Positions 1 through 64,000 of a DNA stretch of 64,000 nt are shown one piece after another. The first letter of the stretch is position 1, and each line of letters starts with the position of its first letter. A program made the translations under genes and the position numbers. The DNA is from Sphingorhabdus sp. M41 (GTDB taxonomy: Bacteria; Pseudomonadota; Alphaproteobacteria; Sphingomonadales; Sphingomonadaceae). The notes beneath the pieces are model-generated. The model made no database searches. It was not told the origin of the DNA and saw only the letters and a list, made by a program, of their open reading frames with translations. The stretch is taken from assembly GCF_001586275.1 (NCBI RefSeq), contig NZ_CP014545.1:3002501-3066500 (forward strand), in the 5' to 3' direction.

Positions 1-1
1 C

Positions 2-685
2 CAGCGTGGTCGCGGACGGTCAGGTTACGACCCGGACCCGCAGAATTACACGCCCGCCGTCTATGTCGAGGACATGTTCGCGCTGATTGACGGGCTGCAG
101 CTCGGGACGATGGGCCTGATCGGCACGTCGATGGGCGGACTGATGGCGATGATGATGGCGGCGATGCAGCCCGAACGGTTCGACAGCCTGATATTGAACG
201 ATATCGGGCCAGCGGTCGAAGCCACTGGTCTGGCGCGGATACAAAGCTATGTCGGCCAGCCAGCGGTGTTTGACAGCTGGCAGCAAGCCGCCGATCATTG
301 CCGAACGGTCCAGAGCGACAATATGATCGACTATGGCGCGCAGGACTGGATGATCTTTGCGCGGCACACCTGCGAAGAAAGACCCGACGGCAAAATCCGC
401 TTTGCCTATGATCCGGCGATTTCCGATGGCCTGTCGGGCAGCGAGCAGACCGTCATTCCGCCTGACCTCTGGCCGATATGGGACACGCTGTCCGCCCTGC
501 CCGTGCTGGTCATTCGCGGCGCGTTGTCAGATATACTTTCCCCCGCTACCGTTGCCGAGATGGAACGCCGGCATCCCGATCATTTCAGCGCCGTGGATAT
601 TGAACATCGCGGTCACACCCCGATGCTGGACGAACCCGATGCGCTGGCAGCGATTGACCGCTTCTACGCGGAACCTAAAATGTAA
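2..685 (+). CDS. alpha/beta hydrolase, 5' truncated by window edge
   Basis: The reading frame is open from base 2 and has no start codon in the window, so this is the C-terminal 227 residues or so of a longer protein. The visible part begins RGRGRSGYDPDPQNYTPAVY, typical of the strand/loop before the nucleophile elbow of alpha/beta hydrolases. The elbow is GTSMGG with the nucleophile serine. The catalytic acid is probably in the segment VLVIRGALSDILSP and the histidine in HRGHTPML near the C-terminus. The stop codon overlaps the start of the following transporter by one base (TAATG), so the two are translationally coupled. The substrate is unknown; epoxide hydrolase, haloalkane dehalogenase and ester hydrolase relatives share this fold. 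Confidence 0.85.
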   Translation, partial: QRGRGRSGYDPDPQNYTPAVYVEDMFALIDGLQLGTMGLIGTSMGGLMAMMMAAMQPERFDSLILNDIGPAVEATGLARIQSYVGQPAVFDSWQQAADHCRTVQSDNMIDYGAQDWMIFARHTCEERPDGKIRFAYDPAISDGLSGSEQTVIPPDLWPIWDTLSALPVLVIRGALSDILSPATVAEMERRHPDHFSAVDIEHRGHTPMLDEPDALAAIDRFYAEPKM

Positions 686-1959
686 TGGCGGAGCAGCAAA
701 GCATGAAAAGCCGGACGACTTCGCCCAATATCGCGCTCGGCATGTTGCTGCTCGTCTATATTTTCAATTTCGTCGACCGCCAGATACTGGCGATCCTCGC
801 GGGGCCAATCCAGGCCGACCTCGGCCTCAGCGATACCCAGATGGGGCTGCTCGGCGGCGTGGCTTTCGCCCTGCTCTATTCGACTCTCGCCGTGCCGCTG
901 GCATGGGTGGCGGACAAGACCAACCGCAGCTGGGTGATTACCATTTCGCTGGTAATATGGAGCGGCTTCACCGCCATCTCCGGCCTCGCGCAGGGCTTCT
1001 GGTCGATATTTCTGGCGAGACTGGGCGTCGGCATCGGCGAAGCCGGCGGCGTTGCGCCTTCCTATGCCGTGATATCCGACCATTTCCCGAGCGAGAAACG
1101 CGCGCGGGCGCTGGCGATCTATTCGCTCGGCATCCCCCTCGGATCGGCCACCGGAGTGGTCGCAGGCGGTTATATTGCCGCCACCGTCGACTGGCGTCTC
1201 GCCTTTTTTGTCGTCGGGCTATTGGGCATATTGATTGCTCCCTTCTTCAAATATTTCGTGCGCGACAAGGTCAAGGTGCAGGCCCCGGCCGATCAGACAG
1301 TGGCCCCTTACAGCTTCAAGGGAACCGTCGTTCTGCTGGCAAAGAAGAAGGCCTTCTGGTTTCTCGCCTTCGGCGCGGCCTCCAGCTCGATGCTCGGCTA
1401 TGGCATTGCCTTCTGGCTGCCCAGCCTGTTGCAGCGCAGCTTTGGCCTGAGCCTGATCGAAACCTCTTTATTCTTTGGCGCGATATTGCTGATCGGCGGC
1501 GTCGCCGGCGTGCTCGGCGGCGGCATGATCGGCGACTGGCTGGGCAAAAGAGACAAGGCGGCCTACGGACTGGTTCCGGCTGTGGCCTTCCTGCTGGCGG
1601 TGCCGCTGTTCGCCGCCGGGATCATGAGCGGCTCGGCAACCATTGCCTTCATCCTTTTCCTGATCCCGCAGGCGCTGGCCTATTTCTGGCTCGGACCGGT
1701 CCTGTCAGCCGTGCAGCATCTGGTGCCGGCGGACGCACGCGCGACCGCTTCCGCCTTGTTCCTGCTGATCAACAATCTGATCGGTATCGGCGGCGGGATA
1801 TTCTTTCTCGGGGCCCTGTCCGACAGCCTGACACCGATCTACGGCGAAGACGGGTTGCGCTATTCGATGCTCTATTCGCTGACCTTCTATGTCATTGCCG
1901 CCGTGCTGATGGCGCTCGCCGCCAGGCCGTTGCGCAGCGAATGGATAGAGGAAGGCTGA
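685..1959 (+). CDS. MFS transporter
   Basis: This 424-residue protein has about twelve hydrophobic segments and is a Major Facilitator Superfamily permease of the inner membrane. After a short cytosolic N-terminus it shows NFVDRQILAIL in helix 1 and the loop WVADKTNRSW, a form of the MFS motif A between helices 2 and 3. A second loop of the same kind, IGDWLGKRDK, occurs in the second half. The gene starts within the stop codon of the upstream hydrolase (TAATG), so the two are probably made together. This suggests the hydrolase acts on a compound carried by this permease, but the substrate cannot be read from sequence. Confidence 0.88.
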   Translation: MAEQQSMKSRTTSPNIALGMLLLVYIFNFVDRQILAILAGPIQADLGLSDTQMGLLGGVAFALLYSTLAVPLAWVADKTNRSWVITISLVIWSGFTAISGLAQGFWSIFLARLGVGIGEAGGVAPSYAVISDHFPSEKRARALAIYSLGIPLGSATGVVAGGYIAATVDWRLAFFVVGLLGILIAPFFKYFVRDKVKVQAPADQTVAPYSFKGTVVLLAKKKAFWFLAFGAASSSMLGYGIAFWLPSLLQRSFGLSLIETSLFFGAILLIGGVAGVLGGGMIGDWLGKRDKAAYGLVPAVAFLLAVPLFAAGIMSGSATIAFILFLIPQALAYFWLGPVLSAVQHLVPADARATASALFLLINNLIGIGGGIFFLGALSDSLTPIYGEDGLRYSMLYSLTFYVIAAVLMALAARPLRSEWIEEG

Positions 1960-2028
1960 TCGGCTTGCCTGAAGCGCTGGCCGGATATTAATCGGGCCGC
2001 GCATGCAGACTGGTTGCAAGTGCCCTGC

Positions 2029-2976
2029 TCAATCATTCTCGCGCGTGGTCAATTCCTTCTTGAATTGATGCAACATCGCCGAACTCTGCATCGAAGCAGA
2101 TACATCGGCCGGAGAATTGTAAAGCGAGCTCAGCAAAATCAGATCCATTTCGCTGACCGAAGCTGGCGCCGCTTCGTTCACGCCCGCATCATCGAACAGC
2201 GCCAATATCGAGTAATTCGGCACAGGCTCGTTTCCGCTATCTCTGGCGTCAATATAGGATCGCATTGCCGCATAGTCGGCAATCTGGGTCGTCGTCAGGT
2301 CGACCAGTGCATCTTTTTCGAGCAGCAGGAAGGAGTGGGTCATCGACTGCGTAACGCTTCGCTTGATCCTGGATTTCACGTGTGAAATCAGGGTCGCAAC
2401 TTCGGTCTTTGCCATTTCATCACTCGGCAGAACATCGGTTTCATCGGAATTTTGCAGCGCGCCGGTTTCAGCAGCGCCTTCCTGTATCCGCTTCCAGGAA
2501 TAGGCCGGACCACCGCTTTCGGCGATCCGTGCTCTTTCCGGCAGCGAAAGATTTCCGAACACGCGCGATTTTTTCTTGCGCAGCAATGATATGGCTTCGT
2601 TACCGTCCGCGACCACCATCACAAAAACATTGGGACTGCAGCCTTCTGCGGCCACTTTCATATCCGCTGCCAGCGCAACGCCGCGCATGCGCTTTTCGAC
2701 TTGCTCGATATTGGCTTCTGACAACCCAACGACTTTTGGACAGACCGGATTGGCAAAGCGGGCATATTGGCCCTGATGTCTGCCGCCCTTGGGCGTCGCG
2801 ATAGCAGTCTCAATGAAATCGGCTATGGCAGCCTTCGTTGTTTTTGTGCCGGTCACAATGATATCGTCGTCGGATGAAGGCGGGTCGGTCAGCGTTGCCA
2901 AAGAGGAAGCCGGCAAGAACAAGAGGCCCGAGATTGCCGCGCCCATGGTCATCAGAACATATTGCTTCATCTTCAT
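2029..2976 (-). CDS. secreted hypothetical protein
   Basis: This 315-residue protein has a clear signal peptide (MKMKQYVLMTMGAAISGLLF followed by LPASSLA), so it is exported to the periplasm or beyond. Just after the signal it has DDDIIVTGTK, a short stretch often seen near the mature N-terminus of sphingomonad secreted proteins. The rest is a soluble domain with two cysteines (NPVCPK and EGCSPN) that could form a disulfide. The C-terminal half is helical and acidic. I recognise no catalytic motif or named family. It lies alone, convergent with the MFS gene and followed upstream by the short NTF2-like fragment, so the context gives no function. Confidence 0.65.
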   Translation of the reverse strand: MKMKQYVLMTMGAAISGLLFLPASSLATLTDPPSSDDDIIVTGTKTTKAAIADFIETAIATPKGGRHQGQYARFANPVCPKVVGLSEANIEQVEKRMRGVALAADMKVAAEGCSPNVFVMVVADGNEAISLLRKKKSRVFGNLSLPERARIAESGGPAYSWKRIQEGAAETGALQNSDETDVLPSDEMAKTEVATLISHVKSRIKRSVTQSMTHSFLLLEKDALVDLTTTQIADYAAMRSYIDARDSGNEPVPNYSILALFDDAGVNEAAPASVSEMDLILLSSLYNSPADVSASMQSSAMLHQFKKELTTREND

Positions 2977-3084
2977 CGCTGGCTCCTGTTTCGCTGATAA
3001 ATTTACACAAGGAAGAAAATATGTAAATAAAACTTATGATTTCTTCAGAATCAGTCGATTCAATCCATAATATTATTCCTGCTT

Positions 3085-3345
3085 CTAGCCATCCGCTGGC
3101 ACAGCATAGAAGTCACGACAGGAATTCAACTTTCCCTCTACCAGCTTATACAGGGCAAGACGTTCGCTATTGCCATCCGGGCGCTTCCATAGCCTGCCCA
3201 ACCAGGCGACATGTTCGTCGCCGGTAATATCGAGCACTTCAAAATGCATCGTCTTGTCGGACGGTTTTTTGGTCAAATGTTCGAGCAGCCGGGCAATTGC
3301 TTCAATGCCCTCTATCTGGCCGATCGCCGAATTTGCCGGAATTGC
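3085..3345 (-). pseudogene. SnoaL/NTF2-like fragment, probably decayed
   Basis: The open frame encodes a stretch like the middle and end of SnoaL/NTF2-fold proteins: SAIGQIEGIEAIARLLEHL, then HFEVLDITGDEHVAWLGRLW and a C-terminal KLNSCRDFYAVP. The usual N-terminal helix and first strands, about 35-40 residues, are missing. The frame opens directly after a TGA and has no ATG, only ATT or TTG codons. A helix-like stretch, ELIEQF, appears in another frame just upstream. This fits a small frameshifted gene that followed the metallo-beta-lactamase-like gene on the same strand. A short protein from the TTG at 3276 is possible, but it would be only 63 residues and would lack half the fold. Confidence 0.4.
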
Positions 3346-3380
3346 TCAATCAGCTCAATTACCAGTACCCATTCTACGCC

Positions 3381-4367
3381 TCAATCGCTCATGATCGCAT
3401 TATGTTTCAGCGTCTGCTTTTCCAGAGCCGCCTCAAACGCTTTCTCCAGCTTAGCCATCATCGCCGGAAAACCCTCCCGGTCGATAAAGGCTAGCGGGTC
3501 ACCCGCTTTCTGGCGTGCGCGCTTGTCCGCCATTCCGGAAAATTCGGGATGGTTGGCGAGGAAAATATCGGGATTCCAGTCTCTGGTCATCGCGAAAGTC
3601 TTGCGATAATCCGTAACAATTCCTTCATATTGCGGCGGTCCGACCAGCCGATTGGCGGCCACCGTCGCGGAACAGAAAAGCAGCGCCTGATATGTTTTGC
3701 CATCCTGCACTACCGGCATGGTCCAGGAGGTGCAGCCGCGGCTGTGTCCCGGCGTGATATGCGCGGTGAGTGTGACATTGCCCAGCTTCAGCTGTTCGTC
3801 GTCGGCGATGATCCGGTCGACCTTGACCGGCGGCGCGTTCATTGCGCTGTCATCCTCGGACCCGAGATAGAAACCGCCTTCGAGCGCTGAGCGGTCGCCT
3901 TCGCTCGCGATCAGTTTCGCGCCGGTCAGTTGCTTCAGCTCGGCCAGACCGCCGCTATGATCGAGATGGGCGTGGCTGTTGAGCAGGATTTTCACACCCG
4001 TTGGATCAAAGCCCAATTTGCGGATCGCGTCGGCAACATATTGCCCCTCGCCCGGCATGCCGCCATCAATCACGATATGGCCGGCATCGGTCGGGATGAA
4101 ATACATGCCAAGCCCTTCGGTTCCGACAAAATATATGCCCGCCTTGCCGGAGCCAATAACCCGATAAGGCTCGACCGCGGTATACCAGCTGGGAAAATTT
4201 TTTCGAAAGTCGAATTCCGCCGGTATCTCGTCATCCACCATATTGGAGATCGTATCCAGCGTGTCGGTGCCCGAGCTGCCAGTGTCGGCAGGAGCATCCG
4301 CCATATCCTGAGCCACCGGGGCGCAAGCCACCAGCGCTCCCGCCATAAGTCCCGAAATCCAGCGCAT
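3381..4367 (-). CDS. subclass B3-like metallo-beta-lactamase-fold lipoprotein
   Basis: The 328-residue protein starts with a lipoprotein signal whose lipobox is LVAC (Cys15), so it is probably anchored in the envelope facing the periplasm. The zinc motif HAHLDH (HxHxDH) lies near residue 130. The third histidine is in GHSRGCTSWT, a block characteristic of subclass B3 metallo-beta-lactamases, and the last is probably the histidine of HPEFSGM near residue 270. About 50 residues rich in Asp, Ser and Thr separate the lipobox from the catalytic domain. It could be a true carbapenem-hydrolysing enzyme or one of the many B3-like hydrolases with other substrates. The B3 fold is well supported; beta-lactam activity is not shown. 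Confidence 0.82.
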   Translation of the reverse strand: MRWISGLMAGALVACAPVAQDMADAPADTGSSGTDTLDTISNMVDDEIPAEFDFRKNFPSWYTAVEPYRVIGSGKAGIYFVGTEGLGMYFIPTDAGHIVIDGGMPGEGQYVADAIRKLGFDPTGVKILLNSHAHLDHSGGLAELKQLTGAKLIASEGDRSALEGGFYLGSEDDSAMNAPPVKVDRIIADDEQLKLGNVTLTAHITPGHSRGCTSWTMPVVQDGKTYQALLFCSATVAANRLVGPPQYEGIVTDYRKTFAMTRDWNPDIFLANHPEFSGMADKRARQKAGDPLAFIDREGFPAMMAKLEKAFEAALEKQTLKHNAIMSD

Positions 4368-4521
4368 ATCTTTCTCCTCCGATACTTGTCCTGCTAATGC
4401 GCAGGAGCCGAATCCGCAATGTCCACGCTATCGTTTGCAAGACAGGATCAAAGCAATTCGCGATGGCGGAAAAAACGACAGTCGTTCTTCGCCAAAATGC
4501 TCCGCACATGACTATCCGCCG

Positions 4522-5529
4522 CTAGGCCCGGCCGTTCACGTCCTTGACCCAGGGGCCATAGGGTGAGTTGCCGAGCATCGCGACCTGGGTCTGGGCGCTG
4601 ACCTGATTGATCCCGAGTTGCGGCTTCGCACCGGGATGGACGGGAAGCCGCAGCGGTCTCTTGCCGGGTGTCCTGGCTATCACTTCGGCGATCGCGCGCG
4701 GCACGTCCATCGGATCGGTCGAGCCGCCACCATTGCGCAGCGCGCCGTCGACCAACGCCTGATAGGCAGCCTTGCGCTCGTCATTGGCGCGCTCCAGCAT
4801 CGACGCGGTATATATATTGCCATTTTCCCAGATCTTGGTCGGGAAGCCGCCGGGCTGGACGATGGTGACATCAACGCCGTGCGGAACCAGTTCATAGGCC
4901 ATTTGCTCGCTCATCGATTCCACCGCGAATTTGGTCGAGCTGTAGAGCCCCATGCCCGGAATCATCACCCGGCCGAGCTGCGACGAGACATTGACGATCA
5001 GGCCGGATTTCTGCGCCCGCATTTTCGGCAGAGCCGCGCGGGCCACCCGCTGGTAGCCCATGACATTGGTGTCGAACAGCAGCTGCATCGTCTCGAGATC
5101 CTGCAGCTCCACCGGAGCGCCGGTCCCGATCCCGGCATTATTGATGACCACATCAAGCGCTCCGCCGTTGAGCCGTTCGGCTTCGGCAACCGCTCTGGTC
5201 ACCGATTCATCCGACAGCACATCCAGTTCGAGGATCGTAATATCCAGTTTCTTGTCCTTGGCAGCCTCGGCCAACGCATCCCCTTCGGCGCGCGGCAGGT
5301 TGCGCATGGTGGCAAATATCCTCGCGCCCAGTTCGGCATAATATATTGCGCCGAGATTACCGAAGCCCGAGGAACAGCCGGTAATCAGGATCGACTTGCC
5401 AGACAGATGCGGCTTGCCATCGGCGGCTGCGGCGGTTGCGGGGCTGGAGGACAGGACCATGCCGGTTGCGGCTGTTGCAGCCAGCAACTGGCGGCGGTTG
5501 AGGGATGGCATGTTGTTTTTTTCTGGCAT
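4522..5529 (-). CDS. Tat-exported SDR family oxidoreductase
   Basis: The N-terminus has a twin-arginine signal, LNRRQLLAATAATGMV, followed by an alanine-rich cleavage region. A complete short-chain dehydrogenase follows. The nucleotide-binding motif is TGCSSGFG (TGxxxGxG), NNAG marks strand 4, the catalytic serine is in NVSSQLG, and the Tyr/Lys pair is YSSTK. The length of 335 residues reflects the signal plus a normal classical SDR. The start at 5529 has a good ribosome site (AGGAG seven bases upstream). Export of an NAD(P)-dependent enzyme through Tat with its cofactor bound is plausible but unusual for this family. Substrate unknown; neighbours are monocistronic. Confidence 0.85.
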   Translation of the reverse strand: MPEKNNMPSLNRRQLLAATAATGMVLSSSPATAAAADGKPHLSGKSILITGCSSGFGNLGAIYYAELGARIFATMRNLPRAEGDALAEAAKDKKLDITILELDVLSDESVTRAVAEAERLNGGALDVVINNAGIGTGAPVELQDLETMQLLFDTNVMGYQRVARAALPKMRAQKSGLIVNVSSQLGRVMIPGMGLYSSTKFAVESMSEQMAYELVPHGVDVTIVQPGGFPTKIWENGNIYTASMLERANDERKAAYQALVDGALRNGGGSTDPMDVPRAIAEVIARTPGKRPLRLPVHPGAKPQLGINQVSAQTQVAMLGNSPYGPWVKDVNGRA

Positions 5530-5610
5530 CGAAGGACTCCTAATTTTCGTTATCGCTGCTACACTAGCATAAAATCCGTTCCGGAGAGAGCGGGATGAAG
5601 GGGGAGCAGC

Positions 5611-6435
5611 ATGCGCATATCAAAAGCCAGTGAAGCGGTGGGCGCGATTGTCGACGATGTCGATGTCACCAGCCTGAGCGAACAAGAGTTTTCTGACATC
5701 CGTCGCGCTTTTCTCGACCACGGCACATTATTCTTTCGCGACCAACAGCTCAGCCCCGACGACCATATCGCCTTTGCCGGGCGCTGGGGCGCAATCGACC
5801 TCAACCGCTTTTTCAAGCGGCGCGAGGGCTATCCGGAAATTGCCGAAGTGCTCAAGGAACCGGACCAGCAGCTCAATATCGGCGGCGGCTGGCATACCGA
5901 CCACAGCTATGACGAAGCGCCCGCGATGGGATCGATCCTCTATGCGCTGGAAATCCCGCCGAGTGGCGGCGATACATTGTTCGCCGGCATGGCGGCGGCT
6001 TATGAAGCGCTCGACCCGGCGATGAAAGAACGGATCAGCAATCTGAAGGCGCGGCACGGGAATGCGCATGTTTTCGGCGAGGAGAGCGCCTATCGTAAGG
6101 CAATCGGTGACCGTTATACCAATGCCGATCAGGCGGGTCAGACAGCCGTTCATCCGGTGGTGCTGGCCCATCCCGAAACCGGGTTGAAGGGGCTCTATGT
6201 CAATCCGGGCTTCACGCTGGAGATTGTCGATATCGATCCGGAAGAGAGCCAGACGCTGCTCCAGCAACTATATGATCATATCATGCAGGACCGCTTCCAC
6301 TATCGTCACCAGTGGCGCGAAGGCGATCTGGCGATGTGGGACAATCGGTCGACCTGGCATTATGCGATGAACGACTATCAGGGACACCGGCGCTACCTGA
6401 ACCGGATTACGATCGAAGGCGTCGCTCTCGCATAG
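5611..6435 (+). CDS. TauD/TfdA family Fe(II)/2-oxoglutarate dioxygenase
   Basis: The 274-residue protein matches the normal length of TauD/TfdA enzymes. The iron-binding HxD is in GGWHTDHSYDE near residue 94, and the distal histidine and 2-oxoglutarate-binding arginine are in WDNRSTWHYAMNDY and GHRRYLNRITIEG near the C-terminus. SGGDTLFAGMAAAYEAL is also a family block. These enzymes hydroxylate a carbon next to a leaving group, releasing for example sulfite from taurine or a phenol from 2,4-D-type ethers. The gene has a strong ribosome site (GGGGAG) and stands alone, divergent from the Tat-exported SDR. The substrate is not deducible. Confidence 0.9.
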   Translation: MRISKASEAVGAIVDDVDVTSLSEQEFSDIRRAFLDHGTLFFRDQQLSPDDHIAFAGRWGAIDLNRFFKRREGYPEIAEVLKEPDQQLNIGGGWHTDHSYDEAPAMGSILYALEIPPSGGDTLFAGMAAAYEALDPAMKERISNLKARHGNAHVFGEESAYRKAIGDRYTNADQAGQTAVHPVVLAHPETGLKGLYVNPGFTLEIVDIDPEESQTLLQQLYDHIMQDRFHYRHQWREGDLAMWDNRSTWHYAMNDYQGHRRYLNRITIEGVALA

Positions 6436-6450
6436 CCTGTCCTTCGGGGG

Positions 6451-7005
6451 TCAGACCGCGAAGCCGAGAGCGAGAAAGGCTATTGTTCCCAATGCCAGAG
6501 AGACAAGGGTTTTGCGGCGATAGGGCTTTGCCAATAGTCCGACGAACAAACCACCGACGATGACCAGAAACAGGGCGATTCCCGCGATCAGCTGGTAAGT
6601 TTTGAAGAGCGCGGGGCCGTGGCCCTTGTGCAATTCCATCATCGCATATTGGAATCCCGGCTTGTGCAGGGAAGCTTCGAAGCCGTCAGGTGTCTGGTTG
6701 ATCCGCGCAAAGGTACGGGAGGTCGGCCGGGTGGTCATCTTGCCCCCGCGGCTGCGCACGCTTTCGATATCCAGATGGATATTCTGCGCGGCGAGAATAG
6801 TGCCGATATCCTGTTTCAGGGTGGGACTGTCCGGATTGATCTGCGTATCCGCCGGCAATACGATCGGGATATCCTCGATCGCCGGATCGACGCCGGCCAG
6901 CTTGAGCGCGCCGGTGATGCCGACCATCAGGAAGGACGGGGCCAGAAAGGCGGCAAGAAACAGATGAACCAATATCAGCAGGTTCCTGGTTTTGACTTTA
7001 TTCAC
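6451..7005 (-). CDS. PepSY-associated transmembrane protein
   Basis: This 184-residue inner-membrane protein has a long hydrophobic helix at residues 8-37 (LLILVHLFLAAFLAPSFLMV) and two more near the C-terminus (residues 137-160 and 167-183). Between them lies a periplasmic domain of about 90 residues. The topology, and the HLF and HKGHG histidine motifs, resemble the PepSY-associated membrane proteins found with TonB-dependent iron and heme receptors. It is the last gene of the receptor operon that begins at 10734, 11 bases after the preceding gene. A role in heme or ferric reduction at the inner membrane is an inference from this context. Confidence 0.75.
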   Translation of the reverse strand: MNKVKTRNLLILVHLFLAAFLAPSFLMVGITGALKLAGVDPAIEDIPIVLPADTQINPDSPTLKQDIGTILAAQNIHLDIESVRSRGGKMTTRPTSRTFARINQTPDGFEASLHKPGFQYAMMELHKGHGPALFKTYQLIAGIALFLVIVGGLFVGLLAKPYRRKTLVSLALGTIAFLALGFAV

Positions 7006-7016
7006 GCAAATTTTCC

Positions 7017-7433
7017 TTAACGCTTGAACCGACTGGTAAATTTGGTGAAGCCAAGATGCAGTTTCTGCCGGTCCGACCGACCGATCATTTCGCCGAGCAG
7101 GCCATGGAAATGATCGGGTTCGCGCTGTATCGCTGCCGTGGTGAGATCCAGCATCAGCATCTCGTCATAGCTTGTCTGCTGGCAACAGGGGCGGTGCACG
7201 GCCATCGCTTCGGGCCAGCAATCGCTCATCAGTTCGATGATATGGACAAAATGGCGAGCGGCGATTTCATCCCCCAATTGCCTGACCAGATAGGGTTTCG
7301 GATCCTGGCGTTTTCTCCACGCCAAAACGGCAATCCGCATAGCCACAACTATCCGCATCTGCGCAGGCGGCAAGGCCGAAATCTTGGGGGTCGCGGCCAG
7401 CGATTGCGCAAATGCGGATATCGGCTCCGCCAT
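7017..7433 (-). CDS. hypothetical protein of the heme-receptor operon
   Basis: This 138-residue soluble protein begins MAEPISAFAQSLAATPKISA. The start codon overlaps the stop of the DUF6607 gene by one base (TGATG), so the longer upstream frame is rejected. It is helical, lacks a signal peptide or membrane segment and has a CxxCC-like element: two cysteines in PCCQQT and one in SDCWPEA, with several histidines around (HFVHIIEL, HFHGLLGE). These could bind metal or heme, but no known domain is recognised. Its place between the DUF6607 protein and the PepSY-type membrane protein makes a role in iron or heme acquisition likely. Confidence 0.7.
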   Translation of the reverse strand: MAEPISAFAQSLAATPKISALPPAQMRIVVAMRIAVLAWRKRQDPKPYLVRQLGDEIAARHFVHIIELMSDCWPEAMAVHRPCCQQTSYDEMLMLDLTTAAIQREPDHFHGLLGEMIGRSDRQKLHLGFTKFTSRFKR

Positions 7434-8464
7434 CAATATTCTGCTGATGCCGGAGCTGTCTGGGCAGCGGTTTGAACGGGTCGCTTGCTCGTGGCGTCCC
7501 GTATCAGCAACCGCGCTTCGTCGACCGCAGCAGTCTCGGTCAACTTGCCATCGGAAATTTCCGTGCCCATGGTCAACAGACGCCCGCTGATCACGGTTCC
7601 GGTTTGCGCCTCTTCCTCGACGGTCACGCCGCCATTGGCAGCGATTGCAGCATCCCATTCGGCCCGCACCTGTTCCCAGTAGCTACTGGTTTTCGTCCAA
7701 TAGTCGTCGGCGGCGCTGACACTATAGCCGCCGAATTTTGTGTAGGTGTTGAGCACCGATTCCTGGACATAAGGCACGGCCTTTCCCTCGACCGTCTTCA
7801 TCTTGGTGTTATCCTGCCAATGGATCCAGCCGCCGGGCATCGGCTGGTGCCGGTTGATCGCCTGATAATGGTCATAGACGGGATCGCGAACCGCATCGCG
7901 GCGGGCCAGTGGCCGGGCGGTCCAGTCGCTGGTCCAGCTGCGGATGCCGTTGACCGTCTGCCATTTGCCGACACCGCCGTAACGGGGGCTGTCGTCGACC
8001 TGCCAGACGGTTTGCGACCAGCGGCCCTGCCTTTCTGATGCCTCGACATCCCTGTTCACCCATTTGCCGGGTCCGGCATAGACCAGCACTTTTGCCGGTT
8101 CATAGACCCAGTCCTGACGCCAGTGTTTGATGATGAAGGTTTCGCCTTCATGTTCCGCGACCAGCAGATGCTGCAGGATGATCTCCCTGCCCGTATCCTT
8201 GATGACCCGAACGCTTTCATGACCGCCGGAGATCTTGGCCTCGATCGGTTCGTAATCGGCCCGCCATGACGTCGTTTCCCTCATGTCGAACCGGACCTTA
8301 TAGTCCCCGGCCATCGCCAATATGTCGGCGCGATCCTGTTCGAAGGACGCCTGCGCAGCGGTTGCCGCAAGCTGCGGCTGGTCCCCAGCGGCCAGCGCCG
8401 GTGATGTCGCCATTGCCAGAGCGAACAGAGCCGCCCCCAGTCGCGTTGTCAGTTTCATCTTCAT
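7433..8464 (-). CDS. DUF6607 family secreted protein
   Basis: The 343-residue protein carries a Sec signal peptide (MKMKLTTRLGAALFALAMAT with an ALA cleavage site near residue 25). The mature part is rich in tryptophan and contains the family block HLLVAEHEGETFIIKHWRQD followed by WVYEPAKVLVY. It also has WSQTVWQVDDSPRYGGVG and GWIHWQDNTK. This pattern matches DUF6607 proteins, which often accompany TonB-dependent hemoglobin-type receptors; their biochemical function is unknown. The gene follows the receptor by 20 bases and overlaps the next gene by one base. A periplasmic accessory role in heme handling is an inference. Confidence 0.85.
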   Translation of the reverse strand: MKMKLTTRLGAALFALAMATSPALAAGDQPQLAATAAQASFEQDRADILAMAGDYKVRFDMRETTSWRADYEPIEAKISGGHESVRVIKDTGREIILQHLLVAEHEGETFIIKHWRQDWVYEPAKVLVYAGPGKWVNRDVEASERQGRWSQTVWQVDDSPRYGGVGKWQTVNGIRSWTSDWTARPLARRDAVRDPVYDHYQAINRHQPMPGGWIHWQDNTKMKTVEGKAVPYVQESVLNTYTKFGGYSVSAADDYWTKTSSYWEQVRAEWDAAIAANGGVTVEEEAQTGTVISGRLLTMGTEISDGKLTETAAVDEARLLIRDATSKRPVQTAAQTAPASAEY

Positions 8465-8484
8465 GTTAGTTTCTCCCCCAAGGA

Positions 8485-10734
8485 TTAGAATGACAGGCTG
8501 ATCGAGACACTGGCGTTGCGGCCCGGCTGGGTGAATGCGTCGAGGATGCTGGACGTCGCCGCCAGTCCCCTAACGTCGCTCCACAGCGCATATTTCTGGT
8601 CGGTGATATTGAATATGCCCGCCCGGATCTTCGCATTTTCGCTGATCCGGACAAAGGCGGTCGCATCGAGGATCGCTGATTCTTCCGGACGAAAACAGGT
8701 GGCGGAACAGACGCCGACGGTCTCGTTGAATTCCTTCTGGGCATTATAGCTCAGGATCAGTTCGCCACCGAATGCTCCTGTCGGCTCGCGATAGCCGAGA
8801 CCCAGAATCGCGTTGATCGGATCGATCGTCGACAGCGATGCTGGCCGGCTGTTGGGCGATTTTACCGTGCCGTCGGCGAAGGCGATGGCAAAGCGGGCGC
8901 GGAAACCATTGTCGGCTTCGTAGCTGGCCTTGGCTTCGACGCCCTTGACGGTCACATTATCGAGATTGACGAACTGGTACAGGGCAGGATCACTGGGCGT
9001 GAAACTGCCGGAAACCTGTTCCTGACTGATAAAGTCGGAATAGTCGGCGGTAAAGGCGGTCAGCGATAGGCTGACAGCATCGGTGGCGTAGCGAATGCCT
9101 GCCTCGAAACTGTCGCTGGTTTCCGGGCCAAGGTCCGGATTGGCCAGCGATGAATAGCCAAAGGCGAGATTCTCGAAGAAATTATTGACCTGGCTCGGTG
9201 TCGGTGCCCGGAAGCCACGCGCATAATTGCCGAACAGGCGGACATCGCCCAGCTTGAGCACAGCGCCCAGCTTGGGGGATAATTGCGAACCGTCCTGACT
9301 GCTCGGCGTGAAACTCGGCAGCAGTGGGTCGATGGTCGGGTTCAGATCATAGAAATCGTAACGAATGGCAGGATAGAGAGTGAACATGCCGTCTGCGAAT
9401 TCTATCGCGTCGCCGAGATAGAAACCGCCCAGGGTGAAGTCGGTCTTCGGAAAAGCACGGGTCGGGAAGACTTCTCCGAAGGGCGGCTCGGTACCATCGC
9501 GCAGACCGGCTTGCTCGGTCTTGCTGATGTCGCCACCGAAGGTCAGCGTGTGCCTGACCGAGCCGGTTGCAAAGCTGGACCGGAAGTCGGCGACCGCGCC
9601 GATGACCTCATTGTCGAACGTGTTCAGCCGTTCCCGGTCCGGGCGAGGAGTGGCCGAGGTTGGCGTCCGCTCTTCCAGGGCAAATTGCCGATCCTGTCCA
9701 TCCTGCCAATATGCGGCGAGATGGGCATAATCGATAAAACCGGAGCCTTCTTCGCCCGCATCATAGGTATAATCGAGCGATACCCGGCTGCGTTTGGTTT
9801 CATCCAGCGCAGTGAGATTATCGACGATCCAGCTGGGGGTTGGCCCGAACAGAAATACGGGTCCGCGCCCTGACAAGATGTCGGAAGCCAGTTCCCGTTC
9901 GAGATATTCGCCGGTTAGGCGCACTTTGTGCGAGCCATTGCTCCAGACCAGCTTGCCGAGAAACGCATTGGACTCGCCATCCTGCGGATTGGGCGTGGTG
10001 CGGGTGGCGTCTTCGGTGTCGATCGCGCCCTTGTTGTCGAGCTCTTGAAAATCGCGGCGGGAATAAGCCAGCATCGCCGAGAAATCGCCGGCCTGTCCAG
10101 CCAGCGCTAAGGTCTCGGAAAATTCCTGGTCAGAGGAGCTATATTGCGCCCGGGCAAAGCCGCCAAAGCTGTTGCCCGCTTTGATAAAGTCGACCGGATC
10201 GGCAGTGATGAAGCTGACCGCACCGGACAGGCCGTCGCTGCCATAAAGCGCCGAAGCCGGACCACGGAGGATTTCGACCGCCTTGATCAGTCCGACATCG
10301 GTGGCATTGCCGCGCCCGACTTCCTGCGCGCCAAAGGTAAAGCCCTGGGGAGAGCGGATGCCGTCAACCTGAATCAACACCCGGTTGCCGCCGATACCGC
10401 GAATGTTGAAATCTTCGTTGCCCGCCCGACCGGTGGTGCCCAAAGCCGCGCCAAAACGTGCCGGTGCCCGGCGAACCGACACACCCGGTTCGAACCGCAC
10501 GATGTCGCGAATATCGGTCGCCATTTCATCGGCAATCTGTTCCTGGTCGATCACGGTAACGGTAGCAGGAGCATCGATCACCTCCACGGGTGCCCGGGTG
10601 GCCGTGACGGTGATGGTATTGTCATCCTCGAAACCGGCTACACTGTCACTCGCGGCCAAGGCCGCCTGGGAAAAGCCTAGTGCCAGAAGACTGCAAGAAA
10701 GGGCCATTCCCCGCCGACAGAAATTCGAGTTCAT
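8485..10734 (-). CDS. TonB-dependent heme/hemoglobin-type receptor
   Basis: This 749-residue outer-membrane protein has a signal peptide ending near AALA-AS (residue 27) and a TonB-box-like segment NTITVTATR. A plug domain runs from about residue 48 to 165, with VEILRGPASALYGSDGLSGA marking its end. The rest is a beta-barrel ending in SVSISLSF with the usual terminal phenylalanine. The barrel contains FRAPTPSQ and NPDLGPETSDSFEAG, matching the FRAP and NPNL boxes of heme and hemoglobin receptors. It heads an operon with the DUF6607 protein, a small unknown and a PepSY-type membrane protein. A near-perfect Fur box lies 23 bases upstream, so it is probably induced by iron starvation. Confidence 0.92.
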   Translation of the reverse strand: MNSNFCRRGMALSCSLLALGFSQAALAASDSVAGFEDDNTITVTATRAPVEVIDAPATVTVIDQEQIADEMATDIRDIVRFEPGVSVRRAPARFGAALGTTGRAGNEDFNIRGIGGNRVLIQVDGIRSPQGFTFGAQEVGRGNATDVGLIKAVEILRGPASALYGSDGLSGAVSFITADPVDFIKAGNSFGGFARAQYSSSDQEFSETLALAGQAGDFSAMLAYSRRDFQELDNKGAIDTEDATRTTPNPQDGESNAFLGKLVWSNGSHKVRLTGEYLERELASDILSGRGPVFLFGPTPSWIVDNLTALDETKRSRVSLDYTYDAGEEGSGFIDYAHLAAYWQDGQDRQFALEERTPTSATPRPDRERLNTFDNEVIGAVADFRSSFATGSVRHTLTFGGDISKTEQAGLRDGTEPPFGEVFPTRAFPKTDFTLGGFYLGDAIEFADGMFTLYPAIRYDFYDLNPTIDPLLPSFTPSSQDGSQLSPKLGAVLKLGDVRLFGNYARGFRAPTPSQVNNFFENLAFGYSSLANPDLGPETSDSFEAGIRYATDAVSLSLTAFTADYSDFISQEQVSGSFTPSDPALYQFVNLDNVTVKGVEAKASYEADNGFRARFAIAFADGTVKSPNSRPASLSTIDPINAILGLGYREPTGAFGGELILSYNAQKEFNETVGVCSATCFRPEESAILDATAFVRISENAKIRAGIFNITDQKYALWSDVRGLAATSSILDAFTQPGRNASVSISLSF

Positions 10735-10756
10735 ATATAAGTCCCTGTTTAATGAT

Positions 10757-10775
10757 AATGAGAATGATTCTCATT
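10757..10775. promoter_or_regulatory. Fur box
   Basis: AATGAGAA-TGA-TTCTCATT is a perfect inverted repeat with 8-base arms and a 3-base spacer. It matches the 19-bp Fur consensus, and a further partial repeat (AATGATAATG) extends it on the left. It lies 23 bases upstream of the start codon of the TonB-dependent receptor, where bound Fur would block the promoter. Confidence 0.85.
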
Positions 10776-10790
10776 CTTAATTAGGGATTT

Positions 10791-11019
10791 TGAATGCGGA
10801 GTGTCAAACAATAATTGGAAATTCCGTAAAAAGGGCGAATTCTGGCGCGACAAAGCCTAAGCATAATGCCTTGCCGTCGGCCTTGCCGCTGATGCTACGA
10901 CATCAGTTTAGTGATCCCGATGACTATCTCGGCGGACAAATGCTCATGCCGATCTGCCGGAAGTCAAAAACCCCCTACCAGAAACAAGCAATCCGGAAGC
11001 GCCCGCGCAATTGCGAATG
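10791..11019. other. intergenic region, no gene seen
   Basis: These 229 bases lie between the divergently read receptor promoter and the 3' end of the arsenic operon. They contain no reading frame with a ribosome site or coding character, and no clear terminator stem. Confidence 0.5.
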
Positions 11020-12087
11020 TTAGGCCGGCACGAATTTGGGCCGCGTCCGGTTGGCAAAGGCGACCAGCGACAGCATCACCGGTACTTCCACCAATACGCC
11101 GACCACGGTGGCGAGGGCAGCGCCGCTGCCCAGCCCGAACACGCCGATGGCCACGGCCACGGCCAGTTCGAAGAAATTGGAGGTGCCGATCAGGGCACAG
11201 GGAGCCGCGACATTATGCGGCACTTTCCAGGCCCAGGCGGCGGCATAGGTGACGAAGAATATGCCATAGCTCTGGATAATGATCGGAACGGCGATCAGCG
11301 CGATCAGCAGCGGCTGGGTCACGATCGTCTGCGCCTGGAATGCGAATAGCAGCACCACCGTGAACAGCAGCCCGAGAATGGAAAGCGGTTTGACCCGCCC
11401 GGTAAAGGCGGTGATGGCCGCTTCCCCGTCACTTGACCGGGCGAGCAATGTCCGGCGAGTCAGCGCGCCGGCGACCAGCGGGATCACAACATAAAGCACG
11501 ACCGACAGCAGTAAGGTTTCCCATGGCACGGCGATATCGGTGACGCCGAGCAGCAGCGCGACAATCGGCGCGAAGGCAAAGATCATGATGATATCATTCA
11601 CCGACACCTGCACCAGCGTATAGGCGGGATCGCCTCTGGTCATTTGCGACCAGACAAAGACCATCGCCGTACAGGGCGCGGCGCCCAGCAGGATCAGCCC
11701 GGCGATATATTGCTGCGCATCATCGGCGGACATCAGCCCGGCGAATATATATTGGAAAAAGAGTACCGCCAGCGCCGCCATGGTGAACGGCTTGACCAGC
11801 CAGTTGACGACTATGGTGATGAACAGGCCTTTCGGCTTTTCGCCAATATGCTTCAAGCTGGCAAAGTCGACGCCGACCATCATCGGATAAATCATTGCCC
11901 AGATCAGCACCGCCACCACCAGATTGACCGAGGCATATTCCAGCCGGGCAAGACTGGCGACCGCATCGGGCGCGATATTGCCGATCAGCAGGCCAAGCAG
12001 GATCGCCGCAGTGACCCAGGCTGACAGCCATTTTTCAAACAGGCCCAGTCCGGCATCGGCCGGGGTTTCAAGCGGTTGCGTTGCCAT
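11020..12087 (-). CDS. acr3: ACR3 family arsenite efflux transporter
   Basis: The 355-residue protein has about ten membrane helices and the ACR3 hallmarks. The conserved cysteine lies in [14 protein letters not shown], followed by [15 protein letters not shown], and the conserved glutamate is in [14 protein letters not shown] near the C-terminus. ACR3 carriers expel arsenite from the cytoplasm using the proton motive force. The gene begins three bases after arsC and is the last of the four-gene ars operon. Length and motifs are complete, so it should be functional. Confidence 0.93.
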
Positions 12088-12090
12088 TTT

Positions 12091-12597
12091 TCAAACCTCG
12101 GCTTTTTCTGCGCCAATTTCCCTGAGCCGGTTCTGCAGGCTCATTTGGTCGATGCTTTCCAGCGGCAGGGCCAGAAACAGGCTGATCCGGTTGAACATCA
12201 TTCGATAGGCTTCGGCGAAGGCGGCGCGCTTTTCTGCTTCGCTGCCGGTTACCGCCGCCGGATCGGCTATGCCCCAATGGGCGGTCATCGGCTGGCCCGG
12301 CCAGACCGGACAGGTTTCGCCGGCGGCATTGTCGCAAACGGTGAAGACAAAATCGAGCCGGGGTGCTTCGGCTCCCGAAAATTCGTCCCAGTTCTTGGAA
12401 CGCAGGCCTTCAATGGGGTGGCCCATTATCTTGAGCAGATCGAGAGAATAGGGATGAACCTTGCCAGCCGGATTGCTGCCAGCGCTATAGGCCCTGAAAC
12501 GCCCCTGGCCTTCGCTCTGCAATATCGCTTCCGCCAATATCGACCGGGCAGAATTGCCGGTGCAGAGAAACAGGGCATTATAGACCCGGTCGCTCAT
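12091..12597 (-). CDS. arsC: arsenate reductase, thioredoxin-coupled type
   Basis: This 168-residue enzyme belongs to the low-molecular-weight phosphatase-like ArsC family. The P-loop CX5R is LCTGNSARS near residue 13, and the second and third redox cysteines are in VFTVCDNAAGETCPVWPG near residues 88 and 95, spaced as in Staphylococcus pI258-type enzymes. The pathway reduces arsenate to arsenite, which the downstream ACR3 carrier expels. The start overlaps the end of arsI by four bases (ATGA). It is slightly longer than the classic 131-residue enzymes, which is common in proteobacterial members. Confidence 0.92.
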   Translation of the reverse strand: MSDRVYNALFLCTGNSARSILAEAILQSEGQGRFRAYSAGSNPAGKVHPYSLDLLKIMGHPIEGLRSKNWDEFSGAEAPRLDFVFTVCDNAAGETCPVWPGQPMTAHWGIADPAAVTGSEAEKRAAFAEAYRMMFNRISLFLALPLESIDQMSLQNRLREIGAEKAEV

Positions 12598-13049
12598 GAC
12601 AGGGCTGCTTTTGACGGCGCGCAGCAGCTGGTTTCGGACGCATTTTCCGATACGGCGGAAAGTTCGGGTGCATCGCCATAGACCACGGATTCGCCATTGG
12701 TGTAAAAGGCTTCCCAGACGACACCATCCGGATCGGATATCCAGCTCTTCTCGGACTGTGCATAGCAGCAGGTGGTCTGTCCCTCTTCCAGCAGCGGTGC
12801 ATCGGCCTTGCGCAGACGGGTGAAAACCTGTTGCAATTCTTCCGGATTTTCGGCCTGGATGCCGAGATGTTCAATGCCCTTGGTCGCGTGATTTTCCGAT
12901 GAAATGGCAAAATTGACGCGCGGATCGTCGAGCATCCATTTGGCATAATCATCTTTTGTCACCGTTGGTGCGGCATCAAAAAGCGTCGAGTAAAATTCTA
13001 TCGAGGCGTCGAGATTGTCGACGCCGACATGAATGTGCATCCGTTTCAT
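12594..13049 (-). CDS. arsI: ArsI/CadI family dioxygenase-like protein
   Basis: The 151-residue protein is a vicinal-oxygen-chelate (VOC) fold member of the ArsI/CadI group. Metal ligands are probably the histidine in MHIHVGV, the histidine in GIEHLGIQ and the glutamate in GVVWEAFYT. The vicinal cysteine pair in QTTCCYAQSEKSW is the arsenic-binding signature of ArsI C-As lyases, which split the carbon-arsenic bond of trivalent methylarsenicals. The C-terminus adds another pair, TSCCAPS. It overlaps arsR and arsC by four bases at either end. Methylarsenite demethylation is the likely role, but CadI-type cadmium induction cannot be excluded. Confidence 0.85.
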   Translation of the reverse strand: MKRMHIHVGVDNLDASIEFYSTLFDAAPTVTKDDYAKWMLDDPRVNFAISSENHATKGIEHLGIQAENPEELQQVFTRLRKADAPLLEEGQTTCCYAQSEKSWISDPDGVVWEAFYTNGESVVYGDAPELSAVSENASETSCCAPSKAALS

Positions 13050-13375
13050 TGGCAGAGCCTTTCAAGTTGATTGGTAATGGGCGCGCAATCGTCACCGGAA
13101 CAGCAATTTTCCAGCAGGAAGGCGATCAGGCCGTTCATCGCAGCAAGATTGGCGCGGTAGATGATCAGGCGGCTGTCGCGCTTTGAGGAGACAAGGTCCG
13201 CGCGCGACAGGGTCGACAGATGGGAAGACATGGTATTTTGCGGAACATCCAGCCGCTTGGCGATCTCCCCCGCTGGCAAGCCCGTCGGCTCATGGCGCAC
13301 CAGCAGCTTGAAAACATCCAGCCGGGTATTTTGCGCGAGGGCGCCAAGCGCCTCTATTGCTTTAATCGAATCCAT
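13046..13375 (-). CDS. arsR: ArsR family transcriptional repressor
   Basis: This 109-residue winged-helix repressor is the first gene of the ars operon. The recognition region is LPAGEIAKRLDVPQNTMSSH followed by LSTLSRADLVSSKRDSRLI, the usual ArsR wing. The classic ELCVC motif of helix 3 is absent. Instead cysteines cluster at the C-terminus (ENCCSGDDCAP), an arrangement known from ArsR proteins that bind As(III) there. The ATG lies inside the left arm of a perfect 10-bp inverted repeat, and no ribosome site precedes it, so the message may be leaderless. arsR overlaps arsI by four bases. Confidence 0.92.
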   Translation of the reverse strand: MDSIKAIEALGALAQNTRLDVFKLLVRHEPTGLPAGEIAKRLDVPQNTMSSHLSTLSRADLVSSKRDSRLIIYRANLAAMNGLIAFLLENCCSGDDCAPITNQLERLCQ

Positions 13376-13400
13376 ATATCGGTATATGTAGATATATGGA
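13371..13400. promoter_or_regulatory. probable ArsR operator overlapping the arsR start
   Basis: TCCATATATC and GATATATGGA form a perfect inverted repeat with 10-base arms around a 10-base spacer. The left arm contains the complement of the arsR start codon (13373-13375). The position and AT-rich symmetry fit an autoregulatory ArsR operator that covers the transcription start. Confidence 0.75.
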
Positions 13401-13544
13401 TGGTTTGTAAAGAGGGATATTGGATTTATCTGTTGTCGCCCCGGTCTCCCGGATGAAATGAAGATTGTGCGCCCTCTGCCTTGACAGATGCTTGTCGAAC
13501 CCCGCTGCGCCGATTAGAGGTAGAACTTAAATCTCCCTTTCCCG

Positions 13545-14429
13545 ATGGAAACCCCGATGACCCTGAACGGCCCCGCCTCGCACAGCTATTTCTCCCAGCG
13601 ACTAAAGCTCCATTATGCCGACTGGGGCAATGAGGACAAGCCGCCGCTGATCCTGCTCCACGGCGGCCGGGATCATTGCCGCAACTGGGACTGGACCGCG
13701 CAGGCGCTGCGCGATGACTGGCATATCATCTGCCCCGACGTCCGCGGTCATGGCGACAGCCAGTGGAGCACCGATGGCCATTATGCGACGATGGCGATGG
13801 TCACCGATCTGGCGCAGCTGATCCATCAGCTCGACCTGTCGCCGGTGACGATTGTCGCGCACAGCATGGGCGGCAATATCGCGCTGCGCTATACAGGCCT
13901 CTATCCCGACACGGTGCGCAAGCTGGTCGCAATCGAGGGGCTTGGCCCCAGCCCCGATATGCTCGCCGAGCGGGATAAGGTCGGTCAGGTACAACGGGTG
14001 CGTGACAGCATTGAAGAAAAGCGCAAGGCCGCCGGTCGTCAGGTCAAACGCTACCCGACATTCGAGGACGCCCTGAAACGCATGCAGGAAGCCAACCAGC
14101 ATCTCTCCGACGAGCAGGCCCGGCACCTGACCACGCACGCGGTGATCCGCAACGAGGATGGCAGCTATAGCTGGAAGTTCGATCCCTATGTGCAGCACTG
14201 GGACAGCATCGATCTGTCACAGAAGACTATTCACGAATTGTGGGGCAATATCAGCTGCCCGACCCAGCTTCATTATGGTGCCGACAGCTGGGCCAGCAAT
14301 CCGGAGAAAGACGGCCGGATGCAATATTTCGGCGACAATGTGTCGGTGAAGGAATTTGCCGATGCCGGCCACTGGCTGCACCATGACCAGTTCGCGCTGT
14401 TCGTCGAGACTTTAAACGAATTTTTGTGA
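13545..14429 (+). CDS. alpha/beta hydrolase
   Basis: The 294-residue protein is a standard single-domain alpha/beta hydrolase. The oxyanion-hole motif is LLHGGRDH near residue 40, the nucleophile elbow is AHSMGGNIAL with Ser near residue 106, and the catalytic histidine is in AGHWLHHDQ close to the C-terminus. The cap region between residues 135 and 190 is helical and charged. No signal peptide is present, so it acts in the cytosol. It is a single gene with no partner nearby. An in-frame ATG twelve bases further in (13557) could also be the start. The substrate is unknown. Confidence 0.88.
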   Translation: METPMTLNGPASHSYFSQRLKLHYADWGNEDKPPLILLHGGRDHCRNWDWTAQALRDDWHIICPDVRGHGDSQWSTDGHYATMAMVTDLAQLIHQLDLSPVTIVAHSMGGNIALRYTGLYPDTVRKLVAIEGLGPSPDMLAERDKVGQVQRVRDSIEEKRKAAGRQVKRYPTFEDALKRMQEANQHLSDEQARHLTTHAVIRNEDGSYSWKFDPYVQHWDSIDLSQKTIHELWGNISCPTQLHYGADSWASNPEKDGRMQYFGDNVSVKEFADAGHWLHHDQFALFVETLNEFL

Positions 14430-14608
14430 TTATTCGATCGATGTCTCGATCATTCCTCATGGTTACAGTGGCCTAATTTTTCTCATCGCCTGAAATCAAG
14501 TGCGCTGTCACCGCGCGTCTTTGGCTATTTCAATCAGACGTCACCGTAATTGACCTTAATTGCGTATTTGCAGCATGTTTGCAGTATAGGGTGAGGAGGC
14601 GATGAATA

Positions 14609-15169
14609 GTGAACGGCGCGATATTTTACGCAACCCGATATGGCAGCACGGCGCAATATGCCGACTGGATTTCCGATGCGACCGGGATTCCAGCGTTTGA
14701 CGCGAACAAGACTGACGCCGATCCATCCCTTTACGACTTCGTCGTCATCGGCGCCCCGGTGATTTACCACAAGCTACCAATCCGGCACTGGGTCATGCAA
14801 AAAATGCTGTCCTTGGAAACCAGACCTGTCTTGTTCTTCACCGTTTCCGGCGCCCCGGCAGGGGCAAAGCTCGACCGCTGGATCGCCAACAGCCTGCCCG
14901 AGGCCCTGATTCAGCAAATGACCCATTTTGCCCTCCGTGGCCGTCAAAATCCCAGAGACCTCTCCTGGTTTGATCGCATCATGCTCGTCATCGGTGGTCT
15001 GACAAACCCGGATCGCGGCGCAGGCCGAGAGGAGTTGAAGGGCTTTGACTTTATGGACAAGTCTAGCATTGAGCCGATGGTACAGGCGATTCAGCACCTG
15101 CAATCGCGTGATGCGGTACGGCTGGAGATTGATAATGATCAACCACGAGAGATAAGAGGACAGATATGA
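14609..15169 (+). CDS. flavodoxin-fold protein, HemG-like
   Basis: This 186-residue protein starts with GTG, supported by a strong ribosome site (GAGGAGG, nine bases upstream). The FMN phosphate loop is ATRYGSTAQYADWI. The sequences DFVVIGAPVIYHKLPIRHW and VLFFTVSGAPAG follow the pattern of HemG-type (oxygen-independent protoporphyrinogen oxidase) flavodoxins. The last five bases lead into the cytochrome b561 gene with an ATGA overlap, so the two are co-translated. HemG normally passes electrons to the membrane quinone pool. A partnership in which this flavoprotein exchanges electrons with the cytochrome is an inference. It could be a general flavodoxin instead of a heme-synthesis enzyme. Confidence 0.75.
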   Translation: MNGAIFYATRYGSTAQYADWISDATGIPAFDANKTDADPSLYDFVVIGAPVIYHKLPIRHWVMQKMLSLETRPVLFFTVSGAPAGAKLDRWIANSLPEALIQQMTHFALRGRQNPRDLSWFDRIMLVIGGLTNPDRGAGREELKGFDFMDKSSIEPMVQAIQHLQSRDAVRLEIDNDQPREIRGQI

Positions 15170-15714
15170 CTGCCACCCAAGCCCATGCGCGCTACGCCCG
15201 CCTTTCGATTTTTCTCCACTGGGCGATGCTGCTGCTGATCACGGCAGTCTATAGCTGCATCCTGTTGCGCGAATCATTTCCCCGGGGCAGCGACCTGCGC
15301 GAAGGCCTTAAGATGTGGCATTTCATGCTCGGTCTGTCGGTGCTGGCGCTGGTGATCATCCGGATCGTCGCCCGGCTGCTGACCACCAAGCCGCCGATCA
15401 AGCCCGAACCGCCTGCGTGGCAAATGCTGTTGGCCAAGGTAACGCATCTTGCGCTTTATGCTTTCATGCTGGCAATGCCGATTGCCGGCTGGCTGATCCT
15501 CAGCAGCGCTGACAAGACCATCCCATTCTTCGGTCTCGAGCTCCCCGCGCTGGTGGCACCGGACAAGGCGCTGGCCGAACAAATCGAGGAGTTGCACGAA
15601 ACGGTAGGAACCATCGGGTATTTTCTGATCGGACTGCACGCGCTGGCGGCACTGTTCCATCATTATGTGGTCAAGGATAATACGCTCAAGCGGATGCTTC
15701 CCGGCAAGCGCTAG
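15166..15714 (+). CDS. cytochrome b561 family membrane protein
   Basis: The 182-residue protein has four membrane helices (about residues 12-32, 48-68, 85-106 and 142-162) and the histidines expected to hold two b-type hemes. They occur in SIFLHWAMLL, KMWHFMLGLS, KVTHLALYAF and LIGLHALAALFHHYV. It belongs to the YodB/CybB family that transfers electrons between quinol and other carriers such as superoxide. The start overlaps the end of the flavodoxin gene by four bases. The coupling suggests that the flavodoxin and this cytochrome form a small redox chain. Confidence 0.88.
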   Translation: MTATQAHARYARLSIFLHWAMLLLITAVYSCILLRESFPRGSDLREGLKMWHFMLGLSVLALVIIRIVARLLTTKPPIKPEPPAWQMLLAKVTHLALYAFMLAMPIAGWLILSSADKTIPFFGLELPALVAPDKALAEQIEELHETVGTIGYFLIGLHALAALFHHYVVKDNTLKRMLPGKR

Positions 15715-15756
15715 GCGTGGCAGCAAGACAACGATTTCTGTCTGATCTGCTAGAGT

Positions 15757-17331
15757 TCAGGAAATCATCCCCCGCAATGTAACAATCCTGTCCGCCTCTT
15801 CCGCCGGCTTGTCCTTGCGGATGCGGTGGATGCGCGGGAAGCGCATGGCGAGGCCGGATTTGTGGCGGCCGCTTTCGTGGATGGAATCGAACGCGACTTC
15901 CAGCACCAGCGATTTCTTCACCTCGCGGACCGGCCCGAAGCGGTTCAACGTGTTCTGGCGGACGAAGCGGTCGAGCCATTTCAGCTCTTCGTCGGTGAAA
16001 CCGGAATAGGCCTTGCCGACCGGCAACAGTTCGCCATCCTCGGTCCAGCAGCCAAATGTATAGTCGGAATAGAAGGACGCCCGCCGCCCGTTGCCGCGCT
16101 GCGCGTACATCATCACGCAGTCGGCGTTCAGCGGGTCGCGTTTCCATTTATACCAGTGACCGGTAACCCGGCCGGCCAGATAGGGGCTCTCCCTCCGCTT
16201 CAGCATCACGCCCTCGATCGCCGCGTCGCGAGCCCCGGCGCGCATGACTTCCAGCGCGGCGAAATCGTCGACATCGACCACCGCCGACAGATCGAAATGA
16301 TCCGCGTTGAGTGTGGGGACAAAGCGCTCGAGCCGCTGGCGCCGCTCGTGCCAGGGCGACAGGCGCAGGTCGTCTTCCCCGTCCATCAGCAGATCATAGA
16401 CCCGGACAAAGGCGGGAAACTCCTGCCGCATTTTCTTCGAGACGGTCTTGCGCCCCAGGCGCTTCTGCAGCGCATTGAAACTTGCCGCCTCGCCGCCCTG
16501 ATCGGTGCCGCGAACCAGCAGTTCGCCGTCGATCACACCGTCACGGTCGAATGCCTCGACTATATCGGGAAAAGACGCGCTGATATCATCGCCGCCGCGG
16601 CTGTAGAGCCGGGTTTCACCGCCGAGATGCACCGCCTGCACGCGGATGCCGTCCCATTTCCACTCAACCGCATATTGCCCAAGATCGAGACTGTCGCCTT
16701 CAAATGGATGGGAAAGCATGAACGGACGAAAGAAAGGCGTCGCCGAAAGATCCGGGCGATCACCACCCTGCTCCGCCCATTTAAACAGCGCCTCATAAGG
16801 CGGGTCGAGCGCGTGCCAGAGCTCCTCGACATCGTCGAGCGCCACGTCAAAGGCCTGCGCGAAAGCGGTCTTGGCTAACCGTGCCGAGACACCGACCCGC
16901 ATCCCGCCGACCGCCAGCTTGAGCATTGCATAGCGGCTGTTGCTATCCATGCTGTCGAGCAGGTCCGCGACGATATCGGGAGCGGTCGCGCGATTGGCGG
17001 CTGACAGCGCCTGCACCACTTCGTCGATGGTCGGGTCGCTCTGCTCCCGCCCCTCCGCTTCCGGCCAGACCAGCGCCACGGTTTCGGCGGTATCACCGAC
17101 ATGATGGCGCGACAGGCGGAACAGTTCCGGATCGATCCGCGTTCCGGCCAGATTGCGGATGGTGGCGGATTTGACCGCCGGAAAGTCGAGGCTGTCGGTC
17201 AGCGCCGCCAGTGCCCAGCCGCGATCGGGGTCGGGCGTCTCGCGCAAATTGGTTGAGATCGCCGCCAGCTTGGCGTTGCGCGATCTGGTGTAGATCAGAC
17301 TGTCGATCAGGGCGGCAAAGCGGCGCATCAA
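15757..17331 (-). CDS. ATP-dependent DNA ligase of the ligase-exonuclease repair module
   Basis: The 524-residue enzyme has an N-terminal DNA-binding region (1-210), the adenylation motif KxDG in VEWKWDGIRVQ near residue 228, and later ligase motifs including GELLVRG, EGVMLKRRESPYLAGR and WYKWKRDPL. The fold order and length match the bacterial family called cisplatin damage response ligase (LigB/TIGR04120 group). Its first codons overlap the exonuclease gene by four bases. In other bacteria this pair occurs with a DEXH helicase and the PdeM endonuclease; neither is within this window. It probably seals breaks during repair of crosslinked or damaged DNA. Confidence 0.92.
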   Translation of the reverse strand: MMRRFAALIDSLIYTRSRNAKLAAISTNLRETPDPDRGWALAALTDSLDFPAVKSATIRNLAGTRIDPELFRLSRHHVGDTAETVALVWPEAEGREQSDPTIDEVVQALSAANRATAPDIVADLLDSMDSNSRYAMLKLAVGGMRVGVSARLAKTAFAQAFDVALDDVEELWHALDPPYEALFKWAEQGGDRPDLSATPFFRPFMLSHPFEGDSLDLGQYAVEWKWDGIRVQAVHLGGETRLYSRGGDDISASFPDIVEAFDRDGVIDGELLVRGTDQGGEAASFNALQKRLGRKTVSKKMRQEFPAFVRVYDLLMDGEDDLRLSPWHERRQRLERFVPTLNADHFDLSAVVDVDDFAALEVMRAGARDAAIEGVMLKRRESPYLAGRVTGHWYKWKRDPLNADCVMMYAQRGNGRRASFYSDYTFGCWTEDGELLPVGKAYSGFTDEELKWLDRFVRQNTLNRFGPVREVKKSLVLEVAFDSIHESGRHKSGLAMRFPRIHRIRKDKPAEEADRIVTLRGMIS

Positions 17332-18329
17332 CCGTCATCCCCTTCTTCGCGTCCGACCATCGCCAGCGCCCGCGCCCTGATCTGGTGCAGCTCGCACCAG
17401 CGCAGCAGGCCGTCCTCGCTGCCATGGGTGATCCAGGTTTCCTTCGGCGCCAGTTCGCGGATGGTTTCGGTCAGCTCGTCCCAGTCGGCATGATCGGAGA
17501 TGACCAGAGGAATCTCGACCCCGCGCTGCCGCGCCCGCCCGCGCACCCGCATCCAGCCGGACGCCATGGCGGTCACGGGATTGGGCAGCCGGCGGCTCCA
17601 TTTGTCGGTCAGCGCCGAGGGCGGAGCGATGATGATCTGGCCGCGCATCTCGTCCTTCGGCGTGTCCATCACCAGCCGCAATTCGCCCAGCGACACGCCA
17701 AGCTCTTCATAAAGTTCACACATCCGGACCTGCGCCCCGTGCAAATAGATCGGTTTGTCCCAACCGGCCCGGCGCAGCTCGGCAATCACCCGCTGCGCCT
17801 TGCCCAGCGCATAGGCGCCGATCAATATGCTGCTGTCCGGCTCGGCTTCCAGCCGCGCGAAGATCTTGGCGATCTCGCCCGCAATCGGGGGATGCTGGAA
17901 CACCGGCAAACCAAAGGTCGCTTCGGTAATGAATATATCGCACGGCACCAGCTCGAACGGCGCGCAGGTCGGGTCGGGGCGGCGCTTGTAATCGCCGGTG
18001 ACGACCACCCGCTCGCCCTGATATTCCATCAGCACCTGCGCCGAGCCCAGCACATGGCCGGCCGAATGCAGGCTGAACCGCACGCCGCCGCGCTCGAACC
18101 CCTCGCCATAAGCAATCGGCGTCCCCGCCTCGGTCCCATAGCGCAAGCCCATGATCGCCAGCGTCTCCGGCGTCGCCCAGACATCGCCATGACCACCGCG
18201 CGCGTGATCGGCATGGCCATGGGTCACCACCGCATTTTCCTTCGACACGGACGGATCGATCCAGACTTCGGCAGGCCGCACATAAATGCCCTGCGGATGG
18301 GGTTCGATCCAGTGTTTCGCTTTTGCCAT
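17328..18329 (-). CDS. ligase-associated DNA exonuclease (MBL fold)
   Basis: This 333-residue protein is a metallo-beta-lactamase/beta-CASP nuclease. The metal motif is VVTHGHADHARGG (HxHxDH) near residue 38, followed by GDYKRRPDPTCAPFE, then TEATFGLPVF, LISDHADW and WITHGSEDG near the C-terminus, as in the ligase-associated exonuclease family (TIGR04122). The ATG at 18329 is chosen over an upstream in-frame start because MAKAKHWIEPHPQGIYV matches family N-termini. It is the first gene of a two-gene operon with the ligase. A palindromic repeat element lies just upstream (18396-18549). Confidence 0.9.
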   Translation of the reverse strand: MAKAKHWIEPHPQGIYVRPAEVWIDPSVSKENAVVTHGHADHARGGHGDVWATPETLAIMGLRYGTEAGTPIAYGEGFERGGVRFSLHSAGHVLGSAQVLMEYQGERVVVTGDYKRRPDPTCAPFELVPCDIFITEATFGLPVFQHPPIAGEIAKIFARLEAEPDSSILIGAYALGKAQRVIAELRRAGWDKPIYLHGAQVRMCELYEELGVSLGELRLVMDTPKDEMRGQIIIAPPSALTDKWSRRLPNPVTAMASGWMRVRGRARQRGVEIPLVISDHADWDELTETIRELAPKETWITHGSEDGLLRWCELHQIRARALAMVGREEGDDG

Positions 18330-18395
18330 GGTGTAAAAGCGTATTGGGTCGGGAAAGGTTCCGGTCAAGGGGAAGGGGGGAAGCAGGCCGCAATC

Positions 18396-18549
18396 AGCCC
18401 CTCCTCTTCAGAGGAGGGGTTGGGGTGGTGGCGATGCGCCAGCATCGCTCGCGCCAGCGAACATTTCTGGCCCCGACAGCAACGGAATCGGAAGGAAGGC
18501 TTTCCGACGAGAGAAACCACCCCAACCCCTCCTTTAAAAAGGAGGGGCT
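18396..18549. repeat. palindromic repeat element, family A copy 1
   Basis: This 154-base element is bounded by hairpins. The left end is CCCCTCCTCTTCAGAGGAGG and the right end is CCCCTCCTTTAAAAAGGAGG, and the inner GGGGTGGTGGCGA and ACCACCCCAACCCC pair across the element. Copies with the same ends occur at 20681-20840 and, in frame, within dnaE2 at 26605-26718. No reading frame is seen, so this resembles a non-autonomous mobile element or REP-type repeat. Confidence 0.8.
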
Positions 18550-18581
18550 TGAAAGAAGTGCACTGTCACCGCGATAAATAA

Positions 18582-18992
18582 TTACAAACCCTCGTTTCTA
18601 TGGGCCAGCTTAGTAATATCAGGGAGTTTTAACCACCGACTGAGGGCGTTATCAGGCATGGAATCTCTTGCAATATTCCAATATTGTTCTTCATCTGAAT
18701 CGTTTTTTTCAATTAACGAAACATACAGCTGGCAATAGGCTTTAACATACCGAACATTTTCGTCCATACCAGCAAGTTCGGGTTTGCTCAGATGATCAAT
18801 AACGATATTGAACTGCTCTTTTGCACAGCCGCTTTTGCCATCTAAGATCAACAAAGTTCCCAAAAACGCACGATGCATCGAACTGAGTTCGGGAATTTTA
18901 CCAAGCGAGTTCAACGCAGCGTTGACGTTTCCCTTATCACAAAAGGATTGAGCTCTCGTCCAGTGAAATGCTGTCGCAATTTTCTTTTTCAT
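18582..18992 (-). CDS. hypothetical TPR-like protein
   Basis: The 136-residue protein is helical and cytosolic, beginning MKKKIATAFHWTRAQSFCDK. Helix pairs such as GNVNAALNSLGKIPEL and CAKEQFNIVIDHL look like degenerate tetratricopeptide repeats, but no clear TPR signature is met. Base composition is much lower in GC than in the neighbouring genes, with frequent AAA, ATA and TTA codons, so the gene may have arrived by transfer. It lies between a repeat element and an AT-rich intergenic region. No function can be assigned. Confidence 0.6.
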   Translation of the reverse strand: MKKKIATAFHWTRAQSFCDKGNVNAALNSLGKIPELSSMHRAFLGTLLILDGKSGCAKEQFNIVIDHLSKPELAGMDENVRYVKAYCQLYVSLIEKNDSDEEQYWNIARDSMPDNALSRWLKLPDITKLAHRNEGL

Positions 18993-19353
18993 CAAAAGCC
19001 TATTAAATCACCTTTTCGCCAAGCGTCAAAGAATTGAGGTGACTTTGAAATTTGGGAATCTCGACACCAACCCTACCCGCCCCAAACAACAAACCCCCGC
19101 TTTCCTACATCACCCCAACAATGCTAAAACCCGAATATGAACAAAACACCTCATATCCGCCCCAAAACCGGCCAATGGCCGCTTTTATCAACCAGCAGAT
19201 TTTCAATTCTATAACCCTGTAAAGTGTGTAAAGTTTGAAATATAATTTCGCACTCCGCCTCCCAGCATGTGACCCCAATGTGATATTCTCCCTAGACCAA
19301 TCACATTGCAATGTGATAGTCGATTCGCAACATCACATTGAAAAGGCAAGTCC
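18993..19353. other. AT-rich intergenic region before the HTH-RibBX gene
   Basis: These 361 bases carry no convincing gene. The left half is AT-rich, with a run rich in A and C. The right half contains the four ATCACATTG-type half-sites described separately and a ribosome site AAAAGG ahead of the ATG at 19354. A TATAAT at about 19239 could be part of a promoter. I see no FMN riboswitch core. Confidence 0.55.
19276..19340. promoter_or_regulatory. four-half-site operator array upstream of HTH-RibBX
   Basis: The half-site CAATGTGAT occurs at 19276-19284 and 19309-19317, and its reverse complement ATCACATTG at 19300-19308 and 19332-19340. The middle two form a perfect 18-bp palindrome, ATCACATTGCAATGTGAT. 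The four sites also read as two tandem inverted repeats with 15- and 14-base spacers, 32-33 bases apart (three helical turns). The array ends 13 bases before the start codon, as expected for a repressor that controls this gene. Confidence 0.7.
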
Positions 19354-20670
19354 ATGAGCAAGCTTCTTATAGATCAACTGATCGAACTGATCGATTCCGG
19401 CGAAGAAACCCGTGCGGGCCTCGCCCGTGCTGCCGGCCTCCATGCCAACAGCCTGCGCAGCCTGGGGCAGGATGACTGGAACCCGACGGCGGAAACGCTG
19501 GGCAAGCTGGAGGCTTATCTGGCGCGCGGCGGTAACAGTGTCATGGCGACGGCGGAAGAGATTATCAACGAGGCGCGCAACGGCCGCATGTATATCCTGG
19601 TCGACGACGAGGATCGCGAGAATGAAGGCGACCTGATCATCCCGGCGCAGATGGCGACCCCCGATGCGATCAATTTCATGGCCAAATATGGCCGCGGGCT
19701 GATCTGCCTGGCGATGTCGCGCGACCGGGTCGAGGAACTCGGCCTCGACATGATGAGCGCGAACAATCGCGGTGCCTATGAAACCGCCTTCACCACCTCG
19801 ATCGAGGCGCGCGACGGCGTCACCACCGGGATCAGCGCCGCCGACCGCGCGCGCACGGTCGCCGTGGCAATCGACCGGACCAAAGGCAAGGACGAGATTG
19901 TCACCCCCGGCCATGTCTTCCCCTTGCAGGCCCGCAACGGCGGTGTGCTGGTCCGCGCCGGCCATACCGAAGCGGCGGTCGATGTGTCGCGGCTGGCTGG
20001 CCTCAATCCGGCTGGCGTGATCTGCGAGATCATGAAGGATGACGGCGAGATGGCGCGGCTCGACGATCTGATCGAATTTGCCCAGCATCACGGCATGAGA
20101 ATTGGCACGATCCGCGACCTGATCGCCTATCGCCTGCGCCACGACCATCTGACCGAGCGCCGCGAAGAAGCGCGCTTCACCAGCCAATGGGGCGGAGAAT
20201 GGAATGCAATGACATTCTATAATAGCGCAACCGAGAGCGAGCAGATCGTCCTGCAGAAGGGTCATATCGATCCGGACAAGCCAACATTGGTGCGGATGCA
20301 TGCGACGGCGATCTTTCCCGACCTGTTCGGACAGGAAACCGGCCGCGCCAATATGATCCAGGAATCGATGAAGATCATCGGGGAAGAAGGCGCCGGCATC
20401 ATCGTATTCATCAGCCCGCGGGTACCCGACCTCTATTCGCGGCAGGTCCGCACGCTCGGCGGCGGCAAGCCAGCGCCAATGGATCAGCTGCGTGACTATG
20501 GTGTCGGCGCGCAGATTCTCAGCGAACTGGGCGTGCATGATATGGAACTGCTGACCAATACCAGCCATGATATGGTCGGGCTGGACGCTTACGGACTACG
20601 GATTGTCGGTCAGCGCGCTGTACCGGCCGAGAATGCCGGCAAAGACAGCAAGCAGTTGGAGACGGCATAG
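19354..20670 (+). CDS. ribBX: HTH-RibBX: helix-turn-helix/3,4-dihydroxy-2-butanone 4-phosphate synthase fusion
   Basis: The 438-residue protein has three parts. Residues 1-60 ([33 protein letters not shown]) look like an XRE-type DNA-binding domain. Residues 65-270 are a full DHBP synthase, which converts ribulose 5-phosphate to the four-carbon riboflavin precursor; [23 protein letters not shown] and [14 protein letters not shown] are its motifs. Residues 275-425 resemble GTP cyclohydrolase II but lack the zinc-binding cysteines, as in the RibBX variants described in Proteobacteria, so GTP cyclohydrolase activity is unlikely. A four-half-site array lies directly upstream. The gene precedes ribH with a repeat between them. 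An autoregulated enzyme-repressor is inferred. Confidence 0.85.
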
Positions 20671-20680
20671 CCATCAACAC

Positions 20681-20840
20681 CCCCTCCTCTTCAGAGGAGG
20701 GGATCAAGGGGTGGTGGCGATGCGCAAGCATCGCTCGCGTAAGCGACCAACCATGGTGCCGCCGGAAATGAATGGAAAAACGAAGACCTGGTCTTTGACG
20801 AGAGAAACCACCCCAACCCCTCCTTTGAAAAGGAGGGGCT
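20681..20840. repeat. palindromic repeat element, family A copy 2
   Basis: This 160-base copy shares the end hairpins (CCCCTCCTCTTCAGAGGAGG on the left, CCCCTCCTTTGAAAAGGAGG on the right) and the GGTGGTGGCGATGCG / GAGAAACCACCCC inner parts with the copy at 18396. It sits between ribBX and ribH, so any transcript that runs through would carry two strong hairpins that could modulate ribH expression. Confidence 0.8.
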
Positions 20841-20863
20841 CTAGAAACAGAAAGACACATAAA

Positions 20864-21286
20864 ATGGCAAAATTCCTGATCGTCGAAGCGCGTTTTTACG
20901 ACCATCTCAACGACATGCTGATCGAGGGTGCGACCGAGGCGCTGAAAGCAGCGGGCCACGAACATGAGCTCCTCACCGTACCCGGTGCGCTGGAAATTCC
21001 CGGTGCTATCTCCATGGCGATCGACAGCGATCTCTATGATGGCTTTGTCGCGATCGGCGTCGTGATCCGCGGCGAAACCTATCATTTCGAGATTGTTGCC
21101 GGCGAAAGCGCCCGCGGGCTCATGGCCCTGTCAATGGATGGCGCAGCGATCGGCAATGGCATCATTACCGTCGAAAACGAAGAACAGGCGCTGGCCCGTG
21201 CCGACAAGACCCGCAAGAACAAGGGCGGCGAGGCCGCTCAGGCAGCGATTGCAATGTATGAATTGGCTTTGAAGTTTACGAACTGA
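20864..21286 (+). CDS. ribH: 6,7-dimethyl-8-ribityllumazine synthase
   Basis: The 140-residue enzyme catalyses the penultimate step of riboflavin synthesis, joining 5-amino-6-ribitylaminouracil with the DHBP made by Rib[16 protein letters not shown] contains the conserved PGA(F/L)E(I/L)P block, and [18 protein letters not shown] contains the catalytic histidine region. The later [18 protein letters not shown] is also typical. The ATG at 20864 is chosen because earlier in-frame codons lie within the repeat element. It forms a locus with ribBX. A 10-bp hairpin follows the stop codon. Confidence 0.93.
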
Positions 21287-21293
21287 TGCGGCA

Positions 21294-21317
21294 GCGGGCA
21301 CGATCACTCGTGCCCGC
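21294..21317. terminator. putative terminator hairpin after ribH
   Basis: GCGGGCACGA and TCGTGCCCGC form a perfect 10-bp stem with a 4-base loop, 8 bases after the ribH stop and before the convergent gene's stop. No T-run follows on the plus strand, so it may act with Rho or simply separate the two convergent units. Confidence 0.5.
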
Positions 21318-21338
21318 GACCACTATAGACAGAAGGCG

Positions 21339-21860
21339 TTATTGTGTGCCGGCGATTGCCGCTTTGAATTCGTCTTCGGTCATCGTGATGGAAACCTCGC
21401 CATCGGCCTGAGCCATGAAGGCAGCGACGGGCAATTTTACGGCCTGGCCGCCATGATCGACGGTCACATATTCGGCATCTTTCGCCTCAATGGTACCAAT
21501 CACCGCAGCTCCGGTTACGGATTTGACTTCGGTACCCGGCGTCAGGCTGGCCAGCAATTGCGCCTTGGCGTCGGCAGCCGCTTTTTCTATCGCTGCATCC
21601 AGATCAGCCTTCGTCATCATGATCGACAGGCCAGTGTCTGTTTTCGCGAAGGCATTGGTCGCAAGCGCAGCCTTGTTCTTGCCGGTATCCACGACAACTG
21701 CGCCATCGCTTACCGAATCCACTGTACCAACGGCATCACCATTGGGACCGACAACCTTCATACCAACCTGGGCTTCGACAGCCGGAGCGGCTTCTTGTGC
21801 CATGGCCGGTGTCGCGGCGAGCAATGCTGCGCCTGTCATGAGGGTTAGAAAATTCTTCAT
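21339..21860 (-). CDS. secreted protein with two PRC-barrel-like repeats
   Basis: The 173-residue protein has a signal peptide (MKNFLTLMTGAALLAATPAM, cleaved near AMA-QE) and a mature part built from two similar units of about 60 residues. The first runs GMKVVGPNGDAVGTVDSV to MTKADLDAAI, the second GTEVKSVTGAAVIGTIEAKD to MTEDEFKAAI. Each has a small beta-barrel pattern like PRC-barrel domains plus a short acidic helix. It is probably periplasmic. It stands alone, convergent with ribH. No enzymatic motif is seen and the function is unknown. Confidence 0.7.
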   Translation of the reverse strand: MKNFLTLMTGAALLAATPAMAQEAAPAVEAQVGMKVVGPNGDAVGTVDSVSDGAVVVDTGKNKAALATNAFAKTDTGLSIMMTKADLDAAIEKAAADAKAQLLASLTPGTEVKSVTGAAVIGTIEAKDAEYVTVDHGGQAVKLPVAAFMAQADGEVSITMTEDEFKAAIAGTQ

Positions 21861-22000
21861 ATTTTATTCCTTAAAATTATAAAAATCGCATTATCCAATA
21901 CAGGCTGATCGCTAAAAAACGGCGGCCAGCTTTGTTAAGGCGATTGAGGCAGGTTGAGCCATGGGCAGGACAAAAGGCGAGTGCGCCGCGATCGGCCACA

Positions 22001-22026
22001 AAAGGCCGGCTCCGCGAGAGCCGGCC
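22001..22026 (-). terminator. Rho-independent terminator of the DJ-1/PfpI gene
   Basis: On the minus strand GGCCGGCTC and GAGCCGGCC pair in a 9-bp stem with a 5-base loop, followed by TTTTGT. It lies 23 bases after the stop codon of the gene at 22049-22615. Confidence 0.75.
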
Positions 22027-22048
22027 CCTGCGTCAATCCCCGGACCGA

Positions 22049-22615
22049 TCAGGCCGCTTTTTGTGTCCGCTTGTGGAGACCTTCCCGAACCTCCTCGATG
22101 ATCTTGGCGCTGAACGCATCCAGATCACCGGGATCGCGGGAGGTGATCAGGCCGTTGTCGACCACTACTTCGCTATCCTCGAACCTGGCCCCGGCATTGA
22201 TCAGATCGGTCTTGATCGATTTATAGCCAGTGACATTGCGCCCTTGCACCAGATCCGCCTCGATCAGCAGCCATGGGGCATGACAGATGGCGGCAATCGG
22301 TTTGCCAGCGTTGAAAAAGGCTTTCACGAAGTCGACTGCCTTGTCTTCCGCCCGCAATATGTCCGGGTTCATCTGTCCGCCGGGCAGGACCAGCGCGTCG
22401 AAATCGCTTTCGCTGGCCTTGTCCAAAGTCATGTCGACCGCGATGCTCTCGCCCCAGTCTTTCTCGTCCCAGCTTTTGATCGAGCCGGATTCCAGCGACA
22501 CGATGGTGATCTCGGCACCCGCCTCACTAAGTTGTTTCCGTGGTTCGAAAAGCTCCGATTTCTCAAAACCGTCCGTCGCCAGGATTGCTATTTTTGCGTT
22601 TGAAATGTTCGTCAT
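22049..22615 (-). CDS. DJ-1/PfpI family protein (YhbO-like)
   Basis: The 188-residue protein is a class I glutamine amidotransferase-like member of the DJ-1/PfpI group. The nucleophile cysteine is in AAICHAPWLL near residue 109, and the conserved glutamate is in LATDGFEKSELFEP near residue 17. SRDPGDLDAFSAKI closes the domain, as in YhbO/PfpI proteins that counter glyoxal and other carbonyl stress. The start at 22615 is preceded by AAAGGA. A GGAAC-N17-CGTA promoter lies upstream, matching the general stress sigma factor consensus, and it faces dps, which has a similar promoter. Confidence 0.9.
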   Translation of the reverse strand: MTNISNAKIAILATDGFEKSELFEPRKQLSEAGAEITIVSLESGSIKSWDEKDWGESIAVDMTLDKASESDFDALVLPGGQMNPDILRAEDKAVDFVKAFFNAGKPIAAICHAPWLLIEADLVQGRNVTGYKSIKTDLINAGARFEDSEVVVDNGLITSRDPGDLDAFSAKIIEEVREGLHKRTQKAA

Positions 22616-22650
22616 TTCTGTCGTCCTTTCGTTGGGGGTTACAACAAGTC

Positions 22651-22676
22651 TACGCAGCGGCGAGAGAATTGGTTCC
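22651..22676 (-). promoter_or_regulatory. EcfG-type promoter of the DJ-1/PfpI gene
   Basis: On the minus strand GGAAC (22672-22676) and CGTA (22651-22654) are separated by 17 bases. The alphaproteobacterial general stress promoter is GGAAC-N16/17-CGTT, so there is one mismatch. The implied start lies about 30 bases before the ATG. Confidence 0.5.
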
Positions 22677-22799
22677 GCTAAAATTGAAAGCCGGTGCCGG
22701 TGCTTCTTCCCCTTTCCTGCCTTCCCTGCTGGCTGCCGGATATTTCTGGCGAGCGGGCTGGTGACGCTCGTTTGGCGTGGCCTGAACGATGGCCCGCAA

Positions 22800-22824
22800 G
22801 GAACCAAATGAAGGTCGACGCGTA
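22800..22824 (+). promoter_or_regulatory. EcfG-type promoter of dps
   Basis: GGAAC (22800-22804) and CGTA (22821-22824) are 16 bases apart, with one mismatch to the EcfG consensus. It lies about 60 bases upstream of the dps start and mirrors the promoter of the divergent DJ-1/PfpI gene. Confidence 0.45.
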
Positions 22825-22886
22825 ATCATTCTCAGGAACCGCGCTCCGCCAGTTCGTCGAGCGCATCAGAGAGAAAGGAAGACCAT

Positions 22887-23375
22887 ATGACTATTCAAAC
22901 TGGAGATCTTCGCGAAATGAAGACCGACATTAAAAAGGTGGACCGGGCCGAAATGGCCGAGAAACTGGGGAAAGCCCTGGCGTCCAGCTATGTGCTCTAT
23001 CATAAGACCCAGTCGGTTCACTGGAATGTTACCGGCCCTCAGTTTCTTGGTATCCACAAGCTGACCGAAGGCCAGTATGAAGACCTTGCCGCATCAATCG
23101 ATGAAATCGCCGAAAGGATTCGGGCTCTTGGCGCGAAGACGCCGGTTGGCCTTTCCACCTATATCGAGAATAGCGCGATCGAAGACAAAGTGGAATGCGG
23201 CGATGTCAAAGCCATGCTCAAGCAGCTGTCAGGCGATGCGATCACCGTGGCCAACCAGATGCGGGAATTTGTAAAAACCGCCGAAGAGGCCGACGATGTT
23301 TTTACCGCGGATCTGCTGACCGCACGGATCGGCGTGCTGGAAGAATCATCATGGATGCTGTCGGCCAGCATCTAG
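22887..23375 (+). CDS. dps: Dps family ferritin-like protein
   Basis: The 162-residue protein is a four-helix Dps. The ferroxidase ligands are expected in VHWNVTGPQFLGIHKLTEGQ and YEDLAASIDEIAERIRALG (His, His, Asp and Glu pattern), and TPVGLSTYIENSAI follows as in other Dps sequences. Dps oxidises Fe(II) with peroxide, stores the iron and protects DNA in dodecamers. The N-terminus (MTIQTGDLREMKTDIKKVD) is a moderately charged tail. It is followed closely by a 41-residue membrane protein gene and has an EcfG-like promoter, so general stress induction is likely. Confidence 0.93.
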   Translation: MTIQTGDLREMKTDIKKVDRAEMAEKLGKALASSYVLYHKTQSVHWNVTGPQFLGIHKLTEGQYEDLAASIDEIAERIRALGAKTPVGLSTYIENSAIEDKVECGDVKAMLKQLSGDAITVANQMREFVKTAEEADDVFTADLLTARIGVLEESSWMLSASI

Positions 23376-23421
23376 CCAGCGCGCAATTCATCCCCGGCAA
23401 ATATAAAATCAGGAACATTCT

Positions 23422-23547
23422 ATGAAAAAACAGTTGGACAAGACCAGCGCCCGTCAGGGCTTTACCACCCGCCACATGATCATCGTGCTGGGCCTATCAA
23501 CCCTGTTCGCGATCGTAGCGCTAGCCGCTGTCACCGGCTTTTTCTAA
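23422..23547 (+). CDS. 41-residue single-pass membrane protein
   Basis: This small frame, read MKKQLDKTSARQGFTTRHMI and then a hydrophobic stretch from IVLGLS to AAVTGFF, gives a basic N-terminus and one membrane helix of about 22 residues. It starts 47 bases after dps, and a Rho-independent terminator follows 30 bases after its stop, so dps and this gene form one unit. The positive N-terminus suggests an N-in orientation. There is no purine-rich ribosome site immediately upstream except AGGAAC. The role is unknown; a stress-induced membrane peptide is an inference. Confidence 0.65.
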   Translation: MKKQLDKTSARQGFTTRHMIIVLGLSTLFAIVALAAVTGFF

Positions 23548-23577
23548 CCGCGATCCCACGCGTTACCAAGTGCGCCT

Positions 23578-23613
23578 GCCCGCTCCTGCCTCGCGCCGGG
23601 GCGGGCCTTTTTC
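23578..23613 (+). terminator. Rho-independent terminator after dps and the small membrane protein
   Basis: GCCCGCTCC and GGGGCGGGC pair with one mismatch around a GC-rich loop and are followed by CTTTTTCT. It ends the dps unit before the SOS-controlled operon. Confidence 0.75.
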
Positions 23614-23729
23614 TAGCCCTCATTTCCCCGCATTATCCTGTTGTCCGGCACTTCTAGTGAACAATTCTCTACGCAGAGATTCTCGCAGCCGTGGAATCAC
23701 TTGACCCTGCAACGTTCTTCTATAATTTA

Positions 23730-23744
23730 GAACAAATCATGAAC
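23730..23744. promoter_or_regulatory. LexA (SOS) box of imuA-imuB-dnaE2
   Basis: GAAC-AAATCAT-GAAC is the GAAC-N7-GAAC direct repeat recognised by alphaproteobacterial LexA. It overlaps the imuA ATG (23739-23741). A TATAAT lies at 23721-23726 and TTGACC at 23701-23706; that spacer is short (14), but the box would cover the transcription start. Confidence 0.85.
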
Positions 23745-24644
23745 AATATCGATTCGGATTCGGGGCAGGCTTTCAGGTCTCCGCCGGCCAACCCCTCTGC
23801 TGTGCCTCCGGCAACACCGGCAAAAGCTTCTGTCTTGCGGGCGCGTCTCGCCAAGATATTGGCGGCCTCCGGCGTAAAGCCGGCGGAGGATGACGGTATG
23901 CCGTCCCACTTCAGCTTTGGCGTCGACAGGATTGATGCGGCCTTGCGCGGCAATGCCGGAGTGGATGGCCTGCCGCGCGCGGCGCTGCATGAACTGCACG
24001 CGGCAAGCAAGGATGACCGGACCAGTGCAGCGGCGATGGCGCTGCTGATGGCGCAGCGCTGTCAGGATGACCGACCGATATTGTGGATCAGCGAAAGCGG
24101 CGAGGCCAGACGGCAGGGACGGCTCTATCCGCCGGGGCTGGCGGAACTGGGAATTGATCCGGACAATATCATCCATGTCGATGCGCCGGACAGTATCGCG
24201 GCACTGCGCGCAGCGGCCGACGGCCTGCGGTCTTCGGCCATGGGTGCGGTGATTATCGAATTGTCGGGCAAGAGGCCCAAAGGTCTCGACCTGACCGCCA
24301 CAAGGCGCCTGTCGCTGTCAGCGCAAAAATCGGGCGTTCTCAGCCTGTGCCTGCGCACCGGCAGCGATGCAGAAAATCCCTTGCCGACCGCTGCCTTCAG
24401 TCGCTGGTCAGTGGCCGCTGCGCCTTCCATCGCGCTGGAGGCCAATGCTCCGGGCCATCCTGCTTTCGATATCAAATTGCTGCGTCATCGCAGCGGTCTT
24501 TACGGGCTGAGCGCCCGACTGGAGTGGAACCGTGACGATCAAGTCTTCCGCGAGCAACAGAGCGAGCAGAGAGCGCCGGACACTGGCTCTGTCCCTGCCC
24601 TGGCTGCCGTCCGAGCGGATCATCAGGGCACACGGGCCGCCTGA
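23739..24644 (+). CDS. imuA: ImuA, SOS mutagenesis cassette protein
   Basis: The 301-residue protein is the RecA/SulA-like ImuA of the ImuA-ImuB-DnaE2 mutasome. FSFGVDRIDAALRGNAGVDG and RAALHELHAASKDD resemble the RecA-type core around the Walker region, and DRPILWISESGEARRQGRLY and LRHRSGLYGLSARLEWNRD are family blocks. It has no recombinase activity in known cases. The ATG at 23739 sits within the LexA box; a GTG 48 bases upstream is possible, but it would place the box in coding sequence. Its end overlaps imuB by 113 bases. The operon supplies error-prone translesion synthesis after DNA damage. Confidence 0.88.
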   Translation: MNNIDSDSGQAFRSPPANPSAVPPATPAKASVLRARLAKILAASGVKPAEDDGMPSHFSFGVDRIDAALRGNAGVDGLPRAALHELHAASKDDRTSAAAMALLMAQRCQDDRPILWISESGEARRQGRLYPPGLAELGIDPDNIIHVDAPDSIAALRAAADGLRSSAMGAVIIELSGKRPKGLDLTATRRLSLSAQKSGVLSLCLRTGSDAENPLPTAAFSRWSVAAAPSIALEANAPGHPAFDIKLLRHRSGLYGLSARLEWNRDDQVFREQQSEQRAPDTGSVPALAAVRADHQGTRAA

Positions 24645-26088
24645 CCATCCCTTTGCGCTGACCGAGAAAATCCGCGGCGCGATGGTGATCATGGCGGCGG
24701 ACCGGCAGGCGGTGTCTTTGGGCCTGGGTCCCGGCATGAAGCTCGCCGACGCGCGGGCGCGGGTGCCCGACCTGCTCGCCTTTGACCATCAGCCGCTGGC
24801 CGATGCGGATCTGCTGTCGCGGCTGGCGGAAGCTTGCGAGCGCTATACGCCGATGGTGGCGGTAGAGCCGCCTTATGCCTTGATCCTCGACATCACCGGT
24901 GCGGCGCATCTGCACGGCAATGAGGAAAGGCTGGCGCAGGATGCCGAGGACCGGCTCGATGCGGTCGGCTATAGCGCCTGCTGGGCGCTGGCCGGAACCG
25001 CCGACGCGGCGCTGGCACTGGCGCGGCACGGTCTGAAGGAAGGTGCGGAGGCGCAGCTGCCAGTGTCGGCGCTGGCCATGGACGCAAAGACCCACCAGTC
25101 GCTGGAACGGGCCGGGCTCTATCATATTGGCGATCTGGCCGAACGGCCGCGCGCCAATCTGGCGGCGCGGTTCGGGATGGAGCTAACGGTGCGGCTGGAC
25201 CGGATTCTCGGACTGGAAGATCGGCCGATCGACCCGCTGCGCCGGATTGGCAATGTGGTCACCGAGCGCCGCTTTGCCGAGCCTTTGACCCATATTGATG
25301 CTGCGCTGACATGCCTGTCCGAACTGTTCGCGGAAGCCTCCGAACGGCTCAACGAGCGCGGCCAGGGCGCGCGGATGATCCGGATGATGCTGTTCCGCTG
25401 CGATGGCGATGTCGCGCGGCTCGGTCTGGAGACGGGCACGCCGACCCGCGATGCAGCCCTTTTCCAACGCCTGCTGCGCGAACGGATCGAAGCGCTCAAC
25501 GACGAACTCAATCCGGGCTTCGGCTATGATCTGATCCGGCTGAGCATTGTCGCGTCGGAAGCGCTGGCCCCGCAGCAGTTGCGGCTCGAGGGCGGCGAGG
25601 ACCGGCGCGGCGATGAAGTCGCTCTGGTCAGCCAATTGAGCACAAGGCTGGGCCGCGACCGGGTGCAGAAATTTGCCCCCGCCAACAGCCATATTCCCGA
25701 ACAGGGCCTGCTCGCCCTGCCCGCGCTCAACGCCCCCGCACCCGTCCCGTGGAAAGCAGAGTCTCCCGACAATCCGCCTATGCGCCCTTTGCACATGTTC
25801 GACCCGCCGCAGCGCGTGCAGGTGATTGCCGAAGTCCCCGACGGCCCGCCCTATCGCTTCACCTGGCGGCGCAGGACCCATCAGGTGATCCGCTATGAAG
25901 GGCCGGAGCGGATTGCCTCGGAATGGTGGCAACGCAAGGACGGTCAACAGCCCGGCAGGGGCGGACTGACCCGCGACTATTATCGCGTCGAGGATGCCCG
26001 CGGCCGGCGCTACTGGCTGTTCCGCCACGGGCTTTACGGCGAGGAGAAAGCGAACCCGGACTGGTATGTGCATGGGCTGTTTGCTTGA
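24532..26088 (+). CDS. imuB: ImuB, inactive Y-family polymerase homologue
   Basis: The 518-residue protein begins with GTG within imuA (113-base overlap, other frame). The opening RTLALSLPWLPSERIIR resembles the start of the Y-family palm, but the usual catalytic DID/DE residues are absent, as is typical of ImuB; VVAVEPPYALILDITGA-type sequence stands where the SxDE motif should be. LSLPWLPSE, LGPGMKLADARARVPDL and the little-finger region follow, then a C-terminal tail with PYRFTWRRRTHQVI and GPERIASEWW. In known systems ImuB is the hub that binds DnaE2 and the beta clamp. A repeat element separates it from dnaE2. Confidence 0.9.
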   Translation: MTIKSSASNRASRERRTLALSLPWLPSERIIRAHGPPDHPFALTEKIRGAMVIMAADRQAVSLGLGPGMKLADARARVPDLLAFDHQPLADADLLSRLAEACERYTPMVAVEPPYALILDITGAAHLHGNEERLAQDAEDRLDAVGYSACWALAGTADAALALARHGLKEGAEAQLPVSALAMDAKTHQSLERAGLYHIGDLAERPRANLAARFGMELTVRLDRILGLEDRPIDPLRRIGNVVTERRFAEPLTHIDAALTCLSELFAEASERLNERGQGARMIRMMLFRCDGDVARLGLETGTPTRDAALFQRLLRERIEALNDELNPGFGYDLIRLSIVASEALAPQQLRLEGGEDRRGDEVALVSQLSTRLGRDRVQKFAPANSHIPEQGLLALPALNAPAPVPWKAESPDNPPMRPLHMFDPPQRVQVIAEVPDGPPYRFTWRRRTHQVIRYEGPERIASEWWQRKDGQQPGRGGLTRDYYRVEDARGRRYWLFRHGLYGEEKANPDWYVHGLFA

Positions 26089-26112
26089 TGGAGAATATCT
26101 GCTTTCCCAAAT

Positions 26113-26176
26113 CCGTTCGTGTCGAGCGCAGTCGAGACACGGCTAGCGGCCTCTCGACTTCGCTCGAGGCGAACGG
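26113..26176. repeat. palindromic repeat, family B copy 1
   Basis: This 64-base element begins CCGTTCGTGTCGAGC and ends CTCGAGGCGAACGG, so the ends pair in an imperfect hairpin. Related copies are at 33719, 57213, 58478 and 63849. It lies between imuB and dnaE2 inside the operon. Confidence 0.7.
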
Positions 26177-26191
26177 ACGCAGCTCCTCGCA

Positions 26192-29100
26192 ATGACGGCC
26201 TTCGCCGAACTCGCGGCCTCCAGCCATTACAGTTTCCTGCGCGGCGCCTCTTCCCCCGCCGACATGGTGATGCAGGCGATGGCTCTCGGCATGACCGGCA
26301 TCGGCATTGCCGACCGCAACAGCGTTGCCGGGGTTGTCCGCGCGCATGGTGCCCTGCGCCGGGCGCGCGAGGATGCTACGGAGGAGGGGCTGGTGCTGCC
26401 GGATTTCAAGCTGATCGTCGGGTCGCGGCTGGTCTTTGCCGATGATACGCCGGAGGTGATTGTCTATCCGCTGGGCCGGCGCGGCTGGGGGCGGCTGACC
26501 CGGCTGCTCTCGGCCGGCAATTTGCGGGCGGAGAAGGGGGATTGTTTTCTCTATGCGGCGGATTTGCTGGAATGGTGCAGCGAGGACTGGGCGCTGATCA
26601 TTTTAGCCCCTCCTCTTCAGAGGAGGGGTTGGGGTGGTGGCGAGGCGAAAGCCGAGCTTCGGCATCGAGCCGAACCTCGGCTATCCCACCCCAACCCCTC
26701 CCTTGAAAGGGAGGGGCTTATTCGGCAGCTTCACTCCCACACCCCCCATATCTGGCTGGGCGCCGCCATGCCGCGCTCCGGTCCCGACAAGCGCCATCTC
26801 GCCAGACTCCACAGTCTCTCCGAAGCAACCGGCATCCCCATCCTCGCCACAAACAACCCACTCTATGCAACACCCGAACAGCGCCCGCTCCACGATATCC
26901 TGACCTGCATTGCCGAGAAGACCACGATCGACAAAGCCGGCCGCCTGCTCGCCGCCAATGCCGAACGATTTCTCAAAGGCCCGGCAGAAATGGCGCGCCT
27001 GTTCCGCGACCATCCCGAAGCGCTGGCCGAGACGCAGAAGCTGCTCGATCTGGTCACCTTCACGCTCGACGAGCTCAGCTATCATTATCCCGAAGAACCG
27101 GTGCCCGCAGGCTGGACCCCGCAGGGCTGGCTCGCACATCTGACATGGACCGCCGCCCATGAACGGCATGGCGAGACGCTTCCCGAACGGTTGCGCGCCA
27201 AGGTCGAGGAGGAATTGCGGCTGATCGAGAAGATGGAATATGCGCCCTATTTCCTGACCGTCCACGATATTGTCAAATTTGCCCAGGATCAGGGCATTCT
27301 CTGCCAGGGACGCGGATCGGCGGCGAACAGCGCGGTCTGCTATCTGCTCGGCATCACCTCGGCCGACCCGATGGAACATGATCTGCTCTTCTCGCGCTTC
27401 ATCTCCGAGGAACGGCGCGAACCGCCGGATATTGATGTCGATTTCGAACATGAACGGCGCGAAGAGGTGATCCAGTATATCTATGCGCGCTATGGCCGCC
27501 ACCGCGCCGGGATTGCTGCCACGGTGGTCCATTATCGCTCGCGCAGCGCGATCCGCGAGGTCGGCAAGGCACTTGGCCTGTCGGAGGATATCACCAGCCG
27601 CCTGTCGAGCACCGTCTGGGGCAGCCATGGCGGCAAGAAGCCTGGCAAGCGCTTTGCCGAGACCGGTCTCGACCCGGACAATCCGGAAATCCGGCGGCTG
27701 GGTGATCTGGTGCAGCAGATACTGCAATTCCCCCGCCACCTGTCGCAGCATGTCGGCGGCTTTGTCCTGACCCAGGACCGGCTCGACGAGACCGTGCCGA
27801 TCCACAATGCCGCGATGGACGACCGCACGTTCATCGAGTGGGACAAGGATGATATCGACACGCTCGGCCTGATGAAGGTCGATATATTGGCGCTCGGCAT
27901 GCTGACCTGCATCCGCAAGGCGTTTGATATGCTGGAGAGCATCAACATCCTCCCTGAAGCGTCAGCTTCGGGGAGGGGGACCACGCGAAGCGTGGTGGAG
28001 GGGTCCCGGCTTCGACCAGATGCCCCTCCGTCACGCCTTCGGCGCGCCACCTCCCAAAAGCTGCTCTTCGGGGAGGAAAAATGGACCCTCCAGAACGTCC
28101 CCCACGAAGACTCCGCCACCTATGACATGCTGTGCAAGGGCGACAGTATCGGCGTGTTCCAGGTCGAGAGCCGGGCCCAGATCAACATGCTGCCGCGGCT
28201 GAAGCCGCGCGAATTTTATGATCTGGTGATTCAGGTGGCTATTGTCCGGCCCGGCCCGATCGAGGGCGATATGGTCCATCCCTATCTGCGACGGCGCAGC
28301 AGGATAGAGAAGGTAACGCTGCCCTCACCGAAACCGCCACATGATCCGGATGAACTGAAGTCCGTGCTCGGTCGGACATTCGGCGTGCCTTTGTTTCAGG
28401 AACAGGCGATGAAACTGGCGATCGTCGCCGCCGATTTCTCTCCCGCCGATGCCAACCGGTTGCGCCGCGCGATGGCGACCTTTCGCAATGTCGGCACGAT
28501 CCACCATTTCGAAGCGAAGATGATCGAGGGCATGACTGCCAAGGGCTATGACCGGGATTTCGCCGAGCGCTGCTACAAGCAGATTCAGGGCTTTGGCAGC
28601 TATGGCTTTCCCGAAAGCCACGCGATCAGCTTTGCCCGACTGGTCTATGTCTCGAGCTGGATCAAGTGCCACCACCCGGCGGTGTTCGCGGCGGCTTTGC
28701 TCAACTCGCAGCCGATGGGCTTTTACGCGCCGGCGCAGCTTGTCCGGGACGCGCGCGAACACGGGGTGGAGGTGCGGGAACCGGATGTGAATTTCAGTGG
28801 CTGGGATAATCGGGTGGAGAGGAATACTCCCCTCCCGCTTGCGGGAGGGGTCGGGGGTGGGCCCGAGATCCAAGACAAACCCACCCCTAGCCCCTCCCGC
28901 AAGCGGGAGGGGGACGTCTCCCTCCGCATCGGGCTGCGCCAGATCGACGGTTTCCGCGAAACATGGGCCAGCCAGATCCTCGCCGCGCGGCCGTTCCGGA
29001 CGATCGAGGAACTCGCCCATAAAGCCAATCTCCCGGCCCGCGCGCTGCGCCTGCTCGCCGATGCCGATGCCTGCCGGTCGCTGGGACTCGATCGTCGTCA

Positions 29101-29782
29101 GGCGCTGTGGGAAGTGCGCCGGACTCCGGTCAACACCCTGCCGCTGTTCGAGGCCGCGCAGGCGAAGGAACTGGGACAGGAAGCGGATGCGCATCTGCCC
29201 GCCATGACCAAGGGCGAACATGTCGTCGCCGATTACCAGAGCGTCCGCCTGTCGCTGAAAGGTCATCCGATGGAGTTTCTGCGCGCACGCTTGCGGGAGA
29301 TGGGCGTGCTCAGCTGTGCAGAACTTGCGCAGGCCAAGAACGGTTCGCAGGCAAAGGTCGCCGGTGTCGTGCTGATCCGCCAGCGGCCCGGCAAGGGCAA
29401 TGCGGTGTTCATCACGCTCGAGGATGAAAGCGGAGTCGCCAACCTTTTGCTCTGGGCCAGCCGCTTTGAAAAAATGCGCCGGCCGGTGATGGCGGCCCGG
29501 CTGATGCTCGCCACCGGAGAGGTGCAGCGCAGCGTCGAGGGTGTGACCCATTTGATGACCACGCGCGTGGAGGATTATACGTTCATGCTGGACGACATTT
29601 CCGACCGCGACCGACCGGACATGCCGATGGCCCGCGCCGACGAGGTCAGGCGGCCGGTCTATCGCAACGAGGACCGGCAGGCGGCAAGAGCCGCTGGATC
29701 AGCGCCGTCGCATGTTGCCAGCTCCAATGGCGGTCATCCGCGCAATGTCCGGATATTGCCCAAGTCGCGTGATTTTCATTGA
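26192..29782 (+). CDS. dnaE2: error-prone DNA polymerase III alpha subunit DnaE2
   Basis: The 1196-residue protein is about 110 residues longer than usual DnaE2 (about 1080). It has the N-terminal PHP domain (FAELAASSHYSFLRG, GIGIADRNSVAGVVRAH) and polymerase blocks CQGRGSAANSAVCYLLG, PDIDVDFEHERREEVIQYIY and GIFQVESRAQ-like IGVFQVESRAQINMLPR. The OB-fold region near the end is VAGVVLIRQRPGKGNAVFITLEDE. Three in-frame repeat insertions add about 38, 43 and 28 residues near residues 139, 587 and 881. All catalytic blocks lie outside the insertions, so activity may persist. It is the last gene of the SOS operon. Confidence 0.92.
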   Translation: MTAFAELAASSHYSFLRGASSPADMVMQAMALGMTGIGIADRNSVAGVVRAHGALRRAREDATEEGLVLPDFKLIVGSRLVFADDTPEVIVYPLGRRGWGRLTRLLSAGNLRAEKGDCFLYAADLLEWCSEDWALIILAPPLQRRGWGGGEAKAELRHRAEPRLSHPNPSLEREGLIRQLHSHTPHIWLGAAMPRSGPDKRHLARLHSLSEATGIPILATNNPLYATPEQRPLHDILTCIAEKTTIDKAGRLLAANAERFLKGPAEMARLFRDHPEALAETQKLLDLVTFTLDELSYHYPEEPVPAGWTPQGWLAHLTWTAAHERHGETLPERLRAKVEEELRLIEKMEYAPYFLTVHDIVKFAQDQGILCQGRGSAANSAVCYLLGITSADPMEHDLLFSRFISEERREPPDIDVDFEHERREEVIQYIYARYGRHRAGIAATVVHYRSRSAIREVGKALGLSEDITSRLSSTVWGSHGGKKPGKRFAETGLDPDNPEIRRLGDLVQQILQFPRHLSQHVGGFVLTQDRLDETVPIHNAAMDDRTFIEWDKDDIDTLGLMKVDILALGMLTCIRKAFDMLESINILPEASASGRGTTRSVVEGSRLRPDAPPSRLRRATSQKLLFGEEKWTLQNVPHEDSATYDMLCKGDSIGVFQVESRAQINMLPRLKPREFYDLVIQVAIVRPGPIEGDMVHPYLRRRSRIEKVTLPSPKPPHDPDELKSVLGRTFGVPLFQEQAMKLAIVAADFSPADANRLRRAMATFRNVGTIHHFEAKMIEGMTAKGYDRDFAERCYKQIQGFGSYGFPESHAISFARLVYVSSWIKCHHPAVFAAALLNSQPMGFYAPAQLVRDAREHGVEVREPDVNFSGWDNRVERNTPLPLAGGVGGGPEIQDKPTPSPSRKREGDVSLRIGLRQIDGFRETWASQILAARPFRTIEELAHKANLPARALRLLADADACRSLGLDRRQALWEVRRTPVNTLPLFEAAQAKELGQEADAHLPAMTKGEHVVADYQSVRLSLKGHPMEFLRARLREMGVLSCAELAQAKNGSQAKVAGVVLIRQRPGKGNAVFITLEDESGVANLLLWASRFEKMRRPVMAARLMLATGEVQRSVEGVTHLMTTRVEDYTFMLDDISDRDRPDMPMARADEVRRPVYRNEDRQAARAAGSAPSHVASSNGGHPRNVRILPKSRDFH
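26605..26718. repeat. palindromic repeat, family A copy 3, inside dnaE2
   Basis: This 114-base (38-codon) copy has the same end hairpins as the copies at 18396 and 20681. It encodes APPLQRRGWGGGEAKAELRH and onward to LEREGLI in the DnaE2 PHP domain. Its length is a multiple of three and its reading direction lacks stops, so the polymerase frame is kept. Confidence 0.85.
27948..28076. repeat. palindromic repeat inside dnaE2, second insertion
   Basis: About 129 bases contain a left hairpin (CCTCCCTGAAGCGTCAGCTTCG region) and right CCACCTCCC...GGGGAGG ends, with an inner CCACGCGAAGCGTGG palindrome. It encodes ASASGRGTTRSVVEGSRLRP and a further 20 residues or so between the blocks FDMLESI and WTLQNVPHED of DnaE2. 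It is a different sequence from families A and B. The edges are estimated. Confidence 0.75.
28829..28912. repeat. palindromic repeat inside dnaE2, third insertion
   Basis: Two perfect hairpins, CCCCTCCCGC-TT-GCGGGAGGGG at 28829-28850 and CCCCTCCCGC-AA-GCGGGAGGGG at 28891-28912, bound an 84-base element (28 codons). The inner GGGGGTGGGC and CCCACCCCTAG also pair. It encodes PLPLAGGVGGGPEIQDKPTP and more just before LRIGLRQIDGFRE. Confidence 0.82.
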
Positions 29783-29831
29783 TCGGAATGATCGGCATCC
29801 CGCCAATTTAAATGGCAGCTCAAACGGCAGC

Positions 29832-31748
29832 TCAGCCGATGAGCGCGCCACGCCCAATATATGTTTCTGCCACCATATTTTGCTCTTCAATCTGTAACAG
29901 CAGATCGCTTGCGGTCATCGGCACTCCGAAAAGATATCCCTGAACCATATGCGTTCCCACCCGTTTCGCAATGATCAGCTGAAGTTCGTCTTCAACCCCT
30001 TCGAGGAGGCACTCCACGCCCAGTGTTTTGGCCATTCCGACCAGTGAATGGAGAAGCTTCTCTGTCATTGGATCCGCGACATTCTTCATGAAGGAGCGGT
30101 CGACCTTGAGCTTGCTGATCGGCAGCGTACGAAGATAGCTGAAGTTGGAATAACCGGTCCCGAAATCGTCAAGTGCCAGCGGATGTCCAAGGGCGGACAA
30201 GCGGAGCATATTGCGGCTGGCTTTGCTCGTATCCGCCATCATCGCCGTTTCGGTAACTTCAAATTCGAGCAAGGCCGGATTCAATCCGCTGACTTCGACC
30301 TGTTCGACAATCTGATCGATGATCGGATCGGAAATCAGATCATGTCCCGAGAGATTTATCGAAAGCGGAATCAGGTCATCCCGATCTTTGAGGAGAGCGA
30401 TCGCCTGTTTCAGCACGGCAAGTGTAATATTGGCAATCAGGCCGCTTTCCTCGGCAACCTCGATGAAGCGGGCGGGCATTATGTCGCCAATGATCGGACT
30501 GCTCCATCGTGCGAGCGCTTCAGCGCGAACAATCCGGTTTTGTCCCAGATCAAATTGCGGCTGGAAGAGCAGTTCAATTTCGCTATCAAAATCGGCAACG
30601 CGCAGGGCTTGTTCTATCTTGAACCGTTCTGCAGCGACCCGCGCATGTTCCTCGCGGAAAACAATCACTCTATTCTTGCCGTGTTTTTTTGCATGTAAAA
30701 GTGCGTAATCAGCGTCTCGAATAAGCTGTGAGTCGCTTTCTTCAGGGTCGATCTGCTGACAACCGATAGAAGCGGAAATCTGAATAAGCCTGTCTTCGAT
30801 CAGATATACGCGAGCGACATATTCCAGCAGTCCCTGGCACCAGGCGTCGACAATGGTCTCTTCCGCGCTGTGGGGAAGAATAATATTGAATTCATCCCCT
30901 CCCATACGGCTAACATGCGCCTCGTCGCCGCAATAGTCCTGCATCCGGGTCGCGACCATCTTCAACAGTTCGTCACCGATCAAATGACCGTAACCGTCAT
31001 TCACCGCTTTGAAGCCGTCCAGATCGAGCAAGACAAGCCAGATAGAGCCGCCTGACTCCGCATCCTTTTTAATCTGCTGGAAAGATTCAAAAAAGGCCCG
31101 GCGATTTGGCAAGCCGGTCAGACTGTCCGACAGGGATAAATGGCGCATCTCCTCGCTAAGCAGTTGCGCTTCTTGAAGTCTTTTTTCCGCTTCGTTTCTC
31201 GCGAAAGCGGTTCGGCCGACCGCCCGGCGCAAGAAAAAGGTGATGGCAATCGCACTCATCGCCGCAGAAGATACGACGAAACTATAGTTGGTCACCTGCT
31301 CTGGCGCATTCTTCAGAAGCACATAAAATAATCCGGCAATTACCGCTACGATAGAGATGAGTGCCTGGTTCAGGCTGCTGCAGGCCAATGCGAAGACCAT
31401 CACCATGATGATGAAATAGACGAGATTGGCCTGAGAAAAATCAATCTCCATCGCCACCATGACATTTGTAAGCATGAGCAGATTGGCAATGGTTGTAACA
31501 ACATGAAGCCTTGCGATGGCGATAGGATTGCGAAGTCTGTACCAAAATATGGCGAGCGTTATGCAGGCAATGGTCGACACCGAAACAATGGCCAGTAGAT
31601 TTGTTCCGCTGTGCACAAAGAGATGCATCACCGTCATCACCGCATAATAAGCGCCAGCAACTCCGAAATAGCCTCGGAGCATCGGCCGGTAAATTTTGGC
31701 AACGAACGGATTGAAATCCGCACTGGTCGAGATGGATGCAACGGTCAT
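29832..31748 (-). CDS. membrane GGDEF-EAL protein (diguanylate cyclase/phosphodiesterase)
   Basis: The 638-residue protein has about six membrane helices in residues 20-175, then a GGDEF domain (about 200-365) with an intact RMGGDEFNII signature and an EAL domain (about 380-625) with AEALARW, LDDFGTGYS and EGVEDE. Both active sites look intact, so it could make or degrade cyclic di-GMP. No RxxD inhibitory site precedes GGDEF. ATG at 31748 is chosen; a TTG ten codons upstream is possible. It is monocistronic and convergent with dnaE2. It probably sets local c-di-GMP levels for motility or biofilm from a membrane sensor of unknown signal. Confidence 0.92.
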   Translation of the reverse strand: MTVASISTSADFNPFVAKIYRPMLRGYFGVAGAYYAVMTVMHLFVHSGTNLLAIVSVSTIACITLAIFWYRLRNPIAIARLHVVTTIANLLMLTNVMVAMEIDFSQANLVYFIIMVMVFALACSSLNQALISIVAVIAGLFYVLLKNAPEQVTNYSFVVSSAAMSAIAITFFLRRAVGRTAFARNEAEKRLQEAQLLSEEMRHLSLSDSLTGLPNRRAFFESFQQIKKDAESGGSIWLVLLDLDGFKAVNDGYGHLIGDELLKMVATRMQDYCGDEAHVSRMGGDEFNIILPHSAEETIVDAWCQGLLEYVARVYLIEDRLIQISASIGCQQIDPEESDSQLIRDADYALLHAKKHGKNRVIVFREEHARVAAERFKIEQALRVADFDSEIELLFQPQFDLGQNRIVRAEALARWSSPIIGDIMPARFIEVAEESGLIANITLAVLKQAIALLKDRDDLIPLSINLSGHDLISDPIIDQIVEQVEVSGLNPALLEFEVTETAMMADTSKASRNMLRLSALGHPLALDDFGTGYSNFSYLRTLPISKLKVDRSFMKNVADPMTEKLLHSLVGMAKTLGVECLLEGVEDELQLIIAKRVGTHMVQGYLFGVPMTASDLLLQIEEQNMVAETYIGRGALIG

Positions 31749-32038
31749 AATTTGCGGCTGTAAGCGTGTTCCCGACAATGTTGTTATCTTGTTATGCTGT
31801 AATTACGTCATTATCCTGCAAAAATTAATATGCGGTCTTCCAGCGAAACGCCCGCGTTCAACGGCCTTTGCAAGGGCTTCGGAAACGAGCCATATGAACG
31901 GAACAGATTACCAGCGAGCCGGATCCTCCGAAACGGACCGCCAACCCGCAACTGAAACTTGCAAAGCCGGCCACAACAGCCTATAGTATCTTTTGAAACT
32001 ATATCGCGACTCCGCGCATATTATCTCGAGGAAATATT
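31749..32038. other. intergenic region before hppD
   Basis: These 290 bases separate divergent genes. I see no convincing gene; a 30-codon frame at 31893 lacks support. It should contain promoters for both sides, but no box stands out. Confidence 0.45.
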
Positions 32039-33139
32039 GTGGCTGATCTGTTTGAAAATCCCGTGGGCCTGGACGGCTTTGAATTTGTCGAATTTTGCGC
32101 GCCCGAACGCGACGTGCTCGAACCGGTATTCGCGGTCATGGGCTTTACCGAAATTGCCCAGCACCGCAGCAAGGATGTCCATCTCTGGCGGCAGGGCGGC
32201 ATCAATCTGATCATCAACTATGAGCCCAAATCGGCGGCCTGGTATTTTGCCCGCGAGCACGGCCCCTCGGCCTGCGGCATGGCCTTCCGGGTCAAGGACG
32301 CGCGCAAGGCTTATGCCTATCTGCTCGAAAAAGGCGCGGAACCCGTCAACGTGCAAACCGGACCGATGGAATTGCATATCCCGGCGATCCGCGGCATCGG
32401 CGGCGCTATTCTCTATCTGGTCGACCGCTATGACGGCGGCGAGCGCGGCGAGAACCTGTCCATCTACGATATCGATTTCGAATATCTGCCGGGAGTGGAC
32501 CGCAATCCCGTTGGCGCCGGTTTCCACACGATCGATCACCTGACCCACAATGTCTACGGCGGCCGGATGAAATATTGGGCGGATTATTACGAGACCCTGT
32601 TCAACTTCCGCGAAATCCGCTTCTTCGACATCAAGGGCGAATATACCGGCCTGACCTCCAAGGCGCTGACTGCGCCCGATGGCAAGATTCGCATCCCGCT
32701 GAACGAGGAAGGCGAAGGCGGCAAGGGCCAGATCGAAGAATTTCTGCGCGAGTTCAACGGCGAAGGCATCCAGCATATCGCGCTGATCTGTGATGATCTG
32801 ATCGGCTGCTGGGACCGGCTCAAGAAACTCGGCGTCCCCTTCATGACCGCGCCGCCGAACACCTATTATGAAATGCTCGACGGACGCCTGCCCGGTCATG
32901 GCGAGGACGTGAACGCACTGCAGACCCGCGGCATATTGCTCGACGGGACCACAGAAGGCGGCGAGCCGCGTCTGTTGCTGCAGATTTTCGCCGAAGCGCA
33001 AGTCGGACCGGTTTTCTTTGAATTCATCCAGAGAAAGGGCGATGATGGCTTTGGCGAGGGCAATTTCAAGGCCCTGTTCGAGAGCATCGAACGCGATCAG
33101 GTTGCGCGCGGGGTGCTGAATGTAGAGGAGCCGGTATAA
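32039..33139 (+). CDS. hppD: 4-hydroxyphenylpyruvate dioxygenase
   Basis: The 366-residue enzyme converts 4-hydroxyphenylpyruvate to homogentisate in tyrosine catabolism. It begins with GTG after GAGGAAAT. The two VOC halves carry the iron ligands: His in [14 protein letters not shown], His in [12 protein letters not shown] and Glu in [20 protein letters not shown], the C-terminal helix signature of HPPD. Its stop overlaps the start of the VOC gene by one base (TAATG), and the fumarylacetoacetase-like gene follows. Homogentisate dioxygenase and maleylacetoacetate isomerase are not in the window. Confidence 0.94.
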
Positions 33140-33687
33140 TGGCCGCACCAAAGATCGATGGCATCCACCATGTCGCCTATCGCTGCAAGGACGCGAAAGA
33201 GACGGTCGACTTCTACCAGCGGGTGATGGGCATGGATTTCCAGCTCGCCTTTGCCGAAAATGAAGTCCCGTCGACCGGCGAACATGATCCCTATATGCAC
33301 ATCTTTCTCGATGCCGGTGGCGGCAATGTCCTCGCCTTTTTCGAGCTGCCCGAGCAACCGGACATGGACCGCGACCAGAATACCCCGGCCTGGGTCCAGC
33401 ATATTGCCTTCAAGGTGGATACGCTCGACGATCTGATGGCGGCCAAGGCCAATGCCGAAGCCGAAGGGCTGGAAGTGCTCGGCCCCACCCATCACGGCAT
33501 TTTCAAGTCGATCTATTTCTTCGATCCCAACGGCCACCGGCTGGAACTGGCCTGCGATATCGGCACCGAGGAAGAGATGGCCGAATTGCGCCGCGTTGCT
33601 CCCGCGATGCTCGAGGAATGGAGCCGGACGAAGAAGGCACCGCAACATGCCGCCTGGCTGCACGAAAAAGCGCGCGACGAGCATTAG
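33139..33687 (+). CDS. VOC family protein, tyrosine catabolism locus
   Basis: The 182-residue protein is a single glyoxalase/bleomycin-resistance-type (VOC) fold enzyme. Candidate metal ligands are His in DGIHHVAYRCKD, His in VQHIAFKV and Glu in GHRLELACDIG. LAFFELPEQPDMDRDQNTPA lies between. It overlaps hppD by one base, so the two are coupled, which suggests a role in aromatic catabolism. It might be an extradiol-type or lyase enzyme on a homogentisate-derived compound. The C-terminal 40 residues are helical and charged (EEEMAELRRVAPAMLEEWSR). Confidence 0.85.
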   Translation: MAAPKIDGIHHVAYRCKDAKETVDFYQRVMGMDFQLAFAENEVPSTGEHDPYMHIFLDAGGGNVLAFFELPEQPDMDRDQNTPAWVQHIAFKVDTLDDLMAAKANAEAEGLEVLGPTHHGIFKSIYFFDPNGHRLELACDIGTEEEMAELRRVAPAMLEEWSRTKKAPQHAAWLHEKARDEH

Positions 33688-33718
33688 CTTGCCTTGCGCC
33701 GCATAAGCTCCTTTATTA

Positions 33719-33806
33719 CCGTTCGTGTCGAGCATAGTCGAGACACTGAGCCCACACGCACCGGTCTCTCGAATCCTGAGCTTGACGAAGGACTCGAGAC
33801 GAACGG
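33719..33806. repeat. palindromic repeat, family B copy 2
   Basis: An 88-base element starting CCGTTCGTGTCGAGCATAGTCG and ending CTCGAGACGAACGG, with an inner TCCTGAGCTTGACGAAGGACTC part. It lies between the VOC gene and the fumarylacetoacetase-like gene. Confidence 0.7.
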
Positions 33807-33827
33807 CAGACAGACCGAGGAACGCAC

Positions 33828-34838
33828 ATGAAACTCGCCACCCTGAAGAACGACACCCGCGACGGCCGTCTGGTCGTGGTCTCGAAAGATCTCACCCGCT
33901 GCTGCGAAGCGAGCAATATCGCCCCGACCCTGCAGGCGGCACTCGACGACTGGGAGCGATGCGCGCCCAAGCTCGAAGCGCTCTACCGCGACGTCGAACA
34001 TGAGACGGTGCCCTGCGAACGCTTTCACGAGCGACTGGCCGAATCCCCCCTGCCCCGCGCCTATCAATGGGCCGACGGCAGCGCCTATATCAATCATGTC
34101 GAACTGGTCCGAAAGGCGCGCGGCGCGGAAGTGCCGGAGAGCTTCTACAGCGATCCCCTGATGTATCAGGGCGGCAGCGACGCCTTCCTCGGCCCGCGCG
34201 ACGATATTCCGCTCGGCGATCCCAAATGGGGCTGCGACATGGAAGGCGAAGTCGCGGTCATCACCGATGATGTGCCGCCTGGCGTCAGTGCCGAGGACGC
34301 AGCCGACCACATCAAACTGGTCATGCTGTGCAACGATGTGTCCTTGCGCGGCCTGATCCCCGGCGAGCTGGCCAAGGGCTTCGGCTTCTTCCAGTCGAAA
34401 CCGCCCTCGGCTTTCTCCCCGGTCTGCGTCACCTCCGATGAACTGGGCGACGCGTGGAAGGGCTCGGTCATCCATCTGCCGCTGCAGGTCGACTATAACC
34501 GCGAACCCTTTGGCCGCGCCAATGCCGGCAAGGACGCGACCTTCAGCCTCGCCGATCTGGTCGCCCATGCCGCCAAGACCCGGCCCCTGTCAGCCGGCAC
34601 GATCATCGGCTCCGGCACCGTATCCAACCAGGGACCCGACGGCGATCCCGGCAAGCCGGTCAGCGAAGGCGGCCTCGGCTATAGCTGTATCGCCGAAATC
34701 CGGATGATCGAGACAATCAACGACGGTGCGCCCAAGACACCGTTCATGAGTGCAGGCGACACGGTCAAAATCCAGATGCTGGATGCGGATGGTCACTCGA
34801 TATTTGGCGCGATCCGGCAGGATGTTGTGGCGGTTTGA
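33828..34838 (+). CDS. fumarylacetoacetate hydrolase family protein
   Basis: The 336-residue protein is a FAH-superfamily enzyme. GDPKWGCDMEGEVAVITDDV contains the metal-binding glutamates, and later GRANAGKDATFSLADLVAHA and SAGTIIGSGTVSNQGPDGDP are family blocks. Its location after hppD indicates the last step of tyrosine breakdown, cleavage of fumarylacetoacetate to fumarate and acetoacetate. The length (336) is that of the bacterial two-domain FAH form. The repeat between the VOC gene and this one lies in an intergenic gap of 140 bases. Maleylpyruvate or acylpyruvate hydrolysis is an alternative. Confidence 0.9.
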   Translation: MKLATLKNDTRDGRLVVVSKDLTRCCEASNIAPTLQAALDDWERCAPKLEALYRDVEHETVPCERFHERLAESPLPRAYQWADGSAYINHVELVRKARGAEVPESFYSDPLMYQGGSDAFLGPRDDIPLGDPKWGCDMEGEVAVITDDVPPGVSAEDAADHIKLVMLCNDVSLRGLIPGELAKGFGFFQSKPPSAFSPVCVTSDELGDAWKGSVIHLPLQVDYNREPFGRANAGKDATFSLADLVAHAAKTRPLSAGTIIGSGTVSNQGPDGDPGKPVSEGGLGYSCIAEIRMIETINDGAPKTPFMSAGDTVKIQMLDADGHSIFGAIRQDVVAV

Positions 34839-34843
34839 TCACA

Positions 34844-35122
34844 TTAATCCAATGAACTGTCGCCACAAATTGGGCACCTCTTTCTGACAAATGGAGCGAA
34901 AAATCCACTACTCCACTGCAATAAGGAGCTATGCCCGCAATTCTTCTTTTTCGTCAAAACATAAACATAAAAACCAAAGCCCACGGTAAAATATATTGTT
35001 GAAAGAATAGCGAAAATGGAAACTTCGGGTTTTGTAAAGAGAAGGAAAATTACAATTGAAAAATATGAGTTAAGCAATAACAAGTTAGTTGCTTTCCTAC
35101 CCAAATGCATTTCTCGATCCAT
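34844..35122 (-). CDS. hypothetical membrane protein with zinc-ribbon end
   Basis: The 92-residue protein has two membrane helices (about residues 12-35 and 40-58) and a C-terminal CPICGDSSL that with CGHSS could bind zinc. It begins MDREMHLGRKATNLLLLN; an upstream GTG adds three residues. The DNA is far richer in A and T than its neighbours, like the gene at 18582-18992. It is convergent with the fumarylacetoacetase-like gene. No family is recognised, and a recently acquired gene is an inference. Confidence 0.55.
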   Translation of the reverse strand: MDREMHLGRKATNLLLLNSYFSIVIFLLFTKPEVSIFAILSTIYFTVGFGFYVYVLTKKKNCGHSSLLQWSSGFFAPFVRKRCPICGDSSLD

Positions 35123-35221
35123 ATTTTTCACCGCTCTCTGATGGGTCGGGTTACCAAACTTTATTCTACGTTAAAAGATCCGGTTTTGCGACCAAATCTG
35201 CTCTAGCGTTGCGGATCACGT

Positions 35222-35692
35222 TCAAACCGGCACCGCAGTCTCATATTTGATCCGCTCCATCGCGAAGCTCGCCGACACATCGGACAAAGGCACCGCCTTG
35301 ATCAGTTTCTTGTACACCCGGTCATAGTCGGCAACATCGCGGACCAGCAGCTTGAGCATATAGTCGACCTCGCCCGCCATCCGGTAGAATTCGACCACTT
35401 CCTCAATCGCCGACGCCGCTGCGGCGAATTTTTCGAGCCATTTGTCGCTATGGTCGCTGGTCCGCACGGCGACGAACACGGTCATATTCAGGCCGACCGC
35501 TTCCGGATCGACGATCACCACACGCCGGGCGATGATGCCGTCCGCCTCCATCCGCTTGATCCGCCGCCAGCAGGCATTGGTCGAAAGGCTGAGCTGCGCC
35601 GCGAGATTTTCCAGCGACAGGCTGGCATCGCGCTGCAAGGCTTTCAGAATATTACGGTCATTATCATCAATATTTTTGATTTCTTTGGTCAT
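35222..35692 (-). CDS. Lrp/AsnC family transcriptional regulator
   Basis: The 156-residue protein has an N-terminal winged HTH (DDNDRNILKALQRDASLSLE and NACWRRIKRMEADGIIAR) and a C-terminal RAM ligand-binding domain (residues 65-150, VEFYRMAGEVDYMLKLLVRD). The ATG at 35692 is chosen over a longer upstream frame because it fits family N-termini. It is divergent from a cysteine synthase-like gene 100 bases away. By analogy with DecR/CcdR-type Lrp regulators it may respond to cysteine or another amino acid and control that gene, but this is inferred from position alone. Confidence 0.9.
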   Translation of the reverse strand: MTKEIKNIDDNDRNILKALQRDASLSLENLAAQLSLSTNACWRRIKRMEADGIIARRVVIVDPEAVGLNMTVFVAVRTSDHSDKWLEKFAAAASAIEEVVEFYRMAGEVDYMLKLLVRDVADYDRVYKKLIKAVPLSDVSASFAMERIKYETAVPV

Positions 35693-35796
35693 ATCCAAAA
35701 TATTATCACAACATCCGTGCAATAGCACCAATAATTGACAGGGATTTCCCACCCGTCTCGCTTCATATGCAGATGCAGATGATGACAAGGGAAAAT

Positions 35797-36834
35797 ATGA
35801 TGCTGGATTTTGTAGGCCGGGCGCGCGAGGACAAGCTGCAGTCGCTGTCGGCATTGATCGGCAATACGCCGATGATCAGGATCCTGGCGCGCTGCGAGGG
35901 GCAAGATGTGACCGTCTATGCCAAGGCGGAGATGTTCAACCTGTCCGGCAGCATCAAGGACCGCATGGCGCTGGCGATTTTGCAGGATGCGATGCGGCGC
36001 GGCGATCTGCTGCCCGGCCAGACGATTGTCGAAGCGACCAGCGGCAATAGCGGCATCTCCTTTGCCGCCATCGGCTGCGCCCTCGGCCATCCCGTCACCA
36101 TTTTCATGCCCGACTGGGTCAGCGCCGAACGGCGCGCGATGCTGGCTATCTATGGCGCGGATGTGCGTCTGGTCTCCCGCGAAGAAGGCGGCTTTCTCGG
36201 CTGCATGGCGGCGGCGAAAGAACTGGGCCGGCAGGGTGCCTATATGCCGCGCCAGTTTTCCAACCCGGTCAACGCGGACGAACATGCCGAAGGCACCGGC
36301 CCCGAACTCTGGCAGCAGGTAACTGCCGACGGCGGCACGCTGGGCGGCTTTGTCGCTGGCGTCGGCACCGGCGGCACCGTCATGGGCATGGGCCGCTATC
36401 TCAAGAGCCGCGACGCCAGCATCGCCGTGCATCCGGTCGAGCCGATTGAATCCCCCACCCTGTCGGTCGGCCACAAATGCGGCCAGCACCGGGTGCAGGG
36501 CCTGTCGGATGAATTCATCCCCGCCATCCTCAACCTGTCCGCGCTTGACGGGGTGATTGGCGTGCATGACGGCGACGCGATTCTGATGGCGCAGAAGCTC
36601 GGCCGCCAGTTCGGGCTCGGTGTCGGCATTTCCAGCGGCTTCAATCTCGTCGCCGCGATCCGCGTCGCCCTGCAGCAGCCGGTAGAAGCCGACGGCACGC
36701 GCAAGGCCGTCGCGACGATCTTCGCCGACAGCAACAGCAAATATCTGTCAACCGACCTGGCGAAGGAAGAGCCCTGCCGCGAGGCCTATCTGACGCCGCA
36801 AGTCGAATTTCTCGATATGCAGATTATCCGCTGA
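35797..36834 (+). CDS. PLP-dependent cysteine synthase-like enzyme
   Basis: This fold-type II PLP enzyme of about 345 residues resembles cysteine synthase and cystathionine beta-synthase. The PLP lysine is in FNLSGSIKDRMAL; TSGNSGISFAAIGC is the substrate loop and GVGTGGTVMGMGRYL the phosphate loop. Several ATG codons lie near the start; AAGGGA before the ATG pair at 35797/35800 decides this. The C-terminus adds about 30 residues. It overlaps the thiolase-like gene by 11 bases tail to tail. Divergence from an Lrp-type regulator suggests sulfur amino acid control. It could make or degrade cysteine; I cannot tell which. Confidence 0.88.
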   Translation: MMLDFVGRAREDKLQSLSALIGNTPMIRILARCEGQDVTVYAKAEMFNLSGSIKDRMALAILQDAMRRGDLLPGQTIVEATSGNSGISFAAIGCALGHPVTIFMPDWVSAERRAMLAIYGADVRLVSREEGGFLGCMAAAKELGRQGAYMPRQFSNPVNADEHAEGTGPELWQQVTADGGTLGGFVAGVGTGGTVMGMGRYLKSRDASIAVHPVEPIESPTLSVGHKCGQHRVQGLSDEFIPAILNLSALDGVIGVHDGDAILMAQKLGRQFGLGVGISSGFNLVAAIRVALQQPVEADGTRKAVATIFADSNSKYLSTDLAKEEPCREAYLTPQVEFLDMQIIR

Positions 36835-38347
36835 GCTTGGCGATATTGCGCTCATCCACGGCCGTTACGTCCACCGCCAGACCAATCAGGTCGGTATCTT
36901 CCGGCGCATCGGGCAGCACGCCAATGGCGGGCAGGCCTTGTTCGTCCTGCAGCCACAAGCTGGCCTCCCCACGGCTCGCCTTGCCATAAGGCATGGCATA
37001 GCTTTTGATCACCGCCTTGCCGGTGAAATAATGGTCTTCCTTGATATGGGCGGGTTTGAGGATCCGGTTGGGCTCGGCAATCCGGTCCGGTGACCATTGG
37101 TCCGCAACCGGCTGAGCCGCATAAATGCCGACCGATTCCTTGTTGATCACGCCGCCATTGGCCGAGATCATCCCCGGCTTGCTGCCGTCCTTGCGCAAGG
37201 CCTGAACCAGCGCGACCATGCCATGCGCGCTATAGCTGTTGCCGGGTCCGCCGAAAAAGCTGAGGCCGCCGGTCAGCGTATAGGAGGATAAAGACCGATC
37301 TGGTGAACCGAGCGCATCCATCGCCAGCGAAACAGCGACCGGGAAACAGCTGTAAATGTCGATCGGCCCGAGGTCGCCGGCCTCCACTTCCGCCAGTTCC
37401 AGTGCCTTCGGAAAGGCCGATTCCATGGCGGGAGAAATCGACAGGTCCGCCTGATGGCTCATCAGCGGCACGCTCGCGTCGGCGCCGCTGTGCAGATAGA
37501 TTATCTTGTCTTCGGCGATGCCCAGTTCCTCGGCATGGCCCGCCGTCGTCAATATCACCGCTGCGCCCAGTTCGACCGCATCCTGCGCCACCATCCAGCG
37601 GCGATAAGGGTCGTTGAGCCGGTAATTGCCATGATCATCGGCGAGCAATTCTTCCGCCGTCCATTTCCGGGCAAATTGTGCATGTTCGCGAGTCAGCGAC
37701 ACTTCGGCAAAGGCCTCCCACAGCTCAGCCATGCTTTGCGCATAGCTGTCGCGATCCATCCCGAGCCGTGCGCGCCGGGCATTTTCGACAATGCCATAGG
37801 CCATCGGCATGTTGATGATGCCCTGCCGCCATTCATAGGCGGTGAGCATCTTGTCCTGATCGGTCTTGAGATCGATCATGTCGCGGGTTGCCGGCTGGCT
37901 CCAGTCGAGCTTGTGGCCGCTGCGCCGCGCGCGCTTGACGGTGCCGACATTTTCCGCGCTGGACAGGACTACCGCTTTATATTCACCGTCATGAACCTGA
38001 CAGGCGAGCTTGTTGAGATGTTTCTGCGGGCTCTGGCCGCCGACATCACCATAGAGCAGAGTGGCGGGGTTGAGGCCCGATGCCGTCGCCACCGCTTCCG
38101 GGTGATTCTCCGGCGAACCGCAATCATGCGGCAGGCCGCTGTCATGGAACAGGCGAATCGATAGCAGGCAATCAATCGACGCGGCCAGCTTTGCCGCCGC
38201 GCCGCTGTCAGCCAAGGCTTCCCTGATCGCATCCGACGCCAGATCGACCGTCGAGGGCCATTCCAGCCCCTGCGATTCCTTCAGTTTCCGACCACTTGTC
38301 TCGCCAACGCCGATCAGGACCGGCGCCTTCTTGTCTGCCAAAGCCAA
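36824..38347 (-). CDS. thiolase-like protein with extra C-terminal domain, catalytic cysteines absent
   Basis: The protein of about 507 residues is a thiolase superfamily member with an additional C-terminal OB-like domain (from about residue 415, KASRGEASLWLQDEQG), as in thiolase-like proteins type 1 (TLP1). The nucleophile position reads DVGGQSPQKHLN without Cys, the usual NEAF is SCFPVAVS, GHPLG-type His is replaced in GNSYSAHGMVAL, and the final CxG is ISANGGVINK. It is therefore probably not a classical thiolase. A TTG start at 38347 is chosen because GAGGG lies eight bases before it. It is divergent from the CoA transferase with a TTAA-type site between. Confidence 0.82.
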   Translation of the reverse strand: MALADKKAPVLIGVGETSGRKLKESQGLEWPSTVDLASDAIREALADSGAAAKLAASIDCLLSIRLFHDSGLPHDCGSPENHPEAVATASGLNPATLLYGDVGGQSPQKHLNKLACQVHDGEYKAVVLSSAENVGTVKRARRSGHKLDWSQPATRDMIDLKTDQDKMLTAYEWRQGIINMPMAYGIVENARRARLGMDRDSYAQSMAELWEAFAEVSLTREHAQFARKWTAEELLADDHGNYRLNDPYRRWMVAQDAVELGAAVILTTAGHAEELGIAEDKIIYLHSGADASVPLMSHQADLSISPAMESAFPKALELAEVEAGDLGPIDIYSCFPVAVSLAMDALGSPDRSLSSYTLTGGLSFFGGPGNSYSAHGMVALVQALRKDGSKPGMISANGGVINKESVGIYAAQPVADQWSPDRIAEPNRILKPAHIKEDHYFTGKAVIKSYAMPYGKASRGEASLWLQDEQGLPAIGVLPDAPEDTDLIGLAVDVTAVDERNIAKLSG

Positions 38348-38371
38348 TGGTAATTCCCTCAAAATAAACAG

Positions 38372-38387
38372 TTCATCAATCGATTAA
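38372..38387. promoter_or_regulatory. TTAA-type palindromic operator, site 1
   Basis: TTCATCAATCGATTAA lies in the divergent region between the thiolase-like gene and the CoA transferase gene. Its minus-strand half TTAATCG is shared with sites at 52519 and 59613, and ATCAATCGAT also occurs next to the 52519 site. It resembles a TetR-type operator. Confidence 0.45.
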
Positions 38388-38439
38388 ACATGATAACAGA
38401 CAGGGTGATCAATGCACCTAATAATTTGAGGACTAGTGA

Positions 38440-39651
38440 ATGAGCGGATGGCCAGAGCTGAAATGGGAAACGGAACCGACAGGTCCACTCAAGGGACTCA
38501 AGATCGTCGACATGTCGACGGTTGTGCTGGGTCCCTTTGCAACGGTCAATTTTGCGGACATGGGCGCAGACGTCATCAAGATTGAAAATGGCGACGGTAA
38601 ATTTGCCGGCGACATGATGCGCCATGCCGGGGACAGCCCGACCGGCGATCTCGGTCCGATATTCGCTTCGCTCAACCGCAACAAGAAATCGGTCACCCTC
38701 AATGGCAAGAATGCAGACGACAAGGCCGTCATCCTCGAGCTGCTGAAACATGCCGATGTATTTTTCCACAATGTGCGACTGGCCGGCATGGAACGGCTGG
38801 GGCTGGATTATGAAAGCATCAAGGCGATCAACCCCGGCATCGTCTATGTCCATTGCGCAGGCTTCGGCCAGGGTGGTGAATATGCCCACCGTCAGGCCTA
38901 TGACGACCTGATCCAGGGCGCTTCCGGATTTGCATCGCTGTTCGAAATGCGCGGTGACAGCGGCCGGCCCTTATATATGCCGTCGCTGGTTGCCGACAAG
39001 ACCATCGGGCTGTTCGCGGTCAATGCAACGCTTGCCGCCATGTATCACAAGGAAAAAACCGGCGAGGGACAATTTGTCCAGGTGCCGATGTTCGAAGCCT
39101 TCACCTGGTTCAACATGGTCGAGAATCTCTGGGGCGAAACCTATTTGCCCGGCAATGGCAAGCTTGCCTACAGCCGGTCGATCAACAAGAATCGCAAGCC
39201 CTATCCGACCAAGGACGGCTATATCGGACTGGTTCCCTATAATGATGCACAGTGGGAGAAATTTTTCGAACTGGGTGGCAAGCCCGGCGTGTTCGAGGAA
39301 CCGCGCTTCGCCACCTATCAGGAACGCACGAAAAACATCACCGCTCTCTATGGCCTGATCGAGGAAATTGCCTCGACCAAGACATCTGAAGAATGGCTGA
39401 AGCTGCTCGACGAGCATAATATTCCGGCGATGCGCTATAATAGCATGGCCGATGTACTGGACGATCCGCATCTCCAGCAGGTCGGTTTCTGGGAGCAGCG
39501 GGAAAGCGAAAAAACCGGGAAATACCGGTCGATCAAGCACCCGGTTCTCTATTCCGCCAGCCCTGCCAATTTCTATGCCCATCCACCGACACTGGGCGCG
39601 GATAATGACGAAATACGCGGCGCACTGAATATGCCCGCCAACGACGAATGA
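38440..39651 (+). CDS. CaiB/BaiF family (class III) CoA transferase
   Basis: The 403-residue protein belongs to the class III CoA transferases, which move CoA between carboxylic acids through an aspartyl-CoA thioester. GLKIVDMSTVVLGPFATVNFAD and GADVIKIENGDGKFAGD are the N-terminal block, and the catalytic Asp is probably in HRQAYDDLIQGASGF (the Asp pair). FVQVPMFEAFTWFNMVEN is also typical. It heads a run of genes (two acyl-CoA dehydrogenases, a DUF1330 protein, a GST) with gaps of 28, 43, 10 and 103 bases, so it probably activates the acid degraded by them. A TTAA-type site is upstream. Confidence 0.92.
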   Translation: MSGWPELKWETEPTGPLKGLKIVDMSTVVLGPFATVNFADMGADVIKIENGDGKFAGDMMRHAGDSPTGDLGPIFASLNRNKKSVTLNGKNADDKAVILELLKHADVFFHNVRLAGMERLGLDYESIKAINPGIVYVHCAGFGQGGEYAHRQAYDDLIQGASGFASLFEMRGDSGRPLYMPSLVADKTIGLFAVNATLAAMYHKEKTGEGQFVQVPMFEAFTWFNMVENLWGETYLPGNGKLAYSRSINKNRKPYPTKDGYIGLVPYNDAQWEKFFELGGKPGVFEEPRFATYQERTKNITALYGLIEEIASTKTSEEWLKLLDEHNIPAMRYNSMADVLDDPHLQQVGFWEQRESEKTGKYRSIKHPVLYSASPANFYAHPPTLGADNDEIRGALNMPANDE

Positions 39652-39679
39652 TAATGAAAAAAAGGACGAGGTTTGAACC

Positions 39680-40792
39680 ATGAATTTTGATTTCTCTGAC
39701 GACCAGAAATTTCTCCGCGACGAAGCGCGCAAATTTCTCGAAGCCCAATGCACCAGCGCCCATGTTCGCGAAGTGCTGGATGATGACAGCAAGAGCCACA
39801 ATGAAGGCGTGTGGAAACAGATCATCGAAATGGGCTGGCTCGGCGCCGCCATTCCCGAAGAATATGGCGGGCTTGGCCTCGGCATGCTCGAGCTTTGCGT
39901 GATTGCCGAAGAACTCGGGCGCGTGCTGGCGCCCGTACCGTTCGGGTCCTCCGCCTATTTCTTTGCCGAAGCGCTGAAGCTTGCGGGCAGCGAAGACCAG
40001 AAACAGGCGCTGCTGCCGAAAGTGGCAGACGGCAGCCTGGTCGGCTGCATCGCGATCAGCGAAGGGCCGGGCGAAATCAAGGCCGGCAATATTGCGACGC
40101 GGCTGAAGGACGGCAGCATCACGGGCAAGAAAATCCCGGTGACCGATGGCGATATTGCCAGCCATGCGATCGTGCTGGTGAAAGACGGCAGCGGCGAAAG
40201 CCTCGTCATTGTCGATCTCAACGAGAGCGGCGTTTCGCGGGAACCGATCAAGACGCTCGAACCGACGCGCAGCCACGCGACGATCAGCTTCGATGGCGCG
40301 AAGGCGGAACTGCTCGGCGAAGCGGGCAATGGCATGGCGCTGCTCGACCAGATCAACGACCGGGCAGCCGTGCTGATCGCCTTCGAACAATTGGGCGGCG
40401 CTTCCCGCTGTCTCGAAATGGCCAATGCCTATGCCAAGGAACGGGTCGCATTCGGCCGCGCGATTGGCGGCAATCAGGCGATCAAGCACAAGCTTGCCGA
40501 CATGTATGTGAAGAATGAGGTCGCTCGTTCCAACGCTTATTATGGTGCCTGGGCGCTTTCGAGCAACGCAGCGGAACTGCCGGAAGCGGCAGCTGCTGCG
40601 CGGGTCGCGGCATCGGAAGCCTTCTGGTTTGCCTCCAAGGAAAATATCCAGACCCACGGCGGCATGGGCTTCACCTGGGAGGTGGATTGCCACCTCTTCT
40701 ACCGCCGCGCCAAATTGCTCTCCGTACAGGCGGGCAGTCCGGCGGTGTGGAAAGAGAAGCTGGTTAGCGCGCTCGAAGCGAAAAATGACTGA
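39680..40792 (+). CDS. acyl-CoA dehydrogenase, subunit of a probable heteromeric pair (HGGMG half)
   Basis: The 370-residue protein has the acyl-CoA dehydrogenase fold: helical N-terminal domain, middle beta domain (about 120-210) and C-terminal helices. It contains THGGMGFTWEVDCHLFYRRAK, the FAD-side block, but lacks the GGTxEI tail that carries the usual active-site region. The next gene has GGTDEI but no HGG block. This split is characteristic of alpha2beta2 FadE pairs used on steroid-type CoA esters. It follows the CoA transferase by 28 bases. Substrate unknown. Confidence 0.88.
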   Translation: MNFDFSDDQKFLRDEARKFLEAQCTSAHVREVLDDDSKSHNEGVWKQIIEMGWLGAAIPEEYGGLGLGMLELCVIAEELGRVLAPVPFGSSAYFFAEALKLAGSEDQKQALLPKVADGSLVGCIAISEGPGEIKAGNIATRLKDGSITGKKIPVTDGDIASHAIVLVKDGSGESLVIVDLNESGVSREPIKTLEPTRSHATISFDGAKAELLGEAGNGMALLDQINDRAAVLIAFEQLGGASRCLEMANAYAKERVAFGRAIGGNQAIKHKLADMYVKNEVARSNAYYGAWALSSNAAELPEAAAAARVAASEAFWFASKENIQTHGGMGFTWEVDCHLFYRRAKLLSVQAGSPAVWKEKLVSALEAKND

Positions 40793-40835
40793 ATCTTGGG
40801 CCCGTGCGCGGGTCAAAAAAGTGAAGGAATAGACT

Positions 40836-42032
40836 ATGGATTTCAACGACACAGCAGAAGAAGCAGAATTTCGCGCCGAGGCGCAAGCTTTTCTATCACA
40901 GCATCTGAACGCCAAGACGCCGGGCGCGCTGCGCTCCGGTGGCCGCGAGGATTTTCTCGCCCGCGCCAAGGCCTGGCAGAAGACAAAGGCGGAAGGTGGC
41001 TTTGCACAGATCACCTGGCCCAAGGAAATGGGCGGTCGCGGCGGCACCGTGATGCAACAGGTGATCTGGGGACAGGAAGAGGCCAAATTTGACGCGCCGA
41101 CCGGCCCCTTTGCCATCGGCCTCGGCATGTGCGTCCCGACCGTCATTGCCTTCGGATCGGACGAGCATAAGAAACGCTATGTCCAGAAAGCGCTGATGGG
41201 CGAAGAAGTCTGGTGCCAGCTCTTCTCCGAACCGGCTGCCGGGTCGGATGTTGCCGGTCTCAAGACAAAAGCGGTCAAAGATGGCGACGAATGGGTTATA
41301 AATGGTCAGAAAGTGTGGACTTCCGGAGCCCATTATTCCGATTTTGGTATCCTTTTGGTCCGCACCGATCCGAATGTGCCCAAGCACAAGGGCCTGACCA
41401 TGTTCATCGTCGACATGAAACAGCAGGGCGTCGATGTCCGGCCGATCCATCAGGCATCGGGTGGCAGCGAGTTTAACGAAGTCTATTTCACCGATGTCCG
41501 TATTCCCGACAGCGATCGTCTCGGCGAACCCGGCATGGGCTGGAAAGTGGCGCTGGTCACGCTGATGAATGAACGGCTCGCGGTTGGCGGCTCCCCGGGA
41601 CCCGACTGGAAGGAAATCATGGATTATGCGCGGTCCGCCGGCACCCTGTCCGATCAGGCCTTCCGGGCAAAGCTGGCCGACTGGTATGTCGCGGCTCAGG
41701 GTTACAAGCTGACCAAATTCCGTACCCAGACCGCCTTGTCCCGCGGCGAGACGCCGGGTCCGGAAAATGCGATCGGCAAGATCATTAACGCCAATCATCT
41801 GCAGGACATTTGCAACAGCGCGATCGAGATGCAGGATCATTTCGGCCTGATCGTCGACAAGGACGAAGCGCCATCGGACGCGATTTTCCAGGAAAGCTTC
41901 ATGTGGGCTCCCGGTCTGCGGATTGCCGGCGGCACCGATGAGATCCTGAAGAATATCATCGCCGAACGGGTATTGGGTCTGCCGCAGGATGTGCGGGTCG
42001 ACAAGGACAAGACCTTCGCGGAAATGAACTAG
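40836..42032 (+). CDS. acyl-CoA dehydrogenase, partner subunit (GGTDEI half)
   Basis: The 398-residue protein follows its partner by 43 bases. Conserved parts include WCQLFSEPAAGSDVAGLKTK (middle domain), INGQKVWTSGAHYSDFGILL and the C-terminal GLRIAGGTDEILKNIIAERV. The HGGxGYT block present in its neighbour is missing here. Together the two supply a full set of motifs, so they likely form a heterotetramer that puts a double bond into an acyl-CoA and passes electrons to ETF. The following DUF1330 gene begins 10 bases after its stop. Confidence 0.9.
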   Translation: MDFNDTAEEAEFRAEAQAFLSQHLNAKTPGALRSGGREDFLARAKAWQKTKAEGGFAQITWPKEMGGRGGTVMQQVIWGQEEAKFDAPTGPFAIGLGMCVPTVIAFGSDEHKKRYVQKALMGEEVWCQLFSEPAAGSDVAGLKTKAVKDGDEWVINGQKVWTSGAHYSDFGILLVRTDPNVPKHKGLTMFIVDMKQQGVDVRPIHQASGGSEFNEVYFTDVRIPDSDRLGEPGMGWKVALVTLMNERLAVGGSPGPDWKEIMDYARSAGTLSDQAFRAKLADWYVAAQGYKLTKFRTQTALSRGETPGPENAIGKIINANHLQDICNSAIEMQDHFGLIVDKDEAPSDAIFQESFMWAPGLRIAGGTDEILKNIIAERVLGLPQDVRVDKDKTFAEMN

Positions 42033-42042
42033 GACCAATAGA

Positions 42043-42357
42043 ATGACTGACCTTCCCGTCCATGTTGTCGCCAATTTCACCGTGCAGGACGCGGCGAAAT
42101 ATCGCGAATATGAAAAGGGCTTTTTCCCGATTCTGAAAAAACATGGCGGGGAGTTCATCACCTTTGACGATAGCAGCGTCACCTTCGAAGGCGCTGCTCC
42201 GCCCGAAGGCCGGATCGTATTGCTCAAATTTCCGAGCCAGCAAGCAGCCACGGCCTGGTATGACGACCCTGATTATCAGGCGCTGTCCGAGCATCGCCGG
42301 GCCGGCACGACGCTGAATTTCCTGACCATGGTGCACAGCATCGCACCCCGAAATTAG
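42043..42357 (+). CDS. DUF1330 family protein
   Basis: The 104-residue protein has the ferredoxin-like DUF1330 (dimeric alpha+beta barrel) pattern: VVANFTVQDAAKYREYEKGF, then FITFDDSSVTFEGAAPPEGR and IVLLKFPSQQAATAWYDDPD with the typical Trp-Tyr. YQALSEHRRAGTTLNFLTM closes the domain. It begins 10 bases after the acyl-CoA dehydrogenase gene. Functions of this family are not established; its place in the operon points to an accessory role in the acyl-CoA pathway. Confidence 0.85.
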   Translation: MTDLPVHVVANFTVQDAAKYREYEKGFFPILKKHGGEFITFDDSSVTFEGAAPPEGRIVLLKFPSQQAATAWYDDPDYQALSEHRRAGTTLNFLTMVHSIAPRN

Positions 42358-42460
42358 CCGCCGCTCATAAATCGGCTTGCAGCGGACGCAGAAAAACTTG
42401 CGTGATCGAGACGGTTGCAACTGTTATCGATTGCGCAACGCATAGATAAGGAAATATCCC

Positions 42461-43351
42461 ATGACCGCAGAGCTGCCCGCCTATACACCACCAAAAGTCT
42501 GGACTTGGGACAAGGAAAACGGTGGCCGCTTCGCCAATATCAACCGGCCGATATCGGGAGCCACTCACGAAAAGGAGCTGCCGATCGGCAAGCATCCGAT
42601 GCAGCTCTACTCACTGGGCACGCCCAATGGCATGAAGGTCACCATCATGCTCGAAGAACTGCTGGCCCTCGGCCATGAAGGCGCAGAATATGATGCCTGG
42701 CTGATCAATATCGGCGAAGGCGCGCAATTTGGCAGCGATTTTGTCGCGATCAATCCGAACAGCAAAATCCCGGCGATGATGGATCACAGCACCAATCCCC
42801 CGACCCGCCTGTTTGAATCGGGATCCATCCTCATGCACCTGGCAGAAAAATTCGATGCCTTCCTGCCGCAGGAAGGAAAGGCCCGGGCCGAAACGTTCAA
42901 CTGGCTGTTCTGGCAAATGGGCAGCACGCCATTTCTTGGCGGCGGCTTTGGCCATTTTTACGCCTATGCACCGGAGAAATTCGAATATCCGATCAATCGC
43001 TATGCGATGGAAGTGAAGCGCCAGCTTGATGTGCTCGACAAGCATTTTGCGGATAACAAGTTTTTCGCCGGTGACGAATATACGATCGCCGATATGGCGA
43101 CCGCACCCTGGTATGGTTCTCTCGTGAAGGGTCTGGTCTATGATGCGGCCGAATTTCTGCAGGTGCAGGACTATAAAAATGTTCTGCGCTGGGCCGACGA
43201 GATTTTCGCGCGGCCGGCGGTCAAGCGCGGCATCATGGTCAACCGGACCTCGGGCCCGCCGGAAAAGCAATTGCGCGAACGGCACGACGACAGCGATTTT
43301 GATTTGCGCACCCAGGACAAGCTGGAACCGAAAGAAGAAGCGGCGGAGTAG
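42461..43351 (+). CDS. glutathione S-transferase, YghU-like
   Basis: The 296-residue protein resembles YghU/Nu-class GST-like disulfide-bond oxidoreductases. It has an N-terminal extension (PAYTPPKVWTWDKENGGRFA) before the thioredoxin-like domain (LYSLGTPNGMKVTIMLEELL; PNSKIPAMMDHS; FESGSILMHLAEKF with the glutathione-binding ES motif) and a helical C-domain (WQMGSTPFLGGGFGHFYAYA; AGDEYTIADMATAPWYG). Known members act on disulfides and peroxides with glutathione. It lies 103 bases after the DUF1330 gene and may share the operon. A reactive product of the pathway might be its target, though this is inference. Confidence 0.88.
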   Translation: MTAELPAYTPPKVWTWDKENGGRFANINRPISGATHEKELPIGKHPMQLYSLGTPNGMKVTIMLEELLALGHEGAEYDAWLINIGEGAQFGSDFVAINPNSKIPAMMDHSTNPPTRLFESGSILMHLAEKFDAFLPQEGKARAETFNWLFWQMGSTPFLGGGFGHFYAYAPEKFEYPINRYAMEVKRQLDVLDKHFADNKFFAGDEYTIADMATAPWYGSLVKGLVYDAAEFLQVQDYKNVLRWADEIFARPAVKRGIMVNRTSGPPEKQLRERHDDSDFDLRTQDKLEPKEEAAE

Positions 43352-43360
43352 AGGCCGCTA

Positions 43361-44338
43361 TTAGCGGGTCAGGCTCGCATAAACGCGGCTGAGGAAGCTG
43401 GGCAGCATCATTTCATTGGCCTGAAATTCACTATCGAATTCCGCCGTTGGTTTCGCCGCCATGATGTCCTGCAATGACTTGCCGTCATCGATCAGCGCCT
43501 GCACGCGGCCCTGGATGATGGTCAGCACTTCGATATAGCGCGCCAGCTTCGCACGGTCGGTAACGGGGCCATGGCCTGGGATAACCGTCGTTTGATCGTC
43601 AATCGCATCGTGGACGGCCTGACAGAAAGCGATCATCCCGGCAAGGTCTCCGCCATTGTCTGCATCGATGAACGGGTAGCCGCTATTGTTAAACACATCG
43701 CCGAGATGGACGGCGTTCGTCCCGCGGAAGAGGACCGCCGTATCACCATTGGTGTGCGCCGGGCCGACGTGCAGCAGATCGATCTTCTGACCGTTGATAT
43801 GAAACTGCATGGTCCGGTCAAAGGTGATATCGGACAGGGCATGTTCGGGATAAGCTTTCTGCTCGCCGGCAAAAGGCCCGAAATTGACGATATGATCGTC
43901 CAGCATCATCGCTCTGCTATTGGACTGGCTGACGATCCAGCTGCCTTCCTTGCCGAGCACTTGGTTGCCGTCGGCATGATCGAAATGCCAGTGGGTGTTG
44001 ACCACGAAGTCAACGTCTTCGCTGCCGATATCTTTCAGTGCCGCCTTGATTTTGGGCATCAGCTGCGGGAACTGGTCATCGACAATCAGCGTTCCGTCCT
44101 TGCCGACCGACACCGCGATATTGCCGCCCAGTCCGAACAGGACATAGAGGCCATCGGCAATTTTCTGGGTCTTGATTTCCGCCTTGTCGAAATCCCAGCC
44201 AAAAGCGGCATAGACCTGATCCGGGTTCATTACCGGACCGTGCGAGGCGGCTTCCGGGCCCGTGCTGCCATGAGCGAGCAGTGGAGAAGCGATTGCGACG
44301 GTTAGGACCAATGCCAAACTTCCAAACGTCTTTTTCAT
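43361..44338 (-). CDS. secreted MBL-fold metallo-hydrolase
   Basis: The 325-residue protein has a signal peptide (MKKTFGSLALVLTVAIASPL then LAHG) and a metallo-beta-lactamase fold with THWHFDHADGN (HxHxDH) near residue 117. The other ligands are in VGPAHTNGDTAVLF and VIPGHGPVTDR. It belongs to the broad group of periplasmic hydrolases typified by quinoprotein relay SoxH-like and B-type enzymes, not the B3 block found in the gene at 3381. It is the third gene after an enoyl-CoA hydratase and TetR gene with a gap of 26 bases, so it is probably coregulated. Confidence 0.85.
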   Translation of the reverse strand: MKKTFGSLALVLTVAIASPLLAHGSTGPEAASHGPVMNPDQVYAAFGWDFDKAEIKTQKIADGLYVLFGLGGNIAVSVGKDGTLIVDDQFPQLMPKIKAALKDIGSEDVDFVVNTHWHFDHADGNQVLGKEGSWIVSQSNSRAMMLDDHIVNFGPFAGEQKAYPEHALSDITFDRTMQFHINGQKIDLLHVGPAHTNGDTAVLFRGTNAVHLGDVFNNSGYPFIDADNGGDLAGMIAFCQAVHDAIDDQTTVIPGHGPVTDRAKLARYIEVLTIIQGRVQALIDDGKSLQDIMAAKPTAEFDSEFQANEMMLPSFLSRVYASLTR

Positions 44339-44364
44339 AAGCTCGCCTCGCTCCGGATGGACTG

Positions 44365-44994
44365 TTACTTCAATATGCCCGCCATGATCAGGTCGACCGT
44401 CTGCTCGCGATAGGCATCGCGCATCCGCTCGTCAAAATCCTCCCGGCCATAGCAATATTTCCAGACCAGCTTGCCGGTAAAGAAGCGGTCGGCCGCGCCG
44501 GTGACGGCGGAATAGAAGAGGTCCGGATCGACGGTGCGGAATACGCCCGACTTGATTCCTTCTCCGACGAAAGTCTTGTAGGCTTCGGACAAAGGTTTGA
44601 GATATTTATCCGCTATTTTTCGAGCGCCTTCTGGCGGCAGTTCGCGAATCAACCGCATCGTCAGCCGGTTGAGATAGGGAAATTCATAATAAGTATCGAT
44701 GACTGCGCCGATATGATGGCGCAGCTTGTCTTCCGGTGGCATGTCCTTTTTGATCAGCAAGCCGACCTGGACCAGAATATTGTCCATATCGCGCTCGAGA
44801 ATTGCTTCGAGCAAGCCGTCCTTGTTGCCGAAATAATATTTGACGAGGGCGCTGTTGAGGCCGGAAAGGACCGATAGCTCGCTGAAGGAAATATCGATTG
44901 TATCGCCCTTGCGCATGATCTGGCTGGCGGTCTCGATCAGCTTGTCCCGCGCCCCTGCTTCACTCTCTTTGGCCACCAATTTATCGACGGTCAT
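44365..44994 (-). CDS. TetR family transcriptional regulator
   Basis: The 209-residue protein has an N-terminal TetR helix-turn-helix: SFSELSVLSGLNSALVKYYF with the NKDGLLEAI that follows, and a ligand-binding C-domain of about 140 residues. RDKLIETASQIMRKGDTIDI precedes. It sits between an enoyl-CoA hydratase and a secreted hydrolase and is the only TetR gene in the acyl-CoA degradation region. It is therefore a candidate for binding the TTAA-type sites found at 38372, 48019, 52519 and 59613, although those are not directly in front of it. Confidence 0.9.
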   Translation of the reverse strand: MTVDKLVAKESEAGARDKLIETASQIMRKGDTIDISFSELSVLSGLNSALVKYYFGNKDGLLEAILERDMDNILVQVGLLIKKDMPPEDKLRHHIGAVIDTYYEFPYLNRLTMRLIRELPPEGARKIADKYLKPLSEAYKTFVGEGIKSGVFRTVDPDLFYSAVTGAADRFFTGKLVWKYCYGREDFDERMRDAYREQTVDLIMAGILK

Positions 44995-45029
44995 TTTTCT
45001 TCCCCTATACGCACAACGTCACATTTTTG

Positions 45030-45902
45030 TCACTTATAAGCAGGTTCTTCCCACCATGGAAAGCTGTCTGGCAAGTCGCTGGACACTTTATCCGGATAGA
45101 CGGGACTGCGCTTCTCCAGAAAGCTTGCAATACCCTCTTTCGCGTCGGCGGATTTCGCCCGATTGTAGATTATCCGACTATCGACCTTATGCGCTTCCAT
45201 CGGATGCGCGGCAGCGGGCAATTGCCACAGCATCTGGCGGGTTACCGCTATCGATACCGGCGCTGTATTATCGACAATTTCCCGCGCCAGAGCATAAGCC
45301 GCCGGAAGCAGGTCTTCGGGTTTGTGCAGCGAACGGACCAACCCGCCCTTGAGCGCTTCCTCTGCGTCGAAAACGCGGCCGGTCATGCACCATTCCAGTG
45401 CCTGGGCCCGGCCGACCAGATTGGGCAGGAACCAGCTTGCCGCGCCATCGGGAGCTATGCCGCGCCGGGCGAAGACAAAGCCGAAGCGCGCGGTTTCGCT
45501 GGCCAGCCGCATGTCCATTGGCAGCAACATGGTCGCGCCAACGCCCACGGCAACGCCGTTGACTGCGCCGATCACCGGCTTCAGGCATTGATAGATACGC
45601 AGGATCAGCAGGCCACCGCCATCGCGGACCCGGGGATCGGAATAATCTTCCACCGGATCTTCACTGGCAAAAGGCCCTCCCCCGTCTTCCGGAGTGAGAT
45701 CGGCGCCGGCGCAAAAGGCACGGTCGCCGGCTCCGGTAACCACCACCGCACGCACATCATCGTCCGCATCGATACGGTCGAAGGCATCGGTCATTTCCCG
45801 GATGATCGTCCCGGTAAAGGCATTCATCTTTTCCGGACGATTGATCGTGATGGTCGCGATATTGTCAGCGACGTCATAGAGGATCTGCGTATAATCGGTC
45901 AT
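45030..45902 (-). CDS. enoyl-CoA hydratase/isomerase family (crotonase)
   Basis: The 290-residue protein is a crotonase. It has RDGGGLLILRIYQCLKPVIG with the oxyanion-hole region GAVNGVAVGVGATMLLPMDM and FVFARRGIAPDGAASWFLPN, where the second catalytic acid of hydratases may be replaced (Ala-Pro-Asp). Crotonase enzymes hydrate, isomerise or cleave CoA esters. It is 35 bases upstream of the TetR gene and downstream of a terminator that follows the SDR gene, so it probably begins a separate unit. It is 25 residues longer than typical members, mostly in the C-terminus. Confidence 0.9.
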   Translation of the reverse strand: MTDYTQILYDVADNIATITINRPEKMNAFTGTIIREMTDAFDRIDADDDVRAVVVTGAGDRAFCAGADLTPEDGGGPFASEDPVEDYSDPRVRDGGGLLILRIYQCLKPVIGAVNGVAVGVGATMLLPMDMRLASETARFGFVFARRGIAPDGAASWFLPNLVGRAQALEWCMTGRVFDAEEALKGGLVRSLHKPEDLLPAAYALAREIVDNTAPVSIAVTRQMLWQLPAAAHPMEAHKVDSRIIYNRAKSADAKEGIASFLEKRSPVYPDKVSSDLPDSFPWWEEPAYK

Positions 45903-45921
45903 CGACTTCTCCTGACGATAG

Positions 45922-45952
45922 AAAAAGGGCCGCGAGTTTCTCGCAGCCCTTC
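45922..45952 (-). terminator. terminator between SDR and enoyl-CoA hydratase genes
   Basis: On the minus strand AGGGCTGCGAG and CTCGCGGCCCT pair with one mismatch around AAA, followed by TTTTTC. It ends the thiolase-SDR unit and shows that the crotonase-TetR-hydrolase genes form a separate unit. Confidence 0.75.
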
Positions 45953-45964
45953 CCTGTTCAATTT

Positions 45965-46747
<783 letters not shown>

Positions 46748-46767
46748 ATTCTTGTCTTTCTTCTAAT

Positions 46768-46802
46768 GATCGTCATGCTGAACCCAGTCCAGCATGACGA
46801 TC
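46768..46802. repeat. perfect 13-bp inverted repeat between SDR and thiolase
   Basis: GATCGTCATGCTG and CAGCATGACGATC pair perfectly with a 9-base loop. It lies in the 63-base gap between the thiolase and SDR genes. It may attenuate read-through or stabilise the message. A run of T is missing, so a strong terminator is unlikely. Confidence 0.6.
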
Positions 46803-46810
46803 TATGTTGA

Positions 46811-47983
46811 TTAACCGAGACGTTCGATGATCGTTACGTTCGCCTGACCGCCACCTTCGCACATCGTCTGCAGACCATATTTCGATCCGCGGGATTCCAT
46901 AGCGTTGAGCAGGGTCGCCATCAATTTGGTGCCGGAAGCGCCAAGCGGATGACCCAGAGCAATCGCGCCGCCGTTGACGTTGATCTTGTCACGATCGGCA
47001 CCGACATGCTTCAGCCATGCGAGCGGGACAGGAGCGAAAGCTTCGTTCACTTCGTACAGATCGATGTCACCGATATTCATGCCGGCACGCTGCAATGCGC
47101 GGTCGGTCGCGAACAATGGTTCTTCGAGCATGATCACCGGGTCGCCAGCAGTAACCGTCAGGTTCACGATCCGTGCACGCGGGGTCAGGCCATGGTCTTT
47201 CAAAGCCTGCTCCGAGCAGACCAGAACCGCGCTCGAACCGTCGCAGATCTGGCTGGCGTTGGCAGCGGTAATCGCGCCGCCTTCCTGCAGCAGCTTCACC
47301 GCACCGATGCTTTCCCGGGTTGCGTCAAAGCGAATGCCTTCGTCCACCTTGTGCTGTTCCTTGCCTTCGGCGGTTTCGATTTCGATCGCGACGATTTCAT
47401 TGTCAAAGGCACCGGATTCGACAGCCTTGATAGCCTTCTGGTGGCTTTCCAGCGCGAACTGGTCGAGGTCGTCACGGGTAAAGCCGTGCTTCTTGACCAG
47501 CATTTCAGCGCCCATGAACTGGCTGAACTGGATGCCGGGATAGGCCGCCTGCAGCCCTTCCGACATATTGGTGCCCAGACCGGCGTCCTTGAACAATTTG
47601 AACGTCGAGCCCATGGGTACGCGGGTCATGCTTTCGATGCCGTGCGCCAGAACCATGTCCTGGGTACCGGACATAACGCCCTGCGCAGCAAACTGGATCG
47701 ACTGCTGCGAGGAACCGCACTGGCGATCGATCGAAACCGAAGGAATGCTGTCCGGCAGATTGGACGCGAGAACCGCGTTCCGGCCGACGTCGCCGGCCTG
47801 CTCTCCGCCCTGCATGACGCAGCCGGTGATTACGTCTTCAATCGCGCTCGCGTCGAAATCATTGCGGTCGGCAATCGCGTTCAGCGTGGCAGCACCCAGA
47901 TCCACCGGATGAATGCCAGCCAGACGGCCGCCGCGACGACCACCAGCGGTACGAACCGCGTCAACAATATAGGCCTCTGCCAT
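46811..47983 (-). CDS. acetyl-CoA C-acyltransferase (FadA5/FadA6-like thiolase)
   Basis: The 390-residue enzyme has every thiolase catalytic element: nucleophile Cys in SIDRQCGSSQQS near residue 90, VNEAFAPVPLAW, His in GGAIALGHPLGASG and the second Cys in QTMCEGGGQANVTII. The end CEGGGQANVTIIERL resembles FadA5 and FadA6 thiolases known from steroid degradation. It removes acetyl- or propionyl-CoA from 3-ketoacyl-CoA in the last step of beta-oxidation. A TTAA-type palindrome lies 35 bases before its start, and it begins the two-gene thiolase-SDR unit. Confidence 0.93.
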   Translation of the reverse strand: MAEAYIVDAVRTAGGRRGGRLAGIHPVDLGAATLNAIADRNDFDASAIEDVITGCVMQGGEQAGDVGRNAVLASNLPDSIPSVSIDRQCGSSQQSIQFAAQGVMSGTQDMVLAHGIESMTRVPMGSTFKLFKDAGLGTNMSEGLQAAYPGIQFSQFMGAEMLVKKHGFTRDDLDQFALESHQKAIKAVESGAFDNEIVAIEIETAEGKEQHKVDEGIRFDATRESIGAVKLLQEGGAITAANASQICDGSSAVLVCSEQALKDHGLTPRARIVNLTVTAGDPVIMLEEPLFATDRALQRAGMNIGDIDLYEVNEAFAPVPLAWLKHVGADRDKINVNGGAIALGHPLGASGTKLMATLLNAMESRGSKYGLQTMCEGGGQANVTIIERLG

Positions 47984-48018
47984 AATCTTATTCCTTTAAT
48001 TGGTTGAGAGTCGAAAAT

Positions 48019-48034
48019 TTAACTGACCGGTTAA
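48019..48034. promoter_or_regulatory. TTAA-type palindromic operator, site 2
   Basis: TTAACTGACCGGTTAA lies 35 bases upstream of the thiolase start and just downstream of the aldehyde dehydrogenase terminator. Twelve of the 16 bases obey dyad symmetry. It resembles sites 52519, 59613 and 38372. Confidence 0.6.
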
Positions 48035-48064
48035 ACCGCGTAGCCGCCAGCGTCAAATGAAAAA

Positions 48065-48092
48065 GCCGACCATCACGAGAGCGATGGCCGGC
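48065..48092 (-). terminator. terminator after the aldehyde dehydrogenase gene
   Basis: On the minus strand GCCGGCCATC and GATGGTCGGC pair (one G-T pair) around an 8-base loop and are followed by TTTTTC. It follows the aldehyde dehydrogenase stop by 24 bases and isolates the thiolase promoter. Confidence 0.8.
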
Positions 48093-48116
48093 TTGATCAA
48101 ATCACATCAGTGGCGG

Positions 48117-49547
48117 TCAGGCAGCCACTTTGTCTTTCTTGACCGTGATCACCTGCGGATAGGTGAATTCAAGCAGGCCTTCCTTGCCATATTCGGCGCC
48201 AAATCCGGACTGTTTATGCCCGCCGAAGGGAGCAAAAGGCGACAGGTGGAGGAATTCATTGACCCACACCGTGCCGGTTTCCAGCTGTTCGGCAACGCGA
48301 ACACCTTCATCGGCATTGGAGGTCCAGACAGCGCCGGCAAGACCATATTCACTGTCATTGGCACGGGCGATGGCTTCATCGGTGGTGCTGAATTTCATCA
48401 GTGGCATGACCGGGCCGAATTGTTCCTCGGCAACAATCCGGGCGTCTTCCGGCGGGTTGTCGAGGATCGTGATCGGCACATAATAGCCCGGAATGCTGTC
48501 GTCCTTCGCATCACCGCCGACAAGGAATTTATAGTCATTATCCTTGGCGTCCTGGATCAGCTCCAGCACCCGCTCATATTGTTTCTTGTTCTGGATCGGA
48601 CCGACCGCCGTGCCCTGTTGCGCGCCGTCGCCGACCTTTACATTTTTGGCGAATTCGGCAATTGCCGCGCTGAGCTCGTCATAAATATCTTCGTGGATAT
48701 AGATGCGTTTCGCAGCGACACAGATTTGACCGGCATTGGTGAAGCTCGACCAGAACAGCTGTTCGGCAACCTTTGCGACATCGGCATCGGGCAGAACGAT
48801 CGAGGCGTCATTGCCGCCCAGTTCCAATGTGATCCGCTTGAGATCCTTGGAAGCGCCTTCCATGATCTTCTTGCCGGTCGCGGTCGAGCCGGTGAAGGTG
48901 ATCTTGTCGATGTCAGGATGCGACGTCATCAACGGACCGAGGCTGTCTTCACCGGTGATGATATTGACGACGCCGGGAGGGGCGACATCCTTGATCAGTT
49001 CCGCAAGACGCAAGGTCGTCAATGGCGTGAACGGCGATGGCTTGAGCACGATCGTGCAACCGGACAACAGAGCCGGCGCGATTTTCTGCACTGCCATCAT
49101 CACCGGGAAATTCCATGGCACGATGCCGGCAACCACACCGACCGGCACGCGGCGGGTGCGGCTGAAGCGCTCGTCCGAATCCTCGTTGATCTCGTCTTCG
49201 AGATCCAGCGTTGCCTGAGCCCCGGAGATATAGGCCGCGCCCATGATCTCACCCTGCGCCTGTGCATGCGGCTTGCCCTGCTCTGCAGTAAGCAGGCGAA
49301 ACAGCTCGTCATTATTCTCGTTGATCACGGCAGAAATCGCCTGAACCACCTTGCGGCGTTCTTCGATCGGCTTCTTCGACCAGGTCTTGAAGGCAGCGCG
49401 GGCTGCGGAGACGGCTGTGTCGAGCTCGGCTTCCCCACAAGCGGGAACCTGACCGATCACTTCTTCATTGGCCGGATTGACGACGTCCAGCATTTGCGAG
49501 GTGCTGACCATCTCGCCATTGATCAAATTCTTGTATTGGGTAACCAT
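48117..49547 (-). CDS. NAD(P)-dependent aldehyde dehydrogenase
   Basis: The 476-residue protein is a full-length aldehyde dehydrogenase. The NAD-binding region is VPWNFPVMMAVQKIAPAL and FTGSTATGKKIM, the general base Glu is in ITLELGGNDASIV, and the catalytic Cys is in FTNAGQICVAAKRIY. The C-terminal EFGPVMPLMKF and FGGHKQSGFGAEYGKEG are also family blocks. It follows the P450 by 74 bases, so P450 oxidation of a methyl group to an alcohol and aldehyde, then this enzyme to the acid, is a plausible sequence. Succinate-semialdehyde-type substrates are an alternative. Confidence 0.93.
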   Translation of the reverse strand: MVTQYKNLINGEMVSTSQMLDVVNPANEEVIGQVPACGEAELDTAVSAARAAFKTWSKKPIEERRKVVQAISAVINENNDELFRLLTAEQGKPHAQAQGEIMGAAYISGAQATLDLEDEINEDSDERFSRTRRVPVGVVAGIVPWNFPVMMAVQKIAPALLSGCTIVLKPSPFTPLTTLRLAELIKDVAPPGVVNIITGEDSLGPLMTSHPDIDKITFTGSTATGKKIMEGASKDLKRITLELGGNDASIVLPDADVAKVAEQLFWSSFTNAGQICVAAKRIYIHEDIYDELSAAIAEFAKNVKVGDGAQQGTAVGPIQNKKQYERVLELIQDAKDNDYKFLVGGDAKDDSIPGYYVPITILDNPPEDARIVAEEQFGPVMPLMKFSTTDEAIARANDSEYGLAGAVWTSNADEGVRVAEQLETGTVWVNEFLHLSPFAPFGGHKQSGFGAEYGKEGLLEFTYPQVITVKKDKVAA

Positions 49548-49621
49548 TTCGCTCTCCTTTGGGGTCTGCCGTTCATTCTATTTGAGTCGCATATACTGCA
49601 TTACAAGGCCTTGCGCGCCAT

Positions 49622-50920
49622 TCATTTTGATAGACTATAGCGGATCGGCAGGGTCTTGAGCCCGCCGACAAAAGTCGATTTTGCGCGCACCGGTTCGCCG
49701 GCCAGTTCAAGCGTCTCGATCCGGTCGAGCAGCTCGTTGAACAGGATCTTCATTTCCATCCGCGCCATGTGCAAGCCCAGACATTGATGCGCGCCGGCAC
49801 CAAAAGCTAGATGCCGGTTGGGCGATCGTGACGCATCAAACTTGCGCGGGTCGGGAAAGATGCTGGGATCGTGATTGGCGGCGATATAGCTGATCATCAG
49901 CCAGTCATCCTTGGCAATCTTCTGTCCGCCAAGCTCGGTATCCTCGGCAGCCGTGCGCATGAAATGCTGCACCGGGGTGGTCCAGCGGATCGCTTCCTCG
50001 ACAATTCCGGAGAGCAGATCGCGGTCGGCCTTGAGCCGCGCAAATTGTTCGGGATCCTGGGCCAGCGCCATCATCGCACCCGCAGTCGATGCCGATGTCG
50101 TGTCATGGCCGGCGGCGGCCAGGATGATATAATAGCCAGCCATGTCGCGGTCGCTGAGATGCGCGCCATCGACTTTTGCATTGGCGATCACGCTCGCCAC
50201 ATCGTCGGTAGGATTGGCGCGTTTTTCCGCCGTCAGCTTTGCAAAATAGGCCTCGAAGTCGGCAACAGCGCCGACCACCAGCTGCATGATCTGCTCCGGT
50301 GTCATATTGGCCATGCCGGACTTGTTGAGATCTTCATCCTGTCCGCCAAACATCTGCTGGGTGAGAAACAGCATGCGCTGCTCGTCCGCTTCCGGCACGC
50401 CCAGGATCTGCATCACCACATGAAGCGGGTAAGGCGCGGACACCAGAGGTACAAAATCGGCTTCACCGCCTGCATCGACCAGCCGGTCGACGGTGACCTT
50501 GGCCAGCGCGCTGATCTCGTCTTCCATCTGGCGGATATTCTTGGGCATGAACCAGTCTTGCGTCAGCCGGCGATATGCCGGATGGGTCGGCGCATCGAGC
50601 GCGACCAGCGAACGAACCAGATTGGGATCGCCACCGGTGATCGACTTGACGAAGGCGCCGCTGTTCTTGTCGCTAAAGGTGACGCTGCGCGGACTGTTCA
50701 GGAACAGCTTGTTATCCTTGCTGATGCGCATGACGTCGTCATAGCTAGTGACCAGCCAGAAGGGATCGTGGATCTCGTCATTGACCACGCGCACCACCGG
50801 TGCCTCGCTACGAAGCCGGTCAAACCGGTCGAGCAATTGATCCCAATCGACATAATTCGCCGGATCAATGATTGCCAGCGCATCCTCGCCGACCAAATTT
50901 GCTTCTGCTTGCGTTGCCAT
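49622..50920 (-). CDS. cytochrome P450
   Basis: The 432-residue enzyme is a soluble bacterial class I P450. The I-helix motif is AAAGHDTTSASTAG, the ExxR in VEEAIRWTTPVQHFMR, and the heme-binding FxxGxHxC is HLAFGAGAHQCLGLHMARME. The start overlaps the end of the acyl-CoA synthetase by one base (TGATG). It resembles the CYP125/142/124 type that hydroxylate terminal methyl groups of steroid or branched side chains. No ferredoxin gene is next to it, so its electron donors must lie elsewhere. Confidence 0.93.
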   Translation of the reverse strand: MATQAEANLVGEDALAIIDPANYVDWDQLLDRFDRLRSEAPVVRVVNDEIHDPFWLVTSYDDVMRISKDNKLFLNSPRSVTFSDKNSGAFVKSITGGDPNLVRSLVALDAPTHPAYRRLTQDWFMPKNIRQMEDEISALAKVTVDRLVDAGGEADFVPLVSAPYPLHVVMQILGVPEADEQRMLFLTQQMFGGQDEDLNKSGMANMTPEQIMQLVVGAVADFEAYFAKLTAEKRANPTDDVASVIANAKVDGAHLSDRDMAGYYIILAAAGHDTTSASTAGAMMALAQDPEQFARLKADRDLLSGIVEEAIRWTTPVQHFMRTAAEDTELGGQKIAKDDWLMISYIAANHDPSIFPDPRKFDASRSPNRHLAFGAGAHQCLGLHMARMEMKILFNELLDRIETLELAGEPVRAKSTFVGGLKTLPIRYSLSK

Positions 50921-52455
50921 CAGACTGTCCCGCTTTCCTGCTTGTTCCAATATTCGTCACGCAACAGCCGTTTGTAGAGCTTGCCTGTGGCATGGCGCGG
51001 CAATTCCGGACGGAAATCTATCCGCCGCGGGACCTTCACCCCGGACAGCGACTGGCGGAGATAGGCTTCCAGCTCCTGCGCCAGTTCCTCTCCCGCTTCC
51101 GCCATATCCATGGGCTGCACGACCGCTACGACCTTCTCGCCCATATCCTCGTCCGGCGCGCCGATGACGGCGGCATCCGCAACCTTGGGATGGGTGACCA
51201 GCAGATTTTCTATTTCCTGCGGATAGATGTTCACCCCGCCGGAAATGATCATGAAGCTCTTGCGGTCGGTCAGATAGAGGAAACCATCTTCGTCCAGCTT
51301 CCCGACATCGCCCAGCGAAGTCCAGCCCTTGGCGTGGGTGGCCGCCTTGGTTTTCTCCGGATCATTGTGATATTCGAACTTCGAGCCGCTCTCGAAATAG
51401 ATCTGGCCTTCTTCACCAACGGGGACTTCTTCGCCATTTTCGTCGCAGATGTGGACCTCGCAATTGATCGGCTGTCCCACCGAACCCTTGTGCGCCAGCC
51501 AGCCCTCGCTGTTACAGAATACAAAGCCATTGCCTTCGGTTCCGGCATAATATTCATTGAGCACCGGACCCCACCATTCGATCATCGCTTCCTTGATCGG
51601 AATCGGCACCGGCGCCGCGGCATGAACCGCGCTCTTGATCGACGACACGTCATATTTGCTGCGAACCTCTTCCGGCAATTTCAGCATCCGGACGAAATGG
51701 GTCGGCACCCACTGGCCGACGTCGCATTTATATTTCTCGATCAGCTGCAAGGCATGTTCAGGATCAAATTTTTCCATCACAATGCTGGTACCGCCGAGCG
51801 CCTGGACGGCGATGTTCCAGCGCAGCGGCGCTGCATGATAAAGCGGCGCGGGGGAGAGATAGACGCAATCCTCGTGGAAACCGAAAATCATCTGGGCCAG
51901 TCCCGCAATGCCATTGGGTCCAGCGATATCTTCGTCCAGCGGCAAGGGAAGTTTTACACCCTTGGGCTGGCCGGTTGTTCCCGACGAATAGAGCATGTCG
52001 ATGCCAGCCCGTTCGTCGGCAATCGGCGTCATCGGCATCGATTCGAGCGCCGCTTCGATATTCCGCTCGTCTTCCGCGCCATAGATCAACTGCTCGACAT
52101 CGGGATTCAGCTTGCGCACCTGATCGATGACCGGCAGCATTTTCTGCGAACTGATCAGCAGCTTGGCCCCGGAGTCCTTCAGGATATAGCTGACTTCTTC
52201 GGGTGTCAGTCGGCTGGAAATGGCGACCTGAAACAGGCCGGAGCGCTGCGATCCCCAAGTGACCGGAAAAAATTGCGGATGGTTTTCCATGCAGACCGCG
52301 ACCGTATCACCAATCTGCAGGCCGCGGCTGCGATAGAGCTGGGCGACCTGATTGGACAGCCTGTCCAACTCGCCATAAGTGATGATCTTTCCCGAGCTCG
52401 CCATGATCACGGCTGGCTTGTCAGGATTTTCCTTTGCGTGGACAGAAGGATGCAT
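50920..52455 (-). CDS. acyl-CoA synthetase (FadD-type)
   Basis: The 511-residue AMP-forming ligase activates a carboxylic acid with ATP and CoA. DMLYSSGTTGQPKGVKLPL is the phosphate loop, NEYYAGTEGNGFVF the A5 motif, GWTSLGDVGKLDEDGFLYL and DRKSFMIISGGVNIYPQEIE the later motifs, and the lysine in RHATGKLYKRLLRDE is catalytic. The start at 52455 is chosen over 52515 because GGAGAA lies before it and a TTAA-type site lies between. It opens the P450-ALDH unit. The acid may be the P450/ALDH product or a pathway entry compound. Confidence 0.92.
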   Translation of the reverse strand: MHPSVHAKENPDKPAVIMASSGKIITYGELDRLSNQVAQLYRSRGLQIGDTVAVCMENHPQFFPVTWGSQRSGLFQVAISSRLTPEEVSYILKDSGAKLLISSQKMLPVIDQVRKLNPDVEQLIYGAEDERNIEAALESMPMTPIADERAGIDMLYSSGTTGQPKGVKLPLPLDEDIAGPNGIAGLAQMIFGFHEDCVYLSPAPLYHAAPLRWNIAVQALGGTSIVMEKFDPEHALQLIEKYKCDVGQWVPTHFVRMLKLPEEVRSKYDVSSIKSAVHAAAPVPIPIKEAMIEWWGPVLNEYYAGTEGNGFVFCNSEGWLAHKGSVGQPINCEVHICDENGEEVPVGEEGQIYFESGSKFEYHNDPEKTKAATHAKGWTSLGDVGKLDEDGFLYLTDRKSFMIISGGVNIYPQEIENLLVTHPKVADAAVIGAPDEDMGEKVVAVVQPMDMAEAGEELAQELEAYLRQSLSGVKVPRRIDFRPELPRHATGKLYKRLLRDEYWNKQESGTV

Positions 52456-52518
52456 AATCTGGCGTTCTCCAAGATACCGATCGCCTGATTCGACGACTCG
52501 CTTTCCCGGCACCATGGT

Positions 52519-52534
52519 TTAATCGCACAGTTAA
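52519..52534. promoter_or_regulatory. TTAA-type palindromic operator, site 3
   Basis: TTAATCGCACAGTTAA lies 64 bases upstream of the acyl-CoA synthetase start. Directly beside it, ATCAATCGAT (52535-52544) repeats the sequence seen near site 38372. This shared context supports a common regulator. Confidence 0.55.
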
Positions 52535-52582
52535 ATCAATCGATAGTCACATCAATCGGCGATAGAAATGCGCAATAATCCC

Positions 52583-53332
52583 TCAATTCTCCACATAGAT
52601 ATCCACAGGCACGGCCAAATCGGCAAATATCCGGCCGATCGGGGCCATGCTGGTCGCGCCCTGTTCGATCTCGTTTTCGAGCATCGTCTGGCTGGCGGCA
52701 CCCTTCAGCAGAACCACCACGGTCCGCGCTTCGCAAATCGCGGCCTTGGTGATCGTCACCAGCGGCGTGTCGCCATCATCGGGGAGCAGGCCAACGGCGA
52801 TTTTCTCCGGCGGTCCGTCGAGCGCCTCTTCCATGTCGGCGCTTTCCATGATCCCGGCGGTGCTGCCGCTGGGGCCCATGCCGAGCATAACCAGATCCGG
52901 TGGCCATTTCGTGTCGCGCAGCCGTGCATCAGCAGCGGCTCCCGCCATGTGATAATCTTCATGCTCCGGTGCCAGTGGCAGCACGCGCGCACCCCGGGTC
53001 AGAAACAGTTGCGCCAGTTTCTTCACATGGCTGCGCGGGTCATCGAGCGGCACCAGCAGATCGTCAGTCGGGATGATCGTGACATATTTCCACTTGATCT
53101 GCTTTTCAGCCAGCGCTTCGAGCACCGGCATGGCTTCCTCACTGGCGGGCAAGGCCAGCAACGCATCGCCGCGCGCATCAAGAGCGCTCTCGATGATGAA
53201 CTGGATATCGCCAGCGACGGCATCGACCATCTCGGCGCGATCATCAAAATCCCACCATTCCAGCATGGACTCTTCCTCTTCCGGAAGGTCTTCCATGTCG
53301 AAATCTTCTAATGCGTCTTCGAGTTTGCTCAT
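52583..53332 (-). CDS. 6-phosphogluconolactonase-like protein with lost catalytic motifs
   Basis: The 249-residue protein follows the pattern of 6-phosphogluconolactonase: WWDFDDRAEMVDAVAGDIQF, ESALDARGDALLALP, IKWKYVTIIPTDDLLVPLDD and PDLVMLGMGPSGSTAGIM. In active enzymes the second block ends GGST and the last reads DGHTAS; here they read ASEE and PSGSTAG. The nucleotide or lactone-binding loop and the general base are thus missing. It may be an inactive paralogue with a regulatory or binding role. It sits at the upstream edge of the acyl-CoA synthetase unit, 127 bases away. The acidic N-terminus (DALEDFDMEDLPEEEESM) is unusual. Confidence 0.72.
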   Translation of the reverse strand: MSKLEDALEDFDMEDLPEEEESMLEWWDFDDRAEMVDAVAGDIQFIIESALDARGDALLALPASEEAMPVLEALAEKQIKWKYVTIIPTDDLLVPLDDPRSHVKKLAQLFLTRGARVLPLAPEHEDYHMAGAAADARLRDTKWPPDLVMLGMGPSGSTAGIMESADMEEALDGPPEKIAVGLLPDDGDTPLVTITKAAICEARTVVVLLKGAASQTMLENEIEQGATSMAPIGRIFADLAVPVDIYVEN

Positions 53333-53422
53333 TTTTCTGTCCGTCAGCCAAATTTTCTCGTGCTTCTAACCCGTGTTCCGGTCGAAACAAAGGTCAAACA
53401 TAAGATTTTTCCTTACGCTTCG

Positions 53423-53851
53423 CTAGTTCGCAGGTGGCCCGGCCGGTGGCTCGTCGAGCAACAGTGCCGATGGCCGCAATATGGTCAGCGAGGCGGGGGC
53501 CCCGCTCCCTTCCTCGCGCGCGCTGATATCGACCTGGATGAAACTCTGGTCTTCGGTCAGCTTGGCATCCTGCGCCCATTGCCACTGCCAGCCGCCATTT
53601 TCGACCGATCCGCTCTGTTCACCCAGCGCTGGCGGGCGCGGATCGGTGAGGATCTCGACAGCGCGGTTGCGCACCACCGATTGCGCGACAACGCGCATTT
53701 CCAATTCGGCAGCATTGTGAGTCGTAAAGGCCTGCAGCCGGATCAGGGCGAGCGCAGCGAGGCTGAAAACCGACAGCGCGACCAGCATCTCGATCAGCGT
53801 GAATCCGCGCTCCCCGGATCCGGCAACACGGCATTTCCGCAATCTGATCAT
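53423..53851 (-). CDS. gspI: type II secretion minor pseudopilin GspI-like
   Basis: The 142-residue protein has a prepilin peptidase site: GSGERGFTLIEMLVALSVFS, with G/F cleavage and Glu at position +5, followed by a hydrophobic helix. The remaining domain (VVAQSVVRNRAVEIL, WQWQWAQDAKL) is the small beta domain of GspI-type minor pseudopilins. It overlaps gspH by four bases (ATGA). No gspJ, gspK or other secretion genes are adjacent, and a lactonase-like gene follows. It could be a remnant of a moved secretion locus or work with components elsewhere. Confidence 0.82.
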   Translation of the reverse strand: MIRLRKCRVAGSGERGFTLIEMLVALSVFSLAALALIRLQAFTTHNAAELEMRVVAQSVVRNRAVEILTDPRPPALGEQSGSVENGGWQWQWAQDAKLTEDQSFIQVDISAREEGSGAPASLTILRPSALLLDEPPAGPPAN

Positions 53852-54327
53852 GGTGCCGCTCCAGCCAGCTTCACATCGCCCATCGGTGCAATCAGGATGC
53901 GACGGATTTGCTCATTGCCCCGCAAGACAAGCTCGGCCTGCTCGCTCGGCAGCCCCGTGCTTTCAAAGCTGATCATCATCGGCCCGGTCTCACCGGTTGC
54001 CGCAGTCACCCCGCTGGACCAGTCGGTCGACACAAACGGCTTGTCCTCGATCACCGCCCAATTGCCCTTGCGCCTTTCCAGAAAGCTGTAGCCGGAGGGC
54101 GTGACCTGCATCGCCATCGGCCGCGACTGCAAAATAGCATTGTCGCGCAGCGCTGCCGTGCGCGCCGCAAATCGCTGGGCATCTTCTTCAAGCGCGCTGC
54201 TTCCGCCCGGAAAGGAAAAGACGACAACCGACGCCATCAGTCCGATGATCAGCAGCACGACCATCAGTTCCACCAGAGTGAAGCCGGCTGTATGCTGAAA
54301 TCCGGTTGGAGTTTTCTGTCGGATCAT
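53848..54327 (-). CDS. gspH: type II secretion minor pseudopilin GspH-like
   Basis: The 159-residue protein has the prepilin site HTAGFTLVELMVVLLIIGLM with G/F cleavage and Glu at +5. The soluble domain (SSALEEDAQRFAARTAALRD, GYSFLERRKGNWAVI) fits GspH. It is the first gene of a pair with gspI and overlaps it by four bases. It is divergent from the enoyl-CoA hydratase gene 100 bases away. The missing partners of the pseudopilus tip (GspJ, GspK) are not in the window. Confidence 0.85.
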   Translation of the reverse strand: MIRQKTPTGFQHTAGFTLVELMVVLLIIGLMASVVVFSFPGGSSALEEDAQRFAARTAALRDNAILQSRPMAMQVTPSGYSFLERRKGNWAVIEDKPFVSTDWSSGVTAATGETGPMMISFESTGLPSEQAELVLRGNEQIRRILIAPMGDVKLAGAAP

Positions 54328-54430
54328 TTTCGTTCATTTAGCGAGTTGATCGGAGCGAGTCTTGCAGAATCCATTGTCGCCTGCAATGACAGTGGGATAA
54401 GAAAAGAAACGCTGGGAAAAGGAAATCTTG

Positions 54431-55228
54431 ATGTCTGATGTCGCTCTCTACGAGAAAAATGACCGCATCGTTACAATCACGCTGAACAAGCCGGAAACGC
54501 GCAACGCGCTGTCAAAAGATCTGTGCGAGGCCTTGGTCGATGCGATCAACAGGGCGGATGCGGATGAAGGGGTTAGTTGCGTCGTGCTCGCTGCCAACGG
54601 CAAGAGCTTCTCCTCCGGCGGCAATCTCCACGAGATCAAGGCGATGACGGCTGAACAGAAAATGACGCCGCTGGAAATCGAGAATTGGTACAAGACCGGC
54701 ATTCAGCGTATTCCGCTGGCTTTCTCGCAAATTTCCGTTCCGGTGATCGCCGCGGTCAACGGCCATGCCATTGGCGCCGGCAATGACCTGACCACCATGT
54801 GCGATATCCGTATTGCCGGTGAAGACGCGATATTTGCCGAAAGTTTCCTGCGCGTCGGCCTGATCCCCGGCGATGGCGGTGCATGGTTATTGCCCCGGAT
54901 TATCGGGCAGGCGCGCGCCAATCAGATGCTGTTTACCGGCGAATTTATCGATGCTGCCAAGGCGCTGAATTATGGCTTGGTGTCGGAAGTCGTGCCCAAC
55001 GAGACTTTGCTGAAACGCGCCTATGAACTGGCCGAAATGGTTGTCGGCCTGCCACCGCTGGCGATCCGCAAGACCAAGGAGCTGGTCCGCACCGCGCAAA
55101 GCGTGACGCTGAAGGAAAATCTCGATCAGGCCGCCTTGTTCCAGGGCGTTTTGCAGCAGCTCGACGATCACCAGGAAGCGATTGACGCCATACTCGAGAA
55201 GCGGAAGCCTGTATTCAAGGGGGCATGA
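54431..55228 (+). CDS. enoyl-CoA hydratase/isomerase family protein
   Basis: The 265-residue crotonase begins MSDVALYEKNDRIVTITLNK. AANGKSFSSGGNLHEIKAM gives the first oxyanion-hole segment, AAVNGHAIGAGNDLTTMCDI the second, and ESFLRVGLIPGDGGAWLLPR the catalytic region. The start at 54431 is preferred to a TTG one codon upstream. It is followed after one base by the alkylsulfatase gene, and a catabolic pair is implied. It probably hydrates an enoyl-CoA, but related enzymes isomerise or cleave rings. Confidence 0.92.
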   Translation: MSDVALYEKNDRIVTITLNKPETRNALSKDLCEALVDAINRADADEGVSCVVLAANGKSFSSGGNLHEIKAMTAEQKMTPLEIENWYKTGIQRIPLAFSQISVPVIAAVNGHAIGAGNDLTTMCDIRIAGEDAIFAESFLRVGLIPGDGGAWLLPRIIGQARANQMLFTGEFIDAAKALNYGLVSEVVPNETLLKRAYELAEMVVGLPPLAIRKTKELVRTAQSVTLKENLDQAALFQGVLQQLDDHQEAIDAILEKRKPVFKGA

Positions 55229-55229
55229 T

Positions 55230-57191
55230 ATGAAGAAAATTGCTATTTCAATATTGGCCCTTGCCTCGGCCAATGCAGCGCAAGCCCAACCAGTCGCGGG
55301 GATCGCGACGGACTCTACCAGGGCTGCCAATGCCGAAGTCGCTGCAAGTCTGCCGATCGCCGACCAGACAGATTTTGAAAATGCCAAGCGCGGCTTTCTG
55401 GCCAAGATCGCGGAAGACAAGATTCTCAACGAAGACGGTTCCGTTGCCTGGGATTCGCGCCAGTTTGATTTTATCAAGGGCGCCGCCCCCGACACCGTGA
55501 ACCCCTCGCTCTGGCGACAGGCGAAGCTCAACAGCATTCACGGCCTGTTCGAGGTCGTGCCCGGAATTTACCAGATTCGCGGCTATGATCTCGCGCAGAT
55601 GACATTGATTGCGGGCAAGAGCGGCTGGATCATCGTCGACCCGCTGACCACGCCTGCACCGGCCAAGGCTGGTCTGGCGCTCGCGAACAAGACATTGGGC
55701 GAACGGCCCGTTGTCGCCGTGATCTTCACCCATAGCCATGGCGACCATTTTGGCGGTGTTGCCGGGGTCGCATCTGCCGAGGATATCCAGTCGGGCAAGA
55801 TCGAGATCATTGCGCCGCATGGCTGGCTGGCCGAATCGATCGGCGAAAGCGTGATTGCCGGAACCGCGATGAACCGGCGGGTGCAATTTCAATTCGGAAC
55901 CGCCTTGCCGGTTGGTACGACCGGCCATGTCGGCGGCGGTCTGGGCCAGAAATTGTCGAGCGGGGACGTTGCCCTTATGCCGCCAACCCGATCAATCAGC
56001 AAGAATGGCGAGACGCTGACGATCGACGGGATCAGCTTTGACTTCATGGACGCGAGCGAGACCGAAGCGCCGGCAGAGCTGGTCTTCTACCTGCCGCAAT
56101 ATAAGGCGCTGCACACCGCAGAAGTGGTGACCCGCACTTTCCACAATGTCCTGACTCCACGCGGCGCACTGGTCCGCGATACGCTGAAATGGAGCAAGGT
56201 GATCGATAATATGCTCGCCAAATATGGCGCAAGTTCGGACACCATGCTGGCCTCCCATCACTGGCCGACATGGGGTAGCGACAATGTCCAGCAAGCGCTG
56301 AAGAACCAGCGCGGCATCTATCGCTATGTCCATGACCAGACCATGCGTCAGGCCAATCAGGGCGCCACGATGCACGAGATTGCCGAGAATATCGGCGAAC
56401 CGGATTTCGCCAGGACCGATTTTGGCGTGCGCGACTATTACGGGACGCTCAACCACAACAGCAAGGCGGTCTATCAACGCTATTTCGGCTGGTGGGATGC
56501 GGTGCCGGCCCATTATCATGAACTGCCGCCGGTGGAAGCCTCGAAAAAATATGTCGCGGCGATGGGCGGAGCCAGGAAGGCGCTGGCGGTCGGCAAGAAA
56601 GCCTTTGCCGCCGGTGACTATCGCTGGGCGGCCACCGTCTTCAACCATCTGGTCTTCGCCGATTCGGCGGATGAAACGGCTAGAAAATGGCTGGCCTCTA
56701 CCTATGAACAGCTTGGTTTTCAAACCGAAGCCGGAACTTGGCGGAACATCTATCTGGTCGGCGCAAAGGAGCTGCGCGAAGGCAATAACGTCAAGAATCC
56801 GATCAGCACGGCCAATGCCAAGGTGCTCAGCGGCATCCCGGCAGTGGACCTGTTCGACGCCATGGCCACCCGCTTCAATCCGGCCAAGATGCAGGGCGAT
56901 GGCGGCATCATCCGCTTCTGGTTCCCGGACCGGAAAGAGGCGGTCAGCATCGACCTCAGCAAGAGTGTGATGTTCCCGCGCGGCGAAAATTATGACATCA
57001 CGGCAGTCGGATCAGATACGCAGATCACGATCAGCAGGGCCCTGTTCACCAAATTGCTGATGCGCCAGGCCAAGCCGCTGGAACTGATCCAGAATAAGGA
57101 AATGACAATCAGTGGCAATGCGGCCTTAATGGCAGCTATGTTCGGTGCGCTGGATGAGGTAAGTTCGCAATTTGATATTGTGACGCCGTGA
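55230..57191 (+). CDS. alkylsulfatase (SdsA1-type, MBL fold)
   Basis: The 653-residue protein has a signal peptide (MKKIAISILALASANAAQA) and is exported. The zinc motif is FTHSHGDHFGGVAGV (HxHxDH) near residue 170, and the dimerisation block TLNHNSKAVYQRYFGWWDAV and the C-terminal SCP2-like domain (residues about 530-650, QGDGGIIRFWFPDRKEAVSI) complete the SdsA1 architecture. SdsA1 splits alkyl sulfates such as SDS into alcohol and sulfate. It starts one base after the crotonase gene, so it probably frees a fatty or branched alcohol that enters the neighbouring oxidation pathway. Confidence 0.9.
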   Translation: MKKIAISILALASANAAQAQPVAGIATDSTRAANAEVAASLPIADQTDFENAKRGFLAKIAEDKILNEDGSVAWDSRQFDFIKGAAPDTVNPSLWRQAKLNSIHGLFEVVPGIYQIRGYDLAQMTLIAGKSGWIIVDPLTTPAPAKAGLALANKTLGERPVVAVIFTHSHGDHFGGVAGVASAEDIQSGKIEIIAPHGWLAESIGESVIAGTAMNRRVQFQFGTALPVGTTGHVGGGLGQKLSSGDVALMPPTRSISKNGETLTIDGISFDFMDASETEAPAELVFYLPQYKALHTAEVVTRTFHNVLTPRGALVRDTLKWSKVIDNMLAKYGASSDTMLASHHWPTWGSDNVQQALKNQRGIYRYVHDQTMRQANQGATMHEIAENIGEPDFARTDFGVRDYYGTLNHNSKAVYQRYFGWWDAVPAHYHELPPVEASKKYVAAMGGARKALAVGKKAFAAGDYRWAATVFNHLVFADSADETARKWLASTYEQLGFQTEAGTWRNIYLVGAKELREGNNVKNPISTANAKVLSGIPAVDLFDAMATRFNPAKMQGDGGIIRFWFPDRKEAVSIDLSKSVMFPRGENYDITAVGSDTQITISRALFTKLLMRQAKPLELIQNKEMTISGNAALMAAMFGALDEVSSQFDIVTP

Positions 57192-57212
57192 CCATCGGGG
57201 GACAGACCATAT

Positions 57213-57276
57213 CCGTTTGTGCTGAGCCTGTCGAAGCACCTTGCCAGGTGCCCTTCAACAGGCTCAGGGCGAACGG
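57213..57276. repeat. palindromic repeat, family B copy 3
   Basis: Starts CCGTTTGTGCTGAGCCTGTCGA and ends CAGGCTCAGGGCGAACGG, pairing GAGCCTGTCGAAG with CTTCAACAGGCTC. It lies between the alkylsulfatase and the next acyl-CoA dehydrogenase. Confidence 0.75.
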
Positions 57277-57299
57277 CAAGAGTAACAAAGGCCCAAGAC

Positions 57300-58454
57300 A
57301 TGCAAAGATTTAACTTTCCCGTTGTCCAGCCCGATCCGGCGCTCGAAGAGTTGCGCAGCGAATTGCAGGCCTTCCTGAAAGAAGAGCGCGAAGCCGGGAA
57401 TTATCGGCCGGAACCGGAATGCTGGATGGCTTCTGCCGATCCGGAATTCTCGAAAAAAATGGGCAAGCGCGGCTGGATCGGCCTGACCTGGTCGAGCCAA
57501 TATGGCGGTCACGACAAGAGCGCGCTCGAACGCTATATCGTCACCGAGGAAACCTTGCGTTCCGGCGCGCCCGTGGGTGCCCACTGGATCGCCGATCGCC
57601 AGCACGCGCCGATGCTGCTCGCCCACGGTACCGAGGAACAGAAGCTCGATATCCTGCCGCGCATTGCTGCGGGGGAATGTTATTTCGCCATCGGCCTCAG
57701 CGAGCCGGGCGCGGGTTCCGATCTTGCCAATGTCAAAACCAGAGCCGAGAAAGTCGCTGACGGCTGGAAGATAAACGGTCAGAAAATCTGGTCGTCCGGC
57801 GCGCATATCTCGCATTATATGGTCGCTCTGCTGCGCACCTCACCAGCCGATGGCCGCAACCGCCATGTCGGCCTGTCGCAGATCATGATCGATCTCAGCC
57901 TGCCCGGCGTCACGATCAAGCCGATTGTCGACCTGTCGGGCGATGCCCATTTCAACGAAGTCTATTTCGAGGATGTGATCGTTCCCGACGACTGCCTGCT
58001 CGGCGAAGAGGGCGGCGGCTGGGCGCAGGTGACCGGCGAACTGGCGATGGAACGATCCGGGCCGGAACGATTCCTGTCGAGCTATATCACGCTGGAAACC
58101 GCGCTGTGGCAGTTGAGCGACAAGATGGGATCGGATTCCCATGCCCGCCTCGGCAAGCTGATCGCCAATCTGAGCACGCTGAAGGGCATGTCCTGGGGCA
58201 TTGCCAATCTGCTCAGCCAGGGCGTATCGCCGGAAACAGAGGCCGCACTGGTCAAGGATCTTGGCAACCGGCTGGAAAATGACCTGACCCAGCAGGTCCG
58301 CGCGATGCTCAACGACCTGCCCGCCGAAGACTGGAGCCCGGACATGCGCCGGATCATGAATATCGGCGTGCTACGCTCCCCGCCCAACACCTTGCGCGGC
58401 GGCACCACCGAGGTCATGCGCGGGATCACCGCGCGGCAATTGGGGCTGAGATGA
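57300..58454 (+). CDS. acyl-CoA dehydrogenase, partner subunit (GGTTE half), second pair
   Basis: The 384-residue protein starts MQRFNFPVVQPDPALEELRS, chosen because codons upstream lie in the repeat. AIGLSEPGAGSDLANVKTRA, INGQKIWSSGAHISHYMVAL and LRGGTTEVMRGITARQLGL are acyl-CoA dehydrogenase blocks. It has the GGTxE tail but no HGxMGYT block, which its downstream neighbour has. The pair is separated by a family B repeat of 71 bases. This resembles the FadE pairs of steroid degradation, and the substrate may be a large CoA ester. Confidence 0.9.
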   Translation: MQRFNFPVVQPDPALEELRSELQAFLKEEREAGNYRPEPECWMASADPEFSKKMGKRGWIGLTWSSQYGGHDKSALERYIVTEETLRSGAPVGAHWIADRQHAPMLLAHGTEEQKLDILPRIAAGECYFAIGLSEPGAGSDLANVKTRAEKVADGWKINGQKIWSSGAHISHYMVALLRTSPADGRNRHVGLSQIMIDLSLPGVTIKPIVDLSGDAHFNEVYFEDVIVPDDCLLGEEGGGWAQVTGELAMERSGPERFLSSYITLETALWQLSDKMGSDSHARLGKLIANLSTLKGMSWGIANLLSQGVSPETEAALVKDLGNRLENDLTQQVRAMLNDLPAEDWSPDMRRIMNIGVLRSPPNTLRGGTTEVMRGITARQLGLR

Positions 58455-58477
58455 TGTCAGAGCCCATGCATATCACA

Positions 58478-58548
58478 CCGTTCGTCCTGAGCCTGTCGAA
58501 GGACCACCACCGGCAAGAGCCGCACTTCGACAAGCTCAGTGCGAACGG
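58478..58548. repeat. palindromic repeat, family B copy 4
   Basis: Starts CCGTTCGTCCTGAGCCTGTCGAAG and ends CTTCGACAAGCTCAGTGCGAACGG, so both ends pair over about 20 bases. It lies between the two subunits of the second acyl-CoA dehydrogenase pair. Confidence 0.78.
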
Positions 58549-58572
58549 TTCTATTCAAGGCAAGCTGTTACC

Positions 58573-59616
58573 ATGATAAACACCGAAGGCATGGTCGCCG
58601 AAACGGCCACGAAAATCTACACCGATCTGTGCGCACGCGAAGTCCCACACGAAGCCGAAGCGGGGAAATATCCGCAGGCATTGTGGGACGCGCTGACCGA
58701 AAATGGCCTGCCGCTGGCGTGGGTCAGCGAAGCCAATGGCGGCTTTGGCGCGGATTATGACGAGACATTCGGTGCGATCTGGGCTTCGGCGCAGGCGGCG
58801 TCTCCGGTGCCTTTCGCCGAGACGCTGATCGCCAACTGGATGCTCGACCGGGCGGGACTGGCACCGGCCGATGGCAGCGCCAGCTTTGCGCTTAGCGGCC
58901 ACACGCCGAGCGCCGACATTCCTTTTGGCATGCACGCCGACAAGATTGTCCTGTTCGACGAGGCGCATCACGAAATTTCGCTGTTCGACAACCGCGCCGC
59001 CGTCCGCTCGCCGGAAGAATCCTTGTCACCCGATGGCATGACGCAGTTCATATTTTCCGGCCATGTGGTGGAGCAATCGGCCAAGACCGATATTTCCCGC
59101 CGGGCGATAGAAGCGCTGATCCTGACGGTACGTGCCGTGCAAATGGCAGCGGCGATGGAGACGGCCCTCAACCTTTCCATCGATTATGTTTGCCAGCGCG
59201 AGCAATTCGGCAGGCCCCTGTCGAAATTCCAGGCGATCCAGCAGCAACTGGCGGTCGCGGCTTCCGAATGCGCGGCTGCAACCATGGCCGCCACACAGGC
59301 GGCCAGCGCTATCGCCCGCCACGCCGATGATCCGGAACAGGCCTGGCACGAGGCGGTCATCGCCAAGGTTCAGATCGGCCATAGCGTCGAAGCGGTCACC
59401 GAGCCCTTCCATCAGGTGCACGGTGCGATGGGCTATACGCAGGAATATGATCTGCACCATTATACCCGCCGTCTGTGGGCGTGGCGCGACGCGCTGGGCA
59501 ATGAATTTCACTGGTCAAAGCGACTGGGTGAAGAGCTTGCCCTAACGTCACCCGATCAAATCTGGAAAGGCGTCACAACAGGCGACTGGACGGGCGGCAA
59601 AGTGGTTGCTAGTTAA
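58573..59616 (+). CDS. acyl-CoA dehydrogenase, partner subunit (HGAMGYT half), second pair
   Basis: The 347-residue protein has the C-terminal FAD-side block HQVHGAMGYTQEYDLHHYTRRLW and LSIDYVCQREQFGRPLSKFQ, but lacks the GGTTE tail of its partner. The N-terminal helical domain starts MINTEGMVAETATKIYTDL. It is shorter than classic homotetrameric enzymes, as usual for beta-type subunits. The last codons overlap the TTAA-type site of the following gene. Together with the gene at 57300 it probably forms an alpha2beta2 enzyme. Confidence 0.87.
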   Translation: MINTEGMVAETATKIYTDLCAREVPHEAEAGKYPQALWDALTENGLPLAWVSEANGGFGADYDETFGAIWASAQAASPVPFAETLIANWMLDRAGLAPADGSASFALSGHTPSADIPFGMHADKIVLFDEAHHEISLFDNRAAVRSPEESLSPDGMTQFIFSGHVVEQSAKTDISRRAIEALILTVRAVQMAAAMETALNLSIDYVCQREQFGRPLSKFQAIQQQLAVAASECAAATMAATQAASAIARHADDPEQAWHEAVIAKVQIGHSVEAVTEPFHQVHGAMGYTQEYDLHHYTRRLWAWRDALGNEFHWSKRLGEELALTSPDQIWKGVTTGDWTGGKVVAS

Positions 59617-59628
59617 TCGCGCAATTAA
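59613..59628. promoter_or_regulatory. TTAA-type palindromic operator, site 4
   Basis: TTAATCGCGCAATTAA overlaps the stop codon of the upstream acyl-CoA dehydrogenase and lies about 60 bases ahead of the next gene's ATG (59688). It shares TTAATCGC with site 3. Confidence 0.55.
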
Positions 59629-59687
59629 GATGATTCCCGGATGGAGCAACTATGCTTCCAATCCTTCCAAAGACAGGAGCATATTCC

Positions 59688-60665
59688 ATGAAAACACGCA
59701 TCACTGAGCTTTTCGGCATCGAACATCCGATCATCCAGGGCGGCATGCATTATGTGGGATTTGCCGAACTGGCCGCAGCCGTGTCCAACGCCGGCGGACT
59801 CGGTATCATTACCGCATTGACCCAGCCTTCTGCTGCGGCTCTGGCCGATGAAATCGCCAAATGCCGGGATATGACCGACAAGCCATTCGGCGTGAACCTG
59901 ACCTTCCTGCCGGTCGTCAACGCGCCCGACTATGAGGGCATGGTCAAGGCGATCATCGAAGGCGGCGTCAAGGTCGTGGAAACCGCCGGCAACAATCCGG
60001 TCCAGGTGCTTCCTGCGTTGCATGATGCAGGGATCAAGGTAATTCATAAATGTACCGCTGTTCGCCACGCGCTGAAAGCCCAGAGCATCGGCTGTGACGC
60101 GGTTTCCGTCGACGGTTTCGAATGCGGTGGCCACCCCGGCGAAGACGATATTCCGAACATGATTCTACTGCCGCGTGCTGCCGATGAACTGGATATTCCA
60201 TTCGTTTCCTCCGGCGGTCAGGCCGATGGCCGCAGCCTGGTTGCCTCGCTCGCGATGGGCGCAGAAGGCATGAATATGGGCACGCGCTTCATCGCCACCA
60301 AGGAAGCACCGGTGCACCAGAATGTGAAGGATGCGATCGTCGCCGCCAGCGAACTGGACACCCGTCTCGTGATGCGGCCCCTGCGCAACACCGAACGGGT
60401 GCTGACCAACCCGGCGGTCGAACGGCTGCTCGAAATCGAGAAAGAGAAAGGCGCCGACCTGCAATTCTCCGACGTTATCGAGCAAGTCGCGGGCGTCTAT
60501 CCGAAGATTATGATGGAAGGCACAATGGATGCCGGTGCCTGGAGCTGCGGCATGGTCGCCGGCCTGATCAACGATATCCCGACCTGTCAGGAACTGATCG
60601 ACCGGATCATGGCCGAAGCCGACCAGATCATCAATCAGCGGCTCAAGCGCTTCATAGCCAATTGA
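59688..60665 (+). CDS. NAD(P)H-dependent flavin oxidoreductase (nitronate monooxygenase family, IpdC-like)
   Basis: The 325-residue protein is a TIM-barrel FMN enzyme. PIIQGGMHYVGFAELAAAVS and GGLGIITALTQPS are the N-terminal family blocks, SVDGFECGGHPGEDD the central one, and MGAEGMNMGTRFIATKEAP the FMN-phosphate region. Start at 59688 has CAGGAG eight bases upstream. In Mycobacterium and proteobacterial steroid degraders, IpdC of this family acts on C/D-ring CoA esters together with SDR IpdF; here an SDR gene follows with a four-base overlap (TTGA). An ordinary nitronate monooxygenase is the alternative. Confidence 0.86.
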   Translation: MKTRITELFGIEHPIIQGGMHYVGFAELAAAVSNAGGLGIITALTQPSAAALADEIAKCRDMTDKPFGVNLTFLPVVNAPDYEGMVKAIIEGGVKVVETAGNNPVQVLPALHDAGIKVIHKCTAVRHALKAQSIGCDAVSVDGFECGGHPGEDDIPNMILLPRAADELDIPFVSSGGQADGRSLVASLAMGAEGMNMGTRFIATKEAPVHQNVKDAIVAASELDTRLVMRPLRNTERVLTNPAVERLLEIEKEKGADLQFSDVIEQVAGVYPKIMMEGTMDAGAWSCGMVAGLINDIPTCQELIDRIMAEADQIINQRLKRFIAN

Positions 60666-61453
60666 TCTTGGAGCCATATCAGGTTCTCAGCCGCTCCATC
60701 GCCGGCAGGGTCGCCATCATCACCGGTGCGGCCAGAGGCATGGGACGGGCCACTGCCCATCTCTTCGCATCAGAAGGCGCGCATGTCGCGGTCACCGATC
60801 TCGATCAGGCAAAATGCGATGCCGTGGTCAGGGAAATCGCCGCAGCGGGATATGGCGGCAGCGCCAGTGCCTGGCCGCTGGATGTCAGTGATCCGGACGC
60901 GATCAAACGGGTCGTCGGTGCCATCGCCGACAATTTTGGCGCGATTGATATTCTCGTCAACAATGCCGGCTTCGCGATCCCCGCCGACATCGCGGCGGAA
61001 AGTTATGAAGACAGCTGGGCGCCAACAATGGCGGTCATGCTTACAGCGCACCAGCGGATGATACGGGCGGCATTGCCCCATCTTCGCAAGGCGGAACATC
61101 CCCGGATCGTCAACATCGCGTCCACCGAGGGCCTCGGAGCGACACCGGGCAACAGCCCTTATGCTGCTGCCAAACACGGCGTGATCGGCTTGACCCGTGG
61201 CCTTGCCGTAGACCTCGGCCGAGATGGCATCACCGTCAACTGCGTCTGCCCCGGACCGGTCCGCACCGGTATCACCGATGCGATTTCCGAAGAGCACAAG
61301 ACCATTTATGCCAAGCGACGCGTGCCGCTGCGGCGCTATGCCATTCCGGAAGAGGTCGCGCATATAACATTATCCTGTGTCCTGCCCTCGGCAAGTTTTC
61401 TGACCGGTGCGGTCATCCCGGTCGATGGCGGATTAACCATCAAGAACGCCTGA
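60662..61453 (+). CDS. SDR family oxidoreductase, IpdF-like position
   Basis: The 263-residue classical SDR starts with TTG inside the stop of the upstream gene (TTGA overlap). Motifs are TGAARGMGRATAHLFASEG, NNAGFAIPADIAAES, catalytic Ser in NIASTEGLGA and Tyr/Lys in SPYAAAKHGVIGLTRG. CPGPVRTGITDAI and TGAVIPVDGGLTI close the domain. It probably oxidises a hydroxyl of a CoA ester. Coupling with the flavin oxidoreductase suggests consecutive steps. A terminator hairpin follows 8 bases after its stop. Confidence 0.92.
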   Translation: MILEPYQVLSRSIAGRVAIITGAARGMGRATAHLFASEGAHVAVTDLDQAKCDAVVREIAAAGYGGSASAWPLDVSDPDAIKRVVGAIADNFGAIDILVNNAGFAIPADIAAESYEDSWAPTMAVMLTAHQRMIRAALPHLRKAEHPRIVNIASTEGLGATPGNSPYAAAKHGVIGLTRGLAVDLGRDGITVNCVCPGPVRTGITDAISEEHKTIYAKRRVPLRRYAIPEEVAHITLSCVLPSASFLTGAVIPVDGGLTIKNA

Positions 61454-61460
61454 AACCAAA

Positions 61461-61486
61461 AGCCCCCGAAATCACTTCCGGGGGCT
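61461..61486. terminator. bidirectional terminator hairpin
   Basis: AGCCCCCG and CGGGGGCT pair in an 8-bp stem with a 10-base loop. On the minus strand it is followed by TTTTGG, so it ends the RcnB-family gene; on the plus strand it ends the SDR gene. Confidence 0.7.
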
Positions 61487-61511
61487 CATGTTCACAGGGG
61501 AATGGTTGATC

Positions 61512-61961
61512 CTAACGAGAAATCGCGTTGCCGATAACCGCTCCGATAATACCGCTGGTGATCCCGATCAGCACGGCGTCATTGCCGGAACGGACCCATT
61601 GATAGCCACGCGGCGCGCTGGACAAGCGATAATCGCGGGGGTTGTTGATCACCCGGTAATTGGTTGCATAACGCCGGTCAAAACGCTGGCCCTTGGCCCA
61701 GTTCCGCTGACTGTGGTTCACTGCAGATCGCTTGTTGTTATAGCGTGCAGGAGCCGCCTTTTGCACCGTCACGGTCTTTGTCACAACGCGCTTGCCCTGC
61801 CGGTTGTCCACCGTCTTCTTCGCTGTCCGCTGAGTCGATTTCTGCACGGTCCTATAGTCGGATCGTTCGACATTGTTGCGCGGCGCGGCCTGAGCCTGAG
61901 CGGTTACCATCGGAGACACCGCCATGGTTGTCACTGCCATAGCCATCAGAAACTTTTTCAT
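61512..61961 (-). CDS. RcnB family periplasmic protein
   Basis: The 149-residue protein has a signal peptide (MKKFLMAMAVTTMAVSPMVT, cleaved near AQA-AP). The mature part is very basic and rich in Arg, Lys and Asn (KSTQRTAKKTVDNRQGKR). The C-terminal RcnB domain contains YRLSSAPRGYQWVRSGNDAV and LIGITSGIIGAVIGN, a hydrophobic segment. RcnB in E. coli is a periplasmic factor for nickel and cobalt homeostasis, but the sphingomonad homologues are of unknown role. It lies convergent to the SDR gene and separate from the catabolic units. The ATG at 61961 is chosen over one two codons earlier. Confidence 0.85.
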   Translation of the reverse strand: MKKFLMAMAVTTMAVSPMVTAQAQAAPRNNVERSDYRTVQKSTQRTAKKTVDNRQGKRVVTKTVTVQKAAPARYNNKRSAVNHSQRNWAKGQRFDRRYATNYRVINNPRDYRLSSAPRGYQWVRSGNDAVLIGITSGIIGAVIGNAISR

Positions 61962-62112
61962 ATTCAATTCCCTTTTCTATCTGGCGCCAACTGCGGCGTC
62001 AGAAACAGAAATAGGGGAGACCTGTCGCAGGCCTTTGTCAGATCGGCGGTTTTTTGTACTAGATTGTCGCAGAAACCCTGTCTGGTTCATCTGGCGATCA
62101 GCTAGCGGGTCA

Positions 62113-63060
62113 TTATTCTCCCCAGAGCGCCAATACCGACCTTAGGGCCGTCACCAGAGCCAGCGGCTGGTCGAGCATCAGATGATGTTCCGCCTCCGGT
62201 ATGGCGATCATCGGAATATGGCTGCCGCCGAGCTCGCGGAGATAAGCGGCGCTATCGCTGTCGAACAGCTTGCTCTTCTCACCATAGATGATCGCCAGCC
62301 GATGCTGCAGATCAGCGAGCCTCTGCGGCGCCTGCAGCCATTTTGCCTGATCACTCACGCTGCGATGGAAAACCATCGGATCAAATTTCCACGACCAGCC
62401 GCCGTCGACCCGCTTCATCGAATGATAGGCCATATATTCAAGCAGAAACGGTGCTTGCGCTTCCTGCGGCGGCGACAGGACAAAGCGTCCGCGCGCGGTT
62501 TCATAGTCCGGGTAAATATTATTCGGCTTGTCCGACTTGCCGGATCCGGGCGGGCCATTGGAACCCTGGAAATGGGCCTTCAGCTTTTCCGGTCGCATGA
62601 TCATGAAGTCGCAGATGATCAGGCCGCCAAACCGCTCTGCCGCCAGCTCCATTGCGGTGAGGGCAACGCCGGAACCAAAGCTGTGCGCGATGATCTTTGG
62701 CTTTACCGGTCCGGAGAACAGGTCAAGCGCTTCGGCCAGGGCGACCATGCCAGCGGCGCGCGTATCACCATCATTGTCCGGCACCATTTCGCTTTCGCCC
62801 ATGCCAGCCAGATCATAAGCGATGATATCATGTTCCTCGGCCAGAAACGGTGCGATAAAGGCAAAACAGCGCGCGTGGGCGAGAAAGCCGTGGGTCATCA
62901 ACAGCGGTGGCTTGCCGCGCTTGCCCCAGCGGAAATAATGGACCTTGTGCCCGTCCACTTCGACAAAGGCTTCTTCGCGCGGCACAGCCATTGCCTGCAC
63001 GAACCAGGCGGGCAGGTCTTGCGACGCTGCCCACTGGTCTACAATATCTGTGCTTGCCAT
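62113..63060 (-). CDS. alpha/beta hydrolase
   Basis: The 315-residue protein has the oxyanion loop MTHGFLAHARCF near residue 55, the nucleophile elbow AHSFGSGVAL with Ser near residue 127, and the catalytic His in EAEHHLMLDQPLAL near the C-terminus. It has no signal peptide. It is 9 bases after the crotonase gene that is upstream on the same strand, so the two form one unit. It may cleave a C-C bond or ester in the same pathway (MhpC-like enzymes are related), but the substrate is unknown. Confidence 0.9.
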   Translation of the reverse strand: MASTDIVDQWAASQDLPAWFVQAMAVPREEAFVEVDGHKVHYFRWGKRGKPPLLMTHGFLAHARCFAFIAPFLAEEHDIIAYDLAGMGESEMVPDNDGDTRAAGMVALAEALDLFSGPVKPKIIAHSFGSGVALTAMELAAERFGGLIICDFMIMRPEKLKAHFQGSNGPPGSGKSDKPNNIYPDYETARGRFVLSPPQEAQAPFLLEYMAYHSMKRVDGGWSWKFDPMVFHRSVSDQAKWLQAPQRLADLQHRLAIIYGEKSKLFDSDSAAYLRELGGSHIPMIAIPEAEHHLMLDQPLALVTALRSVLALWGE

Positions 63061-63069
63061 AGGTTCGGC

Positions 63070-63828
63070 TTATTCACCCTTCCAGTCGGGCTTGCGCTTC
63101 TGGGCGAAGGCCAGTGAGCCTTCCTGCGCATCCTTGGAACTGAACACCGGCATGGTGATTTCGGCCTGTTTCTTCCACGCTTCTTCGCTGGTCCAGTCAT
63201 AGCTTTCGTTGATGATCTTCTTGGTCGCCTTGAGCGCCAGCGGGCCGTTCGCCGCTACCGTTGTTGCCAATTCGATTGCTGCTTCCAGAGCCGCGCCCTC
63301 AGTGACGCGATTGACGAAACCGACTTCATAGGCGCGCTGGGCGGTGAAAAAATCACCAGTCAGCGCCCATTCCATGGCGATCCGTTTACCAACCAGTTGC
63401 TGGAGCTTGATGACTCCGCCAGCGGCTGCCACCAGACTGCGTTTTACTTCAGGGATGCCGAATTTCGCATTGACGTTGGCAACGCACAGATCGCAGGCCA
63501 GAGCCAGTTCGAGACCGCCGGCCAACGCATAGCCTTCGACCGCAGCGATCAGCGGCTTTTCCGGACCCTTTTCGGTGATACCGCCAAAGCCATAGCCTTT
63601 TACGGACGGAGTCTCTCCGCGCAAAAAGCCCTTGAGATCCATGCCCGAACAGAACGTGCCACCAGCACCGGTGATGATGCCCGCGTTTAGACTATTGTCA
63701 TTGTCGAGCTGTTCCATCGCCGCACGAATGCCTTCGGCCGCAGCCTTGGTCATCGCATTCTTGGCATCGGGCCGGTTGATGGTTACGATGATGAAACCGT
63801 CCTGGATATCGGTAAGCACTTCAGACAT
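63070..63828 (-). CDS. enoyl-CoA hydratase/isomerase family (crotonase)
   Basis: The 252-residue crotonase begins MSEVLTDIQDGFIIVTINRP. GAGGTFCSGMDLKGFLRG is the oxyanion-hole loop, AVEGYALAGGLELALACDL the second, and FGIPEVKRSLVAAAGGVIKL the catalytic stretch. The start at 63828 is preferred to an upstream GTG-type start. It is the first gene of a pair with the alpha/beta hydrolase. A family B repeat lies just upstream, then the end of another gene that is read in the same direction. Confidence 0.92.
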   Translation of the reverse strand: MSEVLTDIQDGFIIVTINRPDAKNAMTKAAAEGIRAAMEQLDNDNSLNAGIITGAGGTFCSGMDLKGFLRGETPSVKGYGFGGITEKGPEKPLIAAVEGYALAGGLELALACDLCVANVNAKFGIPEVKRSLVAAAGGVIKLQQLVGKRIAMEWALTGDFFTAQRAYEVGFVNRVTEGAALEAAIELATTVAANGPLALKATKKIINESYDWTSEEAWKKQAEITMPVFSSKDAQEGSLAFAQKRKPDWKGE

Positions 63829-63848
63829 TTTATTTCTCCTTGTTTTAT

Positions 63849-63881
63849 CCGTTCGCACTGAGCATGTCGGAGGACGAACGG
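63849..63881. repeat. palindromic repeat, family B copy 5 (short)
   Basis: CCGTTCGCACTGAGC and GGAGGACGAACGG bound a shorter 33-base version with the same ends. It is upstream of the crotonase gene. Confidence 0.6.
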
Positions 63882-63893
63882 TAATTTTAATCC

Positions 63894-64000
63894 CTAGTCA
63901 AACAACAGGCTGGCCAGTTTTGACCGCTGGTAAGCCGCATCACCGATCAGGGCACCTGACAAAATCGCCTTGCGCCGGTGCAGTTGCGCGTCGCAATCAT
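63894..64000 (-). CDS. C-terminal end of a protein, probably an acyl-CoA dehydrogenase, cut by window edge
   Basis: Only the last 35 residues are in the window: DAQLHRRKAILSGALIGDAA and then YQRSKLASLLFD before TAG. The pattern resembles the last helix of FadE-type acyl-CoA dehydrogenases (R-R-K...GDAAxxR..LA..LF), but so short a stretch is weak evidence. It is read in the same direction as the following crotonase and hydrolase genes. Confidence 0.45.
   Translation of the reverse strand, partial: DCDAQLHRRKAILSGALIGDAAYQRSKLASLLFD

Follow-up and report, generated by a model that had tools for sequence, protein, structure and literature searches.

The window analysed here is a stretch of 64,000 nucleotides from the genome of Sphingorhabdus sp. 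M41. An intact open reading frame on its plus strand (19354-20670) encodes a protein of 438 amino acids made up of a helix-turn-helix (HTH)-like domain, a DHBP synthase domain and a degenerate GTP-cyclohydrolase-II-like domain. The initial annotation had read this layout, with an HTH-like domain at residues 1-60 and a cysteine-less cyclohydrolase-like part, from the letters alone, and the matches to PF00926 and PF00925 and the positions of the cysteines confirm it. The gene and the features around it are as follows.

19276-19284, minus strand: upstream half-site CAATGTGAT, the right half of a degenerate palindrome (exact match)
19293-19322, plus strand: proposed promoter TAGACC / TAGTCG with its spacer across the palindrome (weak; placed by position from relatives)
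19300-19317, no strand: main operator, the perfect palindrome ATCACATTGCAATGTGAT (exact match; held-out matrix score 31.5 for row L004, the locus of the window)
19332-19340, plus strand: downstream half-site ATCACATTG, at 32 bp from the palindrome's left half (exact match)
19341-19346, plus strand: purine-rich AAAAGG, the likely Shine-Dalgarno sequence of the window's lineage (sequence and motif)
19354-19533, plus strand: Cro-like/XRE HTH domain, residues 1-60 (homologue, profile and tree comparisons)
19555-20130, plus strand: DHBP synthase (RibB) domain, residues 68-259 (PF00926, E 2.5e-82)
20158-20613, plus strand: degenerate GTP cyclohydrolase II-like (X) domain without cysteine, residues 269-420 (PF00925, E 6.4e-30)
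20864-21286, plus strand: ribH (lumazine synthase), the next gene on the same strand (PF00885, E 1.1e-43)

The DHBP synthase part matches TIGR00506 above its cut-off, an 11-residue DHBP synthase motif falls in alignment columns conserved at 90% or more, and by sequence the domain is intact. The only cysteines of the protein are at positions 118 and 224, and a second PF00925 match in the genome (E 1.6e-60) is a separate RibA with the cysteine motif SECLTGDVLGSLKCDCG. Since the C-terminal domain has no cysteine while a separate RibA carries the motif, the enzyme part appears to be of the RibBX kind, with cyclohydrolase activity predicted to be lost, and the sequence thus supports what had been proposed for it. 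RibBX is described as a RibBA variant without GTP cyclohydrolase II activity in which zinc-binding residues are missing (PMC10012899). Upstream of the gene, an open reading frame on the minus strand (18582-18995) matches no Pfam family and is not a recognizable divergent CI-like gene. Two copies of a repeated element of about 150 bp lie upstream of ribB (18395-18559) and between ribB and ribH (20678-20850); its ends, CCCCTCCTC...GAGGAGGGG, form hairpins, and it looks like a small mobile repeat. With hairpin-forming repeats between the two genes, ribB and ribH may or may not be transcribed together.

In front of the gene, exact copies of the half-site ATCACATTG start at 19276 (-), 19300 (+), 19309 (-) and 19332 (+). 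A fifth exact copy in the 64-kb window lies at 48825, hence four of the five fall within 65 bp. The initial annotation had described four half-sites 32-33 bp apart, the last ending 13 bp before the start codon; the number and the distance to the ATG at 19354 stand, whereas the spacing holds for copies of the same orientation only (33 and 32 bp, about three helical turns), starts of neighbouring copies being 24, 9 and 23 bp apart. The two middle copies abut to form the perfect 18-bp palindrome ATCACATTGCAATGTGAT, to which the upstream half-site stands in the same register as the second half-site does in many relatives; the downstream half-site is also found in a relative of the same genus (L005). 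The palindrome occurs once in the 3.34-Mb genome and, when up to three mismatches are allowed, at two other places with three mismatches each, and no larger regulon was found in this genome at up to three mismatches of the full palindrome.

The window's own N-terminus matches no Pfam HTH family. HTH_3 gives a match at E ≤1 (best 1.5e-5) in 12 of the 18 aligned homologues, among which the window row is counted, and phrog_8, annotated as transcriptional regulator, gives one at E ≤0.1 in 14 of them; furthermore, a profile of the domain matches XRE, SinR and HipB chains among solved structures (E 0.0008-0.004). The domain is judged from these matches to be homologous to the XRE/Cro HTH. The predicted models of the HTH are fair (mean pLDDT about 82), Foldseek gave no match at 0.001 and a weak best one (E 0.2), and in neither AlphaFold model does the recognition segment take the form of a helix.

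Of 119 Sphingomonadaceae genomes searched, 117 gave a match, and from among the matches listed we used 124 ribB loci in 115 genomes; G010 and G090 (each at E about 1e-5) were left out, as were other partial or lone-ribB matches, three pieces from G012 included. The HTH is present in 88 of these loci and absent from 36, eight of the latter being paralogs in genomes that also bear an HTH-ribB. To score the operator, a matrix was trained on half of the HTH-bearing loci and applied to the other half, with a threshold of 8 that 2.5% of shuffled upstream regions reach. The held-out matrix found the operator before 86 of 88 HTH-fused genes and none of the 36 HTH-less ones. The two misses were due to wrongly chosen start codons and scored 33.1 and 18.0 when scanned again, so that the operator ATCACATNNNNATGTGAT precedes every HTH-fused ribB (88/88) and no HTH-less ribB (0/36), the latter scoring at most 6.6 in the widest re-scan. 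The half-sites are therefore kept in the relatives that carry the HTH, a check that had been proposed for this locus. A position-blind search of the 119 genomes for TCACATNNNNATGTGA yielded 50 sites in 48 genomes, 46 of which lie, by coordinates, within about 100 bp before an HTH-ribB; the reversed pattern, used as a control, gave none in any listed genome.

Operator and HTH also change together. On a tree of the enzyme part, which is a quick tree with long branches and an outgroup that is not a single clade, the HTH label changes 10 times, with at least four of the changes forced by supported branches. In the four independent supported pairs the operator changes along with the HTH (on average in 3.9 of the 4) and in no case in the opposite direction, counts in which the two mis-started loci were scored as operator-less and with which a sign test on four pairs cannot reach 0.05. 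From joint presence and joint absence we therefore argue that operator and HTH serve each other. The recognition helix, GLHxN[ST]LR, and the WNP motif are invariant in all 101 aligned sequences, a set that holds some duplicates and counts the window's own sequence twice; with the helix almost invariant, a search for covariation between helix and operator within the ribB set has no power.

The architecture of the promoter region was counted in the 86 loci of the automatic operator call. In 60 of them the palindrome is proximal, at no more than 20 bp from the ATG, and in the other 26 it is distal; in 50 of the 60 proximal loci the operator starts 29-31 bp before the ATG. A second half-site in the 30-33 bp register was hit 39 times in the proximal and 15 times in the distal set. 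In 48 of the 60 proximal loci a TTG begins 3-8 bp ahead of the operator, whereas three control positions gave counts of 8, 8 and 2 out of 60. This placement would put a -35 box just before the operator, a -10 box at its end and the transcription start near the ATG. The operator thus probably overlaps the promoter directly before the ATG in these 60 relatives. Shine-Dalgarno-like motifs were noted for 12 of the 60 genes with a proximal palindrome, for 9 of the 26 with a distal one and for 20 of the 36 without HTH. The window's genus is unlike these relatives in that its palindrome ends 36 bp before the ATG, with the extra half-site and AAAAGG in between; as a consensus scan of 19150-19400 gave no promoter, the one proposed at the window's operator takes its position from the relatives.

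The closest free-standing relatives of the HTH found are small Cro-like proteins of phages or prophages, seven of which adjoin a divergent CI-like gene; the initial annotation had not drawn this link to phages. The window's N-terminus itself gave no match at E ≤1 in the phage collection, and the prophage Cro of genome G017, used as query, matched Pseudanabaena phage Pan3 (E 3e-9) and, weakly, five records of Bacillus phages. A class-wide profile search matched 123 of 385 genomes at E ≤0.001, most of the listed matches being weak; 30 loci were taken from it and 26 inspected, and only L308 and L310 were used further. In G328, which belongs to another family of the class, there are five Cro-like profile matches (L311 and four other places), the best at L311 (E 5e-11).

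The G017 prophage Cro, of 68 amino acids (L236:5712-5918; the same gene occurs in IMG/VR contig L243), is divergent from a CI-like gene starting at 5627 with a Cro/C1-type HTH and an S24 peptidase domain, and a YqaJ viral recombinase is encoded nearby. The interval between the two genes holds a pair of ribB-type palindromes spaced by 31 bp, and the one closer to cro ends 12 bp before the start codon of that gene; operator pair and geometry are the same as at ribB. Another pair with a spacing of 31 bp is found 2.8 kb away. Eight other homologues, in phages or in loci that resemble prophages (L237, L242, which is Pan3, L244-L247, L280 and L308), carry palindromes built on the same 7+4+7 frame, and in all eight one of the two best palindromes ends 9-16 bp before an in-frame ATG, which in L245 and L247 is one of several possible starts, in L308 holds for the second-best palindrome, and in L247 and L280 was chosen among equally good palindromes elsewhere by breaking ties towards 11 bp from the ATG. 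Taken singly, these promoter palindromes have P values from 0.002 to 0.73 and several are not significant alone, so the evidence rests on the common frame and not on each case. The divergent gene was scanned in six loci (L237, L242, L244-L247) and has HTH_26 or HTH_3 in all and S24 in five. In Pan3 the Cro-like open reading frame (3001-3189, plus strand) is unannotated and is overlapped only by hypothetical proteins on the opposite strand.

The half-sites of the phage genes vary with the recognition helix. AGCATAT-like half-sites go with the helices HRNTLN, HHNTLL or HRNTLY (L242, L244, L237), CGCAT types with DTTLR (L245, L280, L308), AATGCAC with ITTLR (L246) and GTCGCAA with EGILR (L247). 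R35 is common to helices with different half-sites, and therefore no simple one-residue code is shown. In a tree of the domain (46 rows) the ribB sequences form one clade (88/83), the G017 prophage Cro adjoins it (96/78) and the other phage Cro proteins fall outside; the alignment has 60 columns, the key supports are moderate and the bootstrap is not settled.

We consider it highly probable that the gene encodes an enzyme that is at the same time an autorepressor, its DNA-binding module and operator being derived from a phage immunity switch. That HTH-RibB would repress its own gene is well supported by comparison, namely by the conservation of the operator, its complete co-occurrence with the HTH in the examined loci, their joint loss, the single palindrome in the genome, its position before the ATG, preceded in most relatives by a -35-like TTG, and the phage half-sites that vary with the helix; the enzyme-autorepressor proposed in the initial annotation thus gains substance. 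The weak fold matches, the recognition segment that is not modelled as a helix and the lack of a consensus promoter at the window's own operator count against this reading. The Cro-like HTH would bind the palindrome ATCACATNNNNATGTGAT as a dimer, and a second RibB dimer may join cooperatively on the adjacent half-operator, at a distance of some three helical turns, so that a tetramer could assemble. Bound HTH-RibB would block the promoter of its own gene, and RibB would in this way limit its own synthesis. As no other such palindrome was found in the genome (full palindrome, up to three mismatches), the target appears to be its own gene and perhaps ribH. In the simplest working model the level of repression is set by the concentration of the protein, as for Cro, presumably with no ligand involved. 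With regard to its history, HTH and operator look as if they had been captured together from a virus, as one module stemming from a temperate phage's cro gene and operator region. Capture by ribB would be the simplest account, with fusion to ribBX early in Sphingomonadaceae and several later losses together with the operator.

A reading that adds to autorepression and does not exclude it has HTH-RibB respond to a metabolite. Binding of FMN, riboflavin or ribulose 5-phosphate to the catalytic or the degenerate C-terminal domain would alter the affinity for DNA and make the protein a feedback-regulated trigger enzyme. The enzyme and DNA-binding parts in one chain would allow such coupling, and in Shewanella the X domain is reported to control the activity of RibB through a mechanism not yet known (PMC10012899). 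However, the X domain has lost its cysteines, it is also present in HTH-less genes, and it is not clearly better conserved where the HTH is present, the median identity at matched enzyme identity being 0.468 with and 0.454 without HTH. Sensing of flavin through the degenerate C-terminal domain, which had been suggested from the letters, accordingly finds no support in these comparisons. Tuning by substrate or flavin is possible, and we hold a metabolite-sensing autorepressor to be a tentative and rather doubtful extension of the model.

We regard it as unlikely, and as clearly less likely than the sensing of a metabolite, that the transfer went the opposite way and a phage acquired HTH and operator from ribB. 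An operator common to ribB and one prophage, and a domain alignment of no more than 60 columns, would suit such a course; yet the prophage Cro stands outside the ribB clade with the other phage Cro proteins further out (88/83, 96/78), and phage proteins of the Cro-like type show several half-sites where ribB shows one. The module more probably passed from phage to ribB.

That the palindrome is the site of a regulator acting in trans, XRE/CI-like or CRP/FNR-like, with the HTH of RibB doing something else, is very improbable. The half-site resembles the TGTGA/TCACA boxes of CRP-type sites, but the boxes of the palindrome stand in the reverse order of these. Moreover, none of the 36 HTH-less loci has the operator, which goes along when the HTH changes independently on the tree; the genome holds the palindrome a single time, and homologous Cro-like genes have operators in the same frame.

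Scarcely credible is an action of the repeats as RNA, two tandem 5'-leader hairpins controlling translation or transcription: the repeats of the window can fold as two 9-bp hairpins (z -1.89), but 10 of 200 shuffled sequences reach a fold that is as good or better, many of the second sites are lone half-sites unable to pair, there is no Rfam match at the operator, and the operator lies close before the ATG in 60 relatives, 48 of them with a -35-like TTG, a position that belongs to the promoter and not to the transcript. An RNA element was rejected on the comparison with shuffles, the promoter position and the Rfam result. As had been noted from the letters, no FMN riboswitch is found: there is none among four sub-threshold Rfam matches in 14000-26000, and none (RF00050) in the window's genome or the 119 genomes, in a search whose filters may lose weak matches and which found the riboswitch in 7 of 14 control genomes. 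Since the HTH-less relatives also have no FMN riboswitch, the HTH is not simply a substitute for it; with a riboswitch in none of the 119 genomes, the comparison of the HTH as its stand-in was uninformative.

As regards known systems, HTH-RibB resembles RibBX of Shewanella, Aeromonas and Bradyrhizobium in its DHBP synthase, degenerate cyclohydrolase-like domain and separate RibA (PMC10012899), and differs in adding an N-terminal DNA-binding domain with a cognate operator, which the available part of that report does not mention for RibBX. RbkR, an archaeal HTH-riboflavin kinase regulator, is likewise a riboflavin-pathway enzyme doubling as a DNA-binding regulator (PMC8305020). It differs in being archaeal and in its enzyme domain; a riboflavin kinase domain is not found in the window's protein, in which DHBP synthase and the cyclohydrolase-II-like domain are the only matches at E ≤1.

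The Cro/CI immunity regions of the G017 prophage, Pan3 and the IMG/VR contigs L244-L247 have in common with ribB a homologous small HTH and 18-bp palindromes directly before the start codon, and have as a feature of their own the divergent CI-like gene (HTH_26 and/or S24). Cro is a standalone protein in a phage switch, whereas the window's HTH is a domain of a 438-amino-acid metabolic enzyme. PutA, BirA and NadR are trigger enzymes with fused DNA-binding domains that repress their own or pathway genes and sense a ligand or substrate. The repression proposed for HTH-RibB is alike, but its regulatory part would be a phage-related module with its own operator, and nothing points to a ligand.

Neither the HTH-RibB fusion nor its operator was described in the literature searched, most subscription papers lying beyond that search. 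RibBX and RbkR are already known, and what is new would be an enzyme-repressor fusion whose regulatory half comes, on the simplest view, from a phage switch. This offers a concrete, testable control of a riboflavin gene in a family in whose 119 searched genomes no FMN riboswitch was found, and suggests that a phage repressor and its operator may become the built-in thermostat of a metabolic enzyme. Furthermore, the natural pairs of helix and half-site could be of use in deciphering how Cro-like proteins recognize DNA, and an operator common to phage and host raises the question of cross-talk between phage and metabolism.

The four sites of the position-blind search away from HTH-ribB may be due to chance, as about six palindromes are expected in the 119 genomes (a rough estimate, assuming 62% G+C), except for the prophage one, which has a partner 31 bp away. 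An off-target palindrome in G104 (G104:C10) sits inside an open reading frame. A strong palindrome of the ribB type (score 29.3) lies at L172:1429-1446 in G103, about 1.5 kb from ribB and beyond ribH and an aldo/keto reductase gene; it is maybe a second target, maybe chance.

Because the enzyme and some phages still have one operator in common, the two may cross-talk. In its full form, with one half of a phage switch (cro and its operator pair) taken over entire by a vitamin gene and serving as its thermostat across most of the family, and with cross-regulation between HTH-RibB and phages, this is a long shot. If it were true, HTH-RibB could repress incoming phages, an immunity conferred by an enzyme, and phage Cro could shut down riboflavin synthesis of the host. 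The evidence that fits it is tiny. G017, the host of the prophage with the ribB-type Cro operator, has HTH-less ribB genes only (L213, L240), and in G101 palindromes of the ribB type lie before a terminase large-subunit gene (L238:3185-3317); the HTH-ribB of G101 itself (L160) has a similar operator, and host-phage cross-talk is possible there.

A Cro-like domain is also fused to the N-terminus of CoaBC (PF02441 and PF04127) at L278 (G147) and L279 (G191). These are two of 29 genomes covered by a search of that family, and CoaBC is matched in 28 of the 29. No significant palindrome was found at either locus (P 0.97 and 0.29). The presence of such a domain on CoaBC in two genomes suggests that capture of this kind may recur in cofactor genes.
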